From Cyanobium sp. Cruz CV13-4-11 (GTDB lineage Bacteria; Cyanobacteriota; Cyanobacteriia; PCC-6307; Cyanobiaceae), in NCBI RefSeq assembly GCF_024346055.1, contig NZ_JAGQCH010000005.1:1-64000 (forward strand): 64,000 nucleotides of DNA, given 5' to 3'. The notes below the pieces were generated by a model, which ran no database searches, was not told where the DNA came from, and saw only the letters and a program-made list of their open reading frames with translations. Made by a program: the position numbers and the translations under genes. Shown one piece after another: positions 1 to 64,000 of this stretch (its first letter is position 1; each line of letters starts with the position of its first letter).

Positions 1-64
1 GGGAAACGGGCCTGCCCACCCCTTGCAACGCCAGCCGCTAAGCCGATCGGCCTGAGGTGCGCGG

Positions 65-168
65 CCCACCCCGGCTACGCCGGGGTGGGGGTGCCGGGGG
101 ATTTACACCACTTCAGGGGACGCCATGCAGGCCGCAAGGCTGTGGGGGTTCAAGTCCCCCTGCCCCCA
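65..168 (+). other. GC-rich hairpin followed by a tRNA-like T arm and acceptor strand
   Basis: Positions 65-89 form a perfect 11-bp hairpin with a 3-base loop. Positions 144-160 form a classic T arm: five G, loop TTCAAGT, five C. TGCCCCC plus A (161-168) could be an acceptor 3' strand and pairs with 87-93, with two G-U pairs. A short stem with a GCAA loop at 131-140 resembles a long variable arm. I cannot fold a credible D arm or anticodon arm, and no CCA is encoded. It may be a decayed tRNA-Leu or the 3' part of another structured RNA. Confidence 0.25.
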
Positions 169-426
169 TGGCGAAAGGCTGGCTACGACGCACGCCAGTC
201 AGGACAAAAGTTCATCTCCAACTGTGTCTGTGGCTCTCCATACGCACCGGTTCCACGACCTTTCCCTGGAACACCACCAGGACTAGACCGAAGCCATCGT
301 GGGATACCGAAGTTGGTTCATGTCGCTCCGCTACTGGCCGCCACCTGCCTGGCTGGATTTGCGCTGTTGCAGTTGCTGTTCAGCATCGGCACCTGGTGAG
401 GATGGGCCCCCTGCCCGTCCCTCGCC

Positions 427-726
427 ATGAAGGTGATCGTTGATCTCTGCGTGGTGCCGATCGGCGTGGGCGTCAGCCTGGCGCCCTATGTGGCCACCTG
501 TGAGCGGGTGCTGCAGCAGGCCGGGCTCACGATCCGGCTGCACCCCAACGGCACCGGTATCGAGGGGGAGTGGGCGCCCGTGATGGCCGCGATCGAGGCC
601 TGCCATGTCGCGGTGCACGCGATGGGCTGCCCGCGGATCTTCACCACCGTGACGATCAACACCCGCAACGACCGCGACCAGAGCCTCGACGACAAGCTGG
701 CCAGCGTGCAGGCGCTGCTGGGGTGA
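427..726 (+). CDS. MTH1187/YkoF-type thiamine-binding family protein
   Basis: This 99-residue protein matches the small MTH1187 family (formerly UPF0045/DUF77). Seen: an N-terminal strand ending in PIGVG, a central HPNGTGIEGEW segment where family members carry HPMGT-like residues, and a C-terminal TTVTINTRNDR strand followed by a helix. The whole protein is one ferredoxin-like domain of normal family length. Members bind thiamine or related pyrimidines and are thought to be cytosolic carriers or sensors; no transporter lies beside it, so its role here is open. The ATG at 427 is the only sensible start. A decayed PfpI gene follows directly. Confidence 0.8.
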   Translation: MKVIVDLCVVPIGVGVSLAPYVATCERVLQQAGLTIRLHPNGTGIEGEWAPVMAAIEACHVAVHAMGCPRIFTTVTINTRNDRDQSLDDKLASVQALLG

Positions 727-729
727 CAC

Positions 730-1086
730 TTGGAGCCTGCCTTGCACCTGTGGGCGTCCACCGGAGAGCGGACCGGAACCTTCGGAATCGTGCTGTTCCC
801 GGGGGTGGAGGAACTCGACGCCACCACCCACTGGGCCTCCCTGGGGCGCCTGCGGGCTCTCGGTGATGTGGAGGTGGTGGAGGAGCGCTTCACCCGGGAT
901 GGGGCCATCTGGACGGCGGCCGGCATCGCGTCCGGCATCGACCTCACCCTGCAGTTCATTGCTGAAACGGCCGGAGACGATGTGGCCGGCACGGTACAGC
1001 TGGAGGCCGAATACTTTCCTTCTGCAACGATCTACGGGACGGCCGCCAGCAGCGGCAAGGGGGCCGCCTATTTCCGGACGTCGTGA
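730..1086 (+). pseudogene. DJ-1/PfpI-family protein remnant with internal deletion
   Basis: The first part (FGIVLFPGVEELD, from about 781) is the first strand of the DJ-1/PfpI glutamine-amidotransferase fold. The next residues (ATTHWASLGRLRALGD) belong near the C-terminal third, followed by DGAIWTAAG and LQLEAEYFP-like family segments. The middle of the domain, about 75 residues carrying the nucleophilic elbow cysteine, is missing at a clean junction near 815-822. Intact relatives are about 190-200 residues; this frame gives 118 and has only a TTG start at 730. It cannot be catalytic as it stands, so I call it a deletion remnant. Confidence 0.7.
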
Positions 1087-1128
1087 GGCGATGGGATGGG
1101 TGTTTTCACTCATCTTGGGAGCATTTTA

Positions 1129-1150
1129 TTCTGATTAGGCTGAATCAGAA
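1129..1150. promoter_or_regulatory. 8-bp inverted repeat before the Nif11 gene
   Basis: TTCTGATT and AATCAGAA form a perfect 8-bp inverted repeat around the six bases AGGCTG, ending 14 bases before the ATG at 1165. The purine-rich stretch gaagggaaga that follows is the likely ribosome binding site. The AT-rich symmetry suits a dimeric repressor operator or a small leader hairpin; which of these is not decided by the sequence. Confidence 0.4.
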
Positions 1151-1164
1151 GAAGGGAAGATCCG

Positions 1165-1407
1165 ATGACAACCTGTGAACGATCCAGCACAAGTACCCAT
1201 GCTCAGCCCAATGCCACGGACGCTCTCCATCGCGTCAAGGATCTGGCTCAGCGTGATCCGGTGTTCGCCGATGCCTTGCAAACCTCTGAAACTCCCCAGG
1301 CAGCAGCTGATCTGGCCCGCCAGCATGGCATCGAGGTGAGTCCGGCCGCACTCTGGCGCCGTCGCGGCACCCTGGAACCCGGGGGGCAGCCCACCTGGCG
1401 TGGCTGA
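1165..1407 (+). CDS. Nif11-type leader-peptide domain protein
   Basis: This 80-residue protein has a Nif11 domain at about residues 20-66: a helix VKDLAQRDPVFADALQ, then ETPQAAADLARQHGIEVSP. The family pattern is repeated Leu/Ala helices, an IA-like segment and a G-x-E-(V/I) turn. The tail ends PGGQPTWRG. Nif11 domains serve as leaders of ribosomally made, modified peptides or as small stand-alone proteins. There is no cysteine-rich core and no lanthipeptide synthetase, peptidase or exporter nearby, so I read it as an orphan Nif11 protein. A purine-rich site and an 8-bp inverted repeat precede the ATG. Confidence 0.65.
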   Translation: MTTCERSSTSTHAQPNATDALHRVKDLAQRDPVFADALQTSETPQAAADLARQHGIEVSPAALWRRRGTLEPGGQPTWRG

Positions 1408-1431
1408 AAACCGCCCATTCCGGTGGCCGTT

Positions 1432-1836
1432 TCAGCCCTGGGGTGGGCCCTTGAGTTCGAGGCTGTTCCCCTCCGGATCGTCCAAGTAGAGGGCCGGGCC
1501 GACACCCTCGGCTCCATAGGTGTGATGGAGGGGGCCGGCCTCAAGGCCGTGGCGGCGGAGATGGGCCCGCAAGGCCTCTTCGTCAAAGGGTTCGATCCGC
1601 AGGCAAATGTGATCGAGGTTGTGGCCTTCCGCCGCCGGCTCCGCACCTCCCCGACGACCCAGTTCCCCGTTGACGGCCGCCAGATCGATCAGGCTGTTGC
1701 CAGCCCGGAGGTGGATCAGGCCGAGTGCTTCGTTGCGTCGTGCCACGGTGCATCCCAGCACGTCGAGGTAGAAGCGCTCCATGCGCTCCAGATCCCTGCA
1801 GCGCAGCACAACATGATCGATCGCCACGATGGTCAT
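1432..1836 (-). CDS. VOC-family (glyoxalase/bleomycin-resistance fold) protein
   Basis: A single vicinal-oxygen-chelate domain. Seen: IDHVVLRCRDLERMERFYLDVLG at the N terminus (first metal-ligand His, strand and helix), NLDHICLRI opening the second repeat (second His), and YLDDPEGNSLELKG at the end, where the Glu is the usual last ligand. About 134 residues from ATG 1836 is normal for small VOC enzymes. A GTG-initiated frame from 1893 adds a Pro/Glu-rich 19-residue leader with no homology signal, so I prefer the inner start. Substrate cannot be told; glyoxalase-I-like or dioxygenase-like activities are possible. Transcribed away from the Nif11 gene. Confidence 0.8.
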   Translation of the reverse strand: MTIVAIDHVVLRCRDLERMERFYLDVLGCTVARRNEALGLIHLRAGNSLIDLAAVNGELGRRGGAEPAAEGHNLDHICLRIEPFDEEALRAHLRRHGLEAGPLHHTYGAEGVGPALYLDDPEGNSLELKGPPQG

Positions 1837-1994
1837 GACGGTCGGCTCAGCGTTCTCTTCAGGCAGGGCCGGTGGCACGGGCTCGCGGGGCAAGGACGGG
1901 GCCCATCCTTCCTGCTTTCGTGGCGGCCAGGGATGGGCGGCTGTGGATCGTCGCGGGCCGTTGCATGGCAGCGCCGACCAACGGCCCGAACCCC

Positions 1995-3702
1995 TCAGAG
2001 CACGGGCTGCCAGGAGACGTTCCGCGCTTCGACCCCGTCGCTCTCTTCGTTAAAGGCCAGCACCCGGTTGCGCCCGGTCTGCTTGGCCCGGTACATGGCG
2101 CGATCGGCCCTGGAGATGATCGCGTCGGGGCTTTCGCCCGGTTCGACCATGGTGACGCCGATGCTCAGGGTGATCGACAGGTCGCCGGCACTGGTGGGGA
2201 TCGGTTGGGCCACGGCCCGACGCAGCTTTTCGGCGATGGTCACCGCATCACCCAGGCTCCGCACCCCCTGAAGCATCACCATCAGCTCGTCGCCTCCGAT
2301 GCGGGCGGCCATGTCGCCACTGCGCAGGCCCATGCGGATCCTGGCGGCCACGGTCCGGAGCAGTTCGTCGCCCGCCAAATGGCCGAAGGTGTCGTTGATC
2401 TCCTTGAAGTTGTCGAGGTCACAGAACAGCACGGCGGAGGCGTCGCCATGGCGCAGCACGCGGCCGGCGATGGCGGTGATCTGCTCGAGGGCCTCGTGGC
2501 GGTTCACCAGGCCGGTCAGTTCGTCGGTGCAGGCGCGGCGGGCCAGCTCCCGCTAGGCGGCCACCTCCTGATCCACGGTCCGGAACGATCCGACGATGCC
2601 ATTGAGGTGTCCATCGAGATCCCGGTGGGGGCTGGCATGCAGTTCCACCCAGCGATGGCTGCGGTCGTCGGCCAGGGCGTGGAGGTCGCGCTCCAGGGCG
2701 GGATGCTCGTCAGCGGGGATGAAGCGACTGAGGGGATGGCCGATCCAGTCCTTCGGCTGCCAACCCAGCATGCCGGTGAGCGAGGGGGAGATCCAGCTGA
2801 TCAGCCCGTCCTGGATGAGCAGCACCACATTGCTGGAGTTCTCCGCCAGGAGCCTGTAGCGCTCTTCCGAGGTGGCCAGGGCGGCTTCGGCCTGCACCAT
2901 CTCGGTGACGTCATTGAACTGGGCGATCACGAAGGCTGTGCTGCCGTCGGCATGGCGGGAGCAGGACACGCTGCCATCCACCCAGATGGAGCTGCCGGCC
3001 TTGTGGAGAATGCGCTTGCGCAACCGATAGCAAGGAAGCCGGCCGCCCAGGAGCTCCTCCATCAACGGGCTTTCGCGGGCCTGGTCCTCCGCCGGTGAGA
3101 ACGCCTGCCAGGTCAGGCCCACAAGATCAACATGATCCTGGTCGAGCAGCCCGCGGCCGGTGGGGTTGATGGAGAGGAAATGGCCCTGGGCGTCGAGCAG
3201 GGCGATGCCGGTCGAGGCGTTCTCCATCGTCAGGCGCAGCTGCTCCTCCGAGGCCGCCAGGGCCGCCTTGGTGCGCTCCTCCGCGGACCACATCCGGGGC
3301 GTTTTCGGCCAGCAACTGGTAGTGCTCCTTGAACTCCCGATTGCTGCGCTCCTTGGCTTGAAGCTCCCGGGCCAGATGCATCGACACCCAGGCCATGCCG
3401 ATCAGGCCGACCAGCCGCAGCATCAGCTCCAGCGTCGAGACCCGGGGTGCCTGAAGCGACCAGATGACGGTCAGCACGATGGCCAGACTCGTGAACCAGA
3501 CCACCTGGCGCGGCGTCGCGAACGAGGCCGCCAGAACCACAGGGATCTAGTGGTACTGGAACAGGGTGATTCCCATGGTTCTGGTTAGAACCAGATCCAC
3601 CAGAAAGAGCGCGATCAGAGCAACAGCCGAGACGACGATTCGTTGGTGATCGCGAGGTTGGGCTGGAGTCAAATGATCCGGACTGACGAAGGGGACAACC
3701 AA
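1995..3702 (-). pseudogene. Broken membrane PAS-PAS-GGDEF diguanylate cyclase
   Basis: Read on the minus strand, a membrane segment (VVSAVALIALFLVDLVL) is stopped by an in-frame TAG at about 3548. The same frame resumes with two more hydrophobic helices and the start of a PAS domain (LLAENAPDVV), then shifts frame near 3293. Two PAS domains follow (LRLTMENASTGIALLDAQG; YRLLAENSSNVVLLIQDG) until another in-frame TAG at 2553-2555. Beyond it the frame continues REL-ARRACTDELTGLVNRHEAL into a GGDEF domain with FCDLDNFKEIND and the active-site variant GGDEL. The ancestor was a membrane-bound sensor making cyclic di-GMP. A separate GGDEF fragment from about 2507 could still be made, but lacks the conserved segment before the stop. 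Confidence 0.75.
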
Positions 3703-3741
3703 TCACCAGGAGGCCCATGCCACCACCCCGGTGGTGGCGAG

Positions 3742-3885
3742 TTATCGGTTGGAGGCTTCCGCGTTGGTGTCGGAGCTGCGCTGATGGCCGTTGATGTGCT
3801 TTTCGCACGCCAGGGCTGATGTTGGGAACAGCAAAACAAAACTCAACGCCATGGCCGCTAACTGGGCCTGAAGCAGGAGATTCAT
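3742..3885 (-). CDS. Possible 47-residue secreted small protein
   Basis: An ATG at 3885 opens a 47-residue frame. Residues 1-26 look like a signal peptide: hydrophobic core ALSFVLLFP, then TSALA and a cleavage-like site before Cys27. The mature part is only about 21 hydrophilic residues (CEKHINGHQRSSDT and onward). Codon use is more AT-rich than the neighbours. No clear ribosome binding site is seen, and I do not recognise a family. It sits between the broken PAS-GGDEF gene and hoxE. It could be a chance frame. Confidence 0.3.
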   Translation of the reverse strand: MNLLLQAQLAAMALSFVLLFPTSALACEKHINGHQRSSDTNAEASNR

Positions 3886-4025
3886 GGCGTGGGCGCCCAC
3901 ATGCAGCAGATGGTAATAGGTAGCGTCCAGTTCGCTGGCTACAGAGAGTCCGGCCGCATTGCTGCTGCTCTCTGCTGACCATGGCGTGGGCTTTGGCTAG
4001 CAAGGGACGGTGGGAGAACAACGGC

Positions 4026-4529
4026 ATGACCCCTTCGGCCGCAGCCAGCACCGACCCGCGCATCGCCCAGGTGATCCGTCGACACGGAGCCCGGGCGGAT
4101 GCGCTCATCGAGGTTCTCCATCAGGTGCAGGAGCTCCACGGCTATCTGGCGCCGGAGTCGCTGCGGGATGTGGCCACCGGGATGCGGCTGCCGTTGAGCC
4201 GCGTCCATGGGGTGGCCAGCTTCTACCACCTGTTCCGGCTCGAGCCCCCCACCGCCCATCGCTGTGCCGTCTGCCTCGGCACCGCCTGCTACGTGAAGGG
4301 GGGCGCCCAGGTGGCGGCCCGCATCGAGCAGCGGCTGGGGGTGCGCCTGGACGATCCGGCGGGCGATGGCGTCTGGGCCCTGCAGCACGTCAGCTGCCTG
4401 GGGGCCTGCGGCCAGGCGCCGGTGCTGGTGGTGGATGGGGAGCTCATGACGCGGCTGCCGGTGGATCAGCCCGAGGCGCTGGACGCCCGGCTGGAGGCCG
4501 CCGGCCTGCCTCAGCGCACCACCACCTGA
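4026..4529 (+). CDS. hoxE: Bidirectional NiFe-hydrogenase diaphorase subunit HoxE
   Basis: HoxE is the small, NuoE-like [2Fe-2S] subunit of the five-subunit cyanobacterial bidirectional hydrogenase and links the diaphorase to electron carriers. The 167-residue product shows VHGVASFYHLFRL, typical of the NuoE fold. The four cluster cysteines come as C-x4-C (CLGTAC) and C-x3-C (CLGAC). I start at ATG 4026, preceded by gggag about 10 bases upstream; the ATG at 3981 adds 15 residues without a ribosome binding site or homology. hoxF follows after 135 bases. Operon position and motif spacing make this secure. Confidence 0.95.
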   Translation: MTPSAAASTDPRIAQVIRRHGARADALIEVLHQVQELHGYLAPESLRDVATGMRLPLSRVHGVASFYHLFRLEPPTAHRCAVCLGTACYVKGGAQVAARIEQRLGVRLDDPAGDGVWALQHVSCLGACGQAPVLVVDGELMTRLPVDQPEALDARLEAAGLPQRTTT

Positions 4530-4664
4530 TCGGCGCCCAGCTCGCGGGATTGGTTCAGGGCCAGCTCCATCCTGGACAGCATTGCCAAAGCCCTGGCCAC
4601 GCCGACATGAACGGCGCCCCGGCCATTTCCTGGCTAGCAAAAGGAGAGGCGCTCCCGGTTCACC

Positions 4665-6275
4665 ATGCCCTCCCCTGTGCAGGTGCGCTGCTGTGATGCC
4701 AGTGGCTGCCGTTCCGCCGGCAGCCAGGCCCTGCGCAACGCCCTGGAGGGTGCCCGTGACGCCGCCGGCCTCGATCCCTCCCAGCTGACGATCAAGCCGG
4801 TGGGTTGCCTGCGCCTGTGCGGCAGCGGCCCCCTGGTGGCCTGCGACGGGCCCGGCCCCACCCAGCTCTTCGGCGGCATGGCACCGGAGCAGGCCGGGGC
4901 CCTGATCGCCGCCGCCCTCCCCAGCAGCCCTGCCCCCGGCAGCGGCGACCCCCTGGCGGCCCATCGGCTCGATCTGGAGGCCCCCTTCTTCGCCCTGCAG
5001 CGGCCCGTGGTGCTCGAGGGCTGCGGTCAGGTGGATCCCGAATCCATCGACGACGCGATCGCCTTCGGCACCTACGCCCAGCTGCAGCGTGTTCTGCAGG
5101 AGCTCAGCCCCGAGCAGGTGCGCGACGAAGTACGCCGCAGCGGCCTGCGCGGCCGTGGTGGCGCCGGTTATCCGACGGGCCTGAAGTGGGACACGGTGGC
5201 CCTCCAGCCCCCCGGCCCCCGCTACGTGGTCTGCAACGCCGACGAGGGGGACCCGGGCGCCTTCATGGACCGCAGCGTGCTGGAGAGCGATCCGCACCGG
5301 CTGATCGAGGGGATGGCGATCGCCGCCTACGCCGTCGGCGCCGAGCGGGGCTTTGTTTATGTGCGGGCGGAGTACCCCCTGGCGATCGAACGGCTGCGGC
5401 TGGCCCTGCAGCAGGCCCGCAGCCGGCACCTGCTGGGCAACCACATCCACGGCACCAGCTTCAACCTGCGCCTGGAGGTGCGGGTGGGGGCCGGCGCCTA
5501 CGTCTGCGGCGAGGAGACGGCCCTGCTGCTCTCGATCCAGGGTCAGCGGGGCATGCCCCAGCCCCGCCCGCCCTTTCCGGCCCAGTCGGGCCTCTGGGGG
5601 GCGCCCACCCTGATCAACAACGTCGAGACCTTCACCGCCGTGCCGGCGATCCTGCGCCAGGGCGGCGACTGGTACGCCGCCATGGGCACCGCCCACAGCA
5701 AGGGCACCAAGGTGTTCGCCCTCTCCGGGGCGGTGGTCAACACCGGCCTGGTGGAGGTGCCGATGGGCACCTCCCTGCGCACCGTGGTGGAGCTGATCGG
5801 GGGCGGGGTGCCCGATGGCTCCCCGATCAAGGCGGTGCAGACCGGGGGGCCCTCGGGGGGCTGCATCCCGGCGGAACGGCTCGACACCCCCGTCGACTAC
5901 GAAAGCCTGGTGGAGCTCGGTTCGATGATGGGCTCCGGCGGCATGGTGGTGATGGGGCAGAGCACCTCCATGCCGGAGGTGGCGCGCCACTTCATGGGTT
6001 TCAGCGTCAACGAGAGCTGCGGCAAGTGCGTGCCCTGCCGCGCCGGCACCGTGCAGCTGGCCCAGCTGCTCGATCGCTTCGTGGAGCGCCGCGCCACCTC
6101 CGCCGACATGGAACGCCTCGATGCCCTCTGCCAGATGGTCAAGGTCACCAGCCTCTGCGGCCTGGGCCAGTCGGCCCCCAATCCGGTCCTCAGCACCCTG
6201 CGCTGGTTCCGCCATGAATACGAGGCCGCCTGCCGGGAACCTTCGGGCTGCGTCGCCACCGGGAGGGTCCGCTGA
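4665..6275 (+). CDS. hoxF: Bidirectional NiFe-hydrogenase diaphorase subunit HoxF
   Basis: HoxF (536 residues, NuoF-like) carries FMN, binds NAD(P)H and holds iron-sulfur clusters. The N-terminal thioredoxin-like part has cysteines near residues 10, 15, 48 and 52. Residues 163-175 (GRGGAGYPTGLKW) are the glycine-rich FMN/NADH site, and GAGAYVCGEE lies near 276-284. Cys452, Cys455, Cys458 and Cys498 bind the [4Fe-4S] cluster. The gene begins 135 bases after hoxE, with aaaaggaga as the nearest purine-rich site about 17 bases upstream. It overlaps hoxU by one base. Length and motifs are normal for the family. Confidence 0.96.
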   Translation: MPSPVQVRCCDASGCRSAGSQALRNALEGARDAAGLDPSQLTIKPVGCLRLCGSGPLVACDGPGPTQLFGGMAPEQAGALIAAALPSSPAPGSGDPLAAHRLDLEAPFFALQRPVVLEGCGQVDPESIDDAIAFGTYAQLQRVLQELSPEQVRDEVRRSGLRGRGGAGYPTGLKWDTVALQPPGPRYVVCNADEGDPGAFMDRSVLESDPHRLIEGMAIAAYAVGAERGFVYVRAEYPLAIERLRLALQQARSRHLLGNHIHGTSFNLRLEVRVGAGAYVCGEETALLLSIQGQRGMPQPRPPFPAQSGLWGAPTLINNVETFTAVPAILRQGGDWYAAMGTAHSKGTKVFALSGAVVNTGLVEVPMGTSLRTVVELIGGGVPDGSPIKAVQTGGPSGGCIPAERLDTPVDYESLVELGSMMGSGGMVVMGQSTSMPEVARHFMGFSVNESCGKCVPCRAGTVQLAQLLDRFVERRATSADMERLDALCQMVKVTSLCGLGQSAPNPVLSTLRWFRHEYEAACREPSGCVATGRVR

Positions 6276-6994
6276 TGGCCGTCGTCACCCTCAACGTCAA
6301 CGGCCAGGACGTGGCGGTGCCGGCGGGCGCCAGCCTGCTGGAGGCCACCCGGGCCGCCGCGGCCGATGTCCCCACCCTGTGCCACCTCGATGGCCTCAAC
6401 CCCGTGTCCTCCTGCCGGCTGTGCCTGGTGGAGGTGGAGGGGTCGACCAAGCTGCTGCCCGCCTGCAGCACCGCCGCCGCCGAGGGGATGGTGGTGCACA
6501 CCCACACGCCCCGGCTGAAGGAGTACCGGCGCATGACGGTGGAGCTGTTCTTCGCCGAGGGCAACCACGTCTGCGCCGTCTGCGTCGCCAACACCCACTG
6601 CGAGCTGCAGGACATGGCCGTGACCGTGGGCATGGACCACTCCCGCTTCCCCTACCAGTACCCCCAGCGGCCGGTGGATGCCTCCCACCCCCAGTTCACC
6701 CTCGACCACAACCGCTGCATTCTCTGCACCCGCTGCGTGCGGGTGTGCGATGAGATCGAGGGGGCCCACGTGTGGGACATCGGCAGCCGCGGCGGCCAGT
6801 GCCACATCGTTGCCGGGCTCGATGAACCCTGGGGCCAGGTGCAGGCCTGCACCTCCTGCGGCAAGTGCGTCGAGGTGTGCCCCACCGGCGCCCTGTTCCG
6901 CAACACCGACACCACCGCCGAGAAGCAGCCTGACGCCAGCCTGCCCGCCCTGCTGCGCAGCGCCCGCGACCAGCACCGCTGGCACAACCAGTGA
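6275..6994 (+). CDS. hoxU: Bidirectional NiFe-hydrogenase diaphorase subunit HoxU
   Basis: HoxU (239 residues) resembles the N-terminal part of NuoG and relays electrons between HoxF and the hydrogenase module. Seen in order: a plant-ferredoxin-like [2Fe-2S] site (C36, then CRLC at 47-50, then C64), a His/Cys-rich segment ([13 protein letters not shown]) typical of the second cluster, and two four-cysteine [4Fe-4S] motifs ([11 protein letters not shown] and [12 protein letters not shown]). Start and stop overlap the neighbours by a few bases (TGATG at the hoxF end), indicating translational coupling. All cluster residues are intact. Confidence 0.96.
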
Positions 6995-7005
6995 CCCCCC
7001 ACCCC

Positions 7006-7584
7006 ATGACCCCCTCCCCCGCCGCCGCCAAGCTCCGCCTCGCCACCGTCTGGCTGGCGGGCTGCTCCGGCTGCCACATGTCGTTCCTGGATCTCGATGA
7101 GTTCCTCTTCGACCTGGCCGAGAAGGTGGATGTGGTGTTCTCGCCGGTCGGCAGCGACGTCAAGATCTACCCCGAGAACGTCGACATCGCCCTGGTGGAG
7201 GGGGCGGTGGCCAATGTCGACAACCTGGAGCTGGCCCTGCAACTGCGCCAGCGCACCGCCCTGGTGATCTCCTTCGGCGACTGCGCCGTGACCGCCAACG
7301 TCCCCGGCCTGCGCAACCTGCTCGATGGCGGCCACGACGGCGCCAAAGCGGTGCTGGAGCGCGGCTACCTGGAGCTGGCCGATGCCACGGGCCAGCTGCC
7401 CTTCGCCCCCGGCATCGTGCCCGAACTGCTGCCCAGGGTGCTGCCCCTGCATGAGGTGATTCCGGTGGATCTTTTCCTCCCGGGCTGCCCCCCCTCCGCC
7501 GAGCGCATCCGCGAGGCGATCACCCCGTTGCTGGCCGGCGATCGGCCGGCGATGGAAGGGGCCGCCATGCTGCGCTTCGGATGA
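7006..7584 (+). CDS. hoxY: Bidirectional NiFe-hydrogenase small subunit HoxY
   Basis: HoxY carries the proximal [4Fe-4S] cluster next to the NiFe site. The product (192 residues from ATG 7006) has C20-x2-C23 ([11 protein letters not shown]), FGDCAVTAN and the late PGCPPSAE motif, giving the cysteines of the proximal cluster. Only this cluster is present, as usual for short HoxY proteins. A GTG at 6991 overlapping the hoxU stop would add five residues; either start keeps the whole domain. hoxH begins 10 bases downstream, so both catalytic subunits are made together. Confidence 0.95.
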
Positions 7585-7594
7585 GGACAACGCC

Positions 7595-9037
7595 ATGACC
7601 CGCACCGTCATCATCGATCCGGTCACCCGCATCGAGGGCCACGCCAAGATCACCCTCCACCTCGACGACGCCGGCCACCTCACCGACACCCGCTTCCACG
7701 TGGTGGAGTACCGGGGCTTCGAAAAATTCTGCGAGGGCCGGCCCTTCACCGAGATGGCCGGCATCACGGCCCGCATCTGCGGCATCTGCCCGGTGAGCCA
7801 CCTGCTGGCGGCCGCCAAGACCGGCGACAAGCTGCTGGCCCTTTCGATCCCCCCGGCGGCCGACAAGCTGCGGCGCCTGCTCAACCTGGCCCAGCTCACC
7901 CAGTCGCATGCCCTTTCCTTCTTTCATCTCAGCAGCCCCGATTTCCTGCTGGGCTGGGAGAGCGATCCGGCCAAGCGCAACGTCTTCGGCCTGATGGCCG
8001 CCGACCCCGACCTGGCCCGGGCCGGCATCCGCCTGCGCCAGTTCGGCCAGCAGATCCTGGAGCTCCTGGGCGGCCGCAAGATCCACTCCGCCTGGGCGGT
8101 GCCCGGGGGCGTGCGCTCCCCCCTGAGCCAGGAGGCCAGGGACTGGATCCTGGATCGCCTGCCCGAGGCCCGCGCCACCGTCACCCTGGCGCTGGAGCTC
8201 TACAAGAAGCTCCTCGATGGCCCCCTGCAGAAGGAGCAGCGGGTCTTCGGCGATTTCCCCAGCCTGTTCATGGGTCTGGTGACCCCCAACGGGCTCTGGG
8301 AGCACATCGAGGGGCGCATCCGTTTCCGGGATGCCACCGGGGCGATCGTGGCCGACCAGCTCAGCGAGGACGACTACGCCGATTTCCTCGGTGAGGCGGT
8401 GGAACCCTGGAGCTACCTCAAGTTCCCCTACTACAAACCCCTGGGCTACCCGGACGGCATCTACCGGGTGGGCCCCCTGGCGCGGCTCAACGTCTGCGAC
8501 AGCATCGGCACCCCCTGGGCCGACCGGGAGCTGGCGGAGCTGCGCCAGCGCAGCGGCCAGCCCGTCACCTCGAGCTTCGCCTACCACCACGCGCGGCTGG
8601 TGGAGATCGTGGCCTGCCTGGAGGCGATCGAGATCCTGGTGGCCGACCCCGACCTGATGCACGGCCGCATCCGGCTGCGGGCCTCCCTCAACCGCAACGA
8701 GGCGGTGGGGGTGAGCGAGGCGCCCCGGGGCACCCTCTTCCACCACTACAAGGTGGATGACGACGGGCTGCTCACCAGCGTCAACCTGATCATCGCCACC
8801 GGCCAGAACAACCTGGCGATGAACCGCACCGTGCACCAGATCGCCCGGGAGTACATCCCCGATCCGGTGCCCGCCGGCGCCGAGATCCCCGAGGCGATGC
8901 TCAACCGGGTGGAGGCGGGCATCCGCTGCTTCGACCCCTGCCTCTCCTGCTCCACCCATGCCGCCGGCCAGATGCCCCTGCGCCTGCAGCTGCTGGCCGC
9001 CGATGGCACGGTGCTGGCCGAGCGCCTGCGGGGATGA
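7595..9037 (+). CDS. hoxH: Bidirectional NiFe-hydrogenase large (catalytic) subunit HoxH
   Basis: HoxH (480 residues) holds the NiFe(CN)2CO active site that interconverts protons and H2. The N-terminal nickel motif is RICGIC (Cys62, Cys65) and the C-terminal one is DPCLSC (Cys449, Cys452) followed by STH. After His455 there is a 25-residue tail starting AAGQMPL, the peptide that a HoxW-type protease removes after nickel insertion. The family signature RIEGHAKI is at residues 12-19. Ribosome-binding-like gaggacaacgcc precedes the ATG. The stop overlaps hoxW by four bases. All four Ni/Fe cysteines are present, so an active enzyme is expected. Confidence 0.97.
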
Positions 9038-9483
9038 GCGGCGCCGGCGTCGGCACCGGAGGCGCGCTGCTGATCGGCATCGGCAACCCCCTGCGGGGCG
9101 ATGACGGGGTGGGCTGGCACCTGGTGGAGGGCCTGGGGCTGCAGCGCCACCAGCTCACCCCCGAGCTGGCCGAGGCGGTGGCCGCCGCCGATCGCCTGCT
9201 GATCGTCGATGCCTGGCTGGCGCCGCCCCGGAGCCCCTGCCTGCTGCGGCCCCTGGTGGCCTCAGGCGGCTGGGAGCGGGACACGCACCGGGTGGCGCCC
9301 GCTCGGTTACTGGCCCTGGCCGAACAGCTGTTCGGCCGCTGCGTGCCGGCCCACGAGCTGCTGGTGCCGGCCTTCGACTTCTCCTGGGGCGATCGCTTCT
9401 CGCCGCAGCTGCGGCGCCAGCTGCCCGAGGCGCGGAGGCTGCTGCGGGGTTGGTTGGGGGAGGGGGCGGCGCCCTATGCATGA
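9034..9483 (+). CDS. hoxW: HoxH C-terminal maturation protease HoxW
   Basis: The 149-residue product belongs to the hydrogenase maturation protease (HyaD/HybD/HoxW) family, which clips the C-terminal tail of the large subunit once nickel is in place. Seen: [15 protein letters not shown] at residues 14-28, with the conserved Asp pair used to sense nickel, LIVDAW near the middle, and HELL/FDFSW segments later. It overlaps hoxH by four bases (ATGA) and hypA by eight, so it is translationally coupled to its only likely substrate. Length is normal. Confidence 0.93.
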
Positions 9484-9817
9484 GTTGAGCCTGATGGATG
9501 CCGTGCGGGAGCAGGTTCTGGAGCAGGCCGCCCTGCACGGCGCCCGCCGCATCGCGGCGATCACCCTGCGGGTGGGCAGCCTGGCGGGGGTGGAGATCGA
9601 AGCCCTGCGCCTGGCCCACACGGTGGTGATGGCGGGCACGATCGCCGCCGGCTCCCGGCTGGAGATCGAGGCGGTTCCTGCCGAGTGTTTCTGTGCCGCC
9701 TGCGAGCAGCCGTTCCTGGCGCGCGATGGCTGCTGCGATTGCCCGCGTTGCGGCCGCATCAGCCGGGAGTTGCTGCGGGGCCGGGAACTGCAGCTGGCCT
9801 CCCTGGAGCTCGACTGA
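9476..9817 (+). CDS. hypA: Hydrogenase nickel-insertion protein HypA
   Basis: HypA delivers nickel with HypB. The 113-residue product starts [10 protein letters not shown]; His2 is the conserved N-terminal nickel ligand. The C-terminal half has two CxxC zinc pairs (CAAC and CPRC), the second preceded by CCDC. The start at 9476 lies inside the hoxW reading frame and gives an eight-base overlap; this start is required because His2 must be N-terminal. It closes the hox gene run: a GC-rich hairpin and an AT-rich gap follow. Confidence 0.94.
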   Translation: MHELSLMDAVREQVLEQAALHGARRIAAITLRVGSLAGVEIEALRLAHTVVMAGTIAAGSRLEIEAVPAECFCAACEQPFLARDGCCDCPRCGRISRELLRGRELQLASLELD

Positions 9818-10079
9818 GCCGGCCACTGGGGGCCTGGCAGGCCTGGCGGGCGCTGGGGAGGTAGCGCCCCTGGTTGGCGGATATCCCGACCAGGACCGGA
9901 AAAAGTTCTTTTTATTATATGTCTAAGGTCCAATTAGCGAAGGATTCAGGGGTGAAACGTAATCTTGTGCAAGTTTTCTTTTTTCCCCCACTCTGTGCCA
10001 GGCCTGATGCTGTCCATGGCCTGTCAATTCCTCCATGGCGTGGGTTTATTCATGAATGAGTGAGAGGAACGCAACCCCC
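9818..10079 (+). promoter_or_regulatory. Intergenic region: hairpin, then AT-rich promoter-like stretch
   Basis: No gene was seen in these 262 bases. GGGCGCT (9848-9854) and AGCGCCC (9863-9869) form a 7-bp hairpin after hypA, with no T run directly after it. From about 9900 the composition drops sharply in GC: gaaaaagttctttttattatat contains a possible -10 element, and another pyrimidine-rich stretch lies at 9968-9990. I read it as the end of the hox transcript followed by a promoter for the beta-barrel gene. Exact promoter elements are not certain. Confidence 0.4.
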
Positions 10080-11183
10080 ATGACTTTTTTTACGAGGAAT
10101 TTCACAAGGACATTCCATCGGACTTTTCTCCGCGGTGTAGGAATCGCCGCAACGGGCGGCCTCCTGCTTGGTGGTCCCGCAATGGCGGAGGTCAGGACTG
10201 CTGGCGAACGCGCCGAGCCAGTGACGAATCCTGTGACTTTGGAAACGTCCGCAAGTCTTCCCGGGAACGTTGAAGCCGTCCCCAGTGAGAGTTCCGTCGC
10301 GGCGGTTCCGGCCCTGGAGACCACGCCGACAGTGGCAGCCCCCAGCGCAAGCCTGGCTCCCCAGGTCGCGCCTGAGGTCACCCTCATCGCCCAGACCTAC
10401 CCGCAGCCCGTGGTGAAGGAGGTCTATTCCGCCCAGGGCTGGTACCTCACCATCGGTGCCGGCGCCCAGACCCCCAGTGACCAGACGGTCAACAGCAACG
10501 GCACGCTGGTTTCACCGTTCTTCACCCCTCTGCTGTACAACTTCGGCAACAACAACTCCACCAAGCTTGATCTGGGCGGTGGGTTCTCCGGAGATGTCGG
10601 CGTTGGTTACGACTTCGGCGCCCTGCGCGCCGAGCTCACCTACGGCTACAGCCGGGCCAGCCTCAACGCCGTTGGTTCCGCCAACCCGATCGGCTTCGGT
10701 GCCTTCGGCATCGTGCCCTTCACCAACAACGTCTCCGGCATCATCAACAAGAGTGATGTGTTGGCCAGCCTCTACTACGACATCGAGACCAACAGCCGCT
10801 GGACGCCCTACATCGGCGGTGGCATCGGGTATACCAACCTGAGCACCCCGAGTTTCAGTCTGAATGGCTTCCCCACCAACAGCGTCAACAAGGGGCTGTT
10901 CGGCTGGCAGGCCAAGGTGGGCGTCAGCTACGCCATGAGCTACAACTCCGATGTCTACCTTGAGGGCGTTTATCAAGGTGCTGGCGGCTATTCCTCCGAG
11001 AACCTGACCTTCGACGCTTTTAACAGCTTCGGCGGCAAGATCGGCTTCCGCTACCGCTTCGGTGCCCGCCCGGTGGCGGCTGCCACGGCTCCCGCACCGG
11101 AACCCATCATCCAGCCCGCACCGGCCCCTGCGCCGATCTTCCAGCCCGAACCGGCCCCCGCGCCGATCCGTGGCCTCTGGTGA
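10080..11183 (+). CDS. Outer-membrane beta-barrel (porin-like/OmpA-type barrel) protein
   Basis: A 367-residue exported protein. Residues 1-40 form a long signal peptide (basic FTRNFTRTFHRTFLR, hydrophobic GVGIAATGGLLLGG, then PAMA). A Ser/Ala/Pro-rich linker of about 80 residues follows. From GWYLTIGAGAQ onward the sequence alternates polar and apolar residues in beta-strand repeats (DVGVGYDFGALRAELTYGYS; TPYIGGGIGYTNL; KVGVSYAM) and ends GGKIGFRYRFG, a typical closing strand. The tail is a Pro/Ala repeat (PAPAPIFQPEPAPAPI). ATG 10080 is preceded by gagagg. Its AT-rich own promoter suggests separate control from the hydrogenase genes around it. Cargo unknown. Confidence 0.8.
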   Translation: MTFFTRNFTRTFHRTFLRGVGIAATGGLLLGGPAMAEVRTAGERAEPVTNPVTLETSASLPGNVEAVPSESSVAAVPALETTPTVAAPSASLAPQVAPEVTLIAQTYPQPVVKEVYSAQGWYLTIGAGAQTPSDQTVNSNGTLVSPFFTPLLYNFGNNNSTKLDLGGGFSGDVGVGYDFGALRAELTYGYSRASLNAVGSANPIGFGAFGIVPFTNNVSGIINKSDVLASLYYDIETNSRWTPYIGGGIGYTNLSTPSFSLNGFPTNSVNKGLFGWQAKVGVSYAMSYNSDVYLEGVYQGAGGYSSENLTFDAFNSFGGKIGFRYRFGARPVAAATAPAPEPIIQPAPAPAPIFQPEPAPAPIRGLW

Positions 11184-11234
11184 TCACGGGATGGCCCCGG
11201 TGGCCCTGCCGGCCCCGTCGGAGCTCCGTGCCTA

Positions 11235-11269
11235 GCCTTCGGGCAAGGCCGGGCCCCGGCGGGGCTTTT
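11235..11269 (+). terminator. Tandem-hairpin intrinsic terminator
   Basis: GCCTT/AAGGC (11235-11249, 5-base loop) is followed directly by GCCCC/GGGGC (11253-11265, 3-base loop), extendable by G-U pairs into TTTT at 11266-11269. It lies 52 bases past the beta-barrel stop and 36 bases before hypB. This would separate the barrel gene from the hyp operon, unless read-through supplies hypB. Confidence 0.5.
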
Positions 11270-11304
11270 CCGTGCCGCTCTCCTGTCTGGGGGTCGATCC
11301 TGCG

Positions 11305-12045
11305 ATGTGTGTCGACTGCGATTGCGGCCAACCGGTGGCCGCCACCACCGAAGTACCCCGGCACCTGGAGCTGGGCCAGCGCCTGCTGGTGCACAACGAG
11401 GCCCAGGCGGCGGCCAACCGGGAGCATTTCTCCGCTGCAGGCGTCCGGGTGATCAACCTGCTCTCTTCCCCCGGCTCCGGCAAGACCGCCCTGCTGGAGC
11501 GGCTGGCCCTGGAGCTGGCCCCGTCTTCGGCGGCGGTGCGCCATCCGATGGCGGTGATCGTCGGCGATCTGGCCACCGACAACGACGCCCGTCGCCTGCG
11601 CTCTGCCGGGGTGCCGGCCCTGCAGATCACCACCGGCCAGGCCTGCCACCTGGAAGCGGCGATGGTGCACCGGGCTCTCCACGACCTCGACCACCTCGGC
11701 CATCCCCTGGCTGGCCTGGAGCTGCTGGTGATCGAGAACGTGGGCAATCTGGTCTGCCCGGCCGCCTTCGACCTGGGCGAAAGCCTGCGGGTGGTGCTGC
11801 TGTCGGTCACCGAAGGGGAGGACAAGCCCCTCAAGTACCCGGCCACCTTCCATTCCGCTGATGTGGTGGTGATCAGCAAGGGCGACCTGGCTGGGGCCTG
11901 TGGCTTCGATGCTCCCCAGGCTCGCCGCAACGTGGCCCGGGTGGCCCCCCAGGCCCGGATCGTGGAGGTCTCCGCCCGCACCGGTGAGGGCATGGCCGCG
12001 CTGCTGGTGGCCCTGGGCCTGGAGCGGGTGGCCGTCGCCGGGTGA
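11305..12045 (+). CDS. hypB: Hydrogenase nickel-incorporation GTPase HypB
   Basis: HypB hydrolyses GTP to drive nickel transfer into the large subunit. From ATG 11305 the product (246 residues) starts MCVDCDCG, matching the short Cys-rich N terminus of HypB proteins. There is no His-rich nickel store. G-domain motifs: P-loop [24 protein letters not shown] (switch region with metal-binding acidic residues), [10 protein letters not shown] with the conserved Cys of the dimer metal site, SKGDLAG as the NKxD equivalent, and SARTGEGM. A 3' overlap with hypF suggests coupling. The longer frame from 11272 has no homology in its leader. Confidence 0.95.
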
Positions 12046-12056
12046 GCCGACCACCC

Positions 12057-14525
12057 ATGGCCGGCCGGGCCAGGCTGCAGCTGGAATGCCGCGGGGTGGT
12101 GCAGGGGGTGGGCTTCCGGCCCCTGGTGCACCGGCTGGCCGCCGACCTGCACCTCAGCGGAGAGGTGCAGAACGGCCCCGGTGTGGTGCTGCTGCAGCTG
12201 GAGGGGGAACGCCCTGCCCTGGAGGCCTTCCTGCGGCGCCTGCCGCTCCAGTTGCCCCCCGGGGCCCGGCTGGAGCGGTTGGATCCGCTGTGGCTGCCGG
12301 CCCCGGGGGGGGCGTCCGGGGCGCTCCCGGTGGGGGTCCGGATCCTGGACGGGGGGGCGGAGCGCCTCGGCATCGACCTGGTGGCAACGGCCCTGGTGGC
12401 CGATCGGGCCCCCTGCAGCGCCTGCCTGGCCGAACTGGCCGATCCCGCCGATCGCCGCTTCGGCTATCCCTTCATCAGTTGCTGCGACTGCGGCCCTCGC
12501 TTCAGCATCGCCACCGCCGAGCCCTGGGCCCGGGCCCACACCAGCCTGGCTCTGTTCCCGCTCTGCCCCGCCTGTCGCCGCGAGTTCGAGAATCCGGCCG
12601 ATCGCCGCTTCCACGCCGAGACGATCGCCTGCCCGGTGTGCGGGCCCCGGCTGGCCCTCTGGGATGGTGCCGGTGTGCCCCTGCTGGGTCCAGGCGGCGA
12701 CAGCAGCTTGGCAGCTTTGATCAGGGCCTGCTGCGGCCGTCTCGCCGCTGGGGAGATCCTGGCCCTTCAGGGGGTGGGAGGCTTCCAGCTGCTGGTGGAT
12801 GCCACCAACGCCGCAGCGGTGGCCCGACTGCGGCGGCGCAAGCGACGGCCCGCCAAGCCCTTCGCCCTGCTGGTGGCCGAGCCCGAGGCCCTCGCTCCCT
12901 TCTGCGTTATCGATGCCGCTGAGTGGCGGGCTATGGAGGAACCCGCCGCCCCGATCGTGTTGCTGCGGCGACGCCTGGCCGCCACCGAAGCCCTGCCGGG
13001 CGTGGCCCCGGGCAGCCCCTCCCTGGGGGCGATGCTGCCGGCCTCGCCCTTGCACCACCTGCTGGCGCACGCCTTCGGCCGGCCGCTGGTGGCCACCAGC
13101 GGCAACCCCTGCGGTGAGCCGCTCTGCACCGATCCCCTCGAGGCCCTGGAGCGGCTGGGGGGCGGCGCCGGCGGCCCCATCGCCGATGTCTTTCTGGTGC
13201 ACGACCGCGCCATCGCCCGGCCCCTGGACGATTCGGTGCTGCAGCTGATCGATGGCCGGCCGGCCCTGCTGCGCCGTGCCAGGGGCTACGCCCCGGAGCC
13301 CCTGGTGCTGGCGGCGGGTCCTGGAGGGGCGCCCGATGGCGTGCTGGCCCTTGGCGGGGATCTCAAGAGTGCGCCGGCCCTGGCGCTGGACGGGCGGCTG
13401 TGGCTGGCCCCCCACCTGGGGGATCTGGCCGAGGGCCGCCTGCTGTCGCGGTTGGCCGATGGTCTGGCGGCGATCGAGCGGCGCTGGGGCGGGCGGCTGA
13501 CGCGGATCGCCTGCGATGCCCACCCCGGCTACCTCAGCCACCAGCTCGCCGCCGACCAGCCGTGGCCACGGCGAACGGTGCAGCACCACCGGGCCCACGG
13601 CCTGGCCGTGCTGGCCGAGCACGGGCTGCCGTTGCCGTTGCTGGCCGTCACCTGGGATGGGCTCGGCTACGCCCCGGGGGGCGAGGGCGGCCCCCAGCTG
13701 TGGGGCGGTGAGCTGTTGCTGCTGGGCGGGCCCGGCGCCCCCCCCTGCCAGCGACTGGTGGCCCTGCGGCCCTTTCCGCTGCCGGGCGGGGAGCGGGCCA
13801 TGGCGGAACCCCGCCGGGCGGCCCTGGGACTGTTGGCCGCCGCCGGCTCCTGGGCCCTGGACCACCCCGGGGCCCGCCACAACCTGGCCGCCTTCGCGGC
13901 AGGCGAGCGCCGCCTGCTGCTGCAGGCCATCGCCAGCGGCTGCAACAGCCCCCTGAGCACCGGCATGGGCCGGCTGTTCGATGCGGTTGCCTCCCTGCTG
14001 GACCTGGTGCAGGTGCAGAGCTACGAGGGCGAGGGGGGGCTGCGGCTGGAGGGGGCCGCCGCCGCCGCACCCCCGGAGACTGGGCGCTGGTCCCTCCCCC
14101 TGCTGCCGCCCGGGGCCGTCGCGGCGGGCGCTGCTGCCGCTGGGCCCAGCCTGGGCTGGCTCGACTGGGAACCGTTGCTGGACGCGCTGCTGGCGGCGAT
14201 CGCCGTCGGTACGCCGCCGGCCCTCTGCGCCGCCCGGTTCCACCACACCCTGGCGGAGGCCCTGGCCGCCACGGTCGCTCTCGCCGCTGGGGCGATGGCG
14301 CCCCCCGCCACGGCCGGCGGTGCTGGGCTGCCGGTGGCCCTGGCGGGGGGCTGTTTCCAGAACCGGCTGCTGCTGGAGGCCGCGATCGCGGCGCTGCGCT
14401 CCAGGGGCCTGCGGCCGTTCTGGCCGGAGGTCGTGCCCTGCAGCGACGGTGGGCTGGCCCTGGGGCAGGTCTGGGCGGTGGGCGGTCCGTGGGCAGATCG
14501 GGCCGGCGCGCCTACAACCGGGTGA
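12057..14525 (+). CDS. hypF: Carbamoyltransferase HypF for cyanide-ligand synthesis
   Basis: HypF moves a carbamoyl group from carbamoyl phosphate to the C-terminal Cys of HypE. From ATG 12057 the product is 822 residues. Domains in order: acylphosphatase-like (CRGVVQGVGFRPLVHRLA near residues 10-27), paired zinc fingers (CSAC, CCDCGPRFS, CPAC, CPVCGP at about 120-215), a YrdC-like domain (KRRPAKPFALLV) and a C-terminal Kae1-like domain with VQHHRAHGLAVLAEH and LAGGCFQN. A GTG at 12042 overlapping the hypB stop adds five residues and is a possible alternative. Unusually GC-rich even for this window. Complete. Confidence 0.95.
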   Translation: MAGRARLQLECRGVVQGVGFRPLVHRLAADLHLSGEVQNGPGVVLLQLEGERPALEAFLRRLPLQLPPGARLERLDPLWLPAPGGASGALPVGVRILDGGAERLGIDLVATALVADRAPCSACLAELADPADRRFGYPFISCCDCGPRFSIATAEPWARAHTSLALFPLCPACRREFENPADRRFHAETIACPVCGPRLALWDGAGVPLLGPGGDSSLAALIRACCGRLAAGEILALQGVGGFQLLVDATNAAAVARLRRRKRRPAKPFALLVAEPEALAPFCVIDAAEWRAMEEPAAPIVLLRRRLAATEALPGVAPGSPSLGAMLPASPLHHLLAHAFGRPLVATSGNPCGEPLCTDPLEALERLGGGAGGPIADVFLVHDRAIARPLDDSVLQLIDGRPALLRRARGYAPEPLVLAAGPGGAPDGVLALGGDLKSAPALALDGRLWLAPHLGDLAEGRLLSRLADGLAAIERRWGGRLTRIACDAHPGYLSHQLAADQPWPRRTVQHHRAHGLAVLAEHGLPLPLLAVTWDGLGYAPGGEGGPQLWGGELLLLGGPGAPPCQRLVALRPFPLPGGERAMAEPRRAALGLLAAAGSWALDHPGARHNLAAFAAGERRLLLQAIASGCNSPLSTGMGRLFDAVASLLDLVQVQSYEGEGGLRLEGAAAAAPPETGRWSLPLLPPGAVAAGAAAAGPSLGWLDWEPLLDALLAAIAVGTPPALCAARFHHTLAEALAATVALAAGAMAPPATAGGAGLPVALAGGCFQNRLLLEAAIAALRSRGLRPFWPEVVPCSDGGLALGQVWAVGGPWADRAGAPTTG

Positions 14526-14550
14526 AGTGCCCCCGAGCCGAACCCTCCCC

Positions 14551-14798
14551 ATGTGCCTGGCCGTGCCGGCTCGCATCCTCTCGATCCGGGTCCAGCCGCC
14601 GCCGGGAGCGTCTGAGCCGAGCGGGGCCGCGCCCGCCACCGATGACGCCGACGACGACGGACTCTGGCGCATGGCCGAGGTGGATTTCGGCGGGGTGCGC
14701 CAGCAGGTGAGTCTGGCCTGCCTGCCCGAGGCGACCGTGGGCGATCGGGTGCTGGTGCACGTGGGCCTGGCCCTCAGCCTTGTCGAGGACGACCCCGC

Positions 14799-14802
<4 letters not shown>
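14551..14802 (+). CDS. hypC: Hydrogenase assembly chaperone HypC
   Basis: HypC partners HypD and the apo large subunit while the Fe(CN)2CO group is built. The 83-residue product starts MCLAVPARI; Cys2 is the essential conserved residue. It ends in the beta-barrel half GVRQQVSLACLPEATVGDRVLVHVGLA, a signature of the HypC/HupF fold. A Gly/Ala/Asp-rich insertion of about 22 residues lies between the two halves, longer than in most HypC proteins. It overlaps nifJ by four bases (ATGA), which ties hydrogenase maturation to pyruvate oxidation at the translation level. Confidence 0.92.
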
Positions 14803-18397
<3,595 letters not shown>

Positions 18398-18401
<4 letters not shown>

Positions 18402-19432
18402 TCCGTCCCGATCTGTCCGTCACCTACCTGGGCCTGGAGCTGCGCAGCCCGCTGGTGGTGGGGGCCGCGGCGCCCCTGAGCGAGGACATCGACCAGCTGC
18501 TGCGGCTGGAGGAGGCCGGGGCCGCCGCCGTGGTCCTGCATTCGCTGTTCGAGGAGCAGATCGAGCGCGACCAGCTGGAGCTGCACCGGGTGACCCTGCA
18601 GGGGGCCGACAGCTACGGCGAGGCGCTCAGCTACTTCCCCGAGCCCTCGATCTTCCACGTGGGCCACGACCTCTACCTGCGCCACCTCGAGCAGGCCCGC
18701 TCCCGCCTGTCGGTGCCGGTGATCGCCAGCCTCAACGGCGCCCACCCCGGCCAGTGGGTGCAGGCGGCGCGGCGGATGGAGGCGGCCGGTGCCAGCGCCC
18801 TGGAGCTGAACATCTATTCCGTCCCCACCGATCCGGATCTCTCCAGCGCGGCGATCGAGAACCAGGTGCTGGAGATCGTCGCCGAGGTGCGCGCCGAGGT
18901 GTCGCTGCCCCTGGCGGTGAAGCTGAGCCCTTTCTTCACCAACTTCGGCGCCATGGCCAAGCGGCTGGCCGCCGTAGGGGCCGATGGCCTGGTGCTGTTC
19001 AACCGCTTTTACCAGCCCGACATCGACATCGAGGAACTGGAGGTGCGGCCCAACCTGCTGCTGTCCACCCCCCACGACCTGCGGCTGCCCCTGCGCTGGA
19101 TCGCCCTGGTGCACGGCCGCCACCCGCTGGATCTGGCGGCCACCGGCGGCGTGCACCGCGGCACCGACGTGGTGCGGCTGCTGATGGCCGGCGCCGCCAT
19201 CACCCAGGTGGTGGCGGCCCTGCTGCGCCACGGGCCCGGCCGGCTGGCGGGGCTGGAGGAGGAGCTGAGCCAGTGGCTGCTGGAGCATGAGCACGCCACC
19301 GCCCGGGAGCTGATCGGCTGCATGAGTCAGCAGCGCTGCCCCGATCCGAGCGAGTACGAACGCTCCCAGTACATGCGCGCCGTCCAGACCTTCCTGCCCG
19401 CCGATGCCGCGGCGGCGCCGGGTCCCTGGTGA
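18398..19432 (+). CDS. Dihydroorotate dehydrogenase-like flavoprotein
   Basis: The 344-residue product matches the class-1 dihydroorotate dehydrogenase fold: LGLELRSPLVVGAAAPLSEDI at the start, SLNGAHPGQW in the middle, LELNIYSVP, LAVKLSPFFTNF with the FMN-contacting Lys, and an ATGGVHRGTDVVRLLMAGA phosphate-binding loop. Proteins of this subgroup are often encoded beside PFOR in cyanobacteria, and their true substrate is unsettled. The active-site base region LFNRFYQPDID differs from the SNT motif of true PyrD. It overlaps nifJ and hypD by four bases each, so it is made with the hydrogenase/PFOR set rather than with pyrimidine genes. Confidence 0.85.
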
Positions 19433-20547
19433 GTGCTCCGCTGGTGGCGACGGCGGAGGTGGCCGCCGTGCGGGAGCTGGCGGCCGAGCTGGCGGCGATC
19501 ACCACCCGCCCCTGGACCCTGATGGAGGTGTGCGGCGGCCAGACCCACGCCTTCGTGCGCTGGGGGCTCGACCAGCTGCTGCCCCCAGGGCTGCGGCTGA
19601 TCCACGGCCCCGGCTGTCCGGTCTGCGTCACGCCCGCCGCCACCATCGATGCCGCCCGGGCCCTGGCCCGCCGGCCCGAGGTGATCCTCTGCTCCTACGG
19701 CGACATGCTGCGGGTGCCGGGCAGTGCCGCCGATGACGGGCCGGGGGATCTGCTGGGGGTGCGGGCCGAGGGGGGCGACGTGCGCCTGCTCACCTCCCCC
19801 CTCGAGGCCCTGGCCCTGGCCCGGCGCCACCCGGAGCGCCAGGTGGTGTTCCTGGCGGTCGGCTTCGAGACCACGGCCCCGGCCACGGCCCTGCTGGTGC
19901 GCCAGGCGATGGCCGCGGGTCTGGCCAACCTTTCCCTGCTGGCGGCCCATGTGCGGGTCCCCCCCGCCATGGCGGCGATCCTCACCGCCGAGGACAACCA
20001 GGTGCAGGGCTTCCTGGCGGCGGGGCACGTGTGTGCCGTGATGGGCACCACGGAGCTGGAGCAGCTGGCCGACCGGCACCGGGTGCCGGTGGTGGTGAGC
20101 GGTTTCGAGCCCCTGGATCTGATGCGGGGCCTGGTGGCCTGCGTGCGCCAGCTGGAGCGGGGCGAGGCCCGGGTGGCGAATGCCTACGGCCGGGTGGTGC
20201 GCCAGCAGGGCAATCCGGCGGCACGGGCCCTGCTGGACTCGGTGTTCGAGCCGGTGGACCGCCCCTGGCGGGGCTTCGGCGTCATCCCCGGCGGTGGCCT
20301 GGGGCTGAGCGCGCCGTTCCGCGACCTGGAGGCCGGGGCCCGCTTCAGCAACCTGCCCGGTGGGCCTGAGGCCGGGGTGGAGGCGCAGGGGGTCTGCATC
20401 AGTGGCGCCATCCTGCAGGGGCGTGCCCGGCCCATGGACTGCCCGGCCTTCGGGACCGCCTGCACCCCCGAGCATCCGCTGGGGGCGCCGATGGTGTCCT
20501 CGGAGGGGGCCTGCGCCGCCTACCACCGTTACGGCCGCCGTGGCTGA
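19429..20547 (+). CDS. hypD: Hydrogenase Fe(CN)2CO assembly protein HypD
   Basis: HypD is the iron-sulfur scaffold that, with HypC, builds the Fe(CN)2CO unit. The 372-residue product begins with GTG overlapping the previous gene by four bases. Conserved motifs: MEVCGGQTH near residue 33, HGPGCPVCVTP near 60, GFETTAPATA near 146, and a C-terminal cysteine set (CISGAILQG, CPAFGTACTPEHPLG, SSEGACAAY) holding the [4Fe-4S] cluster. Length is normal. hypE starts inside its last codons. Confidence 0.95.
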   Translation: MSAPLVATAEVAAVRELAAELAAITTRPWTLMEVCGGQTHAFVRWGLDQLLPPGLRLIHGPGCPVCVTPAATIDAARALARRPEVILCSYGDMLRVPGSAADDGPGDLLGVRAEGGDVRLLTSPLEALALARRHPERQVVFLAVGFETTAPATALLVRQAMAAGLANLSLLAAHVRVPPAMAAILTAEDNQVQGFLAAGHVCAVMGTTELEQLADRHRVPVVVSGFEPLDLMRGLVACVRQLERGEARVANAYGRVVRQQGNPAARALLDSVFEPVDRPWRGFGVIPGGGLGLSAPFRDLEAGARFSNLPGGPEAGVEAQGVCISGAILQGRARPMDCPAFGTACTPEHPLGAPMVSSEGACAAYHRYGRRG

Positions 20548-21571
20548 GCCCGCCCCGCCTGCCACCGCCCGGATCCAGCTGGCCCACGGCGGCGGCGGCA
20601 CCCTGATGCAGCAGCTGATCGACGCCGAACTGCGCCGTCTCTATGCCGACCCCGACCAGGTGCTGCACGATGCCGCCCGCCTGTCCCTGCCCCACGGCCG
20701 GCTCGCCTTCACCACCGACAGCTACGTGGTGCACCCCCTGGAATTCGAGGGGGGCGACATCGGCACCCTGGCGGTGACGGGCACCGCCAACGACCTGGCC
20801 ATGGCGGGCGCGAGGCCTTTGGTGCTGAGCCTGGGCCTGATCCTGGAGGAGGGGCTGGAGCTGGCCCTGCTGCGCCGAATCGTCTCGTCGCTGGTGGAGG
20901 CGGCCCGGTGCTGCGGAGTGACCATCGTCACCGGCGACACCAAGGTGGTGGAGCGGGGCAAGGGGGATGGGGCCTTCCTCAACACCAGCGGCATCGGCCT
21001 GCTGGAGGTGGACGAGCCGATCGATCCGCTGGCGATCGTTCCCGGTGATCAGCTGCTGGTGAGCGGCGATCTGGGCCGCCACGGGGTGGCGATCCTGGCC
21101 GCCCGCCATGGCCTGGATCTGCAGCCCCCCCTGGCCAGCGACTGCATGCCCCTGTGGCCCGCGGTGGAGGCGTTGCTGGCCGCGGGGGTGCGGCTCCACT
21201 GCCTGCGGGATCTCACCCGGGGCGGCCTGGCCAGTGCCCTGCAGGAACTGGCGGCCCCCAACGCCCTGGAACTGCAGATTGAGGAAGCGTGCCTGCCGGT
21301 GGCGGAGCCGGTGCGGCGCACCTGTGAGCTGCTGGGCTTCGATCCGCTGCACCTGGCCAACGAGGGACGCTTCCTGGCGGTGGTGCCCGAGGCGGATCGG
21401 CAGCGGGCCCTGGCCGTGCTGGCGCCGGCGGGGGGGACCTGGATCGGCCGGGTGGCGGCGGCAGGCTCAGGCGTCGGCCCTCCCCGGGGCCGGGTGCTGC
21501 TGCGCACCCCCTTCGGCAGCGAGCGGGTGCTGGTGCCCCTCAGCGGGGAACTGCTGCCACGGATCTGCTGA
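20540..21571 (+). CDS. hypE: Hydrogenase cyanide-ligand dehydratase HypE
   Basis: HypE dehydrates its own carbamoylated C-terminal Cys to thiocyanate, giving the CN ligands. From GTG 20540 the product is 343 residues. Seen: LAHGGGGTLMQQLI (N-terminal ATP-site loop), FTTDSYVVHPLEFEGGDIGTLAV, GDTKVVERG, and DLTRGGLASALQE, all AIR-synthase/HypE motifs, with the protein ending PRIC so that Cys is the last residue as required. It overlaps hypD by eight bases. Its final 32 bases overlap the convergent P-type ATPase gene. With it, the maturation set A-B-C-D-E-F is complete. Confidence 0.95.
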   Translation: MAEPAPPATARIQLAHGGGGTLMQQLIDAELRRLYADPDQVLHDAARLSLPHGRLAFTTDSYVVHPLEFEGGDIGTLAVTGTANDLAMAGARPLVLSLGLILEEGLELALLRRIVSSLVEAARCCGVTIVTGDTKVVERGKGDGAFLNTSGIGLLEVDEPIDPLAIVPGDQLLVSGDLGRHGVAILAARHGLDLQPPLASDCMPLWPAVEALLAAGVRLHCLRDLTRGGLASALQELAAPNALELQIEEACLPVAEPVRRTCELLGFDPLHLANEGRFLAVVPEADRQRALAVLAPAGGTWIGRVAAAGSGVGPPRGRVLLRTPFGSERVLVPLSGELLPRIC

Positions 21572-24395
21572 ACGGCGGCAGCGCCTGTCCTGCGTGCCGC
21601 CAGCGTTTGTCGAGGGCATCCACCAGGATCACCAGCACCGGGGCCAGGGCCATCGGCCCCAGCCAGGCCATCGGGAACGGAGCCATTCCAAACAGGGCCG
21701 CCACCGGAGCCAGCAGCACCAGGGCACTCGCCAGCAGCGGTTCACTGATCCAACCCAGCCAGAGCATCGGATTGGGGATGCCGAGCATCGCCCAGGCCGG
21801 ACGGCGTTCACTGCGGCAGGCCAGCAGGGTGCCCATCTGGGCGGCCACGATCAGGCAGAAGGTGACGGTGGTGGCCTGCTGCTGGATCGCCACCACGCCG
21901 GCGTCAGCGGTGTGGTGCAACAGCTGGGGGGCCAGGACGCGCAGCTGGCTCCAGCCCACGCCGTTGGCACGCCAGGTCAGCAGGTATCCCGCCATGGCCA
22001 TCAGACCCTCCACCAGCCCCAGCACCAGATAGGCCCGCACCATCACGGCCCGGTTGAGCAGCGGCAGGCCCTTGGGGCGCGGGGGCAGGCGCATCACCCC
22101 CGGCTCGGGGGGGTCGGCCCCCAGGCCGAGGGCCGGCAGCAGGTCGGTGCCCAGGTCGACGGCCAGGATCTGCAGCACCGTGAGGGCGGCGGGAATCCCG
22201 GCGATCACCATCGCCAGGAAGGGCAGCACCTCCGGCACGTTCGAGGCCAGCACGTAGGTGATGAAGCGGCCGATGTTGGTCACCACCGAGCGGCCGTAAC
22301 GGACGGCCTGCACGATCGTGGCGAAGTTGTCGTCGAGCAGCACGATGTCGGCGGCCTCACGGGCCACATCCGTGCCGCTGATCCCCATCGCCAGCCCGAC
22401 ATCGGCGGCGCGCAGGGCCGGCGCATCGTTGACGCCATCGCCGGTGACGGCCACCACCTCGCCGAGGGCGCGGTAGGCCTGCACCAGGCGCAGCTTCTGC
22501 TCCGGCGCCATGCGGGCGAACACCAGCCGGCGGCGGTACTTGAGCAACTGGCGCAGCTGCACGTCGCTGATCTGGGCCAGGGTGGAGCCCTCGATCACCC
22601 GCACCGGGTCGGCGCTGGCCTGCTGATGGGCTGTCGATCGGCCCGACGTTCGGGGCGGGTCGAGCAGACCGATCTGCTGGGCGATCGCCTGGGCCGTGAG
22701 GCCGTAGTCGCCGGTGACCATCGTCACCTTGATGCCGGCTTCGCGGCACTGCCGAATCGCGTCCGGCACCTCCGGCCGTGGTGGGTCGTACAGGCCCAGC
22801 AGGCCGAGGAACATCTGCCCGCTTTCCAGGTCATCGCTCGGCACCGTGGTCGACTGGTCGTCGCCGCGGCGCAGCGCCACGGCAATGACGCGGAAGCCTC
22901 GGGCGGCCAGCCCATCGTTGGCTGTCACCACCTGCTGGCGCAGTTCGGCGGGCAAGGGCGCGTCGCCACCGGAGGACAGCCAGCTGCTGCAGTGCGCCAG
23001 AACCTCCAGGGGGGCCCCCTTGGTGATCAGCAGGGTGCCCCCCGTGGCGATCGGCAGATCGTCGGCCTGGTCGCTCCAGTCCACCAGCACGGTCATGCGG
23101 CGGCGCACGGAATCGAAGGGGATCTCCCGAAGCCTTGGATGGCGGCCCGGCAACGCCTCCGGCACCAGACCAGCCTCAGCGGCGGCCACCAGCATCGCCG
23201 TTTCGGTGGGATCCCCAACCCCCAGCCACGGTTTGGCGGCTCCACCGGCCCCAGCCACCGCGGCCTCGAGACGGGCGTTGGAGCACAGGGAGGCGGCGCG
23301 TAACAACAGCCGCTCCAGCCCCTCTTCGGGTAAGGGCAGCCAGGTGCTCTCCACCGCCATGCGGTTGCCCGTGAGCGTGCCCGTCTTGTCGGAGCAGATC
23401 ACACTCACCGAACCCAGGGCCTCCACCGCCGACAGGCGGCGGACCAGGGCCTTGCGGCTCGCCATGCGCTGCACCGCCATGGCCAGGGCCAGGGTCACGG
23501 TGGGCAGCAGCCCTTCAGGGACGTTGGCCACGATGATCCCCGTGGCGAACACCACGCTCTCCAGCGGGGCCATCCCCACCAGCAGGACGCTGAGGCCGAA
23601 GGCGACCACGCCCATGGTCACGGCGATGGTGCAGATCGTGTGGACGATTTTGCTGACCTGCACCTCCAGGGTGCTGGTGGCGCGGCTGGTGCCGGCCGCC
23701 AGCCGCGCCACCTGTCCGAATTCGGTCTCAGCGCCCGTGGCGTAGACGAACGCCTCCCCCCGTCCTGAGGCCACCGTGCTGCCGGCCATCACCAGGTTGG
23801 CCCGCTCACTGGTGCTGACCTTCGCCTGCTGTTGGGCGCCTTCAAGGGCGTCACTCCGGCGTGCCACCGGCAGGGACTCGCCGGTGAGCACGGAGAGATC
23901 GAGGTAGAGCGCGTGGGCGATGCTCACCCGACAGTCGGCCGGGACCCGATCCCCCTCCTCAAGCCGAACCCGATCGCCCGCCACCAGGTCCTCCGCCGGC
24001 AGAAAGCCCAGTTGCCCGTCGCGCCAGACCTGCACCTGGCTGGGCAGGGCTCGGGTGAGGGCGGCCAGGGTGCGCTCGGCCTGAAATTCCTGCCAGAAGG
24101 AGAAGACGCCATTGATCAGGACCACCGCCCAGATGGCCCAGCCCAGCTGGGGGGTACCGGCGGCGAAGGCCAGGCCTCCGGCGATCCACAGCAGCAGGGC
24201 CATGAAGTGGACCATCTGGTCCAGGAAGCGCAGGGCCAGGGGGCGGCGCTTCGCGGGCGGGAGGCGGTTGGGGCCGAACTGCGCCAGGCGTCGTTCGGCC
24301 TCGTCGCTGCTCAGGCCCTGCGCTGAGGTCTGCAGGGCCTGATGGACCTCCTCCAGGGGCAGCGACCAGATCGGCTGGGACGCGGCGAGACGCAC
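21540..24395 (-). CDS. P-type cation-transporting ATPase (P2 class)
   Basis: A 951-residue pump. Residues 1-40 form the cation-ATPase N-terminal domain (SSDEAERRLAQFGPNRLP). The actuator loop has TGES at 171-174. The phosphorylation motif SDKTGTLTGN has its Asp at 336, and MVTGDYGLTAQAIA and VAVTGDGVNDAPALRAADVG complete the P domain. The TM4 motif ANVPEGLLPTVTLALAMAV is the P2-type (SERCA- or Na/K-like) ion-site sequence. Six C-terminal membrane segments follow. Ca2+ or Na+ are the likeliest ions; the sequence alone does not decide. Its end overlaps hypE convergently by 32 bases. Confidence 0.9.
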   Translation of the reverse strand: MRLAASQPIWSLPLEEVHQALQTSAQGLSSDEAERRLAQFGPNRLPPAKRRPLALRFLDQMVHFMALLLWIAGGLAFAAGTPQLGWAIWAVVLINGVFSFWQEFQAERTLAALTRALPSQVQVWRDGQLGFLPAEDLVAGDRVRLEEGDRVPADCRVSIAHALYLDLSVLTGESLPVARRSDALEGAQQQAKVSTSERANLVMAGSTVASGRGEAFVYATGAETEFGQVARLAAGTSRATSTLEVQVSKIVHTICTIAVTMGVVAFGLSVLLVGMAPLESVVFATGIIVANVPEGLLPTVTLALAMAVQRMASRKALVRRLSAVEALGSVSVICSDKTGTLTGNRMAVESTWLPLPEEGLERLLLRAASLCSNARLEAAVAGAGGAAKPWLGVGDPTETAMLVAAAEAGLVPEALPGRHPRLREIPFDSVRRRMTVLVDWSDQADDLPIATGGTLLITKGAPLEVLAHCSSWLSSGGDAPLPAELRQQVVTANDGLAARGFRVIAVALRRGDDQSTTVPSDDLESGQMFLGLLGLYDPPRPEVPDAIRQCREAGIKVTMVTGDYGLTAQAIAQQIGLLDPPRTSGRSTAHQQASADPVRVIEGSTLAQISDVQLRQLLKYRRRLVFARMAPEQKLRLVQAYRALGEVVAVTGDGVNDAPALRAADVGLAMGISGTDVAREAADIVLLDDNFATIVQAVRYGRSVVTNIGRFITYVLASNVPEVLPFLAMVIAGIPAALTVLQILAVDLGTDLLPALGLGADPPEPGVMRLPPRPKGLPLLNRAVMVRAYLVLGLVEGLMAMAGYLLTWRANGVGWSQLRVLAPQLLHHTADAGVVAIQQQATTVTFCLIVAAQMGTLLACRSERRPAWAMLGIPNPMLWLGWISEPLLASALVLLAPVAALFGMAPFPMAWLGPMALAPVLVILVDALDKRWRHAGQALPPFSRSVAAVPR

Positions 24396-24469
24396 GGATC
24401 GGCAGCGGGGGCCACGATCATCATGATCAGCCAGGGGAGCGGTGACGCACTGTCGCTAGCGTCCGGGGG

Positions 24470-25126
24470 ATGTTGTTCATGCCGCAGCCCATGCCAGCGC
24501 TGGCGCTGCGCCGCTCCCTGCGCGACGGCCTGCCGCCGGCCTCCTGGCGAGCCCTGCAGCCGCGGCTGGCGGGCCTCGGGCTGCCGGAGGCGGCGATCGA
24601 CCGTTTCGAGCCCTGGGCCGTGGCCCTGCTGCTGGCTTCCGCCGAGTTTCTGCAGCGGGGCTACACCCCGGACAGCGGCGTGGAGGGCCAGCTCCAGGCC
24701 CGGGCCGCCACCGACCGCAAGCCCATCGACGGTCTGGAGACCCCGGCCCAGCAGCTCGAGCTGTTCGACGGGCTGCCCCGGACCGATCAGGTGCAGCTGC
24801 TGGAGGTCACCCTGAAGGAACTGGACAGCGTCGGGCCCCGGCTCGACGCCCTCGAGGGCGCCTGGCGGGCCGGCGACCTCTCCCGACTCGATGCCTTCCT
24901 GCTGAGCGACTACCGCCAGCGCTCCGCTCTGTACCAGCGACTGGTGGTCCGGCGCAATCAAGACTGGGTGGCACCGGTCAAGGAGCTCCTGCGTCGGCCT
25001 GACGACACGCTGGTGGTGGTGGGTCTGATGCACCTGCTGGGGGAGCAGGGGCTGATCGCCCTGCTGCGCCAGCAGGGGCTGAAGCCGGAGCGATTCGTGG
25101 CCGGGGCCTGGCGGCCCGATCCCTAG
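24470..25126 (+). pseudogene. TraB/GumN-family protein, N-terminally truncated
   Basis: The C-terminal two thirds match the TraB/GumN (YbaP-like) family: KPIDGLETPAQQLELFDGLP, the Lys/Gly/Glu-rich core of family members, then RRNQDWVAPVKELLRRPDDTLVVVGLMHLLGEQGLIALLRQQG at the end. Family proteins are about 290-300 residues and begin with a signal peptide and a GSIH-type motif; here the first 80-90 residues and that motif are missing, and the frame simply opens at a TTG/ATG cluster. I call it a truncated remnant, though a short product may still be made. Its stop overlaps the convergent RND gene by four bases. Confidence 0.6.
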
Positions 25127-28100
25127 GGGCCTGCACCGGACACCTCCGCTGGCCCGAAACCAGGATCCTGCGGCAGCTGTTCGGTGGTTGGCCCTCCGTT
25201 GCGCCCGCGCAGCTCCCAGCCCTTGACGATCCTGTAGACGGCGGGCACCACCGCCAGGCTGAGCACCGTGGACACCAGCTGGCCGCTGAACACCACCGTG
25301 CCGATGCTCAGGCGGCTGGCGGCACCGGCTCCGAAGGGAAACAGCAGCGGGATGCAGCCCGCCAGCGACGAGATCGCCGTCAGCAGGATCGGCCGCAGAC
25401 GGGCAACGGCGGCCCCGTGGATCGCCTCCTCCAGCGGCAGGCCAGCCTTGAGCCGTTGATTGGCGAACTCCACGATCAGGATGCCGTTCTTGGCCGCCAG
25501 GCTGGAGAGCACCAGCAGTCCCATCTGCCCATAGACATCCAGGGGCAGGCCCCGCAGGCTCAGGCCCATCACCGCGCCGAGCATGGCCAGAGGCACGGTG
25601 ACCAGGATGATCAGCGGATCGATGAAGTTCTCATAGAGGGCCGCTAGCACCAGGCCCATCACCAGGATCCCCAGGGCGAAGACCCGCACGTTGCCGCCAC
25701 CGGCGCGGGCTTCCTCCCGGGCCAGCCCGGCCCATTCCAGATCGACGGCGCCGGAATCGCGGCTGCGATGCACCTGCTCCAGCAGGGCCATCGCCTGGCC
25801 GCTGCTGACGCCACGGCGCGGCAGGGCCCGGACGCTGATCGAGCGCACCAGGCGGGTGTGGTTGATGGTTGTCGGGCCGGCACCCTGCTCCACCTGCACC
25901 ACCTCGGCCATCGGGATCAGCCGTCCTTCCCGGTTGCGCACCTGGAGGGCCAGCACGTCCTCCGTACCGGTGCGGGAGCGGCCGTCGAGCTGCACGATCA
26001 CCTTGCGGACCTGGTCACCTTCGAAGGTGTCGTTGACGTAATCGCTGCCGAAGCTGGCTCCCAGGGTGTCGACCACGGTCGCCAGATCCACCCCCAGGGA
26101 GGCCATGCGCAGACGATCCGGCCGCAAGGTCAGCTGGGGGGCGCCGGCGCTGAAGCGGGTGGACACCCTCTGGAAGGCTGGCCGGCCCTGGATCTCACTG
26201 GCCTGGGCATCGGCGATGAAGGAGCGGGCCTCCTGCTCGAAGGCCGCCAGGCTGAGCAGGCCGCCGCTGGTGTCGAGCAGTTCCAGTTCCAGCCCACCTT
26301 CGCTGCTGAAGCCGCGCACGCTGGGCGCCTCACTGAGTTGCACCACGGCGGTGCGGATGCCTTTGGTGAGCAGGGCGTTCATCCGCTCGGCCACGGCCAC
26401 GCTGGTCTGATCGGCCTCGGGGCGCTCCTTGATGGGCCGCAGCCGCAGGAAGAACTGCCCCTTGTTGGGGCTGCTGTCGCCGAAGGAGCGGCCCGCGTAG
26501 AAGTTGGCGCTGCGGATCGCCGGCTCCTTGGTGGCGAGGCGCCGCACCTCCTCCAGCACCTTCTGGGTCTGGGGGAGGGCCGTCCCCTCCGGCAGGATCA
26601 CCACCCCGCGCAGCTGGCCGGTGTCCTCCTGGGGGATGAAGGCGGTGGGGAACCGTTGCAGGCTGAACACCGTGAGCAGGAGGCCCGCCAGGAGCAGCGC
26701 CACCACCAGACGGCGCCGGCTGAGCACCCCCTGCAGCAGGCGGCCATAGGGGGCTTCGATGGCTTCCAGGGCCCGGCGGGGAGGGTCGATCCAGCGCCGC
26801 AGCCAGGCCGGTTCGCGCCGTTCGGCGTGGAGCAGGCGGCTGGCGGCCACCGGGGTGAAGCTGATGGCGTTGATGGTGGAGAAGACCACCGCGCTGCTGA
26901 TGGCGATGGCGATCGGGGCGTACAGCCGGCCCACGCTTCCTTCCATGGTCAGCACCGGCAGGAACACCACCACCAGCACCACGGAGGTGGCGACCACGGC
27001 ACTGCCCAGTTCCGCCATCGCTTCACGCGCCGCGAGGACGGGCGGGCGACCCTTCTCGATGCGGCGGCCGATGTCCTCGCTCACGACGATGGCGTCATCC
27101 ACCACCAGCCCGGAGGCCAGCACCATGCCGAACAGGGTGAGGGTGTTGATCGAGCTGCCGGTGAGCTTGAGCACGCTGAAGGAGCCGATCAGGGCCACCG
27201 GCACGGCGCCGGCGGTGATCAGGGCCAGACGGCTGTTGCCCAGTCCGAGCAGCAGCACCAGGAACACCAGCAGCACCGCGTCCCTCAGGGCCTCCACGGC
27301 GCCATCGATGCTGGCGCGCACGTTCTCGGCCTCGTCCACGATCACCTCCATCGCCACCCCGGGTGGGAAGCGGGGGGCCAGCGCATCGAGGGCCTCCTCC
27401 ACGCCCCGCCGCACCTCGAGGGCGTTGCTGCCGTCACGCTGGAAGATCCCCATCGCCACGGCCGCGTTGCCGTCCAGGTTGGTGGCGATGGTGTCGTAGG
27501 TCTCGCTGCCGAGCTCCACCCGGCCCACGTCCTTGAGCAGGGTGACCCCTCCGTCGCCAGTGCGGGCCACCACGAGCTGTTCGAACTCCTGCGGCGAGCG
27601 CAGGCGGCCTTCCATGCGCAGGGGCAGGGTGGTCATCTGGCTGGCCGGAACGGGAGCTTCACCGGTCTGCCCCAGGGCCGCCAGGACGTTCTGCTGCTGC
27701 AGGGCCTGACGCACCTCGGCGATCGTGAGGTTGCGGGCCTGGAGCCGGTCGGGATCCAGCCACAGCCGGAATGCCAGGCTGCTGCCGCCGAAGAGATTGA
27801 CATCACCCACCCCGGCGACCCGGCGCAGCCGGTCGCGCACCACCTGATCCACCCAGCCGGTGAGGAAGGTGTCGGAGTAGGTGCCGCGGCTGGCGCTGAA
27901 GCTCAGCACCATCAGCAGATCATCGGAGCTGCGCCGCACCTGGACCCCGAAGCGGGCCACCGGCGCGGGCAGCTGACGGGCCACCACGGTGGCTTCGTTC
28001 TGGGTGTTGATCTGGTTGAGCTCCGGGCTGCCGCCCTCGAAGCCCAGGGTGATCGTGCTGCCGTTGGCGGAGCTGGTGGAACGGATCGTGTCAAGGCGTT

Positions 28101-28326
28101 CCAAGCCGTTGAACTGTTTTTCCAGCAGGGCGGTGACACCCTGCTCCACCACCTCCGGTCCGGCGCCGGGATAGCTGGCCCGCACGGTGACCCGGCCCGG
28201 CGCGATCGGGGGCAGGTTCTCCACCTGCAGCACCGGCAGGCTGACCAGCCCCCCCAGCAGGATGAGCAGGCTGACGACCAGCGTCAGCACCGGCCGACGC
28301 AGGAAGGGGTCGGAGATCGACTTCAC
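25123..28326 (-). CDS. RND-family efflux permease (AcrB/HAE-1-like)
   Basis: A 1067-residue inner-membrane proton-driven exporter. The N terminus (ISDPFLRRPVLTLVVSLLILLGG) is a typical first transmembrane helix of RND pumps. Two large periplasmic loops follow TM1 and TM7. TM4 has the proton-relay pair in GLVVDDAIVVSEDIGRR near residues 405-406. The C-terminal half repeats the design (LGILVMGLVLAALYENFIDPLIIL; SLAAKNGILIVEFANQ). No membrane-fusion or outer-membrane partner lies next to it, so it must use components encoded elsewhere. Substrates unknown. Confidence 0.9.
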   Translation of the reverse strand: MKSISDPFLRRPVLTLVVSLLILLGGLVSLPVLQVENLPPIAPGRVTVRASYPGAGPEVVEQGVTALLEKQFNGLERLDTIRSTSSANGSTITLGFEGGSPELNQINTQNEATVVARQLPAPVARFGVQVRRSSDDLLMVLSFSASRGTYSDTFLTGWVDQVVRDRLRRVAGVGDVNLFGGSSLAFRLWLDPDRLQARNLTIAEVRQALQQQNVLAALGQTGEAPVPASQMTTLPLRMEGRLRSPQEFEQLVVARTGDGGVTLLKDVGRVELGSETYDTIATNLDGNAAVAMGIFQRDGSNALEVRRGVEEALDALAPRFPPGVAMEVIVDEAENVRASIDGAVEALRDAVLLVFLVLLLGLGNSRLALITAGAVPVALIGSFSVLKLTGSSINTLTLFGMVLASGLVVDDAIVVSEDIGRRIEKGRPPVLAAREAMAELGSAVVATSVVLVVVFLPVLTMEGSVGRLYAPIAIAISSAVVFSTINAISFTPVAASRLLHAERREPAWLRRWIDPPRRALEAIEAPYGRLLQGVLSRRRLVVALLLAGLLLTVFSLQRFPTAFIPQEDTGQLRGVVILPEGTALPQTQKVLEEVRRLATKEPAIRSANFYAGRSFGDSSPNKGQFFLRLRPIKERPEADQTSVAVAERMNALLTKGIRTAVVQLSEAPSVRGFSSEGGLELELLDTSGGLLSLAAFEQEARSFIADAQASEIQGRPAFQRVSTRFSAGAPQLTLRPDRLRMASLGVDLATVVDTLGASFGSDYVNDTFEGDQVRKVIVQLDGRSRTGTEDVLALQVRNREGRLIPMAEVVQVEQGAGPTTINHTRLVRSISVRALPRRGVSSGQAMALLEQVHRSRDSGAVDLEWAGLAREEARAGGGNVRVFALGILVMGLVLAALYENFIDPLIILVTVPLAMLGAVMGLSLRGLPLDVYGQMGLLVLSSLAAKNGILIVEFANQRLKAGLPLEEAIHGAAVARLRPILLTAISSLAGCIPLLFPFGAGAASRLSIGTVVFSGQLVSTVLSLAVVPAVYRIVKGWELRGRNGGPTTEQLPQDPGFGPAEVSGAGP

Positions 28327-28395
28327 GGAATCGCCTGGGTGGGCACCGACCCTTCTTGCCCGCCGATCCTGGCAGGGGAGTCAGGCGGCCTGCGG

Positions 28396-28617
28396 TCAGC
28401 GCAGGTCGCGCTTGAGCACGGCGTAGAGGTAGTCGGGAGATTTGTAGCGGCTGGGAAGGCAGATGTGGAGCTGTTCCAGCCGGCTCCAGCAGACCGTCTT
28501 CTGAATCGCCTCCATGGTGCGGCCCTCCTTGAGCAGCAGCCGCATCGCCTTGCAATAAAGGGAATATTTCGCCTCAAGCTCGCCGATCGTGGGGGGCTGA
28601 CCCTGGACCTGGGGCAT
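28396..28617 (-). CDS. Conserved-looking small protein of unknown function
   Basis: A 73-residue frame from ATG 28617 (a GTG at 28632 would add five). The body is helical and charged: GELEAKYSLYCKAMRLLLKEG, then RTMEAIQKTVCWSRLEQLHICLPSRYKSPDYLYAVLKRDLR. It has two Cys, no signal peptide, and no motif I recognise. Codon use fits the neighbours. It lies between the RND gene and pyrFE on the same strand, 43 bases from the pyrFE stop. I consider it real because of its normal codon bias and compact domain-like sequence, but cannot give a role. Confidence 0.55.
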   Translation of the reverse strand: MPQVQGQPPTIGELEAKYSLYCKAMRLLLKEGRTMEAIQKTVCWSRLEQLHICLPSRYKSPDYLYAVLKRDLR

Positions 28618-28660
28618 GGCGGAAGGGGGCACCCGGGTTTTTCAGGGGCGCCGGTCCACT

Positions 28661-30232
28661 CTACGAGCTGGCCAGCAGCCCCTCGACGCCCAAAGCCCTG
28701 CCCGGAGGGGTGTGGCCAAGGGTCGCGGCCTGCCCATCGCTGAGCCGCCCGGCTCCATGCAGGACGTTGGTGATGCGTTCGATGTCGAGCACCGCGTGGC
28801 AGCGGTAGCCCGCCCGGGCGAGCCGCTGGCGGGCGCTGGTGTCGGCCTTGCCGCCGTGGTCGATGAACACCACCACGTCCTCCACCTCCAGGCCGGAGCT
28901 CTCCAGCTTGGCGATGCCCTCCAGCACACTCCCCCCGGTGATGAGGATGTCGTCGACCACCACCACCCGGTCCCCCTCCTCGAAGTCCCCCTCGATCAGG
29001 CGGCGCGCCCCGTGGGCCTTCACCTCCTTGCGGGGGTAGAGCAGGGGCTTGTGCAACTGCAGGGACAGCCCCGTGGCGGTGGGCAGGGAGCCGTAGGGAA
29101 TGCCGGCGATGCGGTCGAAGACCAGCTCGCCGAGCTGGCCGGCGTAGGCATGCAGCACCCGGTGGAAAAGGTTGGGATCGGAGATGATCTGGCGCAGATC
29201 CACGTAGTAGTTGAAGACGGCCCCGGAGGCCTGCACGTAGTCGCCGAACAGCAGGCAGCCGATGTCGAACAGGTCGAGGATCAGGCTGGCCAGGGGATCG
29301 TCGATTCCATCGCCGCCGCCGTCGCCATTCGAGGCCGCACCGATCCCCGCCCCGCCCTCCGGCTGTCGCCCCGGCAGCCACAGGCTGCAGATATCGCTCT
29401 GGTCCCGGGACCGTCCCTCCAGCCAGCGGTCGCGCCGCTCACTGATGCGCTGCTTGAGGGCGGCCGATCGCTCGGCGATGTCGTCCTCCACCAGGAGGTT
29501 CTGGGGCAGGGGCATCAGCAGGCCGTCGGCGGCCGGGCTCAGTCCGGCCTCCAGCAGGGCATCGAGCCGGTCCTCCTCGCCCCAGAGGCTGCGCAGGATC
29601 AGGAAGCGCTCCGGTGCCTCCTGACGCACCCGGGCCAGGATCTCCGGGTCACTGGTGCCCACCTCCAGCAGCAGCTGGTCGGGGGTGGCCCACAGCTGGC
29701 ACTCCCGCACGATGCGCAGGTAGAGGGGATCGCTCTCGTCGGGGTGGTGCTGCAGCACCCGGGCGGCCGCGTTGGAGCTGTGGCAGGTGATCACCACCGC
29801 CTTGTCGGGGTACAGCAGGAACGGGGCGGCGATGTCCTGGCCGGCCAGGGGGGAGAGGGTGACGCCATCGGCGCCGAGTTCGCGGAACAGGTAGTGGGCC
29901 AGGGCCGACGAACTGTTCAGGTCCCCGTGCTTGGCATCGATGATCAGGGGGATGTCGAGCGGCACCAGCTCCCGCACCTCCCGCAGCAGCTCCAGCCCCA
30001 CCGGGCCGAGGGCCTGGTAGAAGCCGAGGCTGGGTTTGTAGGCGCAGACGTGGTCGGCGGTGGCCTCCACCACCGCCTTGATCCAGTGGCGGGCCTGGGA
30101 GAGAAACGAGCGGCCGCCCATGCCGCGGCGGTGGGCCCAGGCCTGCAGCATCTCCGGGTTGGGGTCGAGGCCGGTGACCAGGAGCGACTGACGGGCGGCG
30201 ATGGCGTCGGTGAGCTGGACGAAGAAGCCCAT
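28661..30232 (-). CDS. pyrFE: Bifunctional OMP decarboxylase / orotate phosphoribosyltransferase fusion
   Basis: This 523-residue protein joins the last two steps of UMP synthesis. The N-terminal half is OMP decarboxylase: LLVTGLDPNPEML and the catalytic IIDAKHGDLNSS near residue 99 (Asp-x-Lys-x-x-Asp pattern), of the TIM-barrel subtype with a long C-terminal region. The C-terminal half (from about 320) is orotate phosphoribosyltransferase: GIPYGSLPTATGLSLQL, RKEVKAHGARRLIEG and the PRPP loop VVVVDDILITGGSV near 420. The order PyrF-PyrE is the reverse of animal UMP synthase. A Gly/Asp-rich linker (GGAGIGAASNGDGGGD) separates the halves. Confidence 0.93.
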   Translation of the reverse strand: MGFFVQLTDAIAARQSLLVTGLDPNPEMLQAWAHRRGMGGRSFLSQARHWIKAVVEATADHVCAYKPSLGFYQALGPVGLELLREVRELVPLDIPLIIDAKHGDLNSSSALAHYLFRELGADGVTLSPLAGQDIAAPFLLYPDKAVVITCHSSNAAARVLQHHPDESDPLYLRIVRECQLWATPDQLLLEVGTSDPEILARVRQEAPERFLILRSLWGEEDRLDALLEAGLSPAADGLLMPLPQNLLVEDDIAERSAALKQRISERRDRWLEGRSRDQSDICSLWLPGRQPEGGAGIGAASNGDGGGDGIDDPLASLILDLFDIGCLLFGDYVQASGAVFNYYVDLRQIISDPNLFHRVLHAYAGQLGELVFDRIAGIPYGSLPTATGLSLQLHKPLLYPRKEVKAHGARRLIEGDFEEGDRVVVVDDILITGGSVLEGIAKLESSGLEVEDVVVFIDHGGKADTSARQRLARAGYRCHAVLDIERITNVLHGAGRLSDGQAATLGHTPPGRALGVEGLLASS

Positions 30233-30316
30233 CGCGCGGGGGGTTGGTGCCCAAGGTGCTAAGGCGAGGGGCGTCGCCTGTGCGAGCGGGTGACACAGGT
30301 CTTATTGATCCCCAGC

Positions 30317-31633
30317 TCAGGCCAGCTGCCGCTCCGGCGGCCAGGTGCCGGGCAGGGCGGCGACGAGGGCTCCCGCCAGCAGGGGGATCAGGGCGAAATC
30401 ATTGATCCCTTCCAGCCACACCCCCACTGGCAGGTTGAAGCTCACCGCCAGGTAGGGCACGAACCAGGCCGAGAGCATCGGTGCCAGGACCAGCAGGCCC
30501 CAGCTTGGCCGGAGGGGCGCTGAGGCCGGCTGCGACAGCAGCGCCACGGTGATGGCGAAGGCGGGAAGCAGAAAGATGAACTTGTAGTCGTAGGAGCGGG
30601 TGAACAGGTAGGTGCCGATCCAGGTGGCGGAGAACAGGGAAAAGGTGATGGCCACCAGTAGCGGCGGCAATGTTGTGCTGCCCGAGTAGAGGAAGACCCG
30701 CAGGTTCGCCGCCAGTCCCGTTCGCAGGCCCAGCAGGAGTCCAGCCAGAAGGAAGATGAGCTTGAGGCCAACAGAGCCAACCAGAAGCAACCTTGAGGCG
30801 ATCAATGTGAGTTTCTGACTCACCATCAGGTCGTAGCAGACCTGCAGCGCCAACAGTCCATGGCTGAGGACGCCTCCGGGGGGTCTGGGAGAGTTGCTCA
30901 GAATCACCGGCAGCCAGGGCAGCACCAGGCCCAGGCCTGCCACCGCTCCGAGCAGGGCCCAGCGGCTGTTGGCCCGGGCGGGCGGCTGGGGAGCGCCCTG
31001 GTGCTGCAGCAGCCAGGTGGTGGCCACACCGAAAAGGGGCAGCAGCTTGGTGGCCACCGCCAGCAAAGCAAGCGAGGCGGTGGCGGCGGGGGCCAGCCGG
31101 TGCCGTCCGGCCAGGGCCAGAGCAAGCAACGCCATCAGCAGAACCACGACCAGGTCGTTGTTGCCCCGCTCCAGGCCCAACTGGAAGGGAAGCGAGAGAT
31201 AGGCCGCCGCCAGGGATACCCCGGCCACCAAGGGCGAAGGGATGACCGCGAAGAACAGCACCCCCACGAGCAGGGCCACGGCTCCCCCCAGAAGGAAGCC
31301 CACCGAGCCCAGGCTGCCGGCCGAGAGACCCAGGACCTGGAACATCCCCAGGGCAACGGGTGGATAGGTGAACAGGCGCCCGTGGGGATCGCAGCTCACA
31401 CGGCCGGTGTAGAGATCATCGAGGCTGGCGTCGCAGCGGGCGCTGCTGGTGAGCATCGCCAGATCGGCGAAGGGCGTCTGCCGCATCGCCACGTTGTCGA
31501 TGGGCCCGAAGGCCTGCGATTGCCACTCCCGCAGCTCGGGGAAGGCATAGAGCGCCAGGGAGAACAACACGTAGGCCAGGGTGGTGCCTGCAATCGTGTA
31601 GCCAACGATGGACGCCAACCTGCCAGCCAGCAT
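30317..31633 (-). CDS. GT87/DUF2029-like polytopic glycosyltransferase
   Basis: A 438-residue membrane protein with about ten hydrophobic helices. It carries features of the GT87 (DUF2029, GT-C fold) family: a large first extracytoplasmic loop ending LFTYPPVALGMFQVL, then LERGNNDLVVVLLMALLALAL and AVATKLLPLFGVATTWLL, the usual N-N-D and K-L-x-P motifs. Such enzymes transfer sugars from polyprenyl-phosphate donors outside the cytoplasmic membrane. Substrate unknown. It starts 51 bases after the malic-enzyme stop on the same strand and may be cotranscribed. Confidence 0.7.
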   Translation of the reverse strand: MLAGRLASIVGYTIAGTTLAYVLFSLALYAFPELREWQSQAFGPIDNVAMRQTPFADLAMLTSSARCDASLDDLYTGRVSCDPHGRLFTYPPVALGMFQVLGLSAGSLGSVGFLLGGAVALLVGVLFFAVIPSPLVAGVSLAAAYLSLPFQLGLERGNNDLVVVLLMALLALALAGRHRLAPAATASLALLAVATKLLPLFGVATTWLLQHQGAPQPPARANSRWALLGAVAGLGLVLPWLPVILSNSPRPPGGVLSHGLLALQVCYDLMVSQKLTLIASRLLLVGSVGLKLIFLLAGLLLGLRTGLAANLRVFLYSGSTTLPPLLVAITFSLFSATWIGTYLFTRSYDYKFIFLLPAFAITVALLSQPASAPLRPSWGLLVLAPMLSAWFVPYLAVSFNLPVGVWLEGINDFALIPLLAGALVAALPGTWPPERQLA

Positions 31634-31684
31634 GGCTTAATTCAATTTACTGTGGACGAAAGATTATCACGACATCCCTTATTC

Positions 31685-33445
31685 TTATCTCGCAAAATCT
31701 TCGCCCACGCAATCCGCAGCCTTGAGCTCCCCGTAGGCGGGAATCCAGCGGCAGTCCTCCAGCCGCTCCAGAGCCTGCTCGGGGCTGGTGGCTTTCCGGG
31801 CGAGGCCTTCCTCCACGGCGGCGAGGGCCACCGCCCGGGCCACGGCGCCGGACACCTGCTGCACCGCCGAAAGGGGCGGCATCAGCGGCGCCTCAGGATC
31901 GCTGGCGGCCGGAATCGCCCCTGCCAGGGCCTCGATGCTGGCGTCGATCATTGTGTCGCTCACCTCCGCGGCGCCCACCGCCACGGCCCCATAGCCCAGG
32001 CCGGGGAACACAAAGCAGTTGTTGCACTGACCGATCACCCGTTCGATCGGCTGGCCGGCGCTGCCGGTGCAGAGCACCGGCGGGAAGGGGCTGCCGGTGG
32101 CCACCAGGGCCCGGCCTTGGCTCCAGCGCAGCAGGTTCTCCGGGGTGATCTCCGCCAGGGGGGTGGGATTGGAGAGGGGCAGGACGATCGGCCGCCCGCC
32201 GTCGGCGCAGAGGGCCTCCACCACCGCCTGGTCGAAGGCCCCCGCGGCGGTGGAGGTGCCGATCAGCACCCCCGGCCGTACCGCCTCGACCACCGCCAGC
32301 AGCCCCGGTCCCCGACCATCGGCTCCGGCCGCCGCACCGAACCGCGCCGCCAGCAGCTCCTGCGATTTGGCAAACGGCCGGGCGCCGCCTGCCAGGCCCG
32401 GGGTGGCGGCGTGGATTAGCCCATCGCGATCGATCAGCCAGAGGCGATCAGCTGCGGCGGCGGCGCTGAGTCCCGCCCGCTGCAGCAGGCGCCAGAGCCG
32501 CTCGGCGATGCCGCAGCCGGCACTGCCCGCCCCGAAGATGACGACCTGCTGGTCGGCGAGCGGCTTGCCGAGGCCCCGCAGGCCGGCGAGGATCGCCGCG
32601 GCGGCCACGCTGCTGGTGCCCTGGATGTCGTCGTTGAAGCTCGGCACCCGGTGCCGGTAGGCCTCGAGAACGGGGCGGGCATGGGTGGCGCCGAAGTCCT
32701 CCCAGTGCACCAGGGCGCCGGGGCACACCCGTTGCACCGCCGTGATGAAGTGCTCGAGGAACGTGCTGTAGGCCTCCCCCTGCAGCCGAGGTTGGCGCAG
32801 GCCTGGGTAGCAGGGATCCGCGAGCAGTTCGGGCCGGTCGGTGCCCACATCGAGCATCACCGGCAGCCCCCTGGCTGGATCGAGCCCGGCGCAGAGGGTG
32901 TAGACGGCCAGCTTCCCCTGGCAGATCTGGATGCCCCCCACCCCCTGGTCGCCGATGCCGAGGATCCCCTGGGCGTCGGTGACCAGGAGCAGGTGCGGCG
33001 TGTGGCCGCCCGGGCCGCCGCAGGCCTGGGCCAGCAGCTCCTCGAGCCGGTCCTGCTGCGGTGCCGCCAGATAGATCCCCTGGCTGGGGCTGCGGTAGGT
33101 GTGACTGAAGTGCTGGATCGCCCGCCCCACCGTGGGGGTGTAGACGATCGGCATCGCCAGCTCGATGTGGTCGGCGAGGAAGCGGTGGAAGAGGGTGACG
33201 TTCCGCTCCCGCAGGGTCTGGAGGTAGGCGTACCGCTCCAGGTCGCTGCCCATGGCGCCGAAGGTCAGCCGGCAGCGCTCCACCTGGGTCTCGATGCTCT
33301 CCACCTGCCAGGGCAGCAGGGACTCCAGCCCCAGGGCTCGGCGCTCCGCCCGGCTGAAGGCGGTGCCCTTGTTGAGCAGGGGATCGTTCAGCAGCTCGGC
33401 GCCCCGGAGGTGCGTGCTCCGCTGGCGACGGGGTTCGGCGACCAC
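31685..33445 (-). CDS. NAD(P)-dependent malic enzyme
   Basis: A 586-residue malic enzyme that decarboxylates malate to pyruvate. Seen: NKGTAFSRAERRALGLESLLP at the N terminus, AMPIVYTPTVGRAIQHFSH (family signature with the Tyr of the active site), LLVTDAQGILGIGDQGVGGIQICQGKL with the catalytic Lys and metal ligands, VPSFNDDIQGTSSVA, and a Rossmann loop IFGAGSAGCGIAERL near 302. Length fits the eukaryotic-type large subgroup. Pyruvate it makes could enter the PFOR encoded 13 kb away, but that link is inference. Confidence 0.92.
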   Translation of the reverse strand: MVAEPRRQRSTHLRGAELLNDPLLNKGTAFSRAERRALGLESLLPWQVESIETQVERCRLTFGAMGSDLERYAYLQTLRERNVTLFHRFLADHIELAMPIVYTPTVGRAIQHFSHTYRSPSQGIYLAAPQQDRLEELLAQACGGPGGHTPHLLLVTDAQGILGIGDQGVGGIQICQGKLAVYTLCAGLDPARGLPVMLDVGTDRPELLADPCYPGLRQPRLQGEAYSTFLEHFITAVQRVCPGALVHWEDFGATHARPVLEAYRHRVPSFNDDIQGTSSVAAAAILAGLRGLGKPLADQQVVIFGAGSAGCGIAERLWRLLQRAGLSAAAAADRLWLIDRDGLIHAATPGLAGGARPFAKSQELLAARFGAAAGADGRGPGLLAVVEAVRPGVLIGTSTAAGAFDQAVVEALCADGGRPIVLPLSNPTPLAEITPENLLRWSQGRALVATGSPFPPVLCTGSAGQPIERVIGQCNNCFVFPGLGYGAVAVGAAEVSDTMIDASIEALAGAIPAASDPEAPLMPPLSAVQQVSGAVARAVALAAVEEGLARKATSPEQALERLEDCRWIPAYGELKAADCVGEDFAR

Positions 33446-33564
33446 GGCGTGCTCCTCGGTCCGATGGCGCCCCCATCATCCACGGGCTGCCGGGCGAGAG
33501 TGGTCCATCCGGGCCTTCGGCACCCCCCTCCGCAGCCCCCCGGCAGGTCCTCCGTGCAGCCCCC

Positions 33565-34413
33565 ATGAAGATCGTGCGCTACCGGGAGTCGGCAGGCGGC
33601 ATCCACCACGCCCGTCTGGATCCCGACGGCGGCCTGGAGCGCCTGGCGGGCGACCTGTTCGGCGGACTGGTGCCCACGGGCAAGCCGGCCGCGGTGGAGC
33701 GAATCCTGGCCCCCCTGGAGCCCCGGGCCATCCTCTGCATCGGCCTCAACTACCGCCGCCATGCCGCCGAAACCGGCGCGGCGATCCCCACCTACCCGGT
33801 ACTGTTCATGAAATCGCCGGGGGCGGTGCAGCACCCGGAGGCGCCGATCACCCTGCCCACCACCGCGTCCAGTCACCAAGTGGACTACGAGGGGGAACTG
33901 GCGGTGGTGATCGGCCGCACCTGCCGCAACGTGCCACGCTCCGAGGCCCTGAAGGTGGTGCTGGGCTACACCTGCGCCAACGACGTCAGCGCCCGCGACT
34001 GGCAGAAGCAACCCCAGCTCGGCGGCGGCCAGTGGTGCCGCGGCAAGAGCTTCGACAGCTTCGCGCCCCTGGGCCCCTGTCTGGTGAGTGCCGCGGCGAT
34101 CCCCGATCCCCAGGCCCTCAGCCTGCAGACCCGCCTCAACGGCACAACGGTGCAGGCGGCGAGCACCGGCGACATGATCTTTACGGTGGCGGAGATCATC
34201 GAGTTCCTCAGTGCCAGCACCACCCTGCTGGCCGGCACCGTGATCCTCACCGGCACCCCCAGTGGCGTGGGCATGGCGGCCGATCCGCCCCGCTGGCTGC
34301 GCCGCGGCGATACGGTCGAAGTGGAGATCGAAGCCATCGGCGTGCTGCGCAACCCGTTGATCGACGAGCCACTCCCCAGCCCGTCCCCCGCCCCGGCCCC
34401 GCCTCCTGAGTGA
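33565..34413 (+). CDS. Fumarylacetoacetate-hydrolase family protein
   Basis: The 282-residue protein has the FAH fold: an N-terminal small domain, then ILCIGLNYRRHAAETG, a VDYEGELAVVIG segment with the metal-binding acidic residues, YTCANDVSARDWQ, GKSFDSFAPLGP, and TGTPSGVGM near the end. Members are Mg-dependent hydrolases or decarboxylases acting on oxo-acids such as acylpyruvates or oxaloacetate. A Pro/Ala/Ser-rich tail of about 15 residues is extra. It overlaps the next gene by four bases, and lies divergent to malic enzyme; an oxaloacetate-related role is plausible but unproven. Confidence 0.85.
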   Translation: MKIVRYRESAGGIHHARLDPDGGLERLAGDLFGGLVPTGKPAAVERILAPLEPRAILCIGLNYRRHAAETGAAIPTYPVLFMKSPGAVQHPEAPITLPTTASSHQVDYEGELAVVIGRTCRNVPRSEALKVVLGYTCANDVSARDWQKQPQLGGGQWCRGKSFDSFAPLGPCLVSAAAIPDPQALSLQTRLNGTTVQAASTGDMIFTVAEIIEFLSASTTLLAGTVILTGTPSGVGMAADPPRWLRRGDTVEVEIEAIGVLRNPLIDEPLPSPSPAPAPPPE

Positions 34414-34712
34414 TCAAGCTCCCCGCCGCCTGGACCGCCCAGCCCGAACGGGCCGAGCGCAGCGCCGGCTATCGCCATTTCGCCGTGCTGGGCCAGCGGG
34501 GCCGGGGCCGCGAGTGCCGTGTGGAGCTGCAGGCGGTGCTGGATCCCGGCTACCGGCTGCTGGTTCCCCTGGCCGAACTGCGTGACCGCGACACCTGGCA
34601 ACCGGGCTGGCAGCAACTGCCGCAGGAGCAGGCGCCAGCGGACGTACCGGAGGCGGCAGAGCCGATCCAGTCAATATCTCTAAACTCCTCGCACTCCACC
34701 ATGGACCTGTGA
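34410..34712 (+). CDS. TIGR02450-type (DUF2389) Trp-containing small protein
   Basis: A 100-residue protein with the pattern of the cyanobacterial TIGR02450 family: KLPAAWTA near the start, GYRHFAVL, then a beta segment ECRVELQAVLDPGYRLLVPLAELRDRDTWQPGW with well-spaced Trp residues. The last 30 residues (Glu/Ala/Ser-rich) lack conservation signals. Function is unknown. It overlaps the FAH gene and the next frameshifted gene by four bases each, forming a three-gene unit. Confidence 0.65.
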   Translation: MIKLPAAWTAQPERAERSAGYRHFAVLGQRGRGRECRVELQAVLDPGYRLLVPLAELRDRDTWQPGWQQLPQEQAPADVPEAAEPIQSISLNSSHSTMDL

Positions 34713-34940
34713 CCTTCAACGGAACCCTGGAGGAGCTACAGGCCCTGGTCGCGGACCTCGGCTGCCTCGGTCACTGGGTGCATCAGGGGGGCCTTTGAGA
34801 GGCTTGTCATTGAGGACGGTGTCTCCAACCTGCGCCTCAACTGGTGGCCCGGCACCGGCACCCTGATCCTGGTGGGCGATCCTGCCCAGCGCAGGGAACT
34901 GGAGCCCCGGCTGAAGGAGGCCCTGGCGGGCGGCACCTGA
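34709..34940 (+). pseudogene. Small conserved-type gene with a +1 frameshift in a G run
   Basis: A GTG at 34709 opens VTFNGTLEELQALVADLGCLGHWVHQG and hits TGA at 34796. Directly after, another frame continues FERLVIEDGVSNLRLNWWPG, then TGTLILVGDPAQRRELEPRLKEAL, to TGA at 34938. Removing one G from the six-G run at 34786-34791 joins the two parts into a single protein of about 76 residues. The split is thus a one-base insertion in a homopolymer: a real mutation, phase variation or an assembly error. No domain is recognised. Confidence 0.6.
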
Positions 34941-34964
34941 CCAGCGGCCACGCTCGAACACCGC

Positions 34965-35498
34965 TCAGTCCCGCACCAGCAACTCGGTGGTGCCGCTGCG
35001 CCGCAGCAGATCGCCGAGCACCAGCAGGTCGTTGCCGTGGATCAGGCCGATGCAGCCGTCGGTGCCGCTGCCCCGCCCCCGTCCGGCGCTGGGATCGTGG
35101 TGGATCCCCAGGCCCCGGCGGGCGGTGGGGAAGTCGGGCTCCAGGCCGATCCAGAGAAACCGGCCGAGCTCGGCCTCATCGGTCGGGTCCACGGGCGTGA
35201 TCTCGGTGACGGAGTAGCGCCCCAGCGGCAAAGGCGCCTTGCTGCCCAGGCGGTCACGGTCGCCCTCCTGTCGCCGCGCGCGTCCCACCAGGGCTTCGTA
35301 GGCCCGTGGCGGCTCGCCGGGGAGAAGCAGCCGCAATTCCCAGATCGGATCGCCGCTGATGGGCAGCTGCCGCTCGGTGCGCACCAGCACCATCTGACCG
35401 CCGCTTCCAGCCGCCAGGGCCCTGGTGGCGGGGCCACCCGGGGGCGCCACGAGACCCCAGAGAAGGGTCAGCAGGGCCAGAGCGGTGGATCGCTTCAT
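34965..35498 (-). CDS. Secreted L,D-transpeptidase (YkuD)-like protein
   Basis: From ATG 35498 the 177-residue product starts with a signal peptide (MKRSTALALLTLLWGLVA, cleavage region near RALAAG). The C-terminal domain resembles a YkuD catalytic domain: GRYSVTEITP, LGIHHDP, and GTDGCIGLIHGNDLLVLGDLL, where His and Cys-in-SxGCI-like context are the catalytic residues (here TDGCIGL). Such enzymes cross-link peptidoglycan or attach proteins to it; some relatives have other roles. A longer frame from 35549 adds a leader without a signal. Runs opposite to the preceding three-gene unit. Confidence 0.7.
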   Translation of the reverse strand: MKRSTALALLTLLWGLVAPPGGPATRALAAGSGGQMVLVRTERQLPISGDPIWELRLLLPGEPPRAYEALVGRARRQEGDRDRLGSKAPLPLGRYSVTEITPVDPTDEAELGRFLWIGLEPDFPTARRGLGIHHDPSAGRGRGSGTDGCIGLIHGNDLLVLGDLLRRSGTTELLVRD

Positions 35499-35575
35499 GG
35501 GCAGGACGGGACCGGTGCCCGTGTTACTGCCCCGGCACGGGTGCCACAAGGGCGGGGCAGCCGGTCCTGGAAGGC

Positions 35576-35851
35576 TCAGTCCCGCCCATCCCCATCCCGG
35601 CTGATCGTCACCAGGGCCGGAGCGAACAGGAACACCGTGTCCCCCAGCCGTTCCGACTGACCGTCCATGGCGAAGACGCCACCGGAGACGAAGTCGATGG
35701 TGCGCTGGGCCTCCTCCGGCGCCATCGCGCTGAGGTGGAGCACCACCGTCTTGAACTGCTGCACCGCCAGCACCGCATCGACGGCTTCCTCGAAGCGGCC
35801 CGGTGTCATCACCACCACCTCGTGAAACCAGGTGCCGAAGGGGGTTTCCAT
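35576..35851 (-). CDS. Short SepF-domain protein
   Basis: The 91-residue product from ATG 35851 is essentially one SepF domain: VVVMTPGRFEEAVDAVLAVQQFKTVVLHLSAMAPEEAQRTIDFVSGGVFAMDGQSERLGDTVFLFAP in overlapping pieces matches the beta-alpha-beta core, with the G-D-T-x-F end. Full-length SepF has an N-terminal membrane helix and a linker and is about 150-200 residues; both are absent here. Alternative GTG 35890 adds 13 residues only. SepF links FtsZ to the membrane, so this soluble paralogue may be a regulator or have another role. ridA lies just upstream on the same strand. Confidence 0.65.
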   Translation of the reverse strand: METPFGTWFHEVVVMTPGRFEEAVDAVLAVQQFKTVVLHLSAMAPEEAQRTIDFVSGGVFAMDGQSERLGDTVFLFAPALVTISRDGDGRD

Positions 35852-35894
35852 CACCCCAGGTTGCCGCAGTCCGGCCCCCCCCACCAGCACCGCC

Positions 35895-36323
35895 TCAGGC
35901 GAGCACGGCGATGGCGTCGATCTCCACCCGCGCCCCCTTCGGCAGGGCCGCCACCTGCACGCAGGCCCGCGCCGGAGCCACCCCCGCGCCGAACACCCCG
36001 GCATAAAGGGCGTTGACCCGGGCGAAGTCGTTCAGATCCACGAGGTACACCGTGGTGCGCACCACCTGCTCAGGGCCGCAGCCGGCGGCGGCCAGCACCG
36101 CCTGCAGATTGGTGAGCACCTGCACGGTTTCGGCCTCCACGTCGCCGTCCCCCACCAGGGTGCCGCCTGCCGGATCGAGGGCGATCTGGCCGGAGCAATA
36201 GAGGACGCCACCGGCGACCACGGCCTGGTTGTAGGGGCCCACCGGCGCGGGGGCGGCCTGGGTATGGACCGGATGAGACAAGGGCCTGTGCCTTTCGTCA
36301 CTACCGCCAGCGCTGGAACTCAT
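35895..36323 (-). CDS. ridA: RidA-family enamine/imine deaminase
   Basis: RidA (YjgF/YER057c) hydrolyses reactive enamines and imines made by PLP enzymes. From ATG 36323 the product is 142 residues: APAPVGPYNQAVVAGGVLYCSGQIALDP at the N terminus, VRTTVYLVDLNDFARVNALY in the middle, and APARACVQVAALPKGARVEIDAIAV at the end, with the Arg and Glu of the active site. A 16-residue Ser/Gly/His-rich leader precedes the domain. It is divergent from the ABC gene with only 29 bases between starts, so the promoters must overlap coding DNA. Confidence 0.92.
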   Translation of the reverse strand: MSSSAGGSDERHRPLSHPVHTQAAPAPVGPYNQAVVAGGVLYCSGQIALDPAGGTLVGDGDVEAETVQVLTNLQAVLAAAGCGPEQVVRTTVYLVDLNDFARVNALYAGVFGAGVAPARACVQVAALPKGARVEIDAIAVLA

Positions 36324-36352
36324 GACGGGTGACAATGCAGGACTGGGATCTT

Positions 36353-37546
36353 ATGGCTTCTTCCACCACCATCGCCACGCCTGCTGCCACTCCTGCCACC
36401 ACGGCTTCGAACCCCGGGGAGAGCACCGGCCGCGCCCCCCGCGACCACGTCCGCATCGATGACCTCTGGTATCGCTACCCGGGTCGCGATGGTTCTGCCT
36501 GGACCCTCAAGGGGATCGACCTCGTCCTTGGTGCGGGAGAACTGGTGGGTCTGCTGGGCCCTTCCGGCTGCGGCAAGACCACCCTGCTGCGCCTGATCGC
36601 CGGCTTCGAGCGCCCCGGCCGCGGCAGCATCCGCATCGGCGGACAGCAGGTGGCGGGTCCGGAGCGACTGCTGCCCCCCGAGCGGCGGGGTGTCGGCATG
36701 GTGTTCCAGGACGATGCCCTCTTCCCGCACCTGGATGCCTGGCGGAATGCCTGCTTCGGCCTGCGCCGCGGCCAGGACACGGCCCGGGTGGCCTGGCTGC
36801 TCGATCTGCTGGGCCTGGGCGGGCTGGAACGCCGCTACCCCCACGAACTCTCCGGCGGCCAGCGCCAGCGCCTGGCCATGGCCCGCGCCCTGGCGCCGTC
36901 CCCCTCGGTGGTGCTGCTGGATGAGCCCTTCTCCAACCTGGATGTGGAGGTGCGGCTGCGGCTGCGCAGCGAGCTTCCAGCCGTGCTGGCCCGCTGCGGC
37001 GCCAGCGGTCTGATGGTCACCCACGATCCGGAGGAGGCACTGGCGATCTGCGATCGGGTGGGGGTGCTGCGTGACGGGGTGCTGCACCAGTGCGCCCCGC
37101 CGCGGGAGCTGGTCGACCAGCCCGCCACCGCCTTCGTGGGCCAGTTCGTGCTCCAGTCCAACCTGTTGCCGGCCCGCTGGCGCGGCCGCCGGCTGCAGAC
37201 CGTGCTCGGGGACCTGGAGCTGCTTTCCAGGGGGGAAGACGGCCGCGAATCACCGGAGGCCGTTGAGGTGATGGTCCGCCCCCAGGCCCTGGAGTTCCTG
37301 CCCGAGGAGGAGGGGCCGGCCTGGATCACCGGCCGGGAATTCCTCGGCCGGGAATGGCTCTACCAGGTGCAGCTCGGTGACCACCGGCTGCGCTGGCGGG
37401 CGCCCCTGGAGGCCGACCACCCCCACGGCCGTCGGGGCCGGTTGCGTTTCCGCGCCGGTGAGTCGGCGCTGCTGTTCCCGGGTGGGCGGTCGCTGGTGAC
37501 CCTACCCCAGGGACGCAGCGCCGAGAGCCTCAGCTCCCCTCCCTGA
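36353..37546 (+). CDS. ABC transporter ATP-binding protein (FbpC/PotA-like)
   Basis: The 397-residue ATPase has a Thr/Ala-rich leader of about 30 residues, then Walker A GPSGCGKTT near 69, Q-loop VFQDDALFPHLD, signature LSGGQRQRLAMARAL near 166, Walker B VVLLDEPFSNLDV near 184, and switch His in MVTHDPEEA. A TOBE-like regulatory domain follows (MVRPQALEFLPEEE). This architecture is typical of ferric iron, sulfate, spermidine or sugar importers. No permease or binding protein is adjacent, so the substrate is unclear; ferric iron is a guess. Its end overlaps the broken PP2C gene by 17 bases. Confidence 0.85.
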   Translation: MASSTTIATPAATPATTASNPGESTGRAPRDHVRIDDLWYRYPGRDGSAWTLKGIDLVLGAGELVGLLGPSGCGKTTLLRLIAGFERPGRGSIRIGGQQVAGPERLLPPERRGVGMVFQDDALFPHLDAWRNACFGLRRGQDTARVAWLLDLLGLGGLERRYPHELSGGQRQRLAMARALAPSPSVVLLDEPFSNLDVEVRLRLRSELPAVLARCGASGLMVTHDPEEALAICDRVGVLRDGVLHQCAPPRELVDQPATAFVGQFVLQSNLLPARWRGRRLQTVLGDLELLSRGEDGRESPEAVEVMVRPQALEFLPEEEGPAWITGREFLGREWLYQVQLGDHRLRWRAPLEADHPHGRRGRLRFRAGESALLFPGGRSLVTLPQGRSAESLSSPP

Positions 37547-38666
37547 GGCCGGCCAAGGGGCGGCGCCTCAGCAGCAGCAGGGTGCAATCGTCCTCGAGGT
37601 GCTGGCTGCTGGTGAAGCCCCGCAGGCTCTGGCGCAGCCCCTGGATCAGGGTGTCCAGGTGGGCCTGATCCGCTTCGGCCAGCAGGCCCTGGCACCCCTG
37701 CACACCGAAGGGCTCCCCATCGGTGACTCCGTCGGTGTAGATCATCAGCAGGTCGCCGGGGGTGAGCTGCAGGGACAGGCTCTGGGAAGTGCGGCCGGCA
37801 AAGACGCCCAGCAACGCCCCCTTCGGCATCGCAATCGGAGGCACCTCCCCGTCCTGCAGCAGCAGGGGCGGGCAGTGGCCTCCATTGGAATAGGTGAACA
37901 GGCCGGAGGTCACATCCAGATAGCCACAGAACATCGTCACGAAAAGCGCGGCCTCGTTCTCATCGGCGAGGCTGTCATTGAGGCGGCGCAGAACGGCGTC
38001 CGGCGATGTTTCGGTGTTCGCCAGGATCCTCAGCTGTCCCACCGAGCGCGCCATGAACAGGGCCGCGCCGAGACAGTGGCCGGACACATCCCCGATGCAG
38101 ACGAACAGCCGGTGGCTGTCGACGAAGAAGGCATCGAAGAAATCCCCCGCCACCGTGGTGGCCGACTCCATCAACGTGGCGACCTCGATGTCCGGATGCC
38201 CGGAGAACAGACAGCCCTGGGGCGGCAGCATGTTCAGCTGCAGGTCCCGCGCCAGGTCGAGATCCTTGCGCAGGTGGGAGAGCTCCAGGGCTTCCCGCTG
38301 GGCCTCCAGTGTCAGCTGGTTGGTGAGCCGGGTGCGCTCCACCAGGGAAATCATCATGTTGCGGGCCGGCCATCGATGGCGGAAAACTCGCCGATGCACT
38401 GACCGATGGGAATGGCCATCCCTTGCTGCGGTAGCCGTCGCCGCCGAGGTGGACCGTGACCGTTCCGGCCAGGATGATGAAGATGTCCTCGTTGCTTTGC
38501 CCCAGGCTGAGCAGCACCTGACCCGCTGCCAGAGACAGAAGCTGGCAGCGTTGAACCGCCGCCAGCAACACGTCCTCCCTGACATCCCGGAAGAGGGGAA
38601 TGTCCTTGTTAGGGCAGGGAAGTGGTGGTCGAGGGGTCCAGGGTGGGTGGGGGCTCGACGCACATT
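37530..38666 (-). pseudogene. Broken cyclic-nucleotide-binding / PP2C (RsbU-like) phosphatase
   Basis: The C-terminal part (37530-38357) is an intact SpoIIE/RsbU-type PP2C domain: VAGDFFDAFFVDSHRLFVCIGDVSGH and SNGGHCPPLL and IYTDGVTDGEPFG. Upstream, a cyclic-nucleotide-binding domain is in pieces: MCVEPPPTLDPSTTTSLP from ATG 38666 ends in TAA; the next frame reads NKDIPLFRDVREDVLLAAVQRCQ and LAAGQVLLSLGQSNEDIFIILAGTVTV; a third frame has IPIGQCIGEFSAIDGRPAT then stops; the phosphatase frame opens at MMISLVERTRL. About half of the nucleotide-binding barrel is missing. The phosphatase domain may still be made from ATG 38357 but without its sensor. Confidence 0.75.
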
Positions 38667-38671
38667 CCCGA

Positions 38672-39121
38672 TCAGGGGTCTTTGGAAAAGTAGATGCCGA
38701 GCTTCAGCACGTTCCTGTCCCCGGCCCTCTGGTAGCTGCGTTCATCCATGAAGCGATGCACCAGCAGCAGGCCGAGACCGCCGGGTTCGGCCTCCTGCAG
38801 CGTGCGGGGCAGGGGCCCGCGGCTGACGCCGAGGGGATCAAAGGCCGGGCCGGCATCGACGATGGTGGGGGTGGCCAGACCCCGATCGCCGCAATCGGCC
38901 AGCTCCAGGGTGAGATCCACCGGACAGTTGACGTCGGCGGCCCCGCCGTGGTCGATCAGGTTGGCCAGCACCTCGTTGAGGCAAAGGTCTAGCTTGCCGG
39001 TGGGCCCGGGGGGAACGGCCTCTTCCTGACAGCGTTCTGCGAGCCACTCGGAGCAGCGCCGCAGTTCCAGGGGGCTGGGCTGGACCGAAAGGGTGGGGGC
39101 GTCGGGCTGGGGTGGCGCCAT
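38672..39121 (-). CDS. RsbW-like anti-sigma serine kinase (HATPase)
   Basis: The 149-residue protein has the GHKL kinase motifs: N-box LCLNEVLANLIDHGG near residue 46, the ATP-lid VDAGPAFDPLG and the G-box PGGLGLLLVHRFMDE. This is the RsbW/SpoIIAB family, which phosphorylates an anti-anti-sigma STAS protein and binds a sigma or other target. It is 10 bases after the STAS gene and 5 bases before the wrecked phosphatase, giving the order V-W-U of a partner-switching set. Its target is not in this window. Confidence 0.85.
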   Translation of the reverse strand: MAPPQPDAPTLSVQPSPLELRRCSEWLAERCQEEAVPPGPTGKLDLCLNEVLANLIDHGGAADVNCPVDLTLELADCGDRGLATPTIVDAGPAFDPLGVSRGPLPRTLQEAEPGGLGLLLVHRFMDERSYQRAGDRNVLKLGIYFSKDP

Positions 39122-39131
39122 CGATCAAGCC

Positions 39132-39431
39132 TCAGGCCGACGCCTTCACCAGCTCATTGTTGCCCAGCAGGATCACCATGCGGCCGCCTTTCTGATCCAG
39201 GGCACGGGCGCTGGAGATGATGTTGCGGATGCCGATGGAGGCCAGAAAGCTGACGTCGCGAAGGTCAAGAATCACCGGCAATGGTTTGATGGCCGTCAGC
39301 GATGTGAGCTTCAGGGCAATGTCTTCCATGCCCAGCATGTCGAGTCGATCTGCCAGAACAACTTTGCGGAGCTTGATGGAGCCATCGGCCTCCAGGACAT
39401 CGTCCGAACGGATCGAAGCCGTCTGCATCAT
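39132..39431 (-). CDS. STAS-domain anti-anti-sigma factor (RsbV-like)
   Basis: From ATG 39431 (a double ATG) the product is 99 residues, one STAS domain: SIKLRKVVLADRLDMLGMEDIA, then ILDLRDVSFLASIGIRNIISSARAL, where the Ser in the loop is the usual phosphorylation site, then KGGRMVILLGNNELV. It would sequester the downstream RsbW-like kinase when unphosphorylated. The phosphatase that should remove the phosphate is the broken gene two places on. The longer frame from 39536 reads through non-coding sequence. Confidence 0.85.
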   Translation of the reverse strand: MMQTASIRSDDVLEADGSIKLRKVVLADRLDMLGMEDIALKLTSLTAIKPLPVILDLRDVSFLASIGIRNIISSARALDQKGGRMVILLGNNELVKASA

Positions 39432-39562
39432 GACCCCTGGAAATTGAACCAAGTGACATGACCTGGGTTGTGCCGCTGACCGACAAGTCGGGCTCTGCGT
39501 TGTGTTGTGCAATACATTCCTGTCCAGAGACGTCACCTTTCTCGCCCTAATCCGTCGCCGGT

Positions 39563-40321
39563 TCAGTCCGACCAGTCATTCTTGCTGCGCCGCAGGGCGG
39601 CCAGTTCCTGGCCATCCGCCGCTCGCATGAACAGGTTGGTGCGGCGTTCCTCGCCGATGCTGCTGGGGATGGTGGGCCTGTCCTGGGCCCGGGCGCGCAG
39701 CACCGCAGCCAGCCGTTCGGCGATGGCCCCATCCCCCGGTTGCTGGGCAGCGGCCCAGCGCAGGTTCGAAGCGGTGTACTCATGGGCGCACCACACCCGG
39801 GTCGTCTCCGGCAGCGCCGCCAGCAGCCCCAGGGAGTGGTGCATCTGCTCGGGGCTTCCCTCGAACAGCCGGCCGCAGCCGGCGGCGAACAGGGTGTCGC
39901 CGCAGAAGAGCTCCCCCTGCAGGGGCAGGTGGAAAGCGATGTGGGCGCGGGTGTGGCCCGGCACCGCCAGCACCTCCACCGGCTGGCCCAGCAGGGTGAA
40001 GCGATCGCCATCCGCCACCCCCCTGGTCTGGAAGGGGATCCGCTCCCGGTCGGAGCGGGCCGCCACCACCTCCGCCCGGGGCCATTCCTCCAGCAGTCCG
40101 GGGGTGCCGCCGATGTGATCGCTGTGGTGGTGGGTCTGCAGCACTGCCACCAGCTCCAGATCCCGCTGCTTCAGCCAGGCGATCGCCGGGGGGGCCACCG
40201 CCGGGTCCACCACCGCCGCCTGCCGGCCGTCGTGGAGCACGAACAGGTAGTTGTCCCGCAGCACCGGCAGCAGCGCCACCTGCAACGGGGCCTGGGGTCC
40301 GGCTTGGGCATGATCCGGCAT
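39563..40321 (-). CDS. gloB: Hydroxyacylglutathione hydrolase (glyoxalase II)
   Basis: The 252-residue metallo-beta-lactamase-fold enzyme hydrolyses S-lactoylglutathione, the last step of methylglyoxal removal. Seen: [24 protein letters not shown], the metal motif [10 protein letters not shown] near residue 81, [44 protein letters not shown], and [14 protein letters not shown] with the last metal ligand. C-terminal substrate-binding residues ([11 protein letters not shown]) are present. Length is normal. Divergent from hisG with 29 bases between starts. Confidence 0.92.
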
Positions 40322-40350
40322 CGTTACAGTCCAGGTTGCAGCTGGCTTCC

Positions 40351-41019
40351 ATGATCACCGCCAACCAGCGGTCCCCGATCACCGTCGCCCTGGCCAAGGG
40401 CGCCCTGCTGAAGGATTCGGTGCGCCGCTTTCAGGCGGCCGGGCTGGATTTCTCCGATTTACTGGAGGAGGACAACCGCCTGCTGATGGTGCCGAGCCGC
40501 TGCGGCAGGGCCAGGGCCCTGCTGGTCCGCAACGCCGATGTGCCGGTGTACGTGGCCTATGGCCAGGCCCAGCTCGGGGTGGTGGGCTACGACGTGCTGC
40601 GGGAGCACCAGCTGCCGGTGGCCCAGCTGGTGGATCTCGGCTTCGGCGGCTGCCGGATGGCGGTGGCGGTGAAAGCCAGCAGCGGCTACCGCCGCGCCGC
40701 GGATCTGCCGGCCCACTGCCGCGTGGCCAGCAAGTTCACCCGCTGCGCCGAAGCCTTCTTCGAGCAGCTGGATCTGCCGGTGGAGCTGATCCACCTCACC
40801 GGTTCGGTGGAACTCGGTCCGATCACGGGCATGTCCGAGGCGATCGTCGATCTGGTGGCTACCGGCCGCACCCTGCGCGACAACGGCCTGGTGGCGATCG
40901 AGGATCTGTTCACCAGCACGGCCCGGCTGATCGGCCATCCCCTGGCCCTGCGTCTCGATGACGGGGCCCTTCAGGGCCTGGTGGAGCGCGTCGCTGCCGT
41001 CCCGCTAGCGGTCCGATGA
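40351..41019 (+). CDS. hisG: ATP phosphoribosyltransferase, short form
   Basis: HisG starts histidine synthesis by joining ATP and PRPP. From ATG 40351 the product is 222 residues, the short form that needs a HisZ regulatory subunit, as in cyanobacteria. Motifs: [71 protein letters not shown], and the PRPP loop [24 protein letters not shown]. An ATG at 40336 adds five residues. It overlaps the ABC exporter gene by four bases. Confidence 0.93.
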
Positions 41020-42815
41020 GCAGCCTCGATGGCCAGCGACTGCGGCGACTGCTTCCTTACCTGGGCCGGGATCGCAAGCGCCTGCTGCTGTCCCTGCTGC
41101 TGCTGATCCCCCTGGCCCTGGCGGCCTCGGTTCAGCCGCTGCTGGTGGGCCAGGTGATCTCCAAGCTCCGGGGCGAGGAGGTGCTGCCCTGGCTGACCCC
41201 CCTGCCGGTGCCGACGGCCCTGCGGGTGCTGGTGGCGATGCTGCTGGCGGCGGTGCTGCTGCGCCTCTCCCTGCAGGGCACCCAGACCTACAACGTGCAG
41301 GTGGTGGGCCAGCGCCTCACCGCCCGCATCCGCGACGACCTGTTCCGGCATGCGATGGCCCTGTCGCTGCGCTTCCACGACCGCACGCCGGTGGGCAAGC
41401 TGCTCACCCGCCTCACCAGCGACGTGGATGCCCTGGCCGAGGTGTTCGGCAGCGGCGCGGTGGGGGTGCTCTCCGATCTGGTCACCCTGCTGGTGATCGG
41501 CCTCACCATGCTCTCGATCGAGTGGCGGCTGGGGCTGCTGCTGCTGGCCAGCCAGGTGCCCGTGACCATGGGGGTGCTGTGGTTGCAGGGCCGTTACCGC
41601 AAGGCCAACTACCGGGTGCGGGAGGAACTGGGCCAGCTCAACGCCGACCTGCAGGAAAATCTGCAGGGCCTGGAGGTGGTGCAGATGTTCCGCCGCGAGG
41701 CCGTCAACGGCGAGCGCTTCTCCCACACCACCGACGCCTATCGCCGGGCCGTCACCGGCACGATCTTCTACGACAGCGCCATCTCCGCCTTCATCGAGTG
41801 GGTGGCCCTGGCGGCGGTGGCGATGGTGCTGGCCCTCGGCGGCGCCATGGTCACCGGTGGGGCGATGGGCCTGGGCACCCTGACCACCTTCATTCTTTTC
41901 TCCCAGCGGGTGTTCGACCCCCTGCGCCAGCTGGCGGAGCGCTTCACCCAGATCCAGGGGGGCCTCACCGCCGTGGAACGCATCGGTGAACTGCTCGAGC
42001 AGCCGATCGAGATCGCCGATCTGCCCAGCAGCCAGCGCAGCGCCGCCGCTGTGGTGTCAGGGGCGGAACGCTTCAGCCCCGGCGAGGTGGAGTTCGAGAA
42101 CGTCTCCTTCGCCTACCGCCCTGACGATCCGATCCTCACCGATCTCTCCTTCCGCATCGCCCCCGGCGAGCACGTGGCGATCGTGGGCCCCACCGGGTCC
42201 GGCAAGACCACCGTGATCCGGCTGCTCTGCCGGCTCTACGAACCCCAGCAGGGCACCATCCGCCTCGATGGCGTGGACATCCGCGAACTGCCGATCGCCA
42301 CCCTGCGGCGGCGCCTGGGGGTGGTGCTGCAGGACACCTTCCTGTTCAGCGGCAACGTGGCGGAGAACCTCCGCCTTGATTCGGCCATCAGCGATGCGGA
42401 TCTGGAGCGCCTCTGCGCGGACCTCGGCCTTGGCCCCCTGCTGGCCCGGCTGGGGGATGGGCTGGCCTCCGAGCTGCGGGAGCGGGGCGGCAACCTCTCC
42501 TCCGGCGAGCGCCAGCTCCTGGCGGTGGCGCGGGTGGCGATCCGCGACCCGTCGGTGCTGGTGATGGACGAGGCCACCGCCTTCATGGATCCCTCCACGG
42601 AGGCCACCCTGCAGCGGGACCTCGACACCCTGCTCAGCGGCCGCACCGCCATCGTCATCGCCCACCGCCTGGCCACCGTCGAGGCCGCCGACCGCATCCT
42701 GGTGCTGCGCCGCGGCCGCCTGATCGAGGAGGGCAACCATCGTGAACTGCGGGCCGTCGGCGGGCTCTACGCCCAGCTGGCGGAGCTGCAGGAAAAGGGG
42801 CTGGCCACACTCTGA
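41016..42815 (+). CDS. ABC exporter, fused membrane and ATPase domains
   Basis: A 599-residue half-transporter of the MsbA/Sav1866 type. Residues 1-330 hold six transmembrane helices with the coupling sequences [19 protein letters not shown] and [21 protein letters not shown]. The ATPase domain has Walker [10 protein letters not shown] near 392, Q-loop [10 protein letters not shown], signature [14 protein letters not shown] near 494, Walker [13 protein letters not shown] and H-loop [10 protein letters not shown]. It should work as a homodimer. Substrate, lipid or drug, cannot be told. Coupled to hisG by a four-base overlap, a common but unexplained pairing. Confidence 0.92.
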
Positions 42816-43573
42816 GGCCCTTGGGTCTGGGCGGGGAGCTCCAGCTCCTCCTCCAGCCACATGTCGATCAGGGCCGCCAGCTCGCGGGGGTTCTCGACCA
42901 TCGGCAGGTGGCCGAGCCCTGGAAGGATCGCCAGCTGGTGGTCGGGGCTGTAGCCGGCCAGGTGGCGCACGTAGCGGGGTTGCATCACCCGGTCGCGGCT
43001 GCCGGCGAGCCACAGGCTGGGCACCTGGAGTTCGGCCGTGAGCCTGGGCAGCTGGCGAACGGCGCCCCGGTTGGTGCTGCAGGCCAGCAGCCCCTGGGCG
43101 GCGCGGCCGTCCGCCAGCAGCGGGCTGCGGATCGCCTCCGTGCCCGGCAGACGGGCCAGCCAGGACGGCCGCCAGCGAAGGAAGGCGGCCCCGCCGCTGC
43201 GCACCCGGGCGAAGGGGCGGGGCTGGAAAACACCGCCCCCCGCCGCGATCTGCACCAGGCCCCGCAGCTGCCCCCCCAGCAGGGGCGCTGCATGCAGCGC
43301 CACGCTGCCCCCCAGCGAGTGACCCAGGAGCACCACCGGTCGCCCGGCGGCTTCCCGCTGGACGGCCTCGGCCAGCCAGCGGCCGTAGCTGGCCAGGCTG
43401 GCCTGCAGTCCCCGGGGCCGTTGCGTGCCGCCAAAGCCGGGCAGATCAGGGCACCACAGCGACCAGCGCGGCGCCAGTTCCCGCCGCAGAGGATGCCACA
43501 GCCGGCCCGCCAGCAGCCAGCCATGGACGCCGACCAGCAGGGGCCAATCAGAGTTGGCGGAGGAGACGCTCAG
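42767..43573 (-). CDS. Alpha/beta hydrolase without a standard start codon
   Basis: The fold is complete in one open frame: DWPLLVGVHGWLLAGRLW near the start, DLPGFGG, nucleophile elbow VVLLGHSLGGSVALHA, PSLWLAGSRDRVMQP with the acid, and LPGLGHLPMVENP with the catalytic His. Yet between the upstream stop (TAG, about 43595) and the core there is no ATG, GTG or TTG; the best candidate is CTG at 43573. The first standard start, GTG 43336, falls just before the nucleophile and would lose about 80 residues. Either a non-canonical start is used or the start was lost. The 3' end overlaps the ABC exporter by 49 bases. Confidence 0.65.
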   Translation of the reverse strand: MSVSSANSDWPLLVGVHGWLLAGRLWHPLRRELAPRWSLWCPDLPGFGGTQRPRGLQASLASYGRWLAEAVQREAAGRPVVLLGHSLGGSVALHAAPLLGGQLRGLVQIAAGGGVFQPRPFARVRSGGAAFLRWRPSWLARLPGTEAIRSPLLADGRAAQGLLACSTNRGAVRQLPRLTAELQVPSLWLAGSRDRVMQPRYVRHLAGYSPDHQLAILPGLGHLPMVENPRELAALIDMWLEEELELPAQTQGPQSVASPFSCSSASWA

Positions 43574-43655
43574 GACAGTCGCTGGCTGGAGTCCCTACCC
43601 TGCCGCAGTCCGGCCTGCATCCGTCAGGATCTTCAGAACGCGTAGCCCCCACGCC

Positions 43656-44147
43656 GTGCCCGAGACCCTGCCGCTGATGACCGATCTCTATGGGTCCGGG
43701 CACCGCCTCTGCGCCACCCCCAATCCCAGTCTGGAGCTGGTGCTCAGCCAGGCACGCCCGATCGACCTGATCGAGCTTGAGGCGCTTTGCGATGCGGTGG
43801 GCTGGAGCCGTCGTCCCCTGCGGCGCGTGCGCAAGGCTCTCCAGAACAGCCTCCTCCAGGTGGGGCTCTGGCGCCATGACGCCCGTCTGCCCCGGCTGGT
43901 GGGCTTCGCCCGCTGCACCGGTGACGGGGTGGTGGAGGCCACCGTCTGGGATGTGGCGGTCCATCCGCGCTACCAGGGCGCCGGCCTGGGCAAGGAGCTG
44001 ATGGACTACGTGCTCGAGCAGTTGCGGGCCATGGGCATCGACCGGGTGAGCCTGTTCGCCGATCCCGACGTGGTGGGGTTCTACGCCGCTCAGGGCTGGG
44101 AGCTGGAGCCGCTGCAGCGCCGCTGTGCCTTCTGGTATGCCCCCTGA
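43656..44147 (+). CDS. GNAT-family N-acetyltransferase
   Basis: The 163-residue protein has the GNAT acetyl-CoA fold: GLWRHDARLPRLVGFARCTGDG, then VEATVWDVAVHPRYQGAGLGKELMDYVLEQL, where R/Q-x-x-G-x-G/A is the pyrophosphate loop, and VSLFADPDVVGFYAAQGWELEP at the end. GTG 43656 gives the start; ATG 43677 is seven residues shorter. Cyanobacterial relatives include plastid-type serotonin or GNAT acetyltransferases; substrate not determined. Its 3' end overlaps the convergent glycosyltransferase gene by 58 bases. Confidence 0.8.
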   Translation: MPETLPLMTDLYGSGHRLCATPNPSLELVLSQARPIDLIELEALCDAVGWSRRPLRRVRKALQNSLLQVGLWRHDARLPRLVGFARCTGDGVVEATVWDVAVHPRYQGAGLGKELMDYVLEQLRAMGIDRVSLFADPDVVGFYAAQGWELEPLQRRCAFWYAP

Positions 44148-44836
44148 GGGCCCGGCCCGTAGTAGCGCTGGGCAAGCTGCGCCGCCGGTGTGCCGCGGCG
44201 CCAGGCGCGTCTGAGACGGGCGTTGGCCAGCACCGTCTGCCACACCCCCAGCCGCTGCCAGCGCCGGCTGTTCACCCGCAGGGCCGGGGCCAGGAGGCCG
44301 ATCCTGGCCTGGCGACGCAGGCGCTGCACGAACTCCAGGTCCTCCATCAGCGGCAGCGGCGCGATTCCGCCGGCGGCGTCATGGAGCCGCCTGGCCAGCA
44401 GCAGCCCCTGGTCGCCGTAGGGCAGCTGGCGCCAGCGGCTGCGCAGTTCCACCGCCAGCTCCACCAGGCGCAGGGATGGATCATCGCCGGCGATGCGCAG
44501 CCGGAAGGCCCAGGCGCCGGTCTCGCCGGCGGCGATCGCCGCTGAGATGGCCCTGGCCCACCCCGACGGCAGGCGCACGTCCCCGTGCAGCAGCAGCAGC
44601 CAGGTGCCCGCGCTGCGGGCCACCCCGGCGGCCAGCTGGCCGCCACGGCCGCTGCTGTCGTGGAGCACCCCGGCGCCGGCCAGGGCGGCCAGCCGCGGGG
44701 TGCCGTCCCGGCTGCCGCCATCCACCACCAGCACCTCCCGCACCAGCTCCGGTGCCGTGGCCAGATCCGCCAGCAGGGCCGGCAGGCCCCGGGCCTCGTT
44801 GCGGGCGGCGATCACCACGCTCAGGGGCGGCCTCAT
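44090..44836 (-). CDS. TIGR04283-family arsenosugar-type glycosyltransferase (GT2)
   Basis: The 248-residue GT2 enzyme starts LSVVIAARNEARGLPALLADLATAP, a nucleotide-sugar binding start. It continues with EVLVVDGGSRDGTPRLAALAG, then WLLLLHGDVRLPSGWARAI holding the DxD-like metal site, then GDQGLLLARRLHDAAGGIAPLPLMEDLEFVQRLRRQ, the typical TIGR04283 ending. Members are linked with arsenosugar synthesis. It overlaps the neighbouring TIGR04282 gene by four bases, a common pairing. No arsenic methyltransferase or arsenic regulator is in this window. Confidence 0.8.
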   Translation of the reverse strand: MRPPLSVVIAARNEARGLPALLADLATAPELVREVLVVDGGSRDGTPRLAALAGAGVLHDSSGRGGQLAAGVARSAGTWLLLLHGDVRLPSGWARAISAAIAAGETGAWAFRLRIAGDDPSLRLVELAVELRSRWRQLPYGDQGLLLARRLHDAAGGIAPLPLMEDLEFVQRLRRQARIGLLAPALRVNSRRWQRLGVWQTVLANARLRRAWRRGTPAAQLAQRYYGPGPQGAYQKAQRRCSGSSSQP

Positions 44837-45453
44837 CGCCAGGGGTCCAGGTCGGCGGGGCGATCGAGGTCGTGGCGCTCCGCCAGCAGGGCCGCCTCCA
44901 GGCCGGCCTGCCTTGCCAGCGCCAGGGTCTGTGCCAGCACCCGGTCGCTGCCCCAGGCGATGCCCGTGAACAGCTGGGGCGTGGCCCGGCGCCGGCCGAT
45001 CAGCCAGTAGCCCCCGTCGCCGGCGGGGCCCAGCACCAGGGCTCTGTGCTCCAGGACCTGGAAGGCCTCCACCAGATCCTCGGCCGCCAGGGCCGGCAGG
45101 TCACTGCCGATCAGCACCACCGCCGCTGCCCCCTCGCGGCAGCCGCGCAGCAGCTGACGCTGCAGCCGCAAGCCCAGGCTGCCGCTGCCCTGGGCCACCA
45201 CCCGGTCGACGCCGAGCAGGCGTCCCCAGCGCAGGGCCGCCCGGGGGCCGAGGCCGCTCGCCGCCAGCACCAGCTCCAGCCCACCGCCCTGGCCCCCGGC
45301 GCCTGCGGCCGACGCCAGGGCCCTGCGGGCCTCGGCCGCGGCGGCCAGCCCATGCTGGGTGAGGCGGGCCTGGATGGCGGCGGCCCTGGCCCTGCCCACC
45401 CCGGGCACCAGCCGGCTCTTGCAGCGGCCCGGCGCCGGCCAGCGGGCCAGCAT
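44833..45453 (-). CDS. TIGR04282-family arsenosugar-type glycosyltransferase
   Basis: From ATG 45453 the product is 206 residues and matches the CofC/TIGR04282 nucleotidyl- or glycosyltransferase-like fold: MLARWPAPGRCKSRLVPGVG at the start (the P-x-P-G-x-x-K-x-R motif), AAVVLIGSDLPALAAEDLVEAF, VLGPAGDGGYWLIG, and GIAWGSDRVLAQTLALARQAG near the end. The longer frame from 45744 is a shadow of htrA. It lies downstream of htrA with a 41-base gap and overlaps the TIGR04283 gene by four bases, so the two transferases are made together. Confidence 0.8.
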   Translation of the reverse strand: MLARWPAPGRCKSRLVPGVGRARAAAIQARLTQHGLAAAAEARRALASAAGAGGQGGGLELVLAASGLGPRAALRWGRLLGVDRVVAQGSGSLGLRLQRQLLRGCREGAAAVVLIGSDLPALAAEDLVEAFQVLEHRALVLGPAGDGGYWLIGRRRATPQLFTGIAWGSDRVLAQTLALARQAGLEAALLAERHDLDRPADLDPWR

Positions 45454-45494
45454 CACCAGTTGCGCTGGTCGGGTCCCCCGACCTCTCGGCGGCC

Positions 45495-46622
45495 TCAACC
45501 CTCGCGCGGCAGTTCGGCGGGGCGGACGGTGAGGTTCTGCCGGGAGCCGTTGCGCAGCACCGTGATCGCCAGGGGCTCGTCCACCCTGCCCCGATCCACC
45601 CCCAGCTGCACCTCCGAGGCGTTGCGGACGGCCTTGTCGCCCACCTTCTCGATCAGATCGCAGGGCTTCAGGCCGCCCAGGGCCGCGGGGCTGTTGGCCA
45701 TCACCTCGACCACCACCACGCCGTTCACCTCCGGCAGGCGGCACTCGTTGGTGGTGGCGTTGATCTCCTTGGCCAGCTGGGGGGTGAGGGCCTGGAGGCG
45801 CACCCCGATGTAGGGGTGGCTGGCGTAGCCGCGCTCGAGGATCTGGGCGGCGATCTGGCGGGCCGTGTTGATCGGGATCGCGAAGCTCAGCCCGGCGCCC
45901 GGCGCCTGGCGGATGGCGGTGTTGATGCCGATCACCTGGCCGCGGTCGTTGATCAGCGGCCCGCCGCTGTTGCCGGGGTTCACGGCGGCGTCGGTCTGGA
46001 TGTAGGGCACCCGCTGGCCCTCACCCACGGCGTTGGTGCGCTGGATGGCGCTGATGATCCCGGCCGTGACCGTGTTATCGAGGCCGAGGGGGTTGCCGAT
46101 GGCGATCGCCCATTCCCCCGGCCGCACCTTGTTGGAATCGCCCAGGGTGGCGACCGGCAGCTTGGAGGCCACCACCTTGACCACCGCCACGTCGGTCAGG
46201 GGGTCGGCCCCCAGCACCTTGCCGGTGAAGCTGCGGCCGTCGGGCAGGGTCACGCTCACCTCGCTGGCCCCCTCGACCACGTGGGCATTGGTGAGCAGCA
46301 CCCCGTCGGAACGGGTGATGAACCCCGATCCCTGGCCCTGCTGCTGCTGGATGGCCGGACCCCGGCCGAAGATGCCGCCCAGGGGGTTCACGGTGCGTTT
46401 GACCGTGTCGATGCGCACCACGGCCGGGCCCGCCTTCTCGACCGCGTCGACGATCACGGAACTGCTGGGCTGCAGCGTCGGCGCTGGGGCCGCATCGCTG
46501 ATGGGGGCCTGCTCGGGCTTGGGCAGGCCCGGGAGTGCCAGACGGGTGCCGGTGCAGGAGGTCAGCAGGCCTGCCGTGGCCACCTGGAGGCTGAGGCGGA
46601 ACAGGAAACGGGGCTGAACCAT
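45495..46622 (-). CDS. HtrA/Deg-family trypsin-like serine protease
   Basis: The 375-residue protease begins with a lipoprotein-like signal ([14 protein letters not shown]; Cys23 is in a lipobox-like context). The trypsin domain has catalytic His in NAHVVEGA near 112, Asp in [11 protein letters not shown] near 142, and Ser in [11 protein letters not shown] near 216. A PDZ domain follows ([17 protein letters not shown] and [18 protein letters not shown]). Cyanobacterial Deg proteases (HhoA/HhoB/HtrA) degrade damaged exported proteins. A Gln-rich stretch (IQQQQGQ) lies in the LA loop. Divergent from dnaA. Confidence 0.93.
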
Positions 46623-46713
46623 CGGTGGCGGACGGGCGTCGCTGAAGGATTCATTAAAGACGAACCTCCGGGCCCGGGATGCCTATATTCGGCCATCGCG
46701 TCGTGGGCTCCTG

Positions 46714-48147
46714 GTGCAGCAGGGTGATCAGCTGTGGCACAGGGTGAGCCAGGATCTTCAGGGCAGGCTCAGCAAACCGACCTACGAGACCTGGATCCGG
46801 CAGGCTCGCTGCCGGGATTTCGCCGATGGCCTGCTGCGCCTGGAGGCCCCCAACAGCTTCGCCTGCGGCTGGCTGCGCAAGAACTATCTGGTGATGATCG
46901 CCGCGGTGGCCAGCGAGCACGCCGGCCGGCAGGTGCGGGTGGAAGTGGAGGTGGCCCCGGATGCCGAACCCCTGGGCGAGCTGCCGGAGGTCGTCGCTGA
47001 GAACGGCGGCCCGCTGCCGCAGCCGGTGCTGGAGCCCCCCCTGCGGGCGGCCGGCCCGGCCGGTGGTGCCGGTGGTGGTGGCGCCACCCGGACGGTGCCG
47101 GCCCCCCTGCGCCTCGGGGCGGGCCTGAACACCCGCTACGTGTTCAACCGCTTCGTGGTGGGGGCCAACAGCCGCATGGCCCATGCCGCCTCCCTGGCGG
47201 TGGCGGAGGCCCCCGGCCGGGAGTTCAACCCCCTGTTCATCTGTGGCGGGGTGGGCCTGGGCAAGACCCACCTGATGCAGGCCATCGGCCACTACCGGTT
47301 GGAGATTGATCCGGACGCCCGCGTGTTCTACGTCTCCACCGAGACCTTCACCAATGACCTGATCCAGGCGATCCGCAAGGACGGCATGCAGGCCTTCCGC
47401 GATCGTTACAGGGCGGCCGACCTGATCCTGGTGGACGATATCCAGTTCATCGAGGGCAAGGAGTACACCCAGGAGGAGTTCTTCCACACCTTCAACGCCC
47501 TGCATGAGGCCGGTCGCCAGATCGTGATCGCCAGCGACCGGCCCCCCAGCCAGATTCCCAAGCTCCAGGAGCGGCTGATTTCCCGCTTCTCGATGGGACT
47601 GATCGCCGACATCCAGATCCCCGACCTGGAGACCCGGATGGCGATTCTGCATAAGAAGGCCGAAGCGGAGCAGGTGTCCCTGCCCCGGGAACTGATCCAG
47701 TACATCGCCGGCCGCTTCACCTCCAACATCCGTGAACTCGAAGGCGCCCTCACCCGGGCCGTGGCCTTCGCCTCGATCACGGGCCTGCCGATGACCGTGG
47801 AATCGCTGGCGCCGATGCTCGATCCGGTCGGTAATGAGGTGGCGGTCACCCCCCAGCAGGTGCTGGAGAAGGTGGCGGAGGTGTTCGAGGTGCGCATCGA
47901 CGAGATGCTCAGCCCCAGCCGCAAACGGGCCGTCAGCCAGTCCCGTCAGGTGGGGATGTACCTGATGCGCCAGAACACCAACCTGTCCCTGCCGCGCATC
48001 GGCGAAGCCTTCGGCGGCAAGGATCATTCCACCGTGATGTACGCGGTGGAGCAGGTGGAGAAGAAGCTCAGCTCCGACCCAGCCCTGGCCCGCCGCGTGC
48101 AGCAGGTGCGGGACCTGCTGCAGATTGCCTGTCGTCAGCGCCGCTGA
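46714..48147 (+). CDS. dnaA: Chromosomal replication initiator DnaA
   Basis: DnaA (477 residues) binds the origin and opens it. Domain I ([22 protein letters not shown]) is followed by a Gly/Pro-rich linker near 100-125. The AAA+ core starts [22 protein letters not shown], with Walker [13 protein letters not shown] near 179 and Walker [13 protein letters not shown] near 238. The DNA-binding domain ends [22 protein letters not shown] near 435, the DnaA signature. The start is GTG 46714. The 91-base upstream gap has an AT-rich tatatt that may be a promoter; I saw no clear DnaA-box cluster there. Convergent with cbbX. Confidence 0.96.
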
Positions 48148-48156
48148 GGCTGAGGC

Positions 48157-49125
48157 TCAGCCGGCGCCGGTGAGGGGCCGGGCCGGATCCAGCCCCTCCA
48201 CTTCCCCGTGGAACACCCGGCTGGCGATGATGTCGTCGGCCTCGATCGTCATCAGGTCGGTTTTGGTCAGGGCGTGGCCCATGCCGCTGAACAGCCGGTT
48301 GGCCTGGCGCATCCGGGCCCGGTCGATGGCGTTGCGGATCGAGCGGGCATTGGCGAAGAAGGGCAGCTGAATGCGGCGTTGGATGTACTCGGCGAAGGCC
48401 GCACCCGCCTCCGCACTGAAGCGGTAGTTCTCCGCCGCCAGGATCAGCTGGGCGATCGCCAGAAGTTCCGGGGCGGTGTAGTCGGGGAAGTCGATGTGGT
48501 TGGCCACCCGCGAGGAGAGACCCGGGTTGCTCTGGTAGAAGATGTCCATCCGCTCCTTGTAGCCGGCGAAGATCACCACCAGATCGTTGCGGTTGTTCTC
48601 CATCACCTGCAGCAGGATCTCGATCGCCTCGGCGCCATAATCCCGTTCGTTCTCGGGTCTGTAGAGGTAATAGGCCTCGTCGATGAACAGCACGCCGCCC
48701 ATCGCTTTTTTGAGCATCTCCCTGGTTTTCGGGGCGGTGTGGCCGATGTACTGGCCCACCAGATCGTCGCGGGTGGCCGTCACCACATGGCCCTTGCGCA
48801 CATAGCCGAGCCCGTGCAGGATTTTCGACATGCGTTCCGCCACGGTCGTCTTGCCAGTGCCGGGCCGGCCGGTGAACGACATGTGCAGGCTGGGCGGTGC
48901 CGTGTCGAGCCCCACCTGGGTGCGGGCCCGGTTGATCACCAGCAGGGCGGCGATTTCCCGGATCCGGGCCTTCACCGGGCGCAGGCCGATCAGTTCCCGG
49001 TCGAGCTGGTCGAGCACCTCCTTGATGCCGGCGGCGTCGTAGGCCGCCCGCAGGTCCACCAGGGTCGACTCCTGGGGCACGGCTTCCCCAGCCACGTCGG
49101 CAGCCTCGTCGCTAGAGGAGCCCAT
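48157..49125 (-). CDS. cbbX: RuBisCO activase CbbX (AAA+)
   Basis: CbbX is the red-type RuBisCO activase that removes inhibitory sugar phosphates from form I enzyme. The 322-residue product has the core [25 protein letters not shown], Walker [16 protein letters not shown] near 85, a [19 protein letters not shown] pore-region segment, Walker [12 protein letters not shown] near 145, and sensor/arginine residues in [18 protein letters not shown] Glu/Asp-rich N-terminal extension of about 20 residues is present. It is the last gene of the carboxysome-linked run and overlaps the preceding acRAF-like gene by 14 bases. Finding it with form IA RuBisCO is known in alpha-carboxysome organisms. Confidence 0.93.
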
Positions 49126-49357
49126 CGATGGCCTTGGCGAAGGTTTCCTCCGGTTCGCCGATCGGGTCCTCGTCGGCTTCGGCGCGCAGCGTGAGGTTCA
49201 CGTAGGTGCGCCCGAAGCTGATGTCGGGGAAGCGGCCCTCCTGCTCCGAGAGGCCGTTCAGGCGCTCCAGGAAGGTGCGGGTGCGTTCGTAGTCATCGAA
49301 CTCGATGCGGCGCTCGAGCCGATCCGGTCGGGGCCGTCGGGTCCAGGGCTGATCCAT
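49112..49357 (-). CDS. Pterin-dehydratase-like RuBisCO assembly factor (acRAF)
   Basis: The 81-residue protein resembles 4a-hydroxytetrahydrobiopterin dehydratases (DCoH): [34 protein letters not shown], then [31 protein letters not shown]. The family histidine doublet used for pterin catalysis is missing: the usual P-x-x-x-x-H-H segment reads [12 protein letters not shown]. In alpha-carboxysome operons such degenerate dehydratases act as the RuBisCO assembly chaperone acRAF. Position between chpX and cbbX supports this. Length normal. It overlaps cbbX by 14 bases, showing coupling. Confidence 0.85.
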
Positions 49358-49372
49358 GGACCCGACCTTAGA

Positions 49373-50533
49373 TCAGCCCGGATCATCGAGACAGTCGGTG
49401 CGGGCCACGCAGAGGCGGGCGGCCCAGGCGGCGGCGTAGGCCCGGTTGGCCGCCTGCTGCGCCGGGACGTCGCTGTCGAGCGGATGGGGGAAGGTGCCGG
49501 CGATGGCGGCGTTGGTGACGCAGAACATCGCCTTCTGGAACGTCATGCAGATCTTCACCCGCACGTCCCCGGCGCCGCGGATGCCGGCCAGGTAGGTCTG
49601 GTGCAGACGGTCGGGCAGGTGGCGGTACATGTCCTGCATCAGCAGGCTGGGCGGGATGCCCGAGCCCATGGTGGGCAGCGGGTCGGCGTAGAGGGCGCCA
49701 TACATGAACTGGGCCTGGTCAGGGGAAATCTGCTGGGCCTGGGCGTTGAAGGACACGGTGCCCAGGAACGGCGTGCCGCGCAGGAACACCGCTTCGACGT
49801 AGGGCACGGCCACATCCATCAGGAAGGTGAGGCCCGCCTCGGGGGGGAGCACCCAGAAGCGGCTGCCGGCGATCTCCACCGCGTAGGTGATCGGGGCCCC
49901 CGCCGCCGCCACCAGGCCCTCCTTGATGAACGTGACCACCGCGGCGATCGAGTCCACCCGCCCGTCCCGCTCGGCCCTGGCCAGATCGATGAACAGATCG
50001 CTCATCACCCGCCAGAACTGGCCCAGGGCATGGGTGGTGGCCGCCGAGCGGATCAGTTCGCCCAGGAACTGGGGAAACAGCGGGTTGAGGGCCGCCAGCA
50101 GGGGGTCGCGCCGGGTCTTGCGGGCCACGATGGCGGCGCAGTTGGCCGCAAAGGCCTCGCTGTCGAGGTAGGCATCGAGGCCACCGGTGCCGTGCCAGAG
50201 CATCGCCTTCTGGCAGTACTCCGCATATTCGAAGTTGATCCGGTCGTGCAGGAGATGGCGCCAGATCTTCGCCGGGCTGTGGTCACCGTCGAGGAAGCGG
50301 AACACCGGGAAGGGATTCAGGAACTGCTTCTCGGCCTGGTAAATGAGGTTGATGCTGTAGGCATCCAGCACCTCCCCGTAGCTCTCCAGCACGTCCACCA
50401 CCTGGCTCAGGTGATCGGGGGACTCAGCCAGCAGGGTGCGTCCGGCCAGCAGTGTTTCCACCAGGTCGTCACTGGAGGGAAGCCCGCCGCTGAAGGTGAG
50501 GGGCGGCTTTGGAGAACGGGGGATCGGTCTCAT
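49373..50533 (-). CDS. chpX: CO2 hydration protein ChpX (CupA/CupB family)
   Basis: From ATG 50533 the product is 386 residues of the ChpX/ChpY (CupB/CupA) family, the zinc-containing subunit of NDH-1 that turns CO2 into bicarbonate on the cytosolic face. Seen: PLTFSGGLPSSDDLVETLLAG at the start, the conserved AEKQFLNPFPVFRFLDGD, FEYAEYCQKAMLWHGTGGLDAYL with a His and Cys, and ANRAYAAAWAARLC at the end. The four-base overlap (ATGA) with ndhD4 ties it to that membrane subunit, so it is the CupB-type low-affinity form as in alpha-cyanobacteria. The longer frame from 50830 is a shadow. Confidence 0.93.
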   Translation of the reverse strand: MRPIPRSPKPPLTFSGGLPSSDDLVETLLAGRTLLAESPDHLSQVVDVLESYGEVLDAYSINLIYQAEKQFLNPFPVFRFLDGDHSPAKIWRHLLHDRINFEYAEYCQKAMLWHGTGGLDAYLDSEAFAANCAAIVARKTRRDPLLAALNPLFPQFLGELIRSAATTHALGQFWRVMSDLFIDLARAERDGRVDSIAAVVTFIKEGLVAAAGAPITYAVEIAGSRFWVLPPEAGLTFLMDVAVPYVEAVFLRGTPFLGTVSFNAQAQQISPDQAQFMYGALYADPLPTMGSGIPPSLLMQDMYRHLPDRLHQTYLAGIRGAGDVRVKICMTFQKAMFCVTNAAIAGTFPHPLDSDVPAQQAANRAYAAAWAARLCVARTDCLDDPG

Positions 50534-52062
50534 GACAGCAGCCCTCCGCCCTGAATCGCCGCCACCAGGGCCGGCAACTGAGCCATGGCGGTGGTGGCCT
50601 GTTCGCTCAGCTTGCCCAGCCCCCAGGGCAGCACCCCCAGGCCCACCACACCGCTGGCCAGGGCCAGGGCAGGCAGGGTTTCGCGCAGGGCGACCGCCGG
50701 CAGGCGCACCTCGAGGCGGGAATCGGCCACAGGATCGCCGCTGGGTGGGGTCACCGCCAGGCGGCCGAAGAAGGCCCGGTTCACCAGCAGCAGGAAGTAC
50801 ACCGCCGTGAGCCCGGAGCCCACCATGCACAGCAGGGTGGCCAGCGGGAAGGCGGCGAGGCTGCCGCGGAACACCAGGAATTCGGAGATGAAGCCCGCCA
50901 TGCCAGGCATGCCGGCGCTGGCCATTACCCCCAGGATCATCAGGGTGCCGGTGAAGGGCAGGCCCCGCTCGGGGTTGAGCAGGCCGCGCAGCACCTCCAG
51001 GTCCCGGGTGCGGGTCTTGCGGTAGACCACGCCCACCAGCAGGAACAGCAGGGCAGAGATCAGCCCGTGGCTGACCATCTGGAAGACGGCCCCCAGCAGA
51101 CTCACAGGGGTGGCGGCGGCGGCGGCCAGCAGGATGTAGCCCATGTGGCCCACGGAGCTGTAGGCCACCATCCGTTTCATGTCCCGCTGGGCGATGGCCG
51201 CCAGCGAGCCGTACAGCACCGACACCGCCGCCCAGCCCGCCAGCCAGGGCGCGAGCAAGGCCCAGGCCTCAGGGAACAGGCCCAGGCAGAAGCGCAGCAG
51301 CCCGTAGGTGCCCAGTTTCAGCAGCACACCCGCCAGCAGCACCGACACCGGCGTGGAGGCCTCGGTGTGGGCATCGGGGAGCCAGGTGTGGAAGGGCACC
51401 AGGGGGATCTTGATGGCAAAACCGATCAACAGCGCCCCGAGCAGCACCAGCTGGGTGCCCATGCCCAGCTGGGCGGTGGTCACCGGGTTGATGCCGAAAT
51501 CGGCTTGGCCGGTGACCAGGGCCAGGCCCAGGAAGGCCCCCAGGATCAGCACGCCGGAGATGGCGGTGAAGATCAGGAACTTGGTGGCCGCATAGCCCCG
51601 GTTGGCGCCGCCCCAGATCGAGATCAGCAGCCAGAGGGGAATCAGCTCCAGCTCATAGAAGAGGAAGAACAGCAGCAGGTTCTCGGAGAGGAAGGCCCCG
51701 TTCACCGCGCCGCTGATCCCGAGCAGCAGGGCGAAGTAGAGCCGGGGACGCTGGCTGAGGTCGCGGGTGCAGATCGCCGACACCAGGGTGAGGGCGGCGT
51801 TGACCAACACCAGCGGCATGGCCAGGCCATCGACCCCCAGGCGGTAATCGAGGCCGATGCTGTCGACCCAGGCGAAGGACTCCTGCAGCTGCAGGCCCGG
51901 ATCGCTGACATCGAAGACCAGCAGCACCCGCAGGCTCCAGAGCAGTTGCAGGACCAGCAGGCCAAGGGCGGCGCGGCGGATGCGCTCGGTGGCCAGCTCG
52001 CCGGGCCAGCAGAGCAGGCCGAGGGCGCCGGCGAAGGGAATCAGCAGCAGGGCGCTCAGCAT
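50530..52062 (-). CDS. ndhD4: NDH-1 subunit NdhD4 (CO2-uptake type)
   Basis: NdhD4 (510 residues) is a proton-channel subunit of the NDH-1MS' CO2-uptake complex. It has about 14 hydrophobic helices. Conserved antiporter-like residues: FYELELIPLWLLISIWGG (TM5 Glu), LGALLIGFAIKIPLVPFHTWLPDAHTEA (TM7 Lys and the HTWLPDAH loop), and QRDMKRMVAYSSVGHMGYI (Lys of TM8). The assignment as D4, rather than D1-3, rests on neighbours ndhF4 and chpX. Starts 9 bases after ndhF4. All key Lys and Glu residues are present. Confidence 0.9.
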   Translation of the reverse strand: MLSALLLIPFAGALGLLCWPGELATERIRRAALGLLVLQLLWSLRVLLVFDVSDPGLQLQESFAWVDSIGLDYRLGVDGLAMPLVLVNAALTLVSAICTRDLSQRPRLYFALLLGISGAVNGAFLSENLLLFFLFYELELIPLWLLISIWGGANRGYAATKFLIFTAISGVLILGAFLGLALVTGQADFGINPVTTAQLGMGTQLVLLGALLIGFAIKIPLVPFHTWLPDAHTEASTPVSVLLAGVLLKLGTYGLLRFCLGLFPEAWALLAPWLAGWAAVSVLYGSLAAIAQRDMKRMVAYSSVGHMGYILLAAAAATPVSLLGAVFQMVSHGLISALLFLLVGVVYRKTRTRDLEVLRGLLNPERGLPFTGTLMILGVMASAGMPGMAGFISEFLVFRGSLAAFPLATLLCMVGSGLTAVYFLLLVNRAFFGRLAVTPPSGDPVADSRLEVRLPAVALRETLPALALASGVVGLGVLPWGLGKLSEQATTAMAQLPALVAAIQGGGLLS

Positions 52063-52071
52063 GGTTCCGCC

Positions 52072-53916
52072 TCAGCCCCCCAGCCAGGAGAGGCTGCCGA
52101 TCAGCACCACGATCGCGGCCACCACGGTGAAGACGTAGGTCTGGAGACGGCCGCTCACCCCCAGTTTCAGGCTTTCGGCCGAGGCCATCGAGACGTCGGC
52201 GATGCGGTTGACCAGCCCGTTCACCACCAGTTGGTCGAAGCCATTGGTGATTCGGGCCAGGCCGGCCACGAAGGCCACGATCGTGGCCCGGTAGATGCGG
52301 TCGGTATAGAAGTCGAAGGCGAGCAGGTCCTGCAGGACACGCAGGGGCTGGCGCACGGAGCGGGACCAGAAGGTGTCCAGGGGGATCAGGCTGCCGGCCA
52401 GCAGGCCGGCCAGGCCGCTGCCCACCAGCGCCAGGGCCGTGCCGCCCGAGAAGGCACCGATGCCGGGGACGCGGTCGATGCGCGCCATCACCAGCGGGGT
52501 CACCAGCACCAGCACCGCGACGGTCACCATCGGCAGGGCCATCAGCCAGTTCACCTCCGGTGTCCGGCGGGTCTTGGGGTGGGGGCACCCCATGAACACC
52601 TGACGGTAGACCCTGGTGAAGTTGAGGGCCGTCAGGCCGTTGGTGAGCAGCACGACGGCGGCGAAGAAGGGGGCCCTGGAGCTCAGCCCCTCCACCATCA
52701 GGCCGAAGCTCCAGAAGCAGCCCAGGGGCAGCAGGCCGGTGAGGCCGGCCGCCCCCACCAGGAATCCGCTGGTGGTGGCGGGCATGCGGGAGCCCAGGCC
52801 GCCCAGTTCGGTGAGGTCCTGGCAGTTGGTGGTGGCGATGACGCTGCCCACGCTCATGAACAGCACGGCCTTGGCCACCGCATGGGAGAAGAGCAGCAAC
52901 AGGGCAATGAAGGGCTGCTGCAGGGCGATGGCCACGAACACCAGCCCCAGGTAGGAGGTGGTGGAGTAAGAGCAGGCCCGCTTCAGGTCGACCTGGGAGA
53001 TCGCCACCAGGGCACCGCCCAGCGCACTAATGGTGCCCACCGCCAGCAGCACATCGATCGCCACCGGCGAGATCAACAGCAGCGGCATCACCTTCAGCAG
53101 CACCACCGCACCACAGGTGACCACCACGGAGTTGCGCAGGATCGACGCCGGGTTGGGCCCCTCCATGGCCTCATCCAGCCAGAGGTGCATCGGGAACTGG
53201 GCGCATTTCCCCATCGGTCCGGCGATCAGCCCCAGGCTCAGCAGGGTGGCCCCCAGGGCCGGCAGGGTCTGGTGGGCCGACCAGGCGTAGAGGTCGTTGA
53301 ACTCCAGCGATCCGGCCAAGGCCGACAGGGTGACCACGCCCATCAGCAGGAGCACGTCCCCCACCCGCTTGGTGAGGAAGGCATCACGGGCGGCGGTGAC
53401 CACCAGGGGCTGGGCGTACCAGAAGCCCACCAGCAGATAGGTGGAGAGGGTGAGCATCTCCAGCAAGAAATAACTCATGAACAGGTTGCTGCTCAGCACC
53501 ACCCCTGCCATGGCCCCTTCGAAGAAGCCCACCAGGGCATAGAACCGCGCCAGGGACCATTCCTTGTCGAGGTAGCCGAGGGCGAACACCTGCCCCACCA
53601 GGCTCATGAACGTCACCAGCTCCAGGGCCGCCAGGTTGGTGAGGGAGAGATCGAAGCCGATGCGCAGGTCCAGGTCGGCCGCTGCGAACCAGGCGATGTC
53701 GAGGTGCTGGGGGCCGAGGGCCAGCACGTCACGCAGGACGAGGCTGCCGTGCAACACCGCCAGCAAGGTGACCAGCAGGTTGAGGTAGGCGGCCGGACGG
53801 GGACCGTTGCGTCGGATCCAGCCGGTCGCCCAGGGCAGCGAGAGCACCATGCCGCTGAATCCGTAGAGCGGAATCAGCCAGCTGAGCTGGATCGACAGGG
53901 GAAGGGTGTCCGGCAA
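52072..53916 (-). CDS. ndhF4: NDH-1 subunit NdhF4 (CO2-uptake type)
   Basis: NdhF4 (614 residues) is the largest membrane subunit of the NDH-1MS' complex. Seen: EMLTLSTYLLVGFWYAQP, GKCAQFPMHLWLDEAMEGPNPAS (family motif with Lys and His; in NuoL it is HTWLPDAMEGPTPVSA), SQVDLKRACSYSTTSYLG, FSHAVAKAVLFMSVGSVI, and the long lateral-helix region near the C terminus. The variation of the HTWLPDAM motif (MHLWLDEAMEG) is characteristic of F4-type subunits. It is followed by ndhD4 and chpX, making a minimal CO2-hydration module in the same direction as the carboxysome genes. Confidence 0.9.
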   Translation of the reverse strand: MPDTLPLSIQLSWLIPLYGFSGMVLSLPWATGWIRRNGPRPAAYLNLLVTLLAVLHGSLVLRDVLALGPQHLDIAWFAAADLDLRIGFDLSLTNLAALELVTFMSLVGQVFALGYLDKEWSLARFYALVGFFEGAMAGVVLSSNLFMSYFLLEMLTLSTYLLVGFWYAQPLVVTAARDAFLTKRVGDVLLLMGVVTLSALAGSLEFNDLYAWSAHQTLPALGATLLSLGLIAGPMGKCAQFPMHLWLDEAMEGPNPASILRNSVVVTCGAVVLLKVMPLLLISPVAIDVLLAVGTISALGGALVAISQVDLKRACSYSTTSYLGLVFVAIALQQPFIALLLLFSHAVAKAVLFMSVGSVIATTNCQDLTELGGLGSRMPATTSGFLVGAAGLTGLLPLGCFWSFGLMVEGLSSRAPFFAAVVLLTNGLTALNFTRVYRQVFMGCPHPKTRRTPEVNWLMALPMVTVAVLVLVTPLVMARIDRVPGIGAFSGGTALALVGSGLAGLLAGSLIPLDTFWSRSVRQPLRVLQDLLAFDFYTDRIYRATIVAFVAGLARITNGFDQLVVNGLVNRIADVSMASAESLKLGVSGRLQTYVFTVVAAIVVLIGSLSWLGG

Positions 53917-53927
53917 AGGGAGGGACG

Positions 53928-54401
53928 TCAGAAGGTGGCCCGTTGCAGGGAACGGGACTGGGCGTTGCCCAGGCTGTCCAGCCAGGCTGCCAGCGCTTCC
54001 CCATGCTGCTGTTCTTCGTCCCTGAGGGTTCGGAAAAAGGCCTCATTGTTGCGATCGCCGATCAGCAGACAGAAGCGCGTGGCTTCGGCGTAGTGCTGGA
54101 TCAGATCCTGTTCGAGGTCGGCATCGAGGCGCAGCAGACCCACCAGATCGGCGGCGTGGCCGACGGGCCGCAGCTGGGAGGCGGCCGGGGCCACCCCCAG
54201 CTGAAGCATGCGCTGCACCAGCCGTTCGGCATGCCGCAGTTCTTCGACCGTTTCCTGGCGAAACTGTTCAGCGGCGTCGGCCTCGCCCCAGAGCTCCACG
54301 AGGGAGGCCTGGGTCATGTACTGCTGCACGGCGGACAGCTCCAGGCTCAACGCGCGGCCCAGGTAGCCGAGGACGCGCGGATGGGCGGCGTCCATGGGCA
54401 T
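53928..54401 (-). CDS. Ferritin-like (bacterioferritin-type) four-helix protein
   Basis: The 157-residue protein has the ferritin fold with diiron ligands: SLELSAVQQYMTQASL, EETVEELRHAERLVQRM-like (QETVEELRHAERL, E and H of helix B), LEQDLIQHYAEAT and LRDEEQQHGEALAAWL (E-x-x-H of helix D). All metal-binding carboxylates and His are present. Its place between csoS1E and ndhF4 is known in other alpha-cyanobacterial carboxysome loci, where it is annotated as bacterioferritin. Whether it stores iron or protects the RuBisCO/NDH assembly from peroxide is unknown. Start overlaps the csoS1E stop by one base. Confidence 0.85.
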   Translation of the reverse strand: MPMDAAHPRVLGYLGRALSLELSAVQQYMTQASLVELWGEADAAEQFRQETVEELRHAERLVQRMLQLGVAPAASQLRPVGHAADLVGLLRLDADLEQDLIQHYAEATRFCLLIGDRNNEAFFRTLRDEEQQHGEALAAWLDSLGNAQSRSLQRATF

Positions 54402-55072
54402 CAGCCCCTGCGGCCGACGCCGGAGGCCGCCAGGGCAGGCTCCACTTCGCTGTGGGGACGGGCAATGATGTGGGCGGCCACCAGGCCGTCGCCCACCCGC
54501 TCGCAGGCATCGGCTCCGGCCCTCACGGCCGCGTTCACGGCACCGGTTTCACCGCGCACCATCACGGTGACGTAGCCGCCGCCGACGAACTCGCGGGCGA
54601 TCAGGGTGACCTCGGCGGCTTTGGTCATGGCATCCGCCGCTTCGATCGCCGGCACCAGGCCACGGGTTTCGATCAGACCGAGGGCGATGCCGTGGATGGT
54701 GGGGGCCATGGAGGGGGTACGGGGAGTGGGGGTCGTGGGGGGGGTGCCGGCGCCACCGCTGCCGCGGCGGCTGGGGCTGGAGGCGCTGGAGCGGGCGGTG
54801 GTGGCGGGAGTCCGCCGCAGCTGGCGGGCCGGTGCGGTGGCGCGGGCCGCCCGGGGGGCCTTGGTGGCCGCCGCCGGTTTGGCCACCGGTTGGGATGCCG
54901 CCGCTGGTGGCAGCGCCGGCGGGGTGCCGCCCCCGGCTGGCCCTGCGGTGCTGCCAGCCACGGGCGGTGGAGCCGCCGCCGGTGTCGCCGGTTTGGCGGC
55001 GGCCGGCGCCGGAGCGGAAGTGGCCGGCTGGGGGGTGGCGTCGGGACCGGTGCGGGGGGTGCGGCTGGCCAT
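54401..55072 (-). CDS. csoS1E: Carboxysome shell protein CsoS1E, long N-terminal extension
   Basis: From ATG 55072 the product is 223 residues. Residues 1-121 are a low-complexity Ala/Pro/Thr/Arg-rich extension (PAPAAAKPATPAAAPPP, TKAPRAARATAPARQLRR). Residues 122-223 are a BMC-H hexamer domain (GIALGLIETRGLVPAIEAA; FVGGGYVTVMVRGETGAV; HIIARPHSEVEPAL) almost identical to CsoS1A. CsoS1E with such an extension is known from alpha-cyanobacteria. The extension is likely disordered and could lie on one shell face. The longer frame from 55279 is not supported because it reads back into csoS4B. Confidence 0.9.
   Translation of the reverse strand: MASRTPRTGPDATPQPATSAPAPAAAKPATPAAAPPPVAGSTAGPAGGGTPPALPPAAASQPVAKPAAATKAPRAARATAPARQLRRTPATTARSSASSPSRRGSGGAGTPPTTPTPRTPSMAPTIHGIALGLIETRGLVPAIEAADAMTKAAEVTLIAREFVGGGYVTVMVRGETGAVNAAVRAGADACERVGDGLVAAHIIARPHSEVEPALAASGVGRRG
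54440..54691. repeat. BMC domain repeat, copy 1 (csoS1E), pairs with 61682-61933
   Basis: These 252 bases of csoS1E align without gaps to 61682-61933 in csoS1A, in the same orientation 7.2 kb apart. Most differences fall at third codon positions, and some stretches are identical for dozens of bases. The pair can serve as a substrate for gene conversion or for a deletion of the RuBisCO-shell block. Confidence 0.85.
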
Positions 55073-55151
55073 GGGACGGGCGCGGGGATGAGGAACAGGA
55101 CTGCTGATGATCGACAGGAGGCAGGCCGCCAGGGGCGGTACCCCCCGGCGC

Positions 55152-55403
55152 TTACCCGTCCGGCTCCCAGAAATCGATGATGCCGCCGATGGTGAGGTCG
55201 GTGTGCGTCTCCGGGTTGCCACAGGCGAAGCGTGCGGCCGAACCACTGGCGGTGAACACCCAGTTGCCGGGGGCGGCACCGACGGGGTCCACGGCGACGC
55301 TGAGCTTGCCCTTGGGGCTGCGCAGCACCCGCAGGTTCCAGTGTTCCAGGCCGGGGACCCGCTGGGAGCAGACCAGGGAACCGGTGACCTGCATGATCTC
55401 CAT
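55152..55403 (-). CDS. csoS4B: Carboxysome pentamer vertex protein CsoS4B
   Basis: An 83-residue EutN/CcmL-fold protein that caps shell vertices as a pentamer. Seen: MQVTGSLVCSQRVPGLEH, WNLRVLRSPKGKLSVAVDPVGAAPGNWVFTASG (core), and TDLTIGGIIDFWEPDG at the C terminus. It is one base overlapped with csoS4A (TGATG) and shares its fold. A 79-base gap to csoS1E follows. Length and motifs are standard. Confidence 0.94.
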   Translation of the reverse strand: MEIMQVTGSLVCSQRVPGLEHWNLRVLRSPKGKLSVAVDPVGAAPGNWVFTASGSAARFACGNPETHTDLTIGGIIDFWEPDG

Positions 55404-55705
55404 CAGGCGGCACCTCCCTGGGTGGCCGCGGCACCGCTTGGGGGCGGGCTGGGCTTGCCGGCGTCGGGGTCCCAGTGGTCGATGATCCCCACGATCGTGA
55501 GATCGCTGGGGTAGGACTTGCTGCCTGCAGCCTCACGGGCCGCCGAGCTGCCCACGCAGATCACCCAGTCGCCAGGGATGCAGCCCACCGCATCGACGGC
55601 CACCTTCTGGGTGCTGCCGTCCTGAACCACCTGGAGGTGCTTGTGCTCGAAATCAGGGATGCGGTTGGTCGAGACAAGGGGCTTGACCACTTTGCAGATC
55701 AACAT
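55403..55705 (-). CDS. csoS4A: Carboxysome pentamer vertex protein CsoS4A
   Basis: A 100-residue EutN/CcmL-fold vertex pentamer protein. It starts MLICKVVKPLVSTNRIPDFEHKHLQV, contains AVDAVGCIPGDWVICVGSSAAREAAGS, and has SDLTIVGIIDHWDP where the fold ends. A Pro/Gly/Ala-rich tail of about 17 residues is extra relative to CsoS4B. It begins two bases after csoS3, and its stop overlaps the csoS4B start, so the two vertex proteins are translated together. The cysteine pattern differs from CsoS4B, in agreement with two distinct pentamers. Confidence 0.94.
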   Translation of the reverse strand: MLICKVVKPLVSTNRIPDFEHKHLQVVQDGSTQKVAVDAVGCIPGDWVICVGSSAAREAAGSKSYPSDLTIVGIIDHWDPDAGKPSPPPSGAAATQGGAA

Positions 55706-55707
55706 GG

Positions 55708-57243
55708 TCAGTGCCCTCCTGCGGTGGTGAGGCTGATGGTGGAACCTACCGCCTCGGCGGGCGTGTGCCGTTCCTGGTCGCGCACGGTGAGCAGGGCATG
55801 CAGCAGGCCCTGGGCAAAAAGATCCGGGTAACGGTTCTCGATCGCTTCCTGCACCCGCTGGGCATGGCGCACCGCCCGCTCCCGGGCACCGGGCACCTTG
55901 CCGTTGTAATCGAAGCGCACCACCACCGGCACCGGCAGGCCGCGGGAGACGTTGAGGCCCTTGAAGATCTTCACTCCCACGTCCATGTCGGGGGCCCCCT
56001 CCTCAACGGTGTCCATGTAGGCGAAGTAGGTGAGGTTGCGCAGGTGGATCTCCTTGAAGCCGATCCCCACGCCGATGAAGCGCTCGGCATGGCCGGCATC
56101 GGCGTAGTGGCCGTGGTGGTACTGGCGCACGTAGTCGATCTGGGAGATGTTGTGCTCCAGGAGCCGGGCAATCAGCCGCACCATGCCGGGATCAGGGGTG
56201 CTCGCTGCCGCCGCCGTGGCCAGCTCGGCGATCCGGCGCCTGGCCTCCTCGGGGTGCAGGTGGCGCGTCGCCTCATACACCGTGGTGGCATCCAGCCAGT
56301 GATCCAGGCGGGTGCTGCCATCCATGCCCGGCACGTGAACCCGGATGGCGTCGGTGTCGGTGTCGATCCCCAGCAGCAGCAGGTCGACGGAGGCGCCGCA
56401 GCAGAAGCTGTTCTCCACGGCCTGCTGGAACTCCATCAGCCGCGCTCGGCCGCAGCTGGCGGCCAGGGCGTCATCACTGCCGTGGGCGGCGCAGCCCTCG
56501 TGGGACGGGTCACGGGAACTGAAGTGGTACAGCACCACCTTCAGGTAACGGGTGTCGTCATGGGCGGGGTTGGGAACGCCCTCCCGGTAGCGGCGATGTT
56601 CGGTCTTGACCCAGCGGTTGACCGTGTTCTCCACATCAAACAGGGCACCGGCATGGGGGCGGCGGCGCACCGAGCTGAACGGCAGCCTCAGGGCAAAGGC
56701 GATGGCATGGGCCAGGCGTCCATCGGCGCAGGGGGTGGCATCCAGCAGGTGGAAGCCACAGGAGAGCAGGAAGGCGTTGAATTCCGCCGCCGCCGGGCTG
56801 CCGGGTTGGCCCTGCAGGGGATCGTTGCGGAAAAACCCGTCGCTGGTCTGTTCGTAGGTTTCGAAGACGCACCAGGCGAACAGGCTGCGCATGTCGAGCT
56901 GGCTGACCCAGGCCTTCTCCAGGATCGGCAGGGGCAGGCTGAACCCCAGTTCGGCCTGGGCCAGGGCCTGGGCGCGCGCGACGAAGTCATCCTCGTGCTG
57001 CAGGGCCGACAGGCGCTTGAGCACGGGCACGATCCGATCGAAGGCGTCCTTGACGCCGCGGTCGTAGCCCTCGAGGGCCGCGTTGGCGGCGCTGTCCGTC
57101 AGCGGATGGAGGCCCGACGCCCCCTGACCGAGCCGGACAGCCGCCAGGCGCCGGGAGAGATCGGCGCCACCGGAAGCGTCGGTCCGGCGCCGGGGGGCGC
57201 TGGGGGCAAGGGGACGGATCGTTGGAGCCGGGCGGCGGGGCAT
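55708..57243 (-). CDS. csoS3: Carboxysomal carbonic anhydrase CsoSCA (CsoS3)
   Basis: CsoSCA (511 residues) turns bicarbonate into CO2 inside the carboxysome. Residues 1-35 are Pro/Arg-rich (likely RuBisCO- or shell-binding tail). The catalytic beta-type domain includes FCCGASVDLLLLGIDTDTDAIRVHVPG, CGRARLMEFQQAVENS, and HEGCAAHGSDDAL, where Cys and His of the zinc site lie. The C-terminal domain (HLRNLTYFAYMDTVEEGAPDMDVGVKIFKG) is the inactive duplicate typical of CsoS3. It is 6 bases after csoS2 and 2 bases before csoS4A. Length is normal. Confidence 0.94.
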   Translation of the reverse strand: MPRRPAPTIRPLAPSAPRRRTDASGGADLSRRLAAVRLGQGASGLHPLTDSAANAALEGYDRGVKDAFDRIVPVLKRLSALQHEDDFVARAQALAQAELGFSLPLPILEKAWVSQLDMRSLFAWCVFETYEQTSDGFFRNDPLQGQPGSPAAAEFNAFLLSCGFHLLDATPCADGRLAHAIAFALRLPFSSVRRRPHAGALFDVENTVNRWVKTEHRRYREGVPNPAHDDTRYLKVVLYHFSSRDPSHEGCAAHGSDDALAASCGRARLMEFQQAVENSFCCGASVDLLLLGIDTDTDAIRVHVPGMDGSTRLDHWLDATTVYEATRHLHPEEARRRIAELATAAAASTPDPGMVRLIARLLEHNISQIDYVRQYHHGHYADAGHAERFIGVGIGFKEIHLRNLTYFAYMDTVEEGAPDMDVGVKIFKGLNVSRGLPVPVVVRFDYNGKVPGARERAVRHAQRVQEAIENRYPDLFAQGLLHALLTVRDQERHTPAEAVGSTISLTTAGGH

Positions 57244-57249
57244 CAGGGA

Positions 57250-59661
57250 TCAGCCCCGGGCTCCGCCGGAGACCGTGATCAGGGAACCGGAGTTGGTGCT
57301 GCCGCTGGATCCGGTGATCTTGTTGGTGGGCTCGGGCAGGGCCTCGTTGCGCTTGTTCTGGAAGCCGGGCATGGCCGACATCGGGCCAACCCTGCTGGGG
57401 TTGCGGCGACGGGCCGAGGCCCCTTCGGTGCCGGTGACGTGCTTGCCCCGATCCCAGTCGTCACCGGTGATGTTCAGGCCGGCGGAGATGCCTTCGCCGG
57501 TGACTCGGGAGGTGGGACGGGCATCCTCATCGACAGTCACCGGAGCTGCCGCCGCCGGCGGGCGGAGGCGCACCCGATCCTGGGCGGGACGGTCGAAGCG
57601 GAACTGTTCGGTGCCGGTCACCTTGTCGGCGGCCATGTCGAACGGTCCGGTGATGCGGTTGCCCTGCTCGTAGCTGTTGCCGGTAACGCCACCGGGCCGC
57701 TGGCGGGAGCTCTGGGCCGTCTGGGCGGCGCGGGCCGGGGACTGGACACTGAACTGCTGCCAGGGCTGACCAGTGAGGGGCTGGGGGAAGTCGGCGTCCT
57801 GGCTAACGGCGGCGCCGCAGGCTTCTGCCAGCTGGTCGCCGCCGATGTAGGGGGTGCCGGTGATGTCCTCGCAGGCGCCGCGCTCGGCACCGGTCATGAC
57901 GCCGCCGACGCCAGGCTGAAGACCGGTCATCACGGTGCCCATGCGCACCGGGGTGCGCTGGCGGATCTCGGTCAGCCGGTCGGAGGAGCACCAGGTACCC
58001 GCCTGCTCCATGCCGGCGTAGGGGGTGCCGGTGACCGCCTTGCAGGTGCCGGGTTCATCGCCGGTGACCTTCTCGGAACGGCCGGTGCGGGTGCCGCTCA
58101 CCACCATCGCCTTGTTGGTGACGCTGAAGCCCACCTTGGCCGCTTCCGGTGCCGGCTTGGTGCCGCAGAACTGTTCGAACTGCTGGGTGCCGATGTATTC
58201 GTCGCCGGTGACCAGGCGGCAGGAGCCCGGCTCGTCGCCGGTGACGTGCTCACTGCGGCCCACGTGGGTGCCGGTGATGCCGGTGCCCCGCAGGGTGTGC
58301 AGGCTGCTGACCTTGGCGGGGGCACGGCCAGGCACCTGGGCCTGGTCGTCCATGTACTGGGTGCCGGTGAGCTGGCGATTGGCACCCGGCTCGTTGCCGG
58401 TGACTTTTTCGGAGCGCTCCACGCTCACCCCGGAGACCGGCCGGCCCTCGGTGGTGCGGGTGAAGGCCACCTTGCGGGGGGAGGGAGCGGGGGCGGAGGT
58501 GCCGCACCAGGCGGCGCTCTGGTTGGCGGAGATGTACTCGGTGCCAGTGACGTTTTTGCAGGTGCCGGGCTCGTCGCCGGTGACCTTCTCGGAACGACCG
58601 ACCTCGTTGCCCGTGACCCGGTTGCCGTGGCTGGTGGCGCTCACCCGCACCTTGGCGGGCTGCAGGGGGGTGGGATCGCTCTGGCAGAAGGTGCGGAAGA
58701 TCTCGGCGCCCATGTACTCAGTGCCGGTGACCGGCCGGCAGGTGCTGGCCTCGTTGCCGGTGGTCTTGAGGGAACGGTTGGCCTGGGTGCCGGTGACCAC
58801 CTGGCCCCGGGCCGTCTCGCTCACACCCACCTTCCAATGGGCATCGGCGGCGGCATCGATCTTGGCCTGGCCGCGTCGGGGCCCGGTGGGACGGGAGCCA
58901 CCGCTGCGGGAGCTGCCGGCGGAGCCCACCTTGCACTTCAGTTCGCGCACCTTCTGGGCCAGCTCGCGGCTGCTCATGTCGGGGTTCGCCTGGCGAGCCA
59001 CCGAGGCGGCGACGGCGCTGGTGGGGGCGCTGGCGGATTTGCCCCGCTTGGAGAGGGCCTCGCGCCGGGCCATGACGATGGCCCGGCTGGGGTTGTGCTG
59101 GGCGGTGCGCTTGGCGGTGCCGCGGCGCTCGCCGTTCCGCGAATTTCGGTTGGCCAGGGAGGCCCCGAGGCCGGCGGAAGAGCTGGTGCTCACGGCGGCG
59201 GCGGCCGCCGCCTTGGCGTCCTTGCAACCGCAGGGGCGGTCGCTGGCGGTGGCCGCGACGGGGGTGGCGGCGCTGGCCTTGCTGGCGCGCATCGCCTCCT
59301 GGCGGGTGCGGTCGCTGGAGGTGTCGGCGCGCTTGCCGCGGCGGGAGAGGGCTTCCCTGCGCTCCAGCACCAGGTTCCGGCTGGGGTTCGCCAACGGCTT
59401 GGCGTTGCTGCGATGGCCGGAGCCGGAGGAGGCGCTCAGGGAGGAAGCACCCCCACGACGCGCGGTGGGGGTGGGGCGCTGGGGCGCCGGGGCAGCGGCG
59501 ACAGGTGCGGCACTCACCGTTTCGGGGCGGCTGCGCTGGGCGTCAGCGGCCGTGCGCACCCTGCCCGGGGAGGACATGAACTGGGCGGAGGCTTTCTTGC
59601 CGCCGTTGGTGAGGGCCTTGCGGCGCTCCAGAGCTGCTTCCCGACTGGTGGTCCTGGCCAT
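57250..59661 (-). CDS. csoS2: Carboxysome assembly scaffold CsoS2
   Basis: CsoS2 (803 residues) is the disordered protein that joins RuBisCO to the shell. N-terminal region: three basic repeats of the S-R-x3-x-x-R-R-x-A-L-S type near residues 6, 94 and 192 (ERRKALTNGGKKA; ERREALSRRGKRA; ARREALSKRGKSA). Middle region: six repeats with V-T-G motifs (as in VTGDEPGTCKNVTGTEY) between about 277 and 640; the third (GANRQLTGTQY) lacks the usual Cys pair. The C-terminal region ends ITVSGGARG, the conserved shell anchor. No programmed frameshift signal was identified. Second largest carboxysome component here. Confidence 0.94.
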   Translation of the reverse strand: MARTTSREAALERRKALTNGGKKASAQFMSSPGRVRTAADAQRSRPETVSAAPVAAAPAPQRPTPTARRGGASSLSASSGSGHRSNAKPLANPSRNLVLERREALSRRGKRADTSSDRTRQEAMRASKASAATPVAATASDRPCGCKDAKAAAAAAVSTSSSAGLGASLANRNSRNGERRGTAKRTAQHNPSRAIVMARREALSKRGKSASAPTSAVAASVARQANPDMSSRELAQKVRELKCKVGSAGSSRSGGSRPTGPRRGQAKIDAAADAHWKVGVSETARGQVVTGTQANRSLKTTGNEASTCRPVTGTEYMGAEIFRTFCQSDPTPLQPAKVRVSATSHGNRVTGNEVGRSEKVTGDEPGTCKNVTGTEYISANQSAAWCGTSAPAPSPRKVAFTRTTEGRPVSGVSVERSEKVTGNEPGANRQLTGTQYMDDQAQVPGRAPAKVSSLHTLRGTGITGTHVGRSEHVTGDEPGSCRLVTGDEYIGTQQFEQFCGTKPAPEAAKVGFSVTNKAMVVSGTRTGRSEKVTGDEPGTCKAVTGTPYAGMEQAGTWCSSDRLTEIRQRTPVRMGTVMTGLQPGVGGVMTGAERGACEDITGTPYIGGDQLAEACGAAVSQDADFPQPLTGQPWQQFSVQSPARAAQTAQSSRQRPGGVTGNSYEQGNRITGPFDMAADKVTGTEQFRFDRPAQDRVRLRPPAAAAPVTVDEDARPTSRVTGEGISAGLNITGDDWDRGKHVTGTEGASARRRNPSRVGPMSAMPGFQNKRNEALPEPTNKITGSSGSTNSGSLITVSGGARG

Positions 59662-59693
59662 GTCCGCCCCGTGAATGGATGATCAAAAGTGAT

Positions 59694-59718
59694 GGATCCC
59701 GACCGCCGGTCGGGATCC
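59694..59718 (-). promoter_or_regulatory. Perfect 11-bp hairpin between rbcS and csoS2
   Basis: GGATCCCGACC pairs with GGTCGGGATCC around the loop GCC, downstream of the rbcS stop (59734). On the minus strand it is followed by a short T-containing stretch (ATCACTTTTGATC). It may be a partial terminator or a 3' stabiliser that makes RuBisCO mRNA more abundant than csoS2 mRNA. Confidence 0.6.
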
Positions 59719-59733
59719 GCTGGAACCGCTGGA

Positions 59734-60075
59734 TCAGCGGCCTTCGAACACAACGAAGCAGGCACCCTGACTCTGGGTGTAGGCGTCGTAGCCGACGAGG
59801 CGCACGTGATGGTCCGGATAGGCCCGGTGGCAGGACTCCAGTTCGTTCACGATCACACCCAGATCCTTCTCACCGAAGAAGGGCAGCTTCCAGAACGACC
59901 AGTAGGTGGCCATGGAGCGGCTGGGGTGGACGTGCTCGACCAGGGGGCTCCAGCCCTGGGCAATGATGTAGGCGATCTGGTCGTAGATCTCGTCCTGGGT
60001 CATCGGCGGGAGGAAGCCGAAGGTCTCCAGGGTGGCGACTGTTTGATAGTCACCCACGGTGCTCTTGAAGGGCAT
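59734..60075 (-). CDS. rbcS: RuBisCO small subunit
   Basis: From ATG 60075 the product is 113 residues: MPFKSTVGDYQTVATLETFG, then LPPMTQDEIYDQIAYIIAQGWSPLVEH, ATYWSFWKLPFFGE, and HVRLVGYDAYTQSQGACFVVFEG. These match the short form I small subunit of alpha-carboxysome RuBisCO. The longer frame from 60135 adds residues of the intergenic hairpin region and is not needed. It follows rbcL by 100 bases, with a stem-loop in the gap. Length and motifs are standard. Confidence 0.96.
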   Translation of the reverse strand: MPFKSTVGDYQTVATLETFGFLPPMTQDEIYDQIAYIIAQGWSPLVEHVHPSRSMATYWSFWKLPFFGEKDLGVIVNELESCHRAYPDHHVRLVGYDAYTQSQGACFVVFEGR

Positions 60076-60110
60076 GGGGATCCTTGTGGGGAATGGGATG
60101 GGAAGCCCAG

Positions 60111-60150
60111 CTCCGCTGACCTCCGGTGGGTACACCTTCGGTCAGCGGAG
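60111..60150 (-). promoter_or_regulatory. 11-bp stem-loop in the rbcL-rbcS gap
   Basis: CTCCGCTGACC (60111-60121) pairs perfectly with GGTCAGCGGAG (60140-60150). The 18-base loop contains a second small stem, GGTG with CACC. It lies 35 bases before the rbcS start on the minus strand. It could protect the rbcL 3' end or set the L:S ratio; no T run is present, so it is not a standard terminator. Confidence 0.55.
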
Positions 60151-60175
60151 GCAAGGCAGGGGGCCGGATGTCGGC

Positions 60176-61588
60176 TCAGCCGACGTCGAGTTTGTCGACG
60201 GTGTCGAACTCGAATTTGATTTCCTTCCAGGTCTCGAGGGCGATGGCCAGCTCGGGGCTGTGCTTGGCGGCTTCCAGGAGGATGTCGCGGCCTTCTTTCT
60301 CGATCTCACGGCCGGCGTTGCGGGCCTTGACACAGGCTTCCAGGGCCACCCGGTTGGCGGCGGCTCCGGCGGCCGAGCCCCAGGGGTGACCGTGGGTGCC
60401 ACCACCGAACTGGAGCACGGAGTCGTCACCGAAGATGGCGACCAGGGCGGGCATGTGCCACACGTGGATGCCGCCGGAGGCCACGGCGAAGACGCCGGGC
60501 ATCGAACCCCAGTCCTGATCGAAGAAGTTGCCGCGGGTGCGGTCTTCGGGGATGAAGGATTCGCGCAGCTGGTCGATGAAGCCCAGGGTGGTCTGGCGGT
60601 CACCCTCGAGCTTGCCCACCACGGTGCCGGTGTGCAGCTGGTCGCCGCCGGAGAGGCGCAGGCACTTGGCCAGCACCCGGAAGTGGATGCCGTGCTTGGG
60701 ATGGCGGTCGATCACCGCGTGCATGGCGCGGTGAATGTGCAGCAGCATGCCGTTCTTGCGGCACCACTTCGACAGACCGGTGTTGGCCGTGAAGCCACCG
60801 GTGATGTAGTCGTGCATGATGATCGGCTGCCCGAGTTCCTTGGCGAACTCGGCCCGCTCGTACATCTCCTCAGGAGTGGCGGCGGTGCAGTTGAGGTAGT
60901 GCCCCTTCTTCTCGCCGGTTTCTTCCTGGGCGAGCTGGACGGCTTCGGCCACGAACTCGAAACGGTTCTGCCAGCGCTGGAAGGGCTGGGAGTTGATGTT
61001 CTCGTCGTCCTTGGTGAAGTCGAGGCCACCGCGGAGGCATTCGTAGACCACCCGGCCGTAGTTCTTGCCGGAGAGGCCGAGCTTGGGCTTGATGGTGCAA
61101 CCCAGCAGGGGACGGCCGTACTTGTTCATCCGGTCGCGTTCGACGTGGATGCCGTTCGGCGGGCCGGGGCAGGTCTTGATGAAGGCCATCGGGAAGCGGA
61201 TGTCTTCCAGACGCAGGTGTCGCAGGGCCTTGAAGCCGAACACGTTGCCCACCAGGGAAGTGAGCACGTTGGTCACGGAGCCTTCCTCGAACAGGTCGAG
61301 GGGGTAGGCGATGAAGGCATAGAACGACTCCTTGTCACCAGGGACGTCTTCGATGCGGTAGCAGCGGCCCTTGTAGAAGTCGAGATCGGTGAGGAGCTCG
61401 GACCACACAGTGGACCAGGTGCCGGTGGAAGACTCGGCGGCCACGGCGGCAGCCACTTCTTCCTTGGGAACACCTTCCTGGCCGGTGCACTTGAAGCAGG
61501 CCAGCAGGTCGGTGTCGAGGGGGACGTAATCGGGAGTCCAGTAAGTGTCGCGGTACTCCTTGACCCCGGCGTCGTACTTCTTGCTCAT
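60176..61588 (-). CDS. rbcL: RuBisCO large subunit, form IA
   Basis: The 470-residue catalytic subunit fixes CO2 on ribulose bisphosphate. Catalytic and metal motifs are intact: [14 protein letters not shown] (first catalytic Lys), [15 protein letters not shown] (carbamylated Lys and metal Asp/Glu), [13 protein letters not shown], and [12 protein letters not shown] with the loop region near [13 protein letters not shown]. The start [17 protein letters not shown] is typical of form IA alpha-carboxysome enzymes. It is 51 bases after csoS1A and is clearly cotranscribed. The sequence and gene order point to an alpha-cyanobacterium rather than a plant-type form IB. Confidence 0.97.
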
Positions 61589-61639
61589 GGGATTGTTCGG
61601 ATGGGTTCGGATGAAAAATCAGAGGGTCGCCTTGACCGC

Positions 61640-61951
61640 TCAGTCCTTCGATCCCAGGCCGAAGCTGCTGTTCAGCGCCGGCTCCACTTCACGGTGGGGA
61701 CGGGCGATGATGTGGGCGGCCACCAGGCCGTCGCCCACCCGCTCGCAGGCGTCGGCGCCGGCGCGGACGGCGGCGTTGACGGCACCGGTTTCACCCCGCA
61801 CCAGGACGGTCACGTAGCCGCCTCCGACGAATTCGCGACCAATGAGGCGCACTTCGGCGGCTTTGGTCATGGCGTCAGCCGCTTCGATGGCGGGGACCAG
61901 ACCGCGTGTCTCGATCATGCCGAGGGCGATGCCCATGGTTTCGTTTGCCAT
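61640..61951 (-). CDS. csoS1A: Carboxysome shell hexamer protein CsoS1A
   Basis: The 103-residue protein is a single BMC-H domain: GIALGMIETRGLVPAIEAADAMTKAAEV, FVGGGYVTVLVRGETGAV, and GDGLVAAHIIARPHREVEP at the end. It is the main hexagonal shell tile. A strong ribosome binding site, CAGGAGCAGGTA, precedes the ATG. It heads the rbcL-rbcS-cso operon. The domain DNA is nearly the same as in csoS1E, 7.2 kb downstream in operon order. Confidence 0.96.
   Translation of the reverse strand: MANETMGIALGMIETRGLVPAIEAADAMTKAAEVRLIGREFVGGGYVTVLVRGETGAVNAAVRAGADACERVGDGLVAAHIIARPHREVEPALNSSFGLGSKD
61682..61933. repeat. BMC domain repeat, copy 2 (csoS1A), pairs with 54440-54691
   Basis: Same-orientation partner of the csoS1E stretch, 252 bases without gaps. 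The near identity at the protein level (a handful of changes over about 84 residues) with mainly silent DNA differences points to strong selection and probably occasional conversion. Confidence 0.85.
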
Positions 61952-62152
61952 TACCTGCTCCTGGAGGAGGGGGGTGGAATGTTCGTGTGCAACCTTGCTC
62001 CTCCGTCAAACCCTCCGTCAAGCGATTGGCAGCCCTGCGGCCATCATGGTTTCGCGATTGGCTGATAAGGGCAGCTGATCAGTGCGACACAAAAAGCAAA
62101 CTTTGCTTGATCGCTGCTGCCGCCTCGGCCGCTGCGGCGCCGCCTGCCGCGT
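61952..62152 (-). promoter_or_regulatory. csoS1A-rbc promoter region with paired direct repeats
   Basis: These 201 bases lie between the PII-like gene stop and csoS1A. CCTCCGTCAA occurs twice, at 62000-62009 and 62012-62021, start to start 12 bases; on the minus strand each reads TTGACGGAGG, and TTGACG resembles a -35 element. The repeats suit a tandem operator or overlapping promoters. The csoS1A ribosome binding site lies at the left end. No other gene is seen here. Confidence 0.5.
62094..62108 (-). terminator. Likely intrinsic terminator of the sbtA/PII-like unit
   Basis: On the minus strand AAGCAAA and TTTGCTT form a 7-bp inverted repeat around one base and are followed by TTTGTG, giving a run of five T. 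The stem is AT-rich with almost no loop, so it is weak, but it lies 45 bases past the PII-like stop and ahead of the csoS1A promoter. Confidence 0.45.
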
Positions 62153-62434
62153 TCAGAGGGGCTCGGCGCTCGAGACGAAGCCCACGCCGCCGTAGCGCTT
62201 CAGCAGGGGGCGCAGGGCCTTGCCCACGGCGTCCAGCACGGCGTCCTCCACGAACACGATCACGTGGGCATTGGCCCCCAGCCCGCTGAAATCCATCCCC
62301 TCCGAGATCTCCCCGGACGGCCCCATGCCCGTGACGTGCCGCATCACTGAATAGCCCTTGGCCCCGGCCGCGGTGATGGCCTTGCAGACGCGGTTCAACT
62401 CCCGTTCGCTGAGAAACAGATCGATTCGCTTCAT
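62153..62434 (-). CDS. PII-like protein of the SbtB/CPII type
   Basis: The 93-residue protein has the PII ferredoxin-like fold: KRIDLFLSERELNRVCKAITAAGAKGYSVMRHVTGMG at the N terminus (GAKGYSV resembles the conserved G-A-x-G-Y-T segment), a T-loop rich in Gly and Ser (PSGEISEGMDFSGLGANAH), and DAVGKALRPLLKRYGGVGFVSSAEPL at the end. SbtB regulates SbtA in response to adenine nucleotides including cAMP; CPII binds adenine nucleotides and bicarbonate. It lacks the C-terminal Cys pair of classic SbtB. It follows sbtA by 46 bases on the same strand, which supports a role in bicarbonate uptake control. Confidence 0.85.
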   Translation of the reverse strand: MKRIDLFLSERELNRVCKAITAAGAKGYSVMRHVTGMGPSGEISEGMDFSGLGANAHVIVFVEDAVLDAVGKALRPLLKRYGGVGFVSSAEPL

Positions 62435-62480
62435 GGTGTCGGGGCGAAGGTTCGGCGACGGGATGGCAGACGGCCTGCGT

Positions 62481-63512
62481 TCAGCCGACGGGGATGAAGT
62501 GTCGGGTCAGCGCCATGTACAGGGGAATCCCGACAACCACATTGAAGGGGAAGGTGAGGCCCAGGGCCGTGGAGATGTAGAGGCTCGGGTTGGCCTGGGG
62601 AACGGTCATACGCATCGCCGCCGGCACGGCGATGTAGGAGGCGCTGGCGCAGAGCACCATGAACAGCAGGGTGTTCCCCTGGCTCAGGCCCAGCAGGGCA
62701 CTCACCAGCAGCCCCAACAGGGCATGCACGGGGGGGGCCAGCAGGGAGAAGCCGATCAGGAAGGCCCCTGTCTGGCGCAGGTCCCGCAGCCTCTGCGCCG
62801 CCACGATGCCCATGTCGAGCAGGAAGAAGCAGAGGGCGCCGTAGAACAGTTTTTCGGTGAAGGGATCCATCTTTTCCAGCCCCGCCGGGCTGAAGGCGGC
62901 CACCACATAGCCAATCACCAGGCTGCCGATCAACAGGTACACGGAACCGTTGAGAAAGGCCTCCTGGAGAACTTCCCGCCAGCGCAGACTGCCACTGCCC
63001 TCCTGATCCCCGCCGTTCTCTTGATCCCTGACGGACTCCGCATCTTCGGCAGGGGCCGAGAGCTTGGCCAGGATCACCCCCACCACGATCGCCGGCGATT
63101 CCATCAGGGCCAGGGCCGCCACCATGAAGCCGTCGAAGTTCACCTCGAGAACATTGAGGAAGCTCTCGGCGGTGATGAAGGTGACGGCACTGATGGAGCC
63201 GTAGGAGGCGGCGATGGCGGCGGCGTTGTAGCCATCCAGCCGCAGCCGCAGCAGCAGGAAGCTCGTGAGGGGCACCAGCAACGACATCACCACCGCCGCC
63301 CCGATCGTCAGCAACACCTGCGGGCCGAGGCCGCTGTGGGCCAGTTCCATGCCCCCTTTGAAGCCGATCGCCAGCAGGAGGTAAAGGGAGAAGAGCTTTG
63401 GCAGCGGTGAGGGGATCTCCAGGTCGGAGCCGACCAGAACACCGAGGATGCCCAGGAAGAAGAACAGCACCGGCGCTGAGAGCAGGTTCTGTAGGACCAG
63501 GCTCGACTGCAT
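62481..63512 (-). CDS. sbtA: Sodium-dependent bicarbonate transporter SbtA
   Basis: SbtA imports HCO3- with Na+ across the cytoplasmic membrane. From ATG 63512 the product is 343 residues with about ten membrane helices in two halves. Seen: LSAPVLFFFLGILGVLVGSDLEIPSPLPKLFSLYLLLAIGFKGG at the start, AASYGSISAVTFITAESFLNV (core substrate-site region), and CASASYIAVPAAMRMTVPQANPS in the second half. A hydrophilic loop of about 25 residues (APAEDAESVRDQENGG) separates the halves; in homologues this loop contacts SbtB. The longer frame from 63542 adds a leader without homology. The PII-like partner lies downstream. Confidence 0.92.
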   Translation of the reverse strand: MQSSLVLQNLLSAPVLFFFLGILGVLVGSDLEIPSPLPKLFSLYLLLAIGFKGGMELAHSGLGPQVLLTIGAAVVMSLLVPLTSFLLLRLRLDGYNAAAIAASYGSISAVTFITAESFLNVLEVNFDGFMVAALALMESPAIVVGVILAKLSAPAEDAESVRDQENGGDQEGSGSLRWREVLQEAFLNGSVYLLIGSLVIGYVVAAFSPAGLEKMDPFTEKLFYGALCFFLLDMGIVAAQRLRDLRQTGAFLIGFSLLAPPVHALLGLLVSALLGLSQGNTLLFMVLCASASYIAVPAAMRMTVPQANPSLYISTALGLTFPFNVVVGIPLYMALTRHFIPVG

Positions 63513-63747
63513 TGCCCTCCGGGGCCCAAAGGGTGGAGGCAACCTAGGGGCGATTCCGGCTGGCGAACGTCACCGGTCGCGCAATGTTGCCCGCCGTTTC
63601 GTCCGATCGGTGGCGAATTCCCTATCCTCCGCCCGGGGCAGGAACCCTGGAGTTCTCCGGGGGTGGAATGTTCAACCCGTCCTGCCCCACCCCTTCAGCG
63701 ACCTCCCTACCCCGCTGCACCACAATGGGGCCCCCCGTGGGCCCGGT

Positions 63748-64000
63748 TTGTCCCTCTCCCCTTCCCGCCCGGTGCTGGTGATCGCCAGCGGCAACCCCCA
63801 CAAGGTGGCCGAGATCACGGCCATGCTCGAGGGTGTAGGTCCGGAGGTGGCTCTGGAGGTGCGGCAGCAGCCCAAGGGCCTGGAGATCGAGGAGACGGGC
63901 CTCACCTATGTGGAGAATGCGCGCCTGAAGGCCTCCACCGTGGCCTCCCTCACGGGCTGCTGGTCGCTGGCCGATGATTCGGGCCTGGAGGTAGATGCCC
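63748..64000 (+). CDS. rdgB: RdgB/HAM1 non-canonical purine NTP pyrophosphatase (partial)
   Basis: The N-terminal part of a HAM1/RdgB protein, cut by the window edge. It clears ITP, XTP and dITP. Seen: LVIASGNPHKVAEI (S-x-N-x-x-K signature), VRQQPKGLEIEETGLTYVENARLKA, and SLADDSGLEVDA, the metal-binding active site. No ATG fits; TTG 63748 (leading LSPSRPVLV) or GTG 63772 are the candidate starts. It is divergent from sbtA. HAM1 beside the carboxysome operon is a known gene order in alpha-cyanobacteria. Confidence 0.9.
   Translation, partial: MSLSPSRPVLVIASGNPHKVAEITAMLEGVGPEVALEVRQQPKGLEIEETGLTYVENARLKASTVASLTGCWSLADDSGLEVDA

What the first reader, a model, noticed from the sequence alone, without database searches (positions are those of the whole stretch)
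62153..63512. SbtA with a divergent PII-like partner directly ahead of the shell operon
The PII-like protein has a different T-loop and lacks the classic SbtB C-terminal Cys pair, closer to CPII of chemoautotroph carboxysome loci. It may sense adenylates plus bicarbonate and act on SbtA, the shell, or both.
Basis: partly seen in the sequence, partly recalled or inferred. Interest (0 to 1): 0.55.

Follow-up and report, generated by a model that had tools for sequence, protein, structure and literature searches.

The report
SbtA2 bicarbonate pump with SbtB2 partner
This is the second type of cyanobacterial bicarbonate transporter with its own small PII-type regulator, sitting next to the carboxysome genes in this genome; the pair is already described in print, and what remains open is which signal the regulator senses.

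Summary
The two genes are real and exactly placed: an SbtA-family transporter (62481-63512, minus) and a 93-residue PII-like protein (62153-62434, minus), 46 bp apart and 201 bp before csoS1-cbbL. They are not the ordinary SbtA-SbtB pair, which the same genome carries elsewhere. They are SbtA2 with, by inference, the PII-like protein that a 2026 review calls SbtB2. The carboxysome neighbourhood (2015), the SbtA2 subfamily (2022) and SbtA2-SbtB2 coupling (2026) are in print, so the pair itself is not new. The PII-like gene was never found without SbtA2 (0 of 94 genomes in a phylum draw, 0 of 115 in a family draw) and lies beside it in 93 of 94. Only 40 of the 115 have Rubisco within 10 kb. The likely target is therefore the transporter, not the shell. 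The missing Cys pair proves little, since 14 of 32 ordinary SbtB rows lack it too. More telling, the ATP-clamping R43xxR46 of SbtB is absent in all 65 alpha sequences. Bicarbonate sensing is possible but untested.

The parts
62481..63512 (-). sbtA2: Sbt_1-family transporter, 343 aa, ATG at 63512
   Evidence: Pfam PF05982 400.7 bits; about 25% identical to the genome's own SbtA1, 38-45% to non-cyanobacterial Sbt_1 permeases on plasmids; SbtA2/SbtA1 split SH-aLRT 100* in a quick tree
62153..62434 (-). sbtB2: PII-like protein, 93 aa
   Evidence: Pfam P-II 41.9 bits; AF2 model pLDDT 87.6 with a PII fold; relatives in 115 of 151 genomes of the family
62264..62350 (-). T-loop region of SbtB2 (residues 29-57)
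   Evidence: residues 27-57 hold 16 of the 28 invariant columns in 27 alpha sequences; no R43xxR46
62435..62480 (-). 46-bp gap between sbtA2 and sbtB2
   Evidence: sequence; median gap of 37 bp in 93 genomes
61952..62152 (-). 201-bp gap between sbtB2 and csoS1; no promoter-like, terminator-like or Rfam hit in it
61640..61951 (-). csoS1 (BMC shell protein), first gene of the neighbouring carboxysome operon
   Evidence: Pfam BMC 92.6 bits
60176..61588 (-). cbbL, Rubisco large subunit
59734..60135 (-). cbbS, Rubisco small subunit (true start probably further in)
57250..59661 (-). csoS2
55708..57243 (-). csoSCA, carboxysomal carbonic anhydrase

Best explanation
The two genes are a cyanobacterial SbtA2-SbtB2 pair. 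SbtA2 takes up bicarbonate, and SbtB2 is its dedicated PII-like valve plug. By analogy with SbtA-SbtB and AmtB-GlnK, an SbtB2 trimer docks on the cytoplasmic face of the SbtA2 trimer, pushes its conserved T-loops into the cleft between gate and core domains, and holds the transporter shut. Release or docking would be set by a small ligand in the inter-subunit cleft, probably an adenylate and possibly with bicarbonate as in CPII. The position ahead of csoS1 is read as operon economy, not as a sign that the shell is the target. Shown here: gene identity, linkage to SbtA2, T-loop conservation, loss of the SbtB ATP clamp. Inferred: docking, inhibition, ligand.
For: SbtB2 was found only with SbtA2: 94 of 94 in a phylum draw of 386 genomes, 115 of 115 in a family draw of 151; adjacent in 93 of 94. 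The pair is also in cyanobacteria outside the family, taken to be beta types, whose carboxysomes lack cso genes by established knowledge (no CsoS1 or CbbL match in the 20 loci of about 8 kb examined). SbtA1 and SbtB1 form a separate pair in the same genome. The T-loop region is the most conserved part: 16 of 31 columns invariant against 12 of 62 elsewhere, in 27 sequences that are mostly close relatives. Liu et al. 2021 (PMC8352866, whole text) show SbtB's T-loop inserted in the SbtA cleft. A 2026 review (PMC13249358, passages) says SbtA2 interacts with SbtB2, mechanism unknown.
Against: SbtA2 also occurs without a detected SbtB2: 9 of 124 in the family draw (one of them, G138, is only a partial match) and 4 of 98 in the phylum draw, so it may work unregulated or with another partner; two of the nine keep a short decayed remnant. 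G241 has the two genes 2.3 Mb apart. No binding data for this protein. The R43xxR46 motif by which SbtB holds ATP phosphates is missing, so an adenylate response like SbtB's cannot be assumed. That the SbtB2 of the review is this gene is inferred from linkage; Rourke et al. 2026a was not held and Selim and Alva 2024 was seen only as a citation.
Confidence: 0.75

Rival explanations
1. SbtB2 is a CPII-type sensor: it descends from a common ancestor with CPII, binds ADP or AMP together with bicarbonate, and gates SbtA2 by the product it imports.
For: hhalign: SbtB2-alpha to CPII 81, SbtB2-beta to CPII 97, against 56 and 58 to SbtB1, while CPII to SbtB1 is 37. Seven residues between GY and GxG in 63 of 65 SbtB2-alpha, 16 of 22 SbtB2-beta and 4 of 4 CPII, against six in 32 of 32 SbtB1, 3 of 3 Arthrobacter and 13 of 13 GlnB. 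CPII bound to ADP, AMP and bicarbonate (5d4o) is the top Foldseek hit; CPII entries fill the top six VIA ranks, Z 12.6-11.7. CPII is also the best sequence hit in the PDB, though weak (E 0.008 against 0.022 for SbtB).
Against: Unstarred support for SbtB2 plus CPII (64/81); a clade of all SbtB2 with SbtB1 that leaves CPII out is not rejected (p 0.469). By VIA the best SbtB (3dfe, Z 11.7), PII (11.5) and GlnK (11.4) are tied or nearly tied with CPII. Foldseek E-values of SbtB (8.4e-7) and CPII (2.3e-7) are close. The 'CPII' group has only four rows: Thiomonas (partial), Nitrobacter and two actinobacterial DAB-linked proteins. CPII's neighbour is DAB (DUF2309) in the three records opened, not SbtA2. 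The residues that bind bicarbonate were not known to me, so not checked.
Confidence: 0.3
2. It is an ordinary SbtB with the usual AMP/ADP/ATP/cAMP responses, only diverged in sequence.
For: Same superfamily, same kind of partner, T-loop of the same aligned length (26 residues in 62 of 65 SbtB2-alpha and 31 of 32 SbtB1); AU tests do not reject SbtB2-alpha plus SbtB1 (p 0.156) or the window row alone with SbtB1 (p 0.132).
Against: SbtB1 is its own clade (96/87*) and SbtB2-alpha another (98/94*). R46 is I or V in 65 of 65 SbtB2-alpha and R in 32 of 32 SbtB1. The genome keeps both pairs. Held with SbtB1, log-likelihood falls by 20.6.
Confidence: 0.1
3. It regulates the carboxysome shell or the cso operon because it lies directly ahead of it.
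For: In 40 of 115 SbtB2 genomes of the family cbbL lies within 10 kb. Among 33 genome-contig loci, mostly near relatives, csoS1 follows within 4 kb in 32; the contig of the other (L062) ends too soon to tell.
Against: 18 of 115 have cbbL on the same contig more than 10 kb away (up to 966 kb), 46 on other contigs, 11 have no cbbL match. 32 of 136 cbbL genomes have no SbtB2 match. The pair occurs outside the family. SbtB2 was not found without SbtA2.
Confidence: 0.05

Closest known systems
SbtA2-SbtB2 (SbtB-like) pair of cyanobacteria (Cabello-Yeves 2022, PMC9477826; Rourke 2026a and Selim and Alva 2024 as cited in PMC13249358)
   Same: Second SbtA subfamily coupled to a second PII-like protein. 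[quoted passage not shown]
   Different: Nothing decisive found; identity with the published SbtB2 is inferred because the primary paper was not held
SbtA-SbtB (SbtA1-SbtB1), Synechocystis slr1512-slr1513
   Same: Sbt_1 transporter followed by a PII-like gene; PII fold
   Different: 25% identity in the transporter; docked HCO3 sites Y140 and S327 are L and A, D325 is Y in all 92 cyanobacterial SbtA2 rows; no R43xxR46; one-residue T-loop insertion
CPII of Thiomonas and Nitrobacter
   Same: Nearest by profile score; shared T-loop insertion; no R43xxR46; no R-loop
   Different: Mean 26%, at most 31% identity; neighbour is DAB (DUF2309) in the records opened, and the window's genome has no DabA match
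GlnB/GlnK
   Same: PII fold
   Different: Profile score only 22-27; different T-loop; the genome has two separate GlnB-like genes

Membership tests
SbtA2-SbtB2 | Transporter in the SbtA2 subfamily, apart from SbtA1 | tested here: met
   SbtA2/SbtA1 split 100* (quick tree, 24 rows, SH-aLRT only); about 25% identity
SbtA2-SbtB2 | PII-like gene beside sbtA2 | tested here: met
   46 bp apart here; adjacent in 93 of 94 genomes
SbtA2-SbtB2 | Physical interaction of the two proteins | not testable with these tools
   stated for SbtA2/SbtB2 in PMC13249358, not for this strain
SbtB (SbtB1) | R43xxR46 ATP-phosphate clamp | tested here: not met
   0 of 65 SbtB2-alpha; R43 in 31 of 32 and R46 in 32 of 32 SbtB1 rows; motif from PMC10117731
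SbtB (SbtB1) | C-terminal R-loop CGPxGC | tested here: not met
   absent, but also absent in 14 of 32 SbtB1 rows, so not a required feature
SbtB (SbtB1) | Linked to SbtA1 | tested here: not met
   linked to SbtA2; SbtA1-SbtB1 is on C4
SbtB (SbtB1) | Inside the SbtB1 clade | tested here: inconclusive
   separate starred clades, but AU does not reject joining (p 0.156, 0.132)
CPII | Inside or sister to the CPII clade | tested here: inconclusive
   profile score favours it; tree support 64/81 unstarred; AU p 0.51
CPII | Carboxysome neighbourhood | tested here: met
   met in the window, but in only 40 of 115 family genomes
CPII | Linked to DAB (DUF2309/DabA) | tested here: not met
   no DabA (PF10070) match in the window's genome, while the control rang in 2 of 14 genomes; the linked gene is SbtA2
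CPII | Adenylate binding enhanced by bicarbonate | not testable with these tools
   CPII structures with ADP, AMP and bicarbonate are in the PDB; the enhancement is recalled from Wheatley 2016, not held
PII superfamily | P-II fold and Pfam model | tested here: met
   41.9 bits against 25; VIA Z up to 12.6

The most novel reading that the evidence does not exclude
SbtB2 and CPII form one bicarbonate-sensing PII branch that plugs two unrelated carbon-uptake machines, SbtA2 in cyanobacteria and DAB in chemoautotrophs and actinobacteria. SbtB2 would then gate SbtA2 by the internal bicarbonate pool together with AMP/ADP, without the ATP clamp and redox loop of SbtB, so one cell would run two bicarbonate pumps under two different rules.
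Probability: 0.25. Interest if true: 0.6.

Novelty: new member of a known kind. Interest (0 to 1): 0.32.

Why it matters
The 2026 review (PMC13249358) says that how SbtB2 regulates SbtA2 remains to be elucidated. The comparison here narrows that question: the partner is most likely the transporter, the SbtB ATP clamp is gone, and the nearest relatives by profile are CPII proteins, solved with bicarbonate bound. SbtA2 has been expressed in tobacco according to the title of Rourke 2026a, so knowing whether its plug answers to bicarbonate, energy or both has practical weight.

Tried and rejected
Ordinary SbtB: rejected as the label for linkage and motif reasons, though trees do not exclude it. 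Shell target: rejected on distribution. Absent Cys pair as evidence for CPII: rejected, since 14 of 32 SbtB1 rows lack it and PMC10991534 (passages) says Cyanobium sp. PCC 7001 SbtB naturally lacks the R-loop. An earlier count of 16 of 32 was wrong, because it looked for the motif only at the very end; one search corrects it. Trees for the SbtB2/CPII/SbtB1 order: five AU tests, none rejected its constraint; treekit warned of long branches meeting. Viral contigs for CPII relatives: none. Promoter, terminator and RNA-family scans: no promoter-like site, one terminator-like site inside sbtA2 (1.5 expected), no Rfam hit. NCBIfam gave no match over its cut-off for either protein; the PG0541 hit (18.7 bits against 45) was dropped. 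Non-cyanobacterial SbtA2-like genes on plasmids: the six records opened outside Arthrobacter showed no PII neighbour in their tables and no PII-profile hit under E 0.01; the other records were not opened, except three Arthrobacter ones and two cyanobacterial SbtA1 ones.

Papers: PMC8352866 whole text; PMC4499774 a passage and the introduction (28, 35; figure itself not seen); passages only of PMC13249358, PMC9477826, PMC4275256, PMC10991534, PMC10117731, PMC4633670, PMC13144422, PMC12313861 (its 'SbtB2' appears to be SbtB with a reference number); only reference entries of PMC12918739, PMC13370225, PMC6458275; PMC10880623 held none of the PII terms (97). Not held, so nothing seen: Rourke 2026a (38, 39), Roberts 2012 (98), Wheatley 2016 (112), Forster 2023 (113). 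Wheatley's bicarbonate result is recalled. No held paper contains both SbtB and CPII, and 'carboxysome-associated PII' is in none; that says nothing about papers not held.

Full report
What is there. The window lies on contig C45 of a 3.41-Mb genome. On the minus strand it holds a Sbt_1 transporter of 343 aa (62481-63512), a PII-like protein of 93 aa (62153-62434), and then csoS1, cbbL, cbbS, csoS2, csoSCA and a vertex gene; a Ham1 gene diverges upstream. The gaps are 46 bp and 201 bp.

Not the ordinary pair. The same genome has a second Sbt_1 gene on C4, followed by a 104-aa SbtB. That one is the canonical type: 47-63% identical to SbtB of cyanobacteria outside the family and paired with SbtA1. 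The window transporter is only about 25% identical to the genome's SbtA1, but 38-45% identical to Sbt_1 permeases on non-cyanobacterial plasmids. In a 24-row quick tree the SbtA2 and SbtA1 sides split with SH-aLRT 100. Of the four residues docked to bicarbonate in SbtA (S114, Y140, S324, S327; Liu et al. 2021, PMC8352866), S114 and S324 are kept, while Y140 is L and S327 is A in all 92 cyanobacterial SbtA2 rows (73 from the family, 19 from outside). D325 is Y in all 101 SbtA2-type rows, against D in 27 of 27 SbtA1. This agrees with the different kinetics that a 2026 review reports for SbtA2 (Km about 150 uM, chloride dependence; PMC13249358), but it does not prove the cause.

Already in print. 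[quoted passage not shown] the figure was not seen). The SbtA1/SbtA2 split is in PMC9477826 (2022). SbtA2 coupled to a PII-like protein 'SbtB2 or SbtB-like', mechanism unknown, is in PMC13249358. I equate the window gene with SbtB2 by linkage; the primary paper was not held.

Distribution. In a draw of 151 genomes of the family, 115 have the PII-like gene and 124 have SbtA2; all 115 have SbtA2 and none has the PII-like gene alone. In a draw of 386 genomes of the phylum, 94 have the PII-like gene, 98 SbtA2, 94 both. The two are within 1 kb in 93 of 94 (median gap 37 bp); the exception is G241. These include cyanobacteria outside the family, which I take to be beta types, where the PII-like protein is only 22-38% identical but, G241 apart, still beside SbtA2. 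The counts are of related genomes, so the Fisher values are not independent trials, and a single-sequence query can miss very divergent copies. Among the 115 family genomes, cbbL lies within 10 kb in 40, on the same contig but farther in 18, on other contigs in 46, and was not found in 11. The tie is to SbtA2, not to the shell.

What kind of PII. A careful tree of 94 rows and 108 columns gives starred clades for SbtB2-alpha (98/94), SbtB1 (96/87) and CPII (99/91), and joins SbtB2-alpha with SbtB2-beta (66/93) and these with CPII (64/81), both unstarred, with long-branch warnings. AU tests do not reject SbtB2-alpha with CPII (p 0.51), with SbtB1 and Arthrobacter (p 0.466), with SbtB1 alone (p 0.156), the window row with SbtB1 (p 0.132), or CPII left outside a clade of the other non-GlnB rows (p 0.469). 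So the tree is silent on the deep order. Profile comparison is not: SbtB2-alpha scores 152 to SbtB2-beta, 81 to CPII, 56 to SbtB1 and 22 to GlnB; SbtB2-beta scores 97 to CPII and 58 to SbtB1; CPII scores 37 to SbtB1. The CPII profile rests on four rows: Nitrobacter, a piece of Thiomonas, and two actinobacterial DAB-linked proteins. A one-residue insertion at the T-loop base (seven residues between GY and GxG) is in 63 of 65 SbtB2-alpha, 16 of 22 SbtB2-beta and 4 of 4 CPII, while SbtB1 (32 of 32), the Arthrobacter rows (3 of 3) and GlnB (13 of 13) have six; 2 alpha and 6 beta rows had no exact GxG. The AF2 model (pLDDT 87.6) has CPII with ADP, AMP and bicarbonate as top Foldseek hit (E 2.3e-7, SbtB at 8.4e-7) and CPII at VIA ranks 1-6 (Z 12.6-11.7), with the best SbtB at 11.7, PII at 11.5 and GlnK at 11.4, a near tie.

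Sensor residues. SbtB holds ATP phosphates with R43xxR46 (PMC10117731). R46 is I or V in 65 of 65 SbtB2-alpha, and R43 is R in only 2 of 65; in 32 SbtB1 rows R43 is R in 31 and R46 in 32. In SbtB2-beta R43 is R in 16 of 22 but R46 in none. The R-loop CGPxGC is absent in all 87 SbtB2 rows, but also in 14 of 32 SbtB1 rows, including all 5 of the window's family, as known for Cyanobium (PMC10991534).

How it most likely works. In Synechocystis the SbtB trimer sits on the SbtA trimer and inserts its T-loops in the gate-core cleft (PMC8352866). In 27 alpha SbtB2 sequences, mostly near relatives, 16 of the 31 columns from G27 to H57 are invariant, against 12 of the other 62, as expected if the T-loop is the part in contact. 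I infer the same docking on SbtA2. The ligand is inferred to be an adenylate in the inter-subunit cleft, possibly with bicarbonate; nothing here tests that. SbtA2 without a detected SbtB2 exists (9 of 124 and 4 of 98 genomes), and in two genomes a short decayed remnant follows SbtA2, so the plug can be lost.

CPII's own partner. In Nitrobacter hamburgensis, CPII (86% identical to the Thiomonas protein over 85 residues) follows DUF2309 (DAB) twice, and relatives in Mycolicibacterium and Nocardia also follow DUF2309. Thiomonas itself was not examined. The window's genome has no DabA match. If SbtB2 and CPII are sisters, one PII branch serves two unrelated uptake machines. Conversely, three Arthrobacter plasmids pair an SbtA2-like permease with an SbtB1-like PII, so partners seem to have been exchanged.

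Verdict. The CPII resemblance is the part worth testing.

Noticed in passing
L049 (CALPNT020000185.1), 1121-4518: A contig titled 'MAG: Bifidobacterium breve' carries a cyanobacterial sbtA2-sbtB2-csoS1-cbbL locus; the bin looks mislabelled or contaminated.
   Followed up: no
L075 from 3094, L076 from 4124: Short decayed SbtB2-like remnants directly after an intact SbtA2 in G083 and G128.
   Followed up: partly
L079, 2700-4297: SbtA2 followed directly by csoS1-cbbL with no SbtB2 detected between.
   Followed up: partly
L099 (G497), 3996-6629: SbtA2 broken into pieces with a stop codon and about 1.3 kb between the parts, while the SbtB2 frame stays open.
   Followed up: no
L110 3641-4246 and L111 3971-4693: Two tandem SbtB2 copies beside SbtA2 in two cyanobacteria outside the family.
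   Followed up: no
L175, L176, L177, about 2387-3639: Arthrobacter plasmids pair an SbtA2-like permease with an SbtB1-like PII protein that keeps R43xxR46, next to a divergent DUF6671 gene.
   Followed up: partly
L072 (Nitrobacter hamburgensis plasmid), 1-9972: Two copies of a DUF2309 (DAB) gene, each followed by an identical CPII gene, shortly before the cso operon.
   Followed up: partly
L077 and L078 (G075, G101): Two genomes of one genus have a divergent SbtA2 (53-54% identical) with no PII-like gene within about 3 kb.
   Followed up: partly
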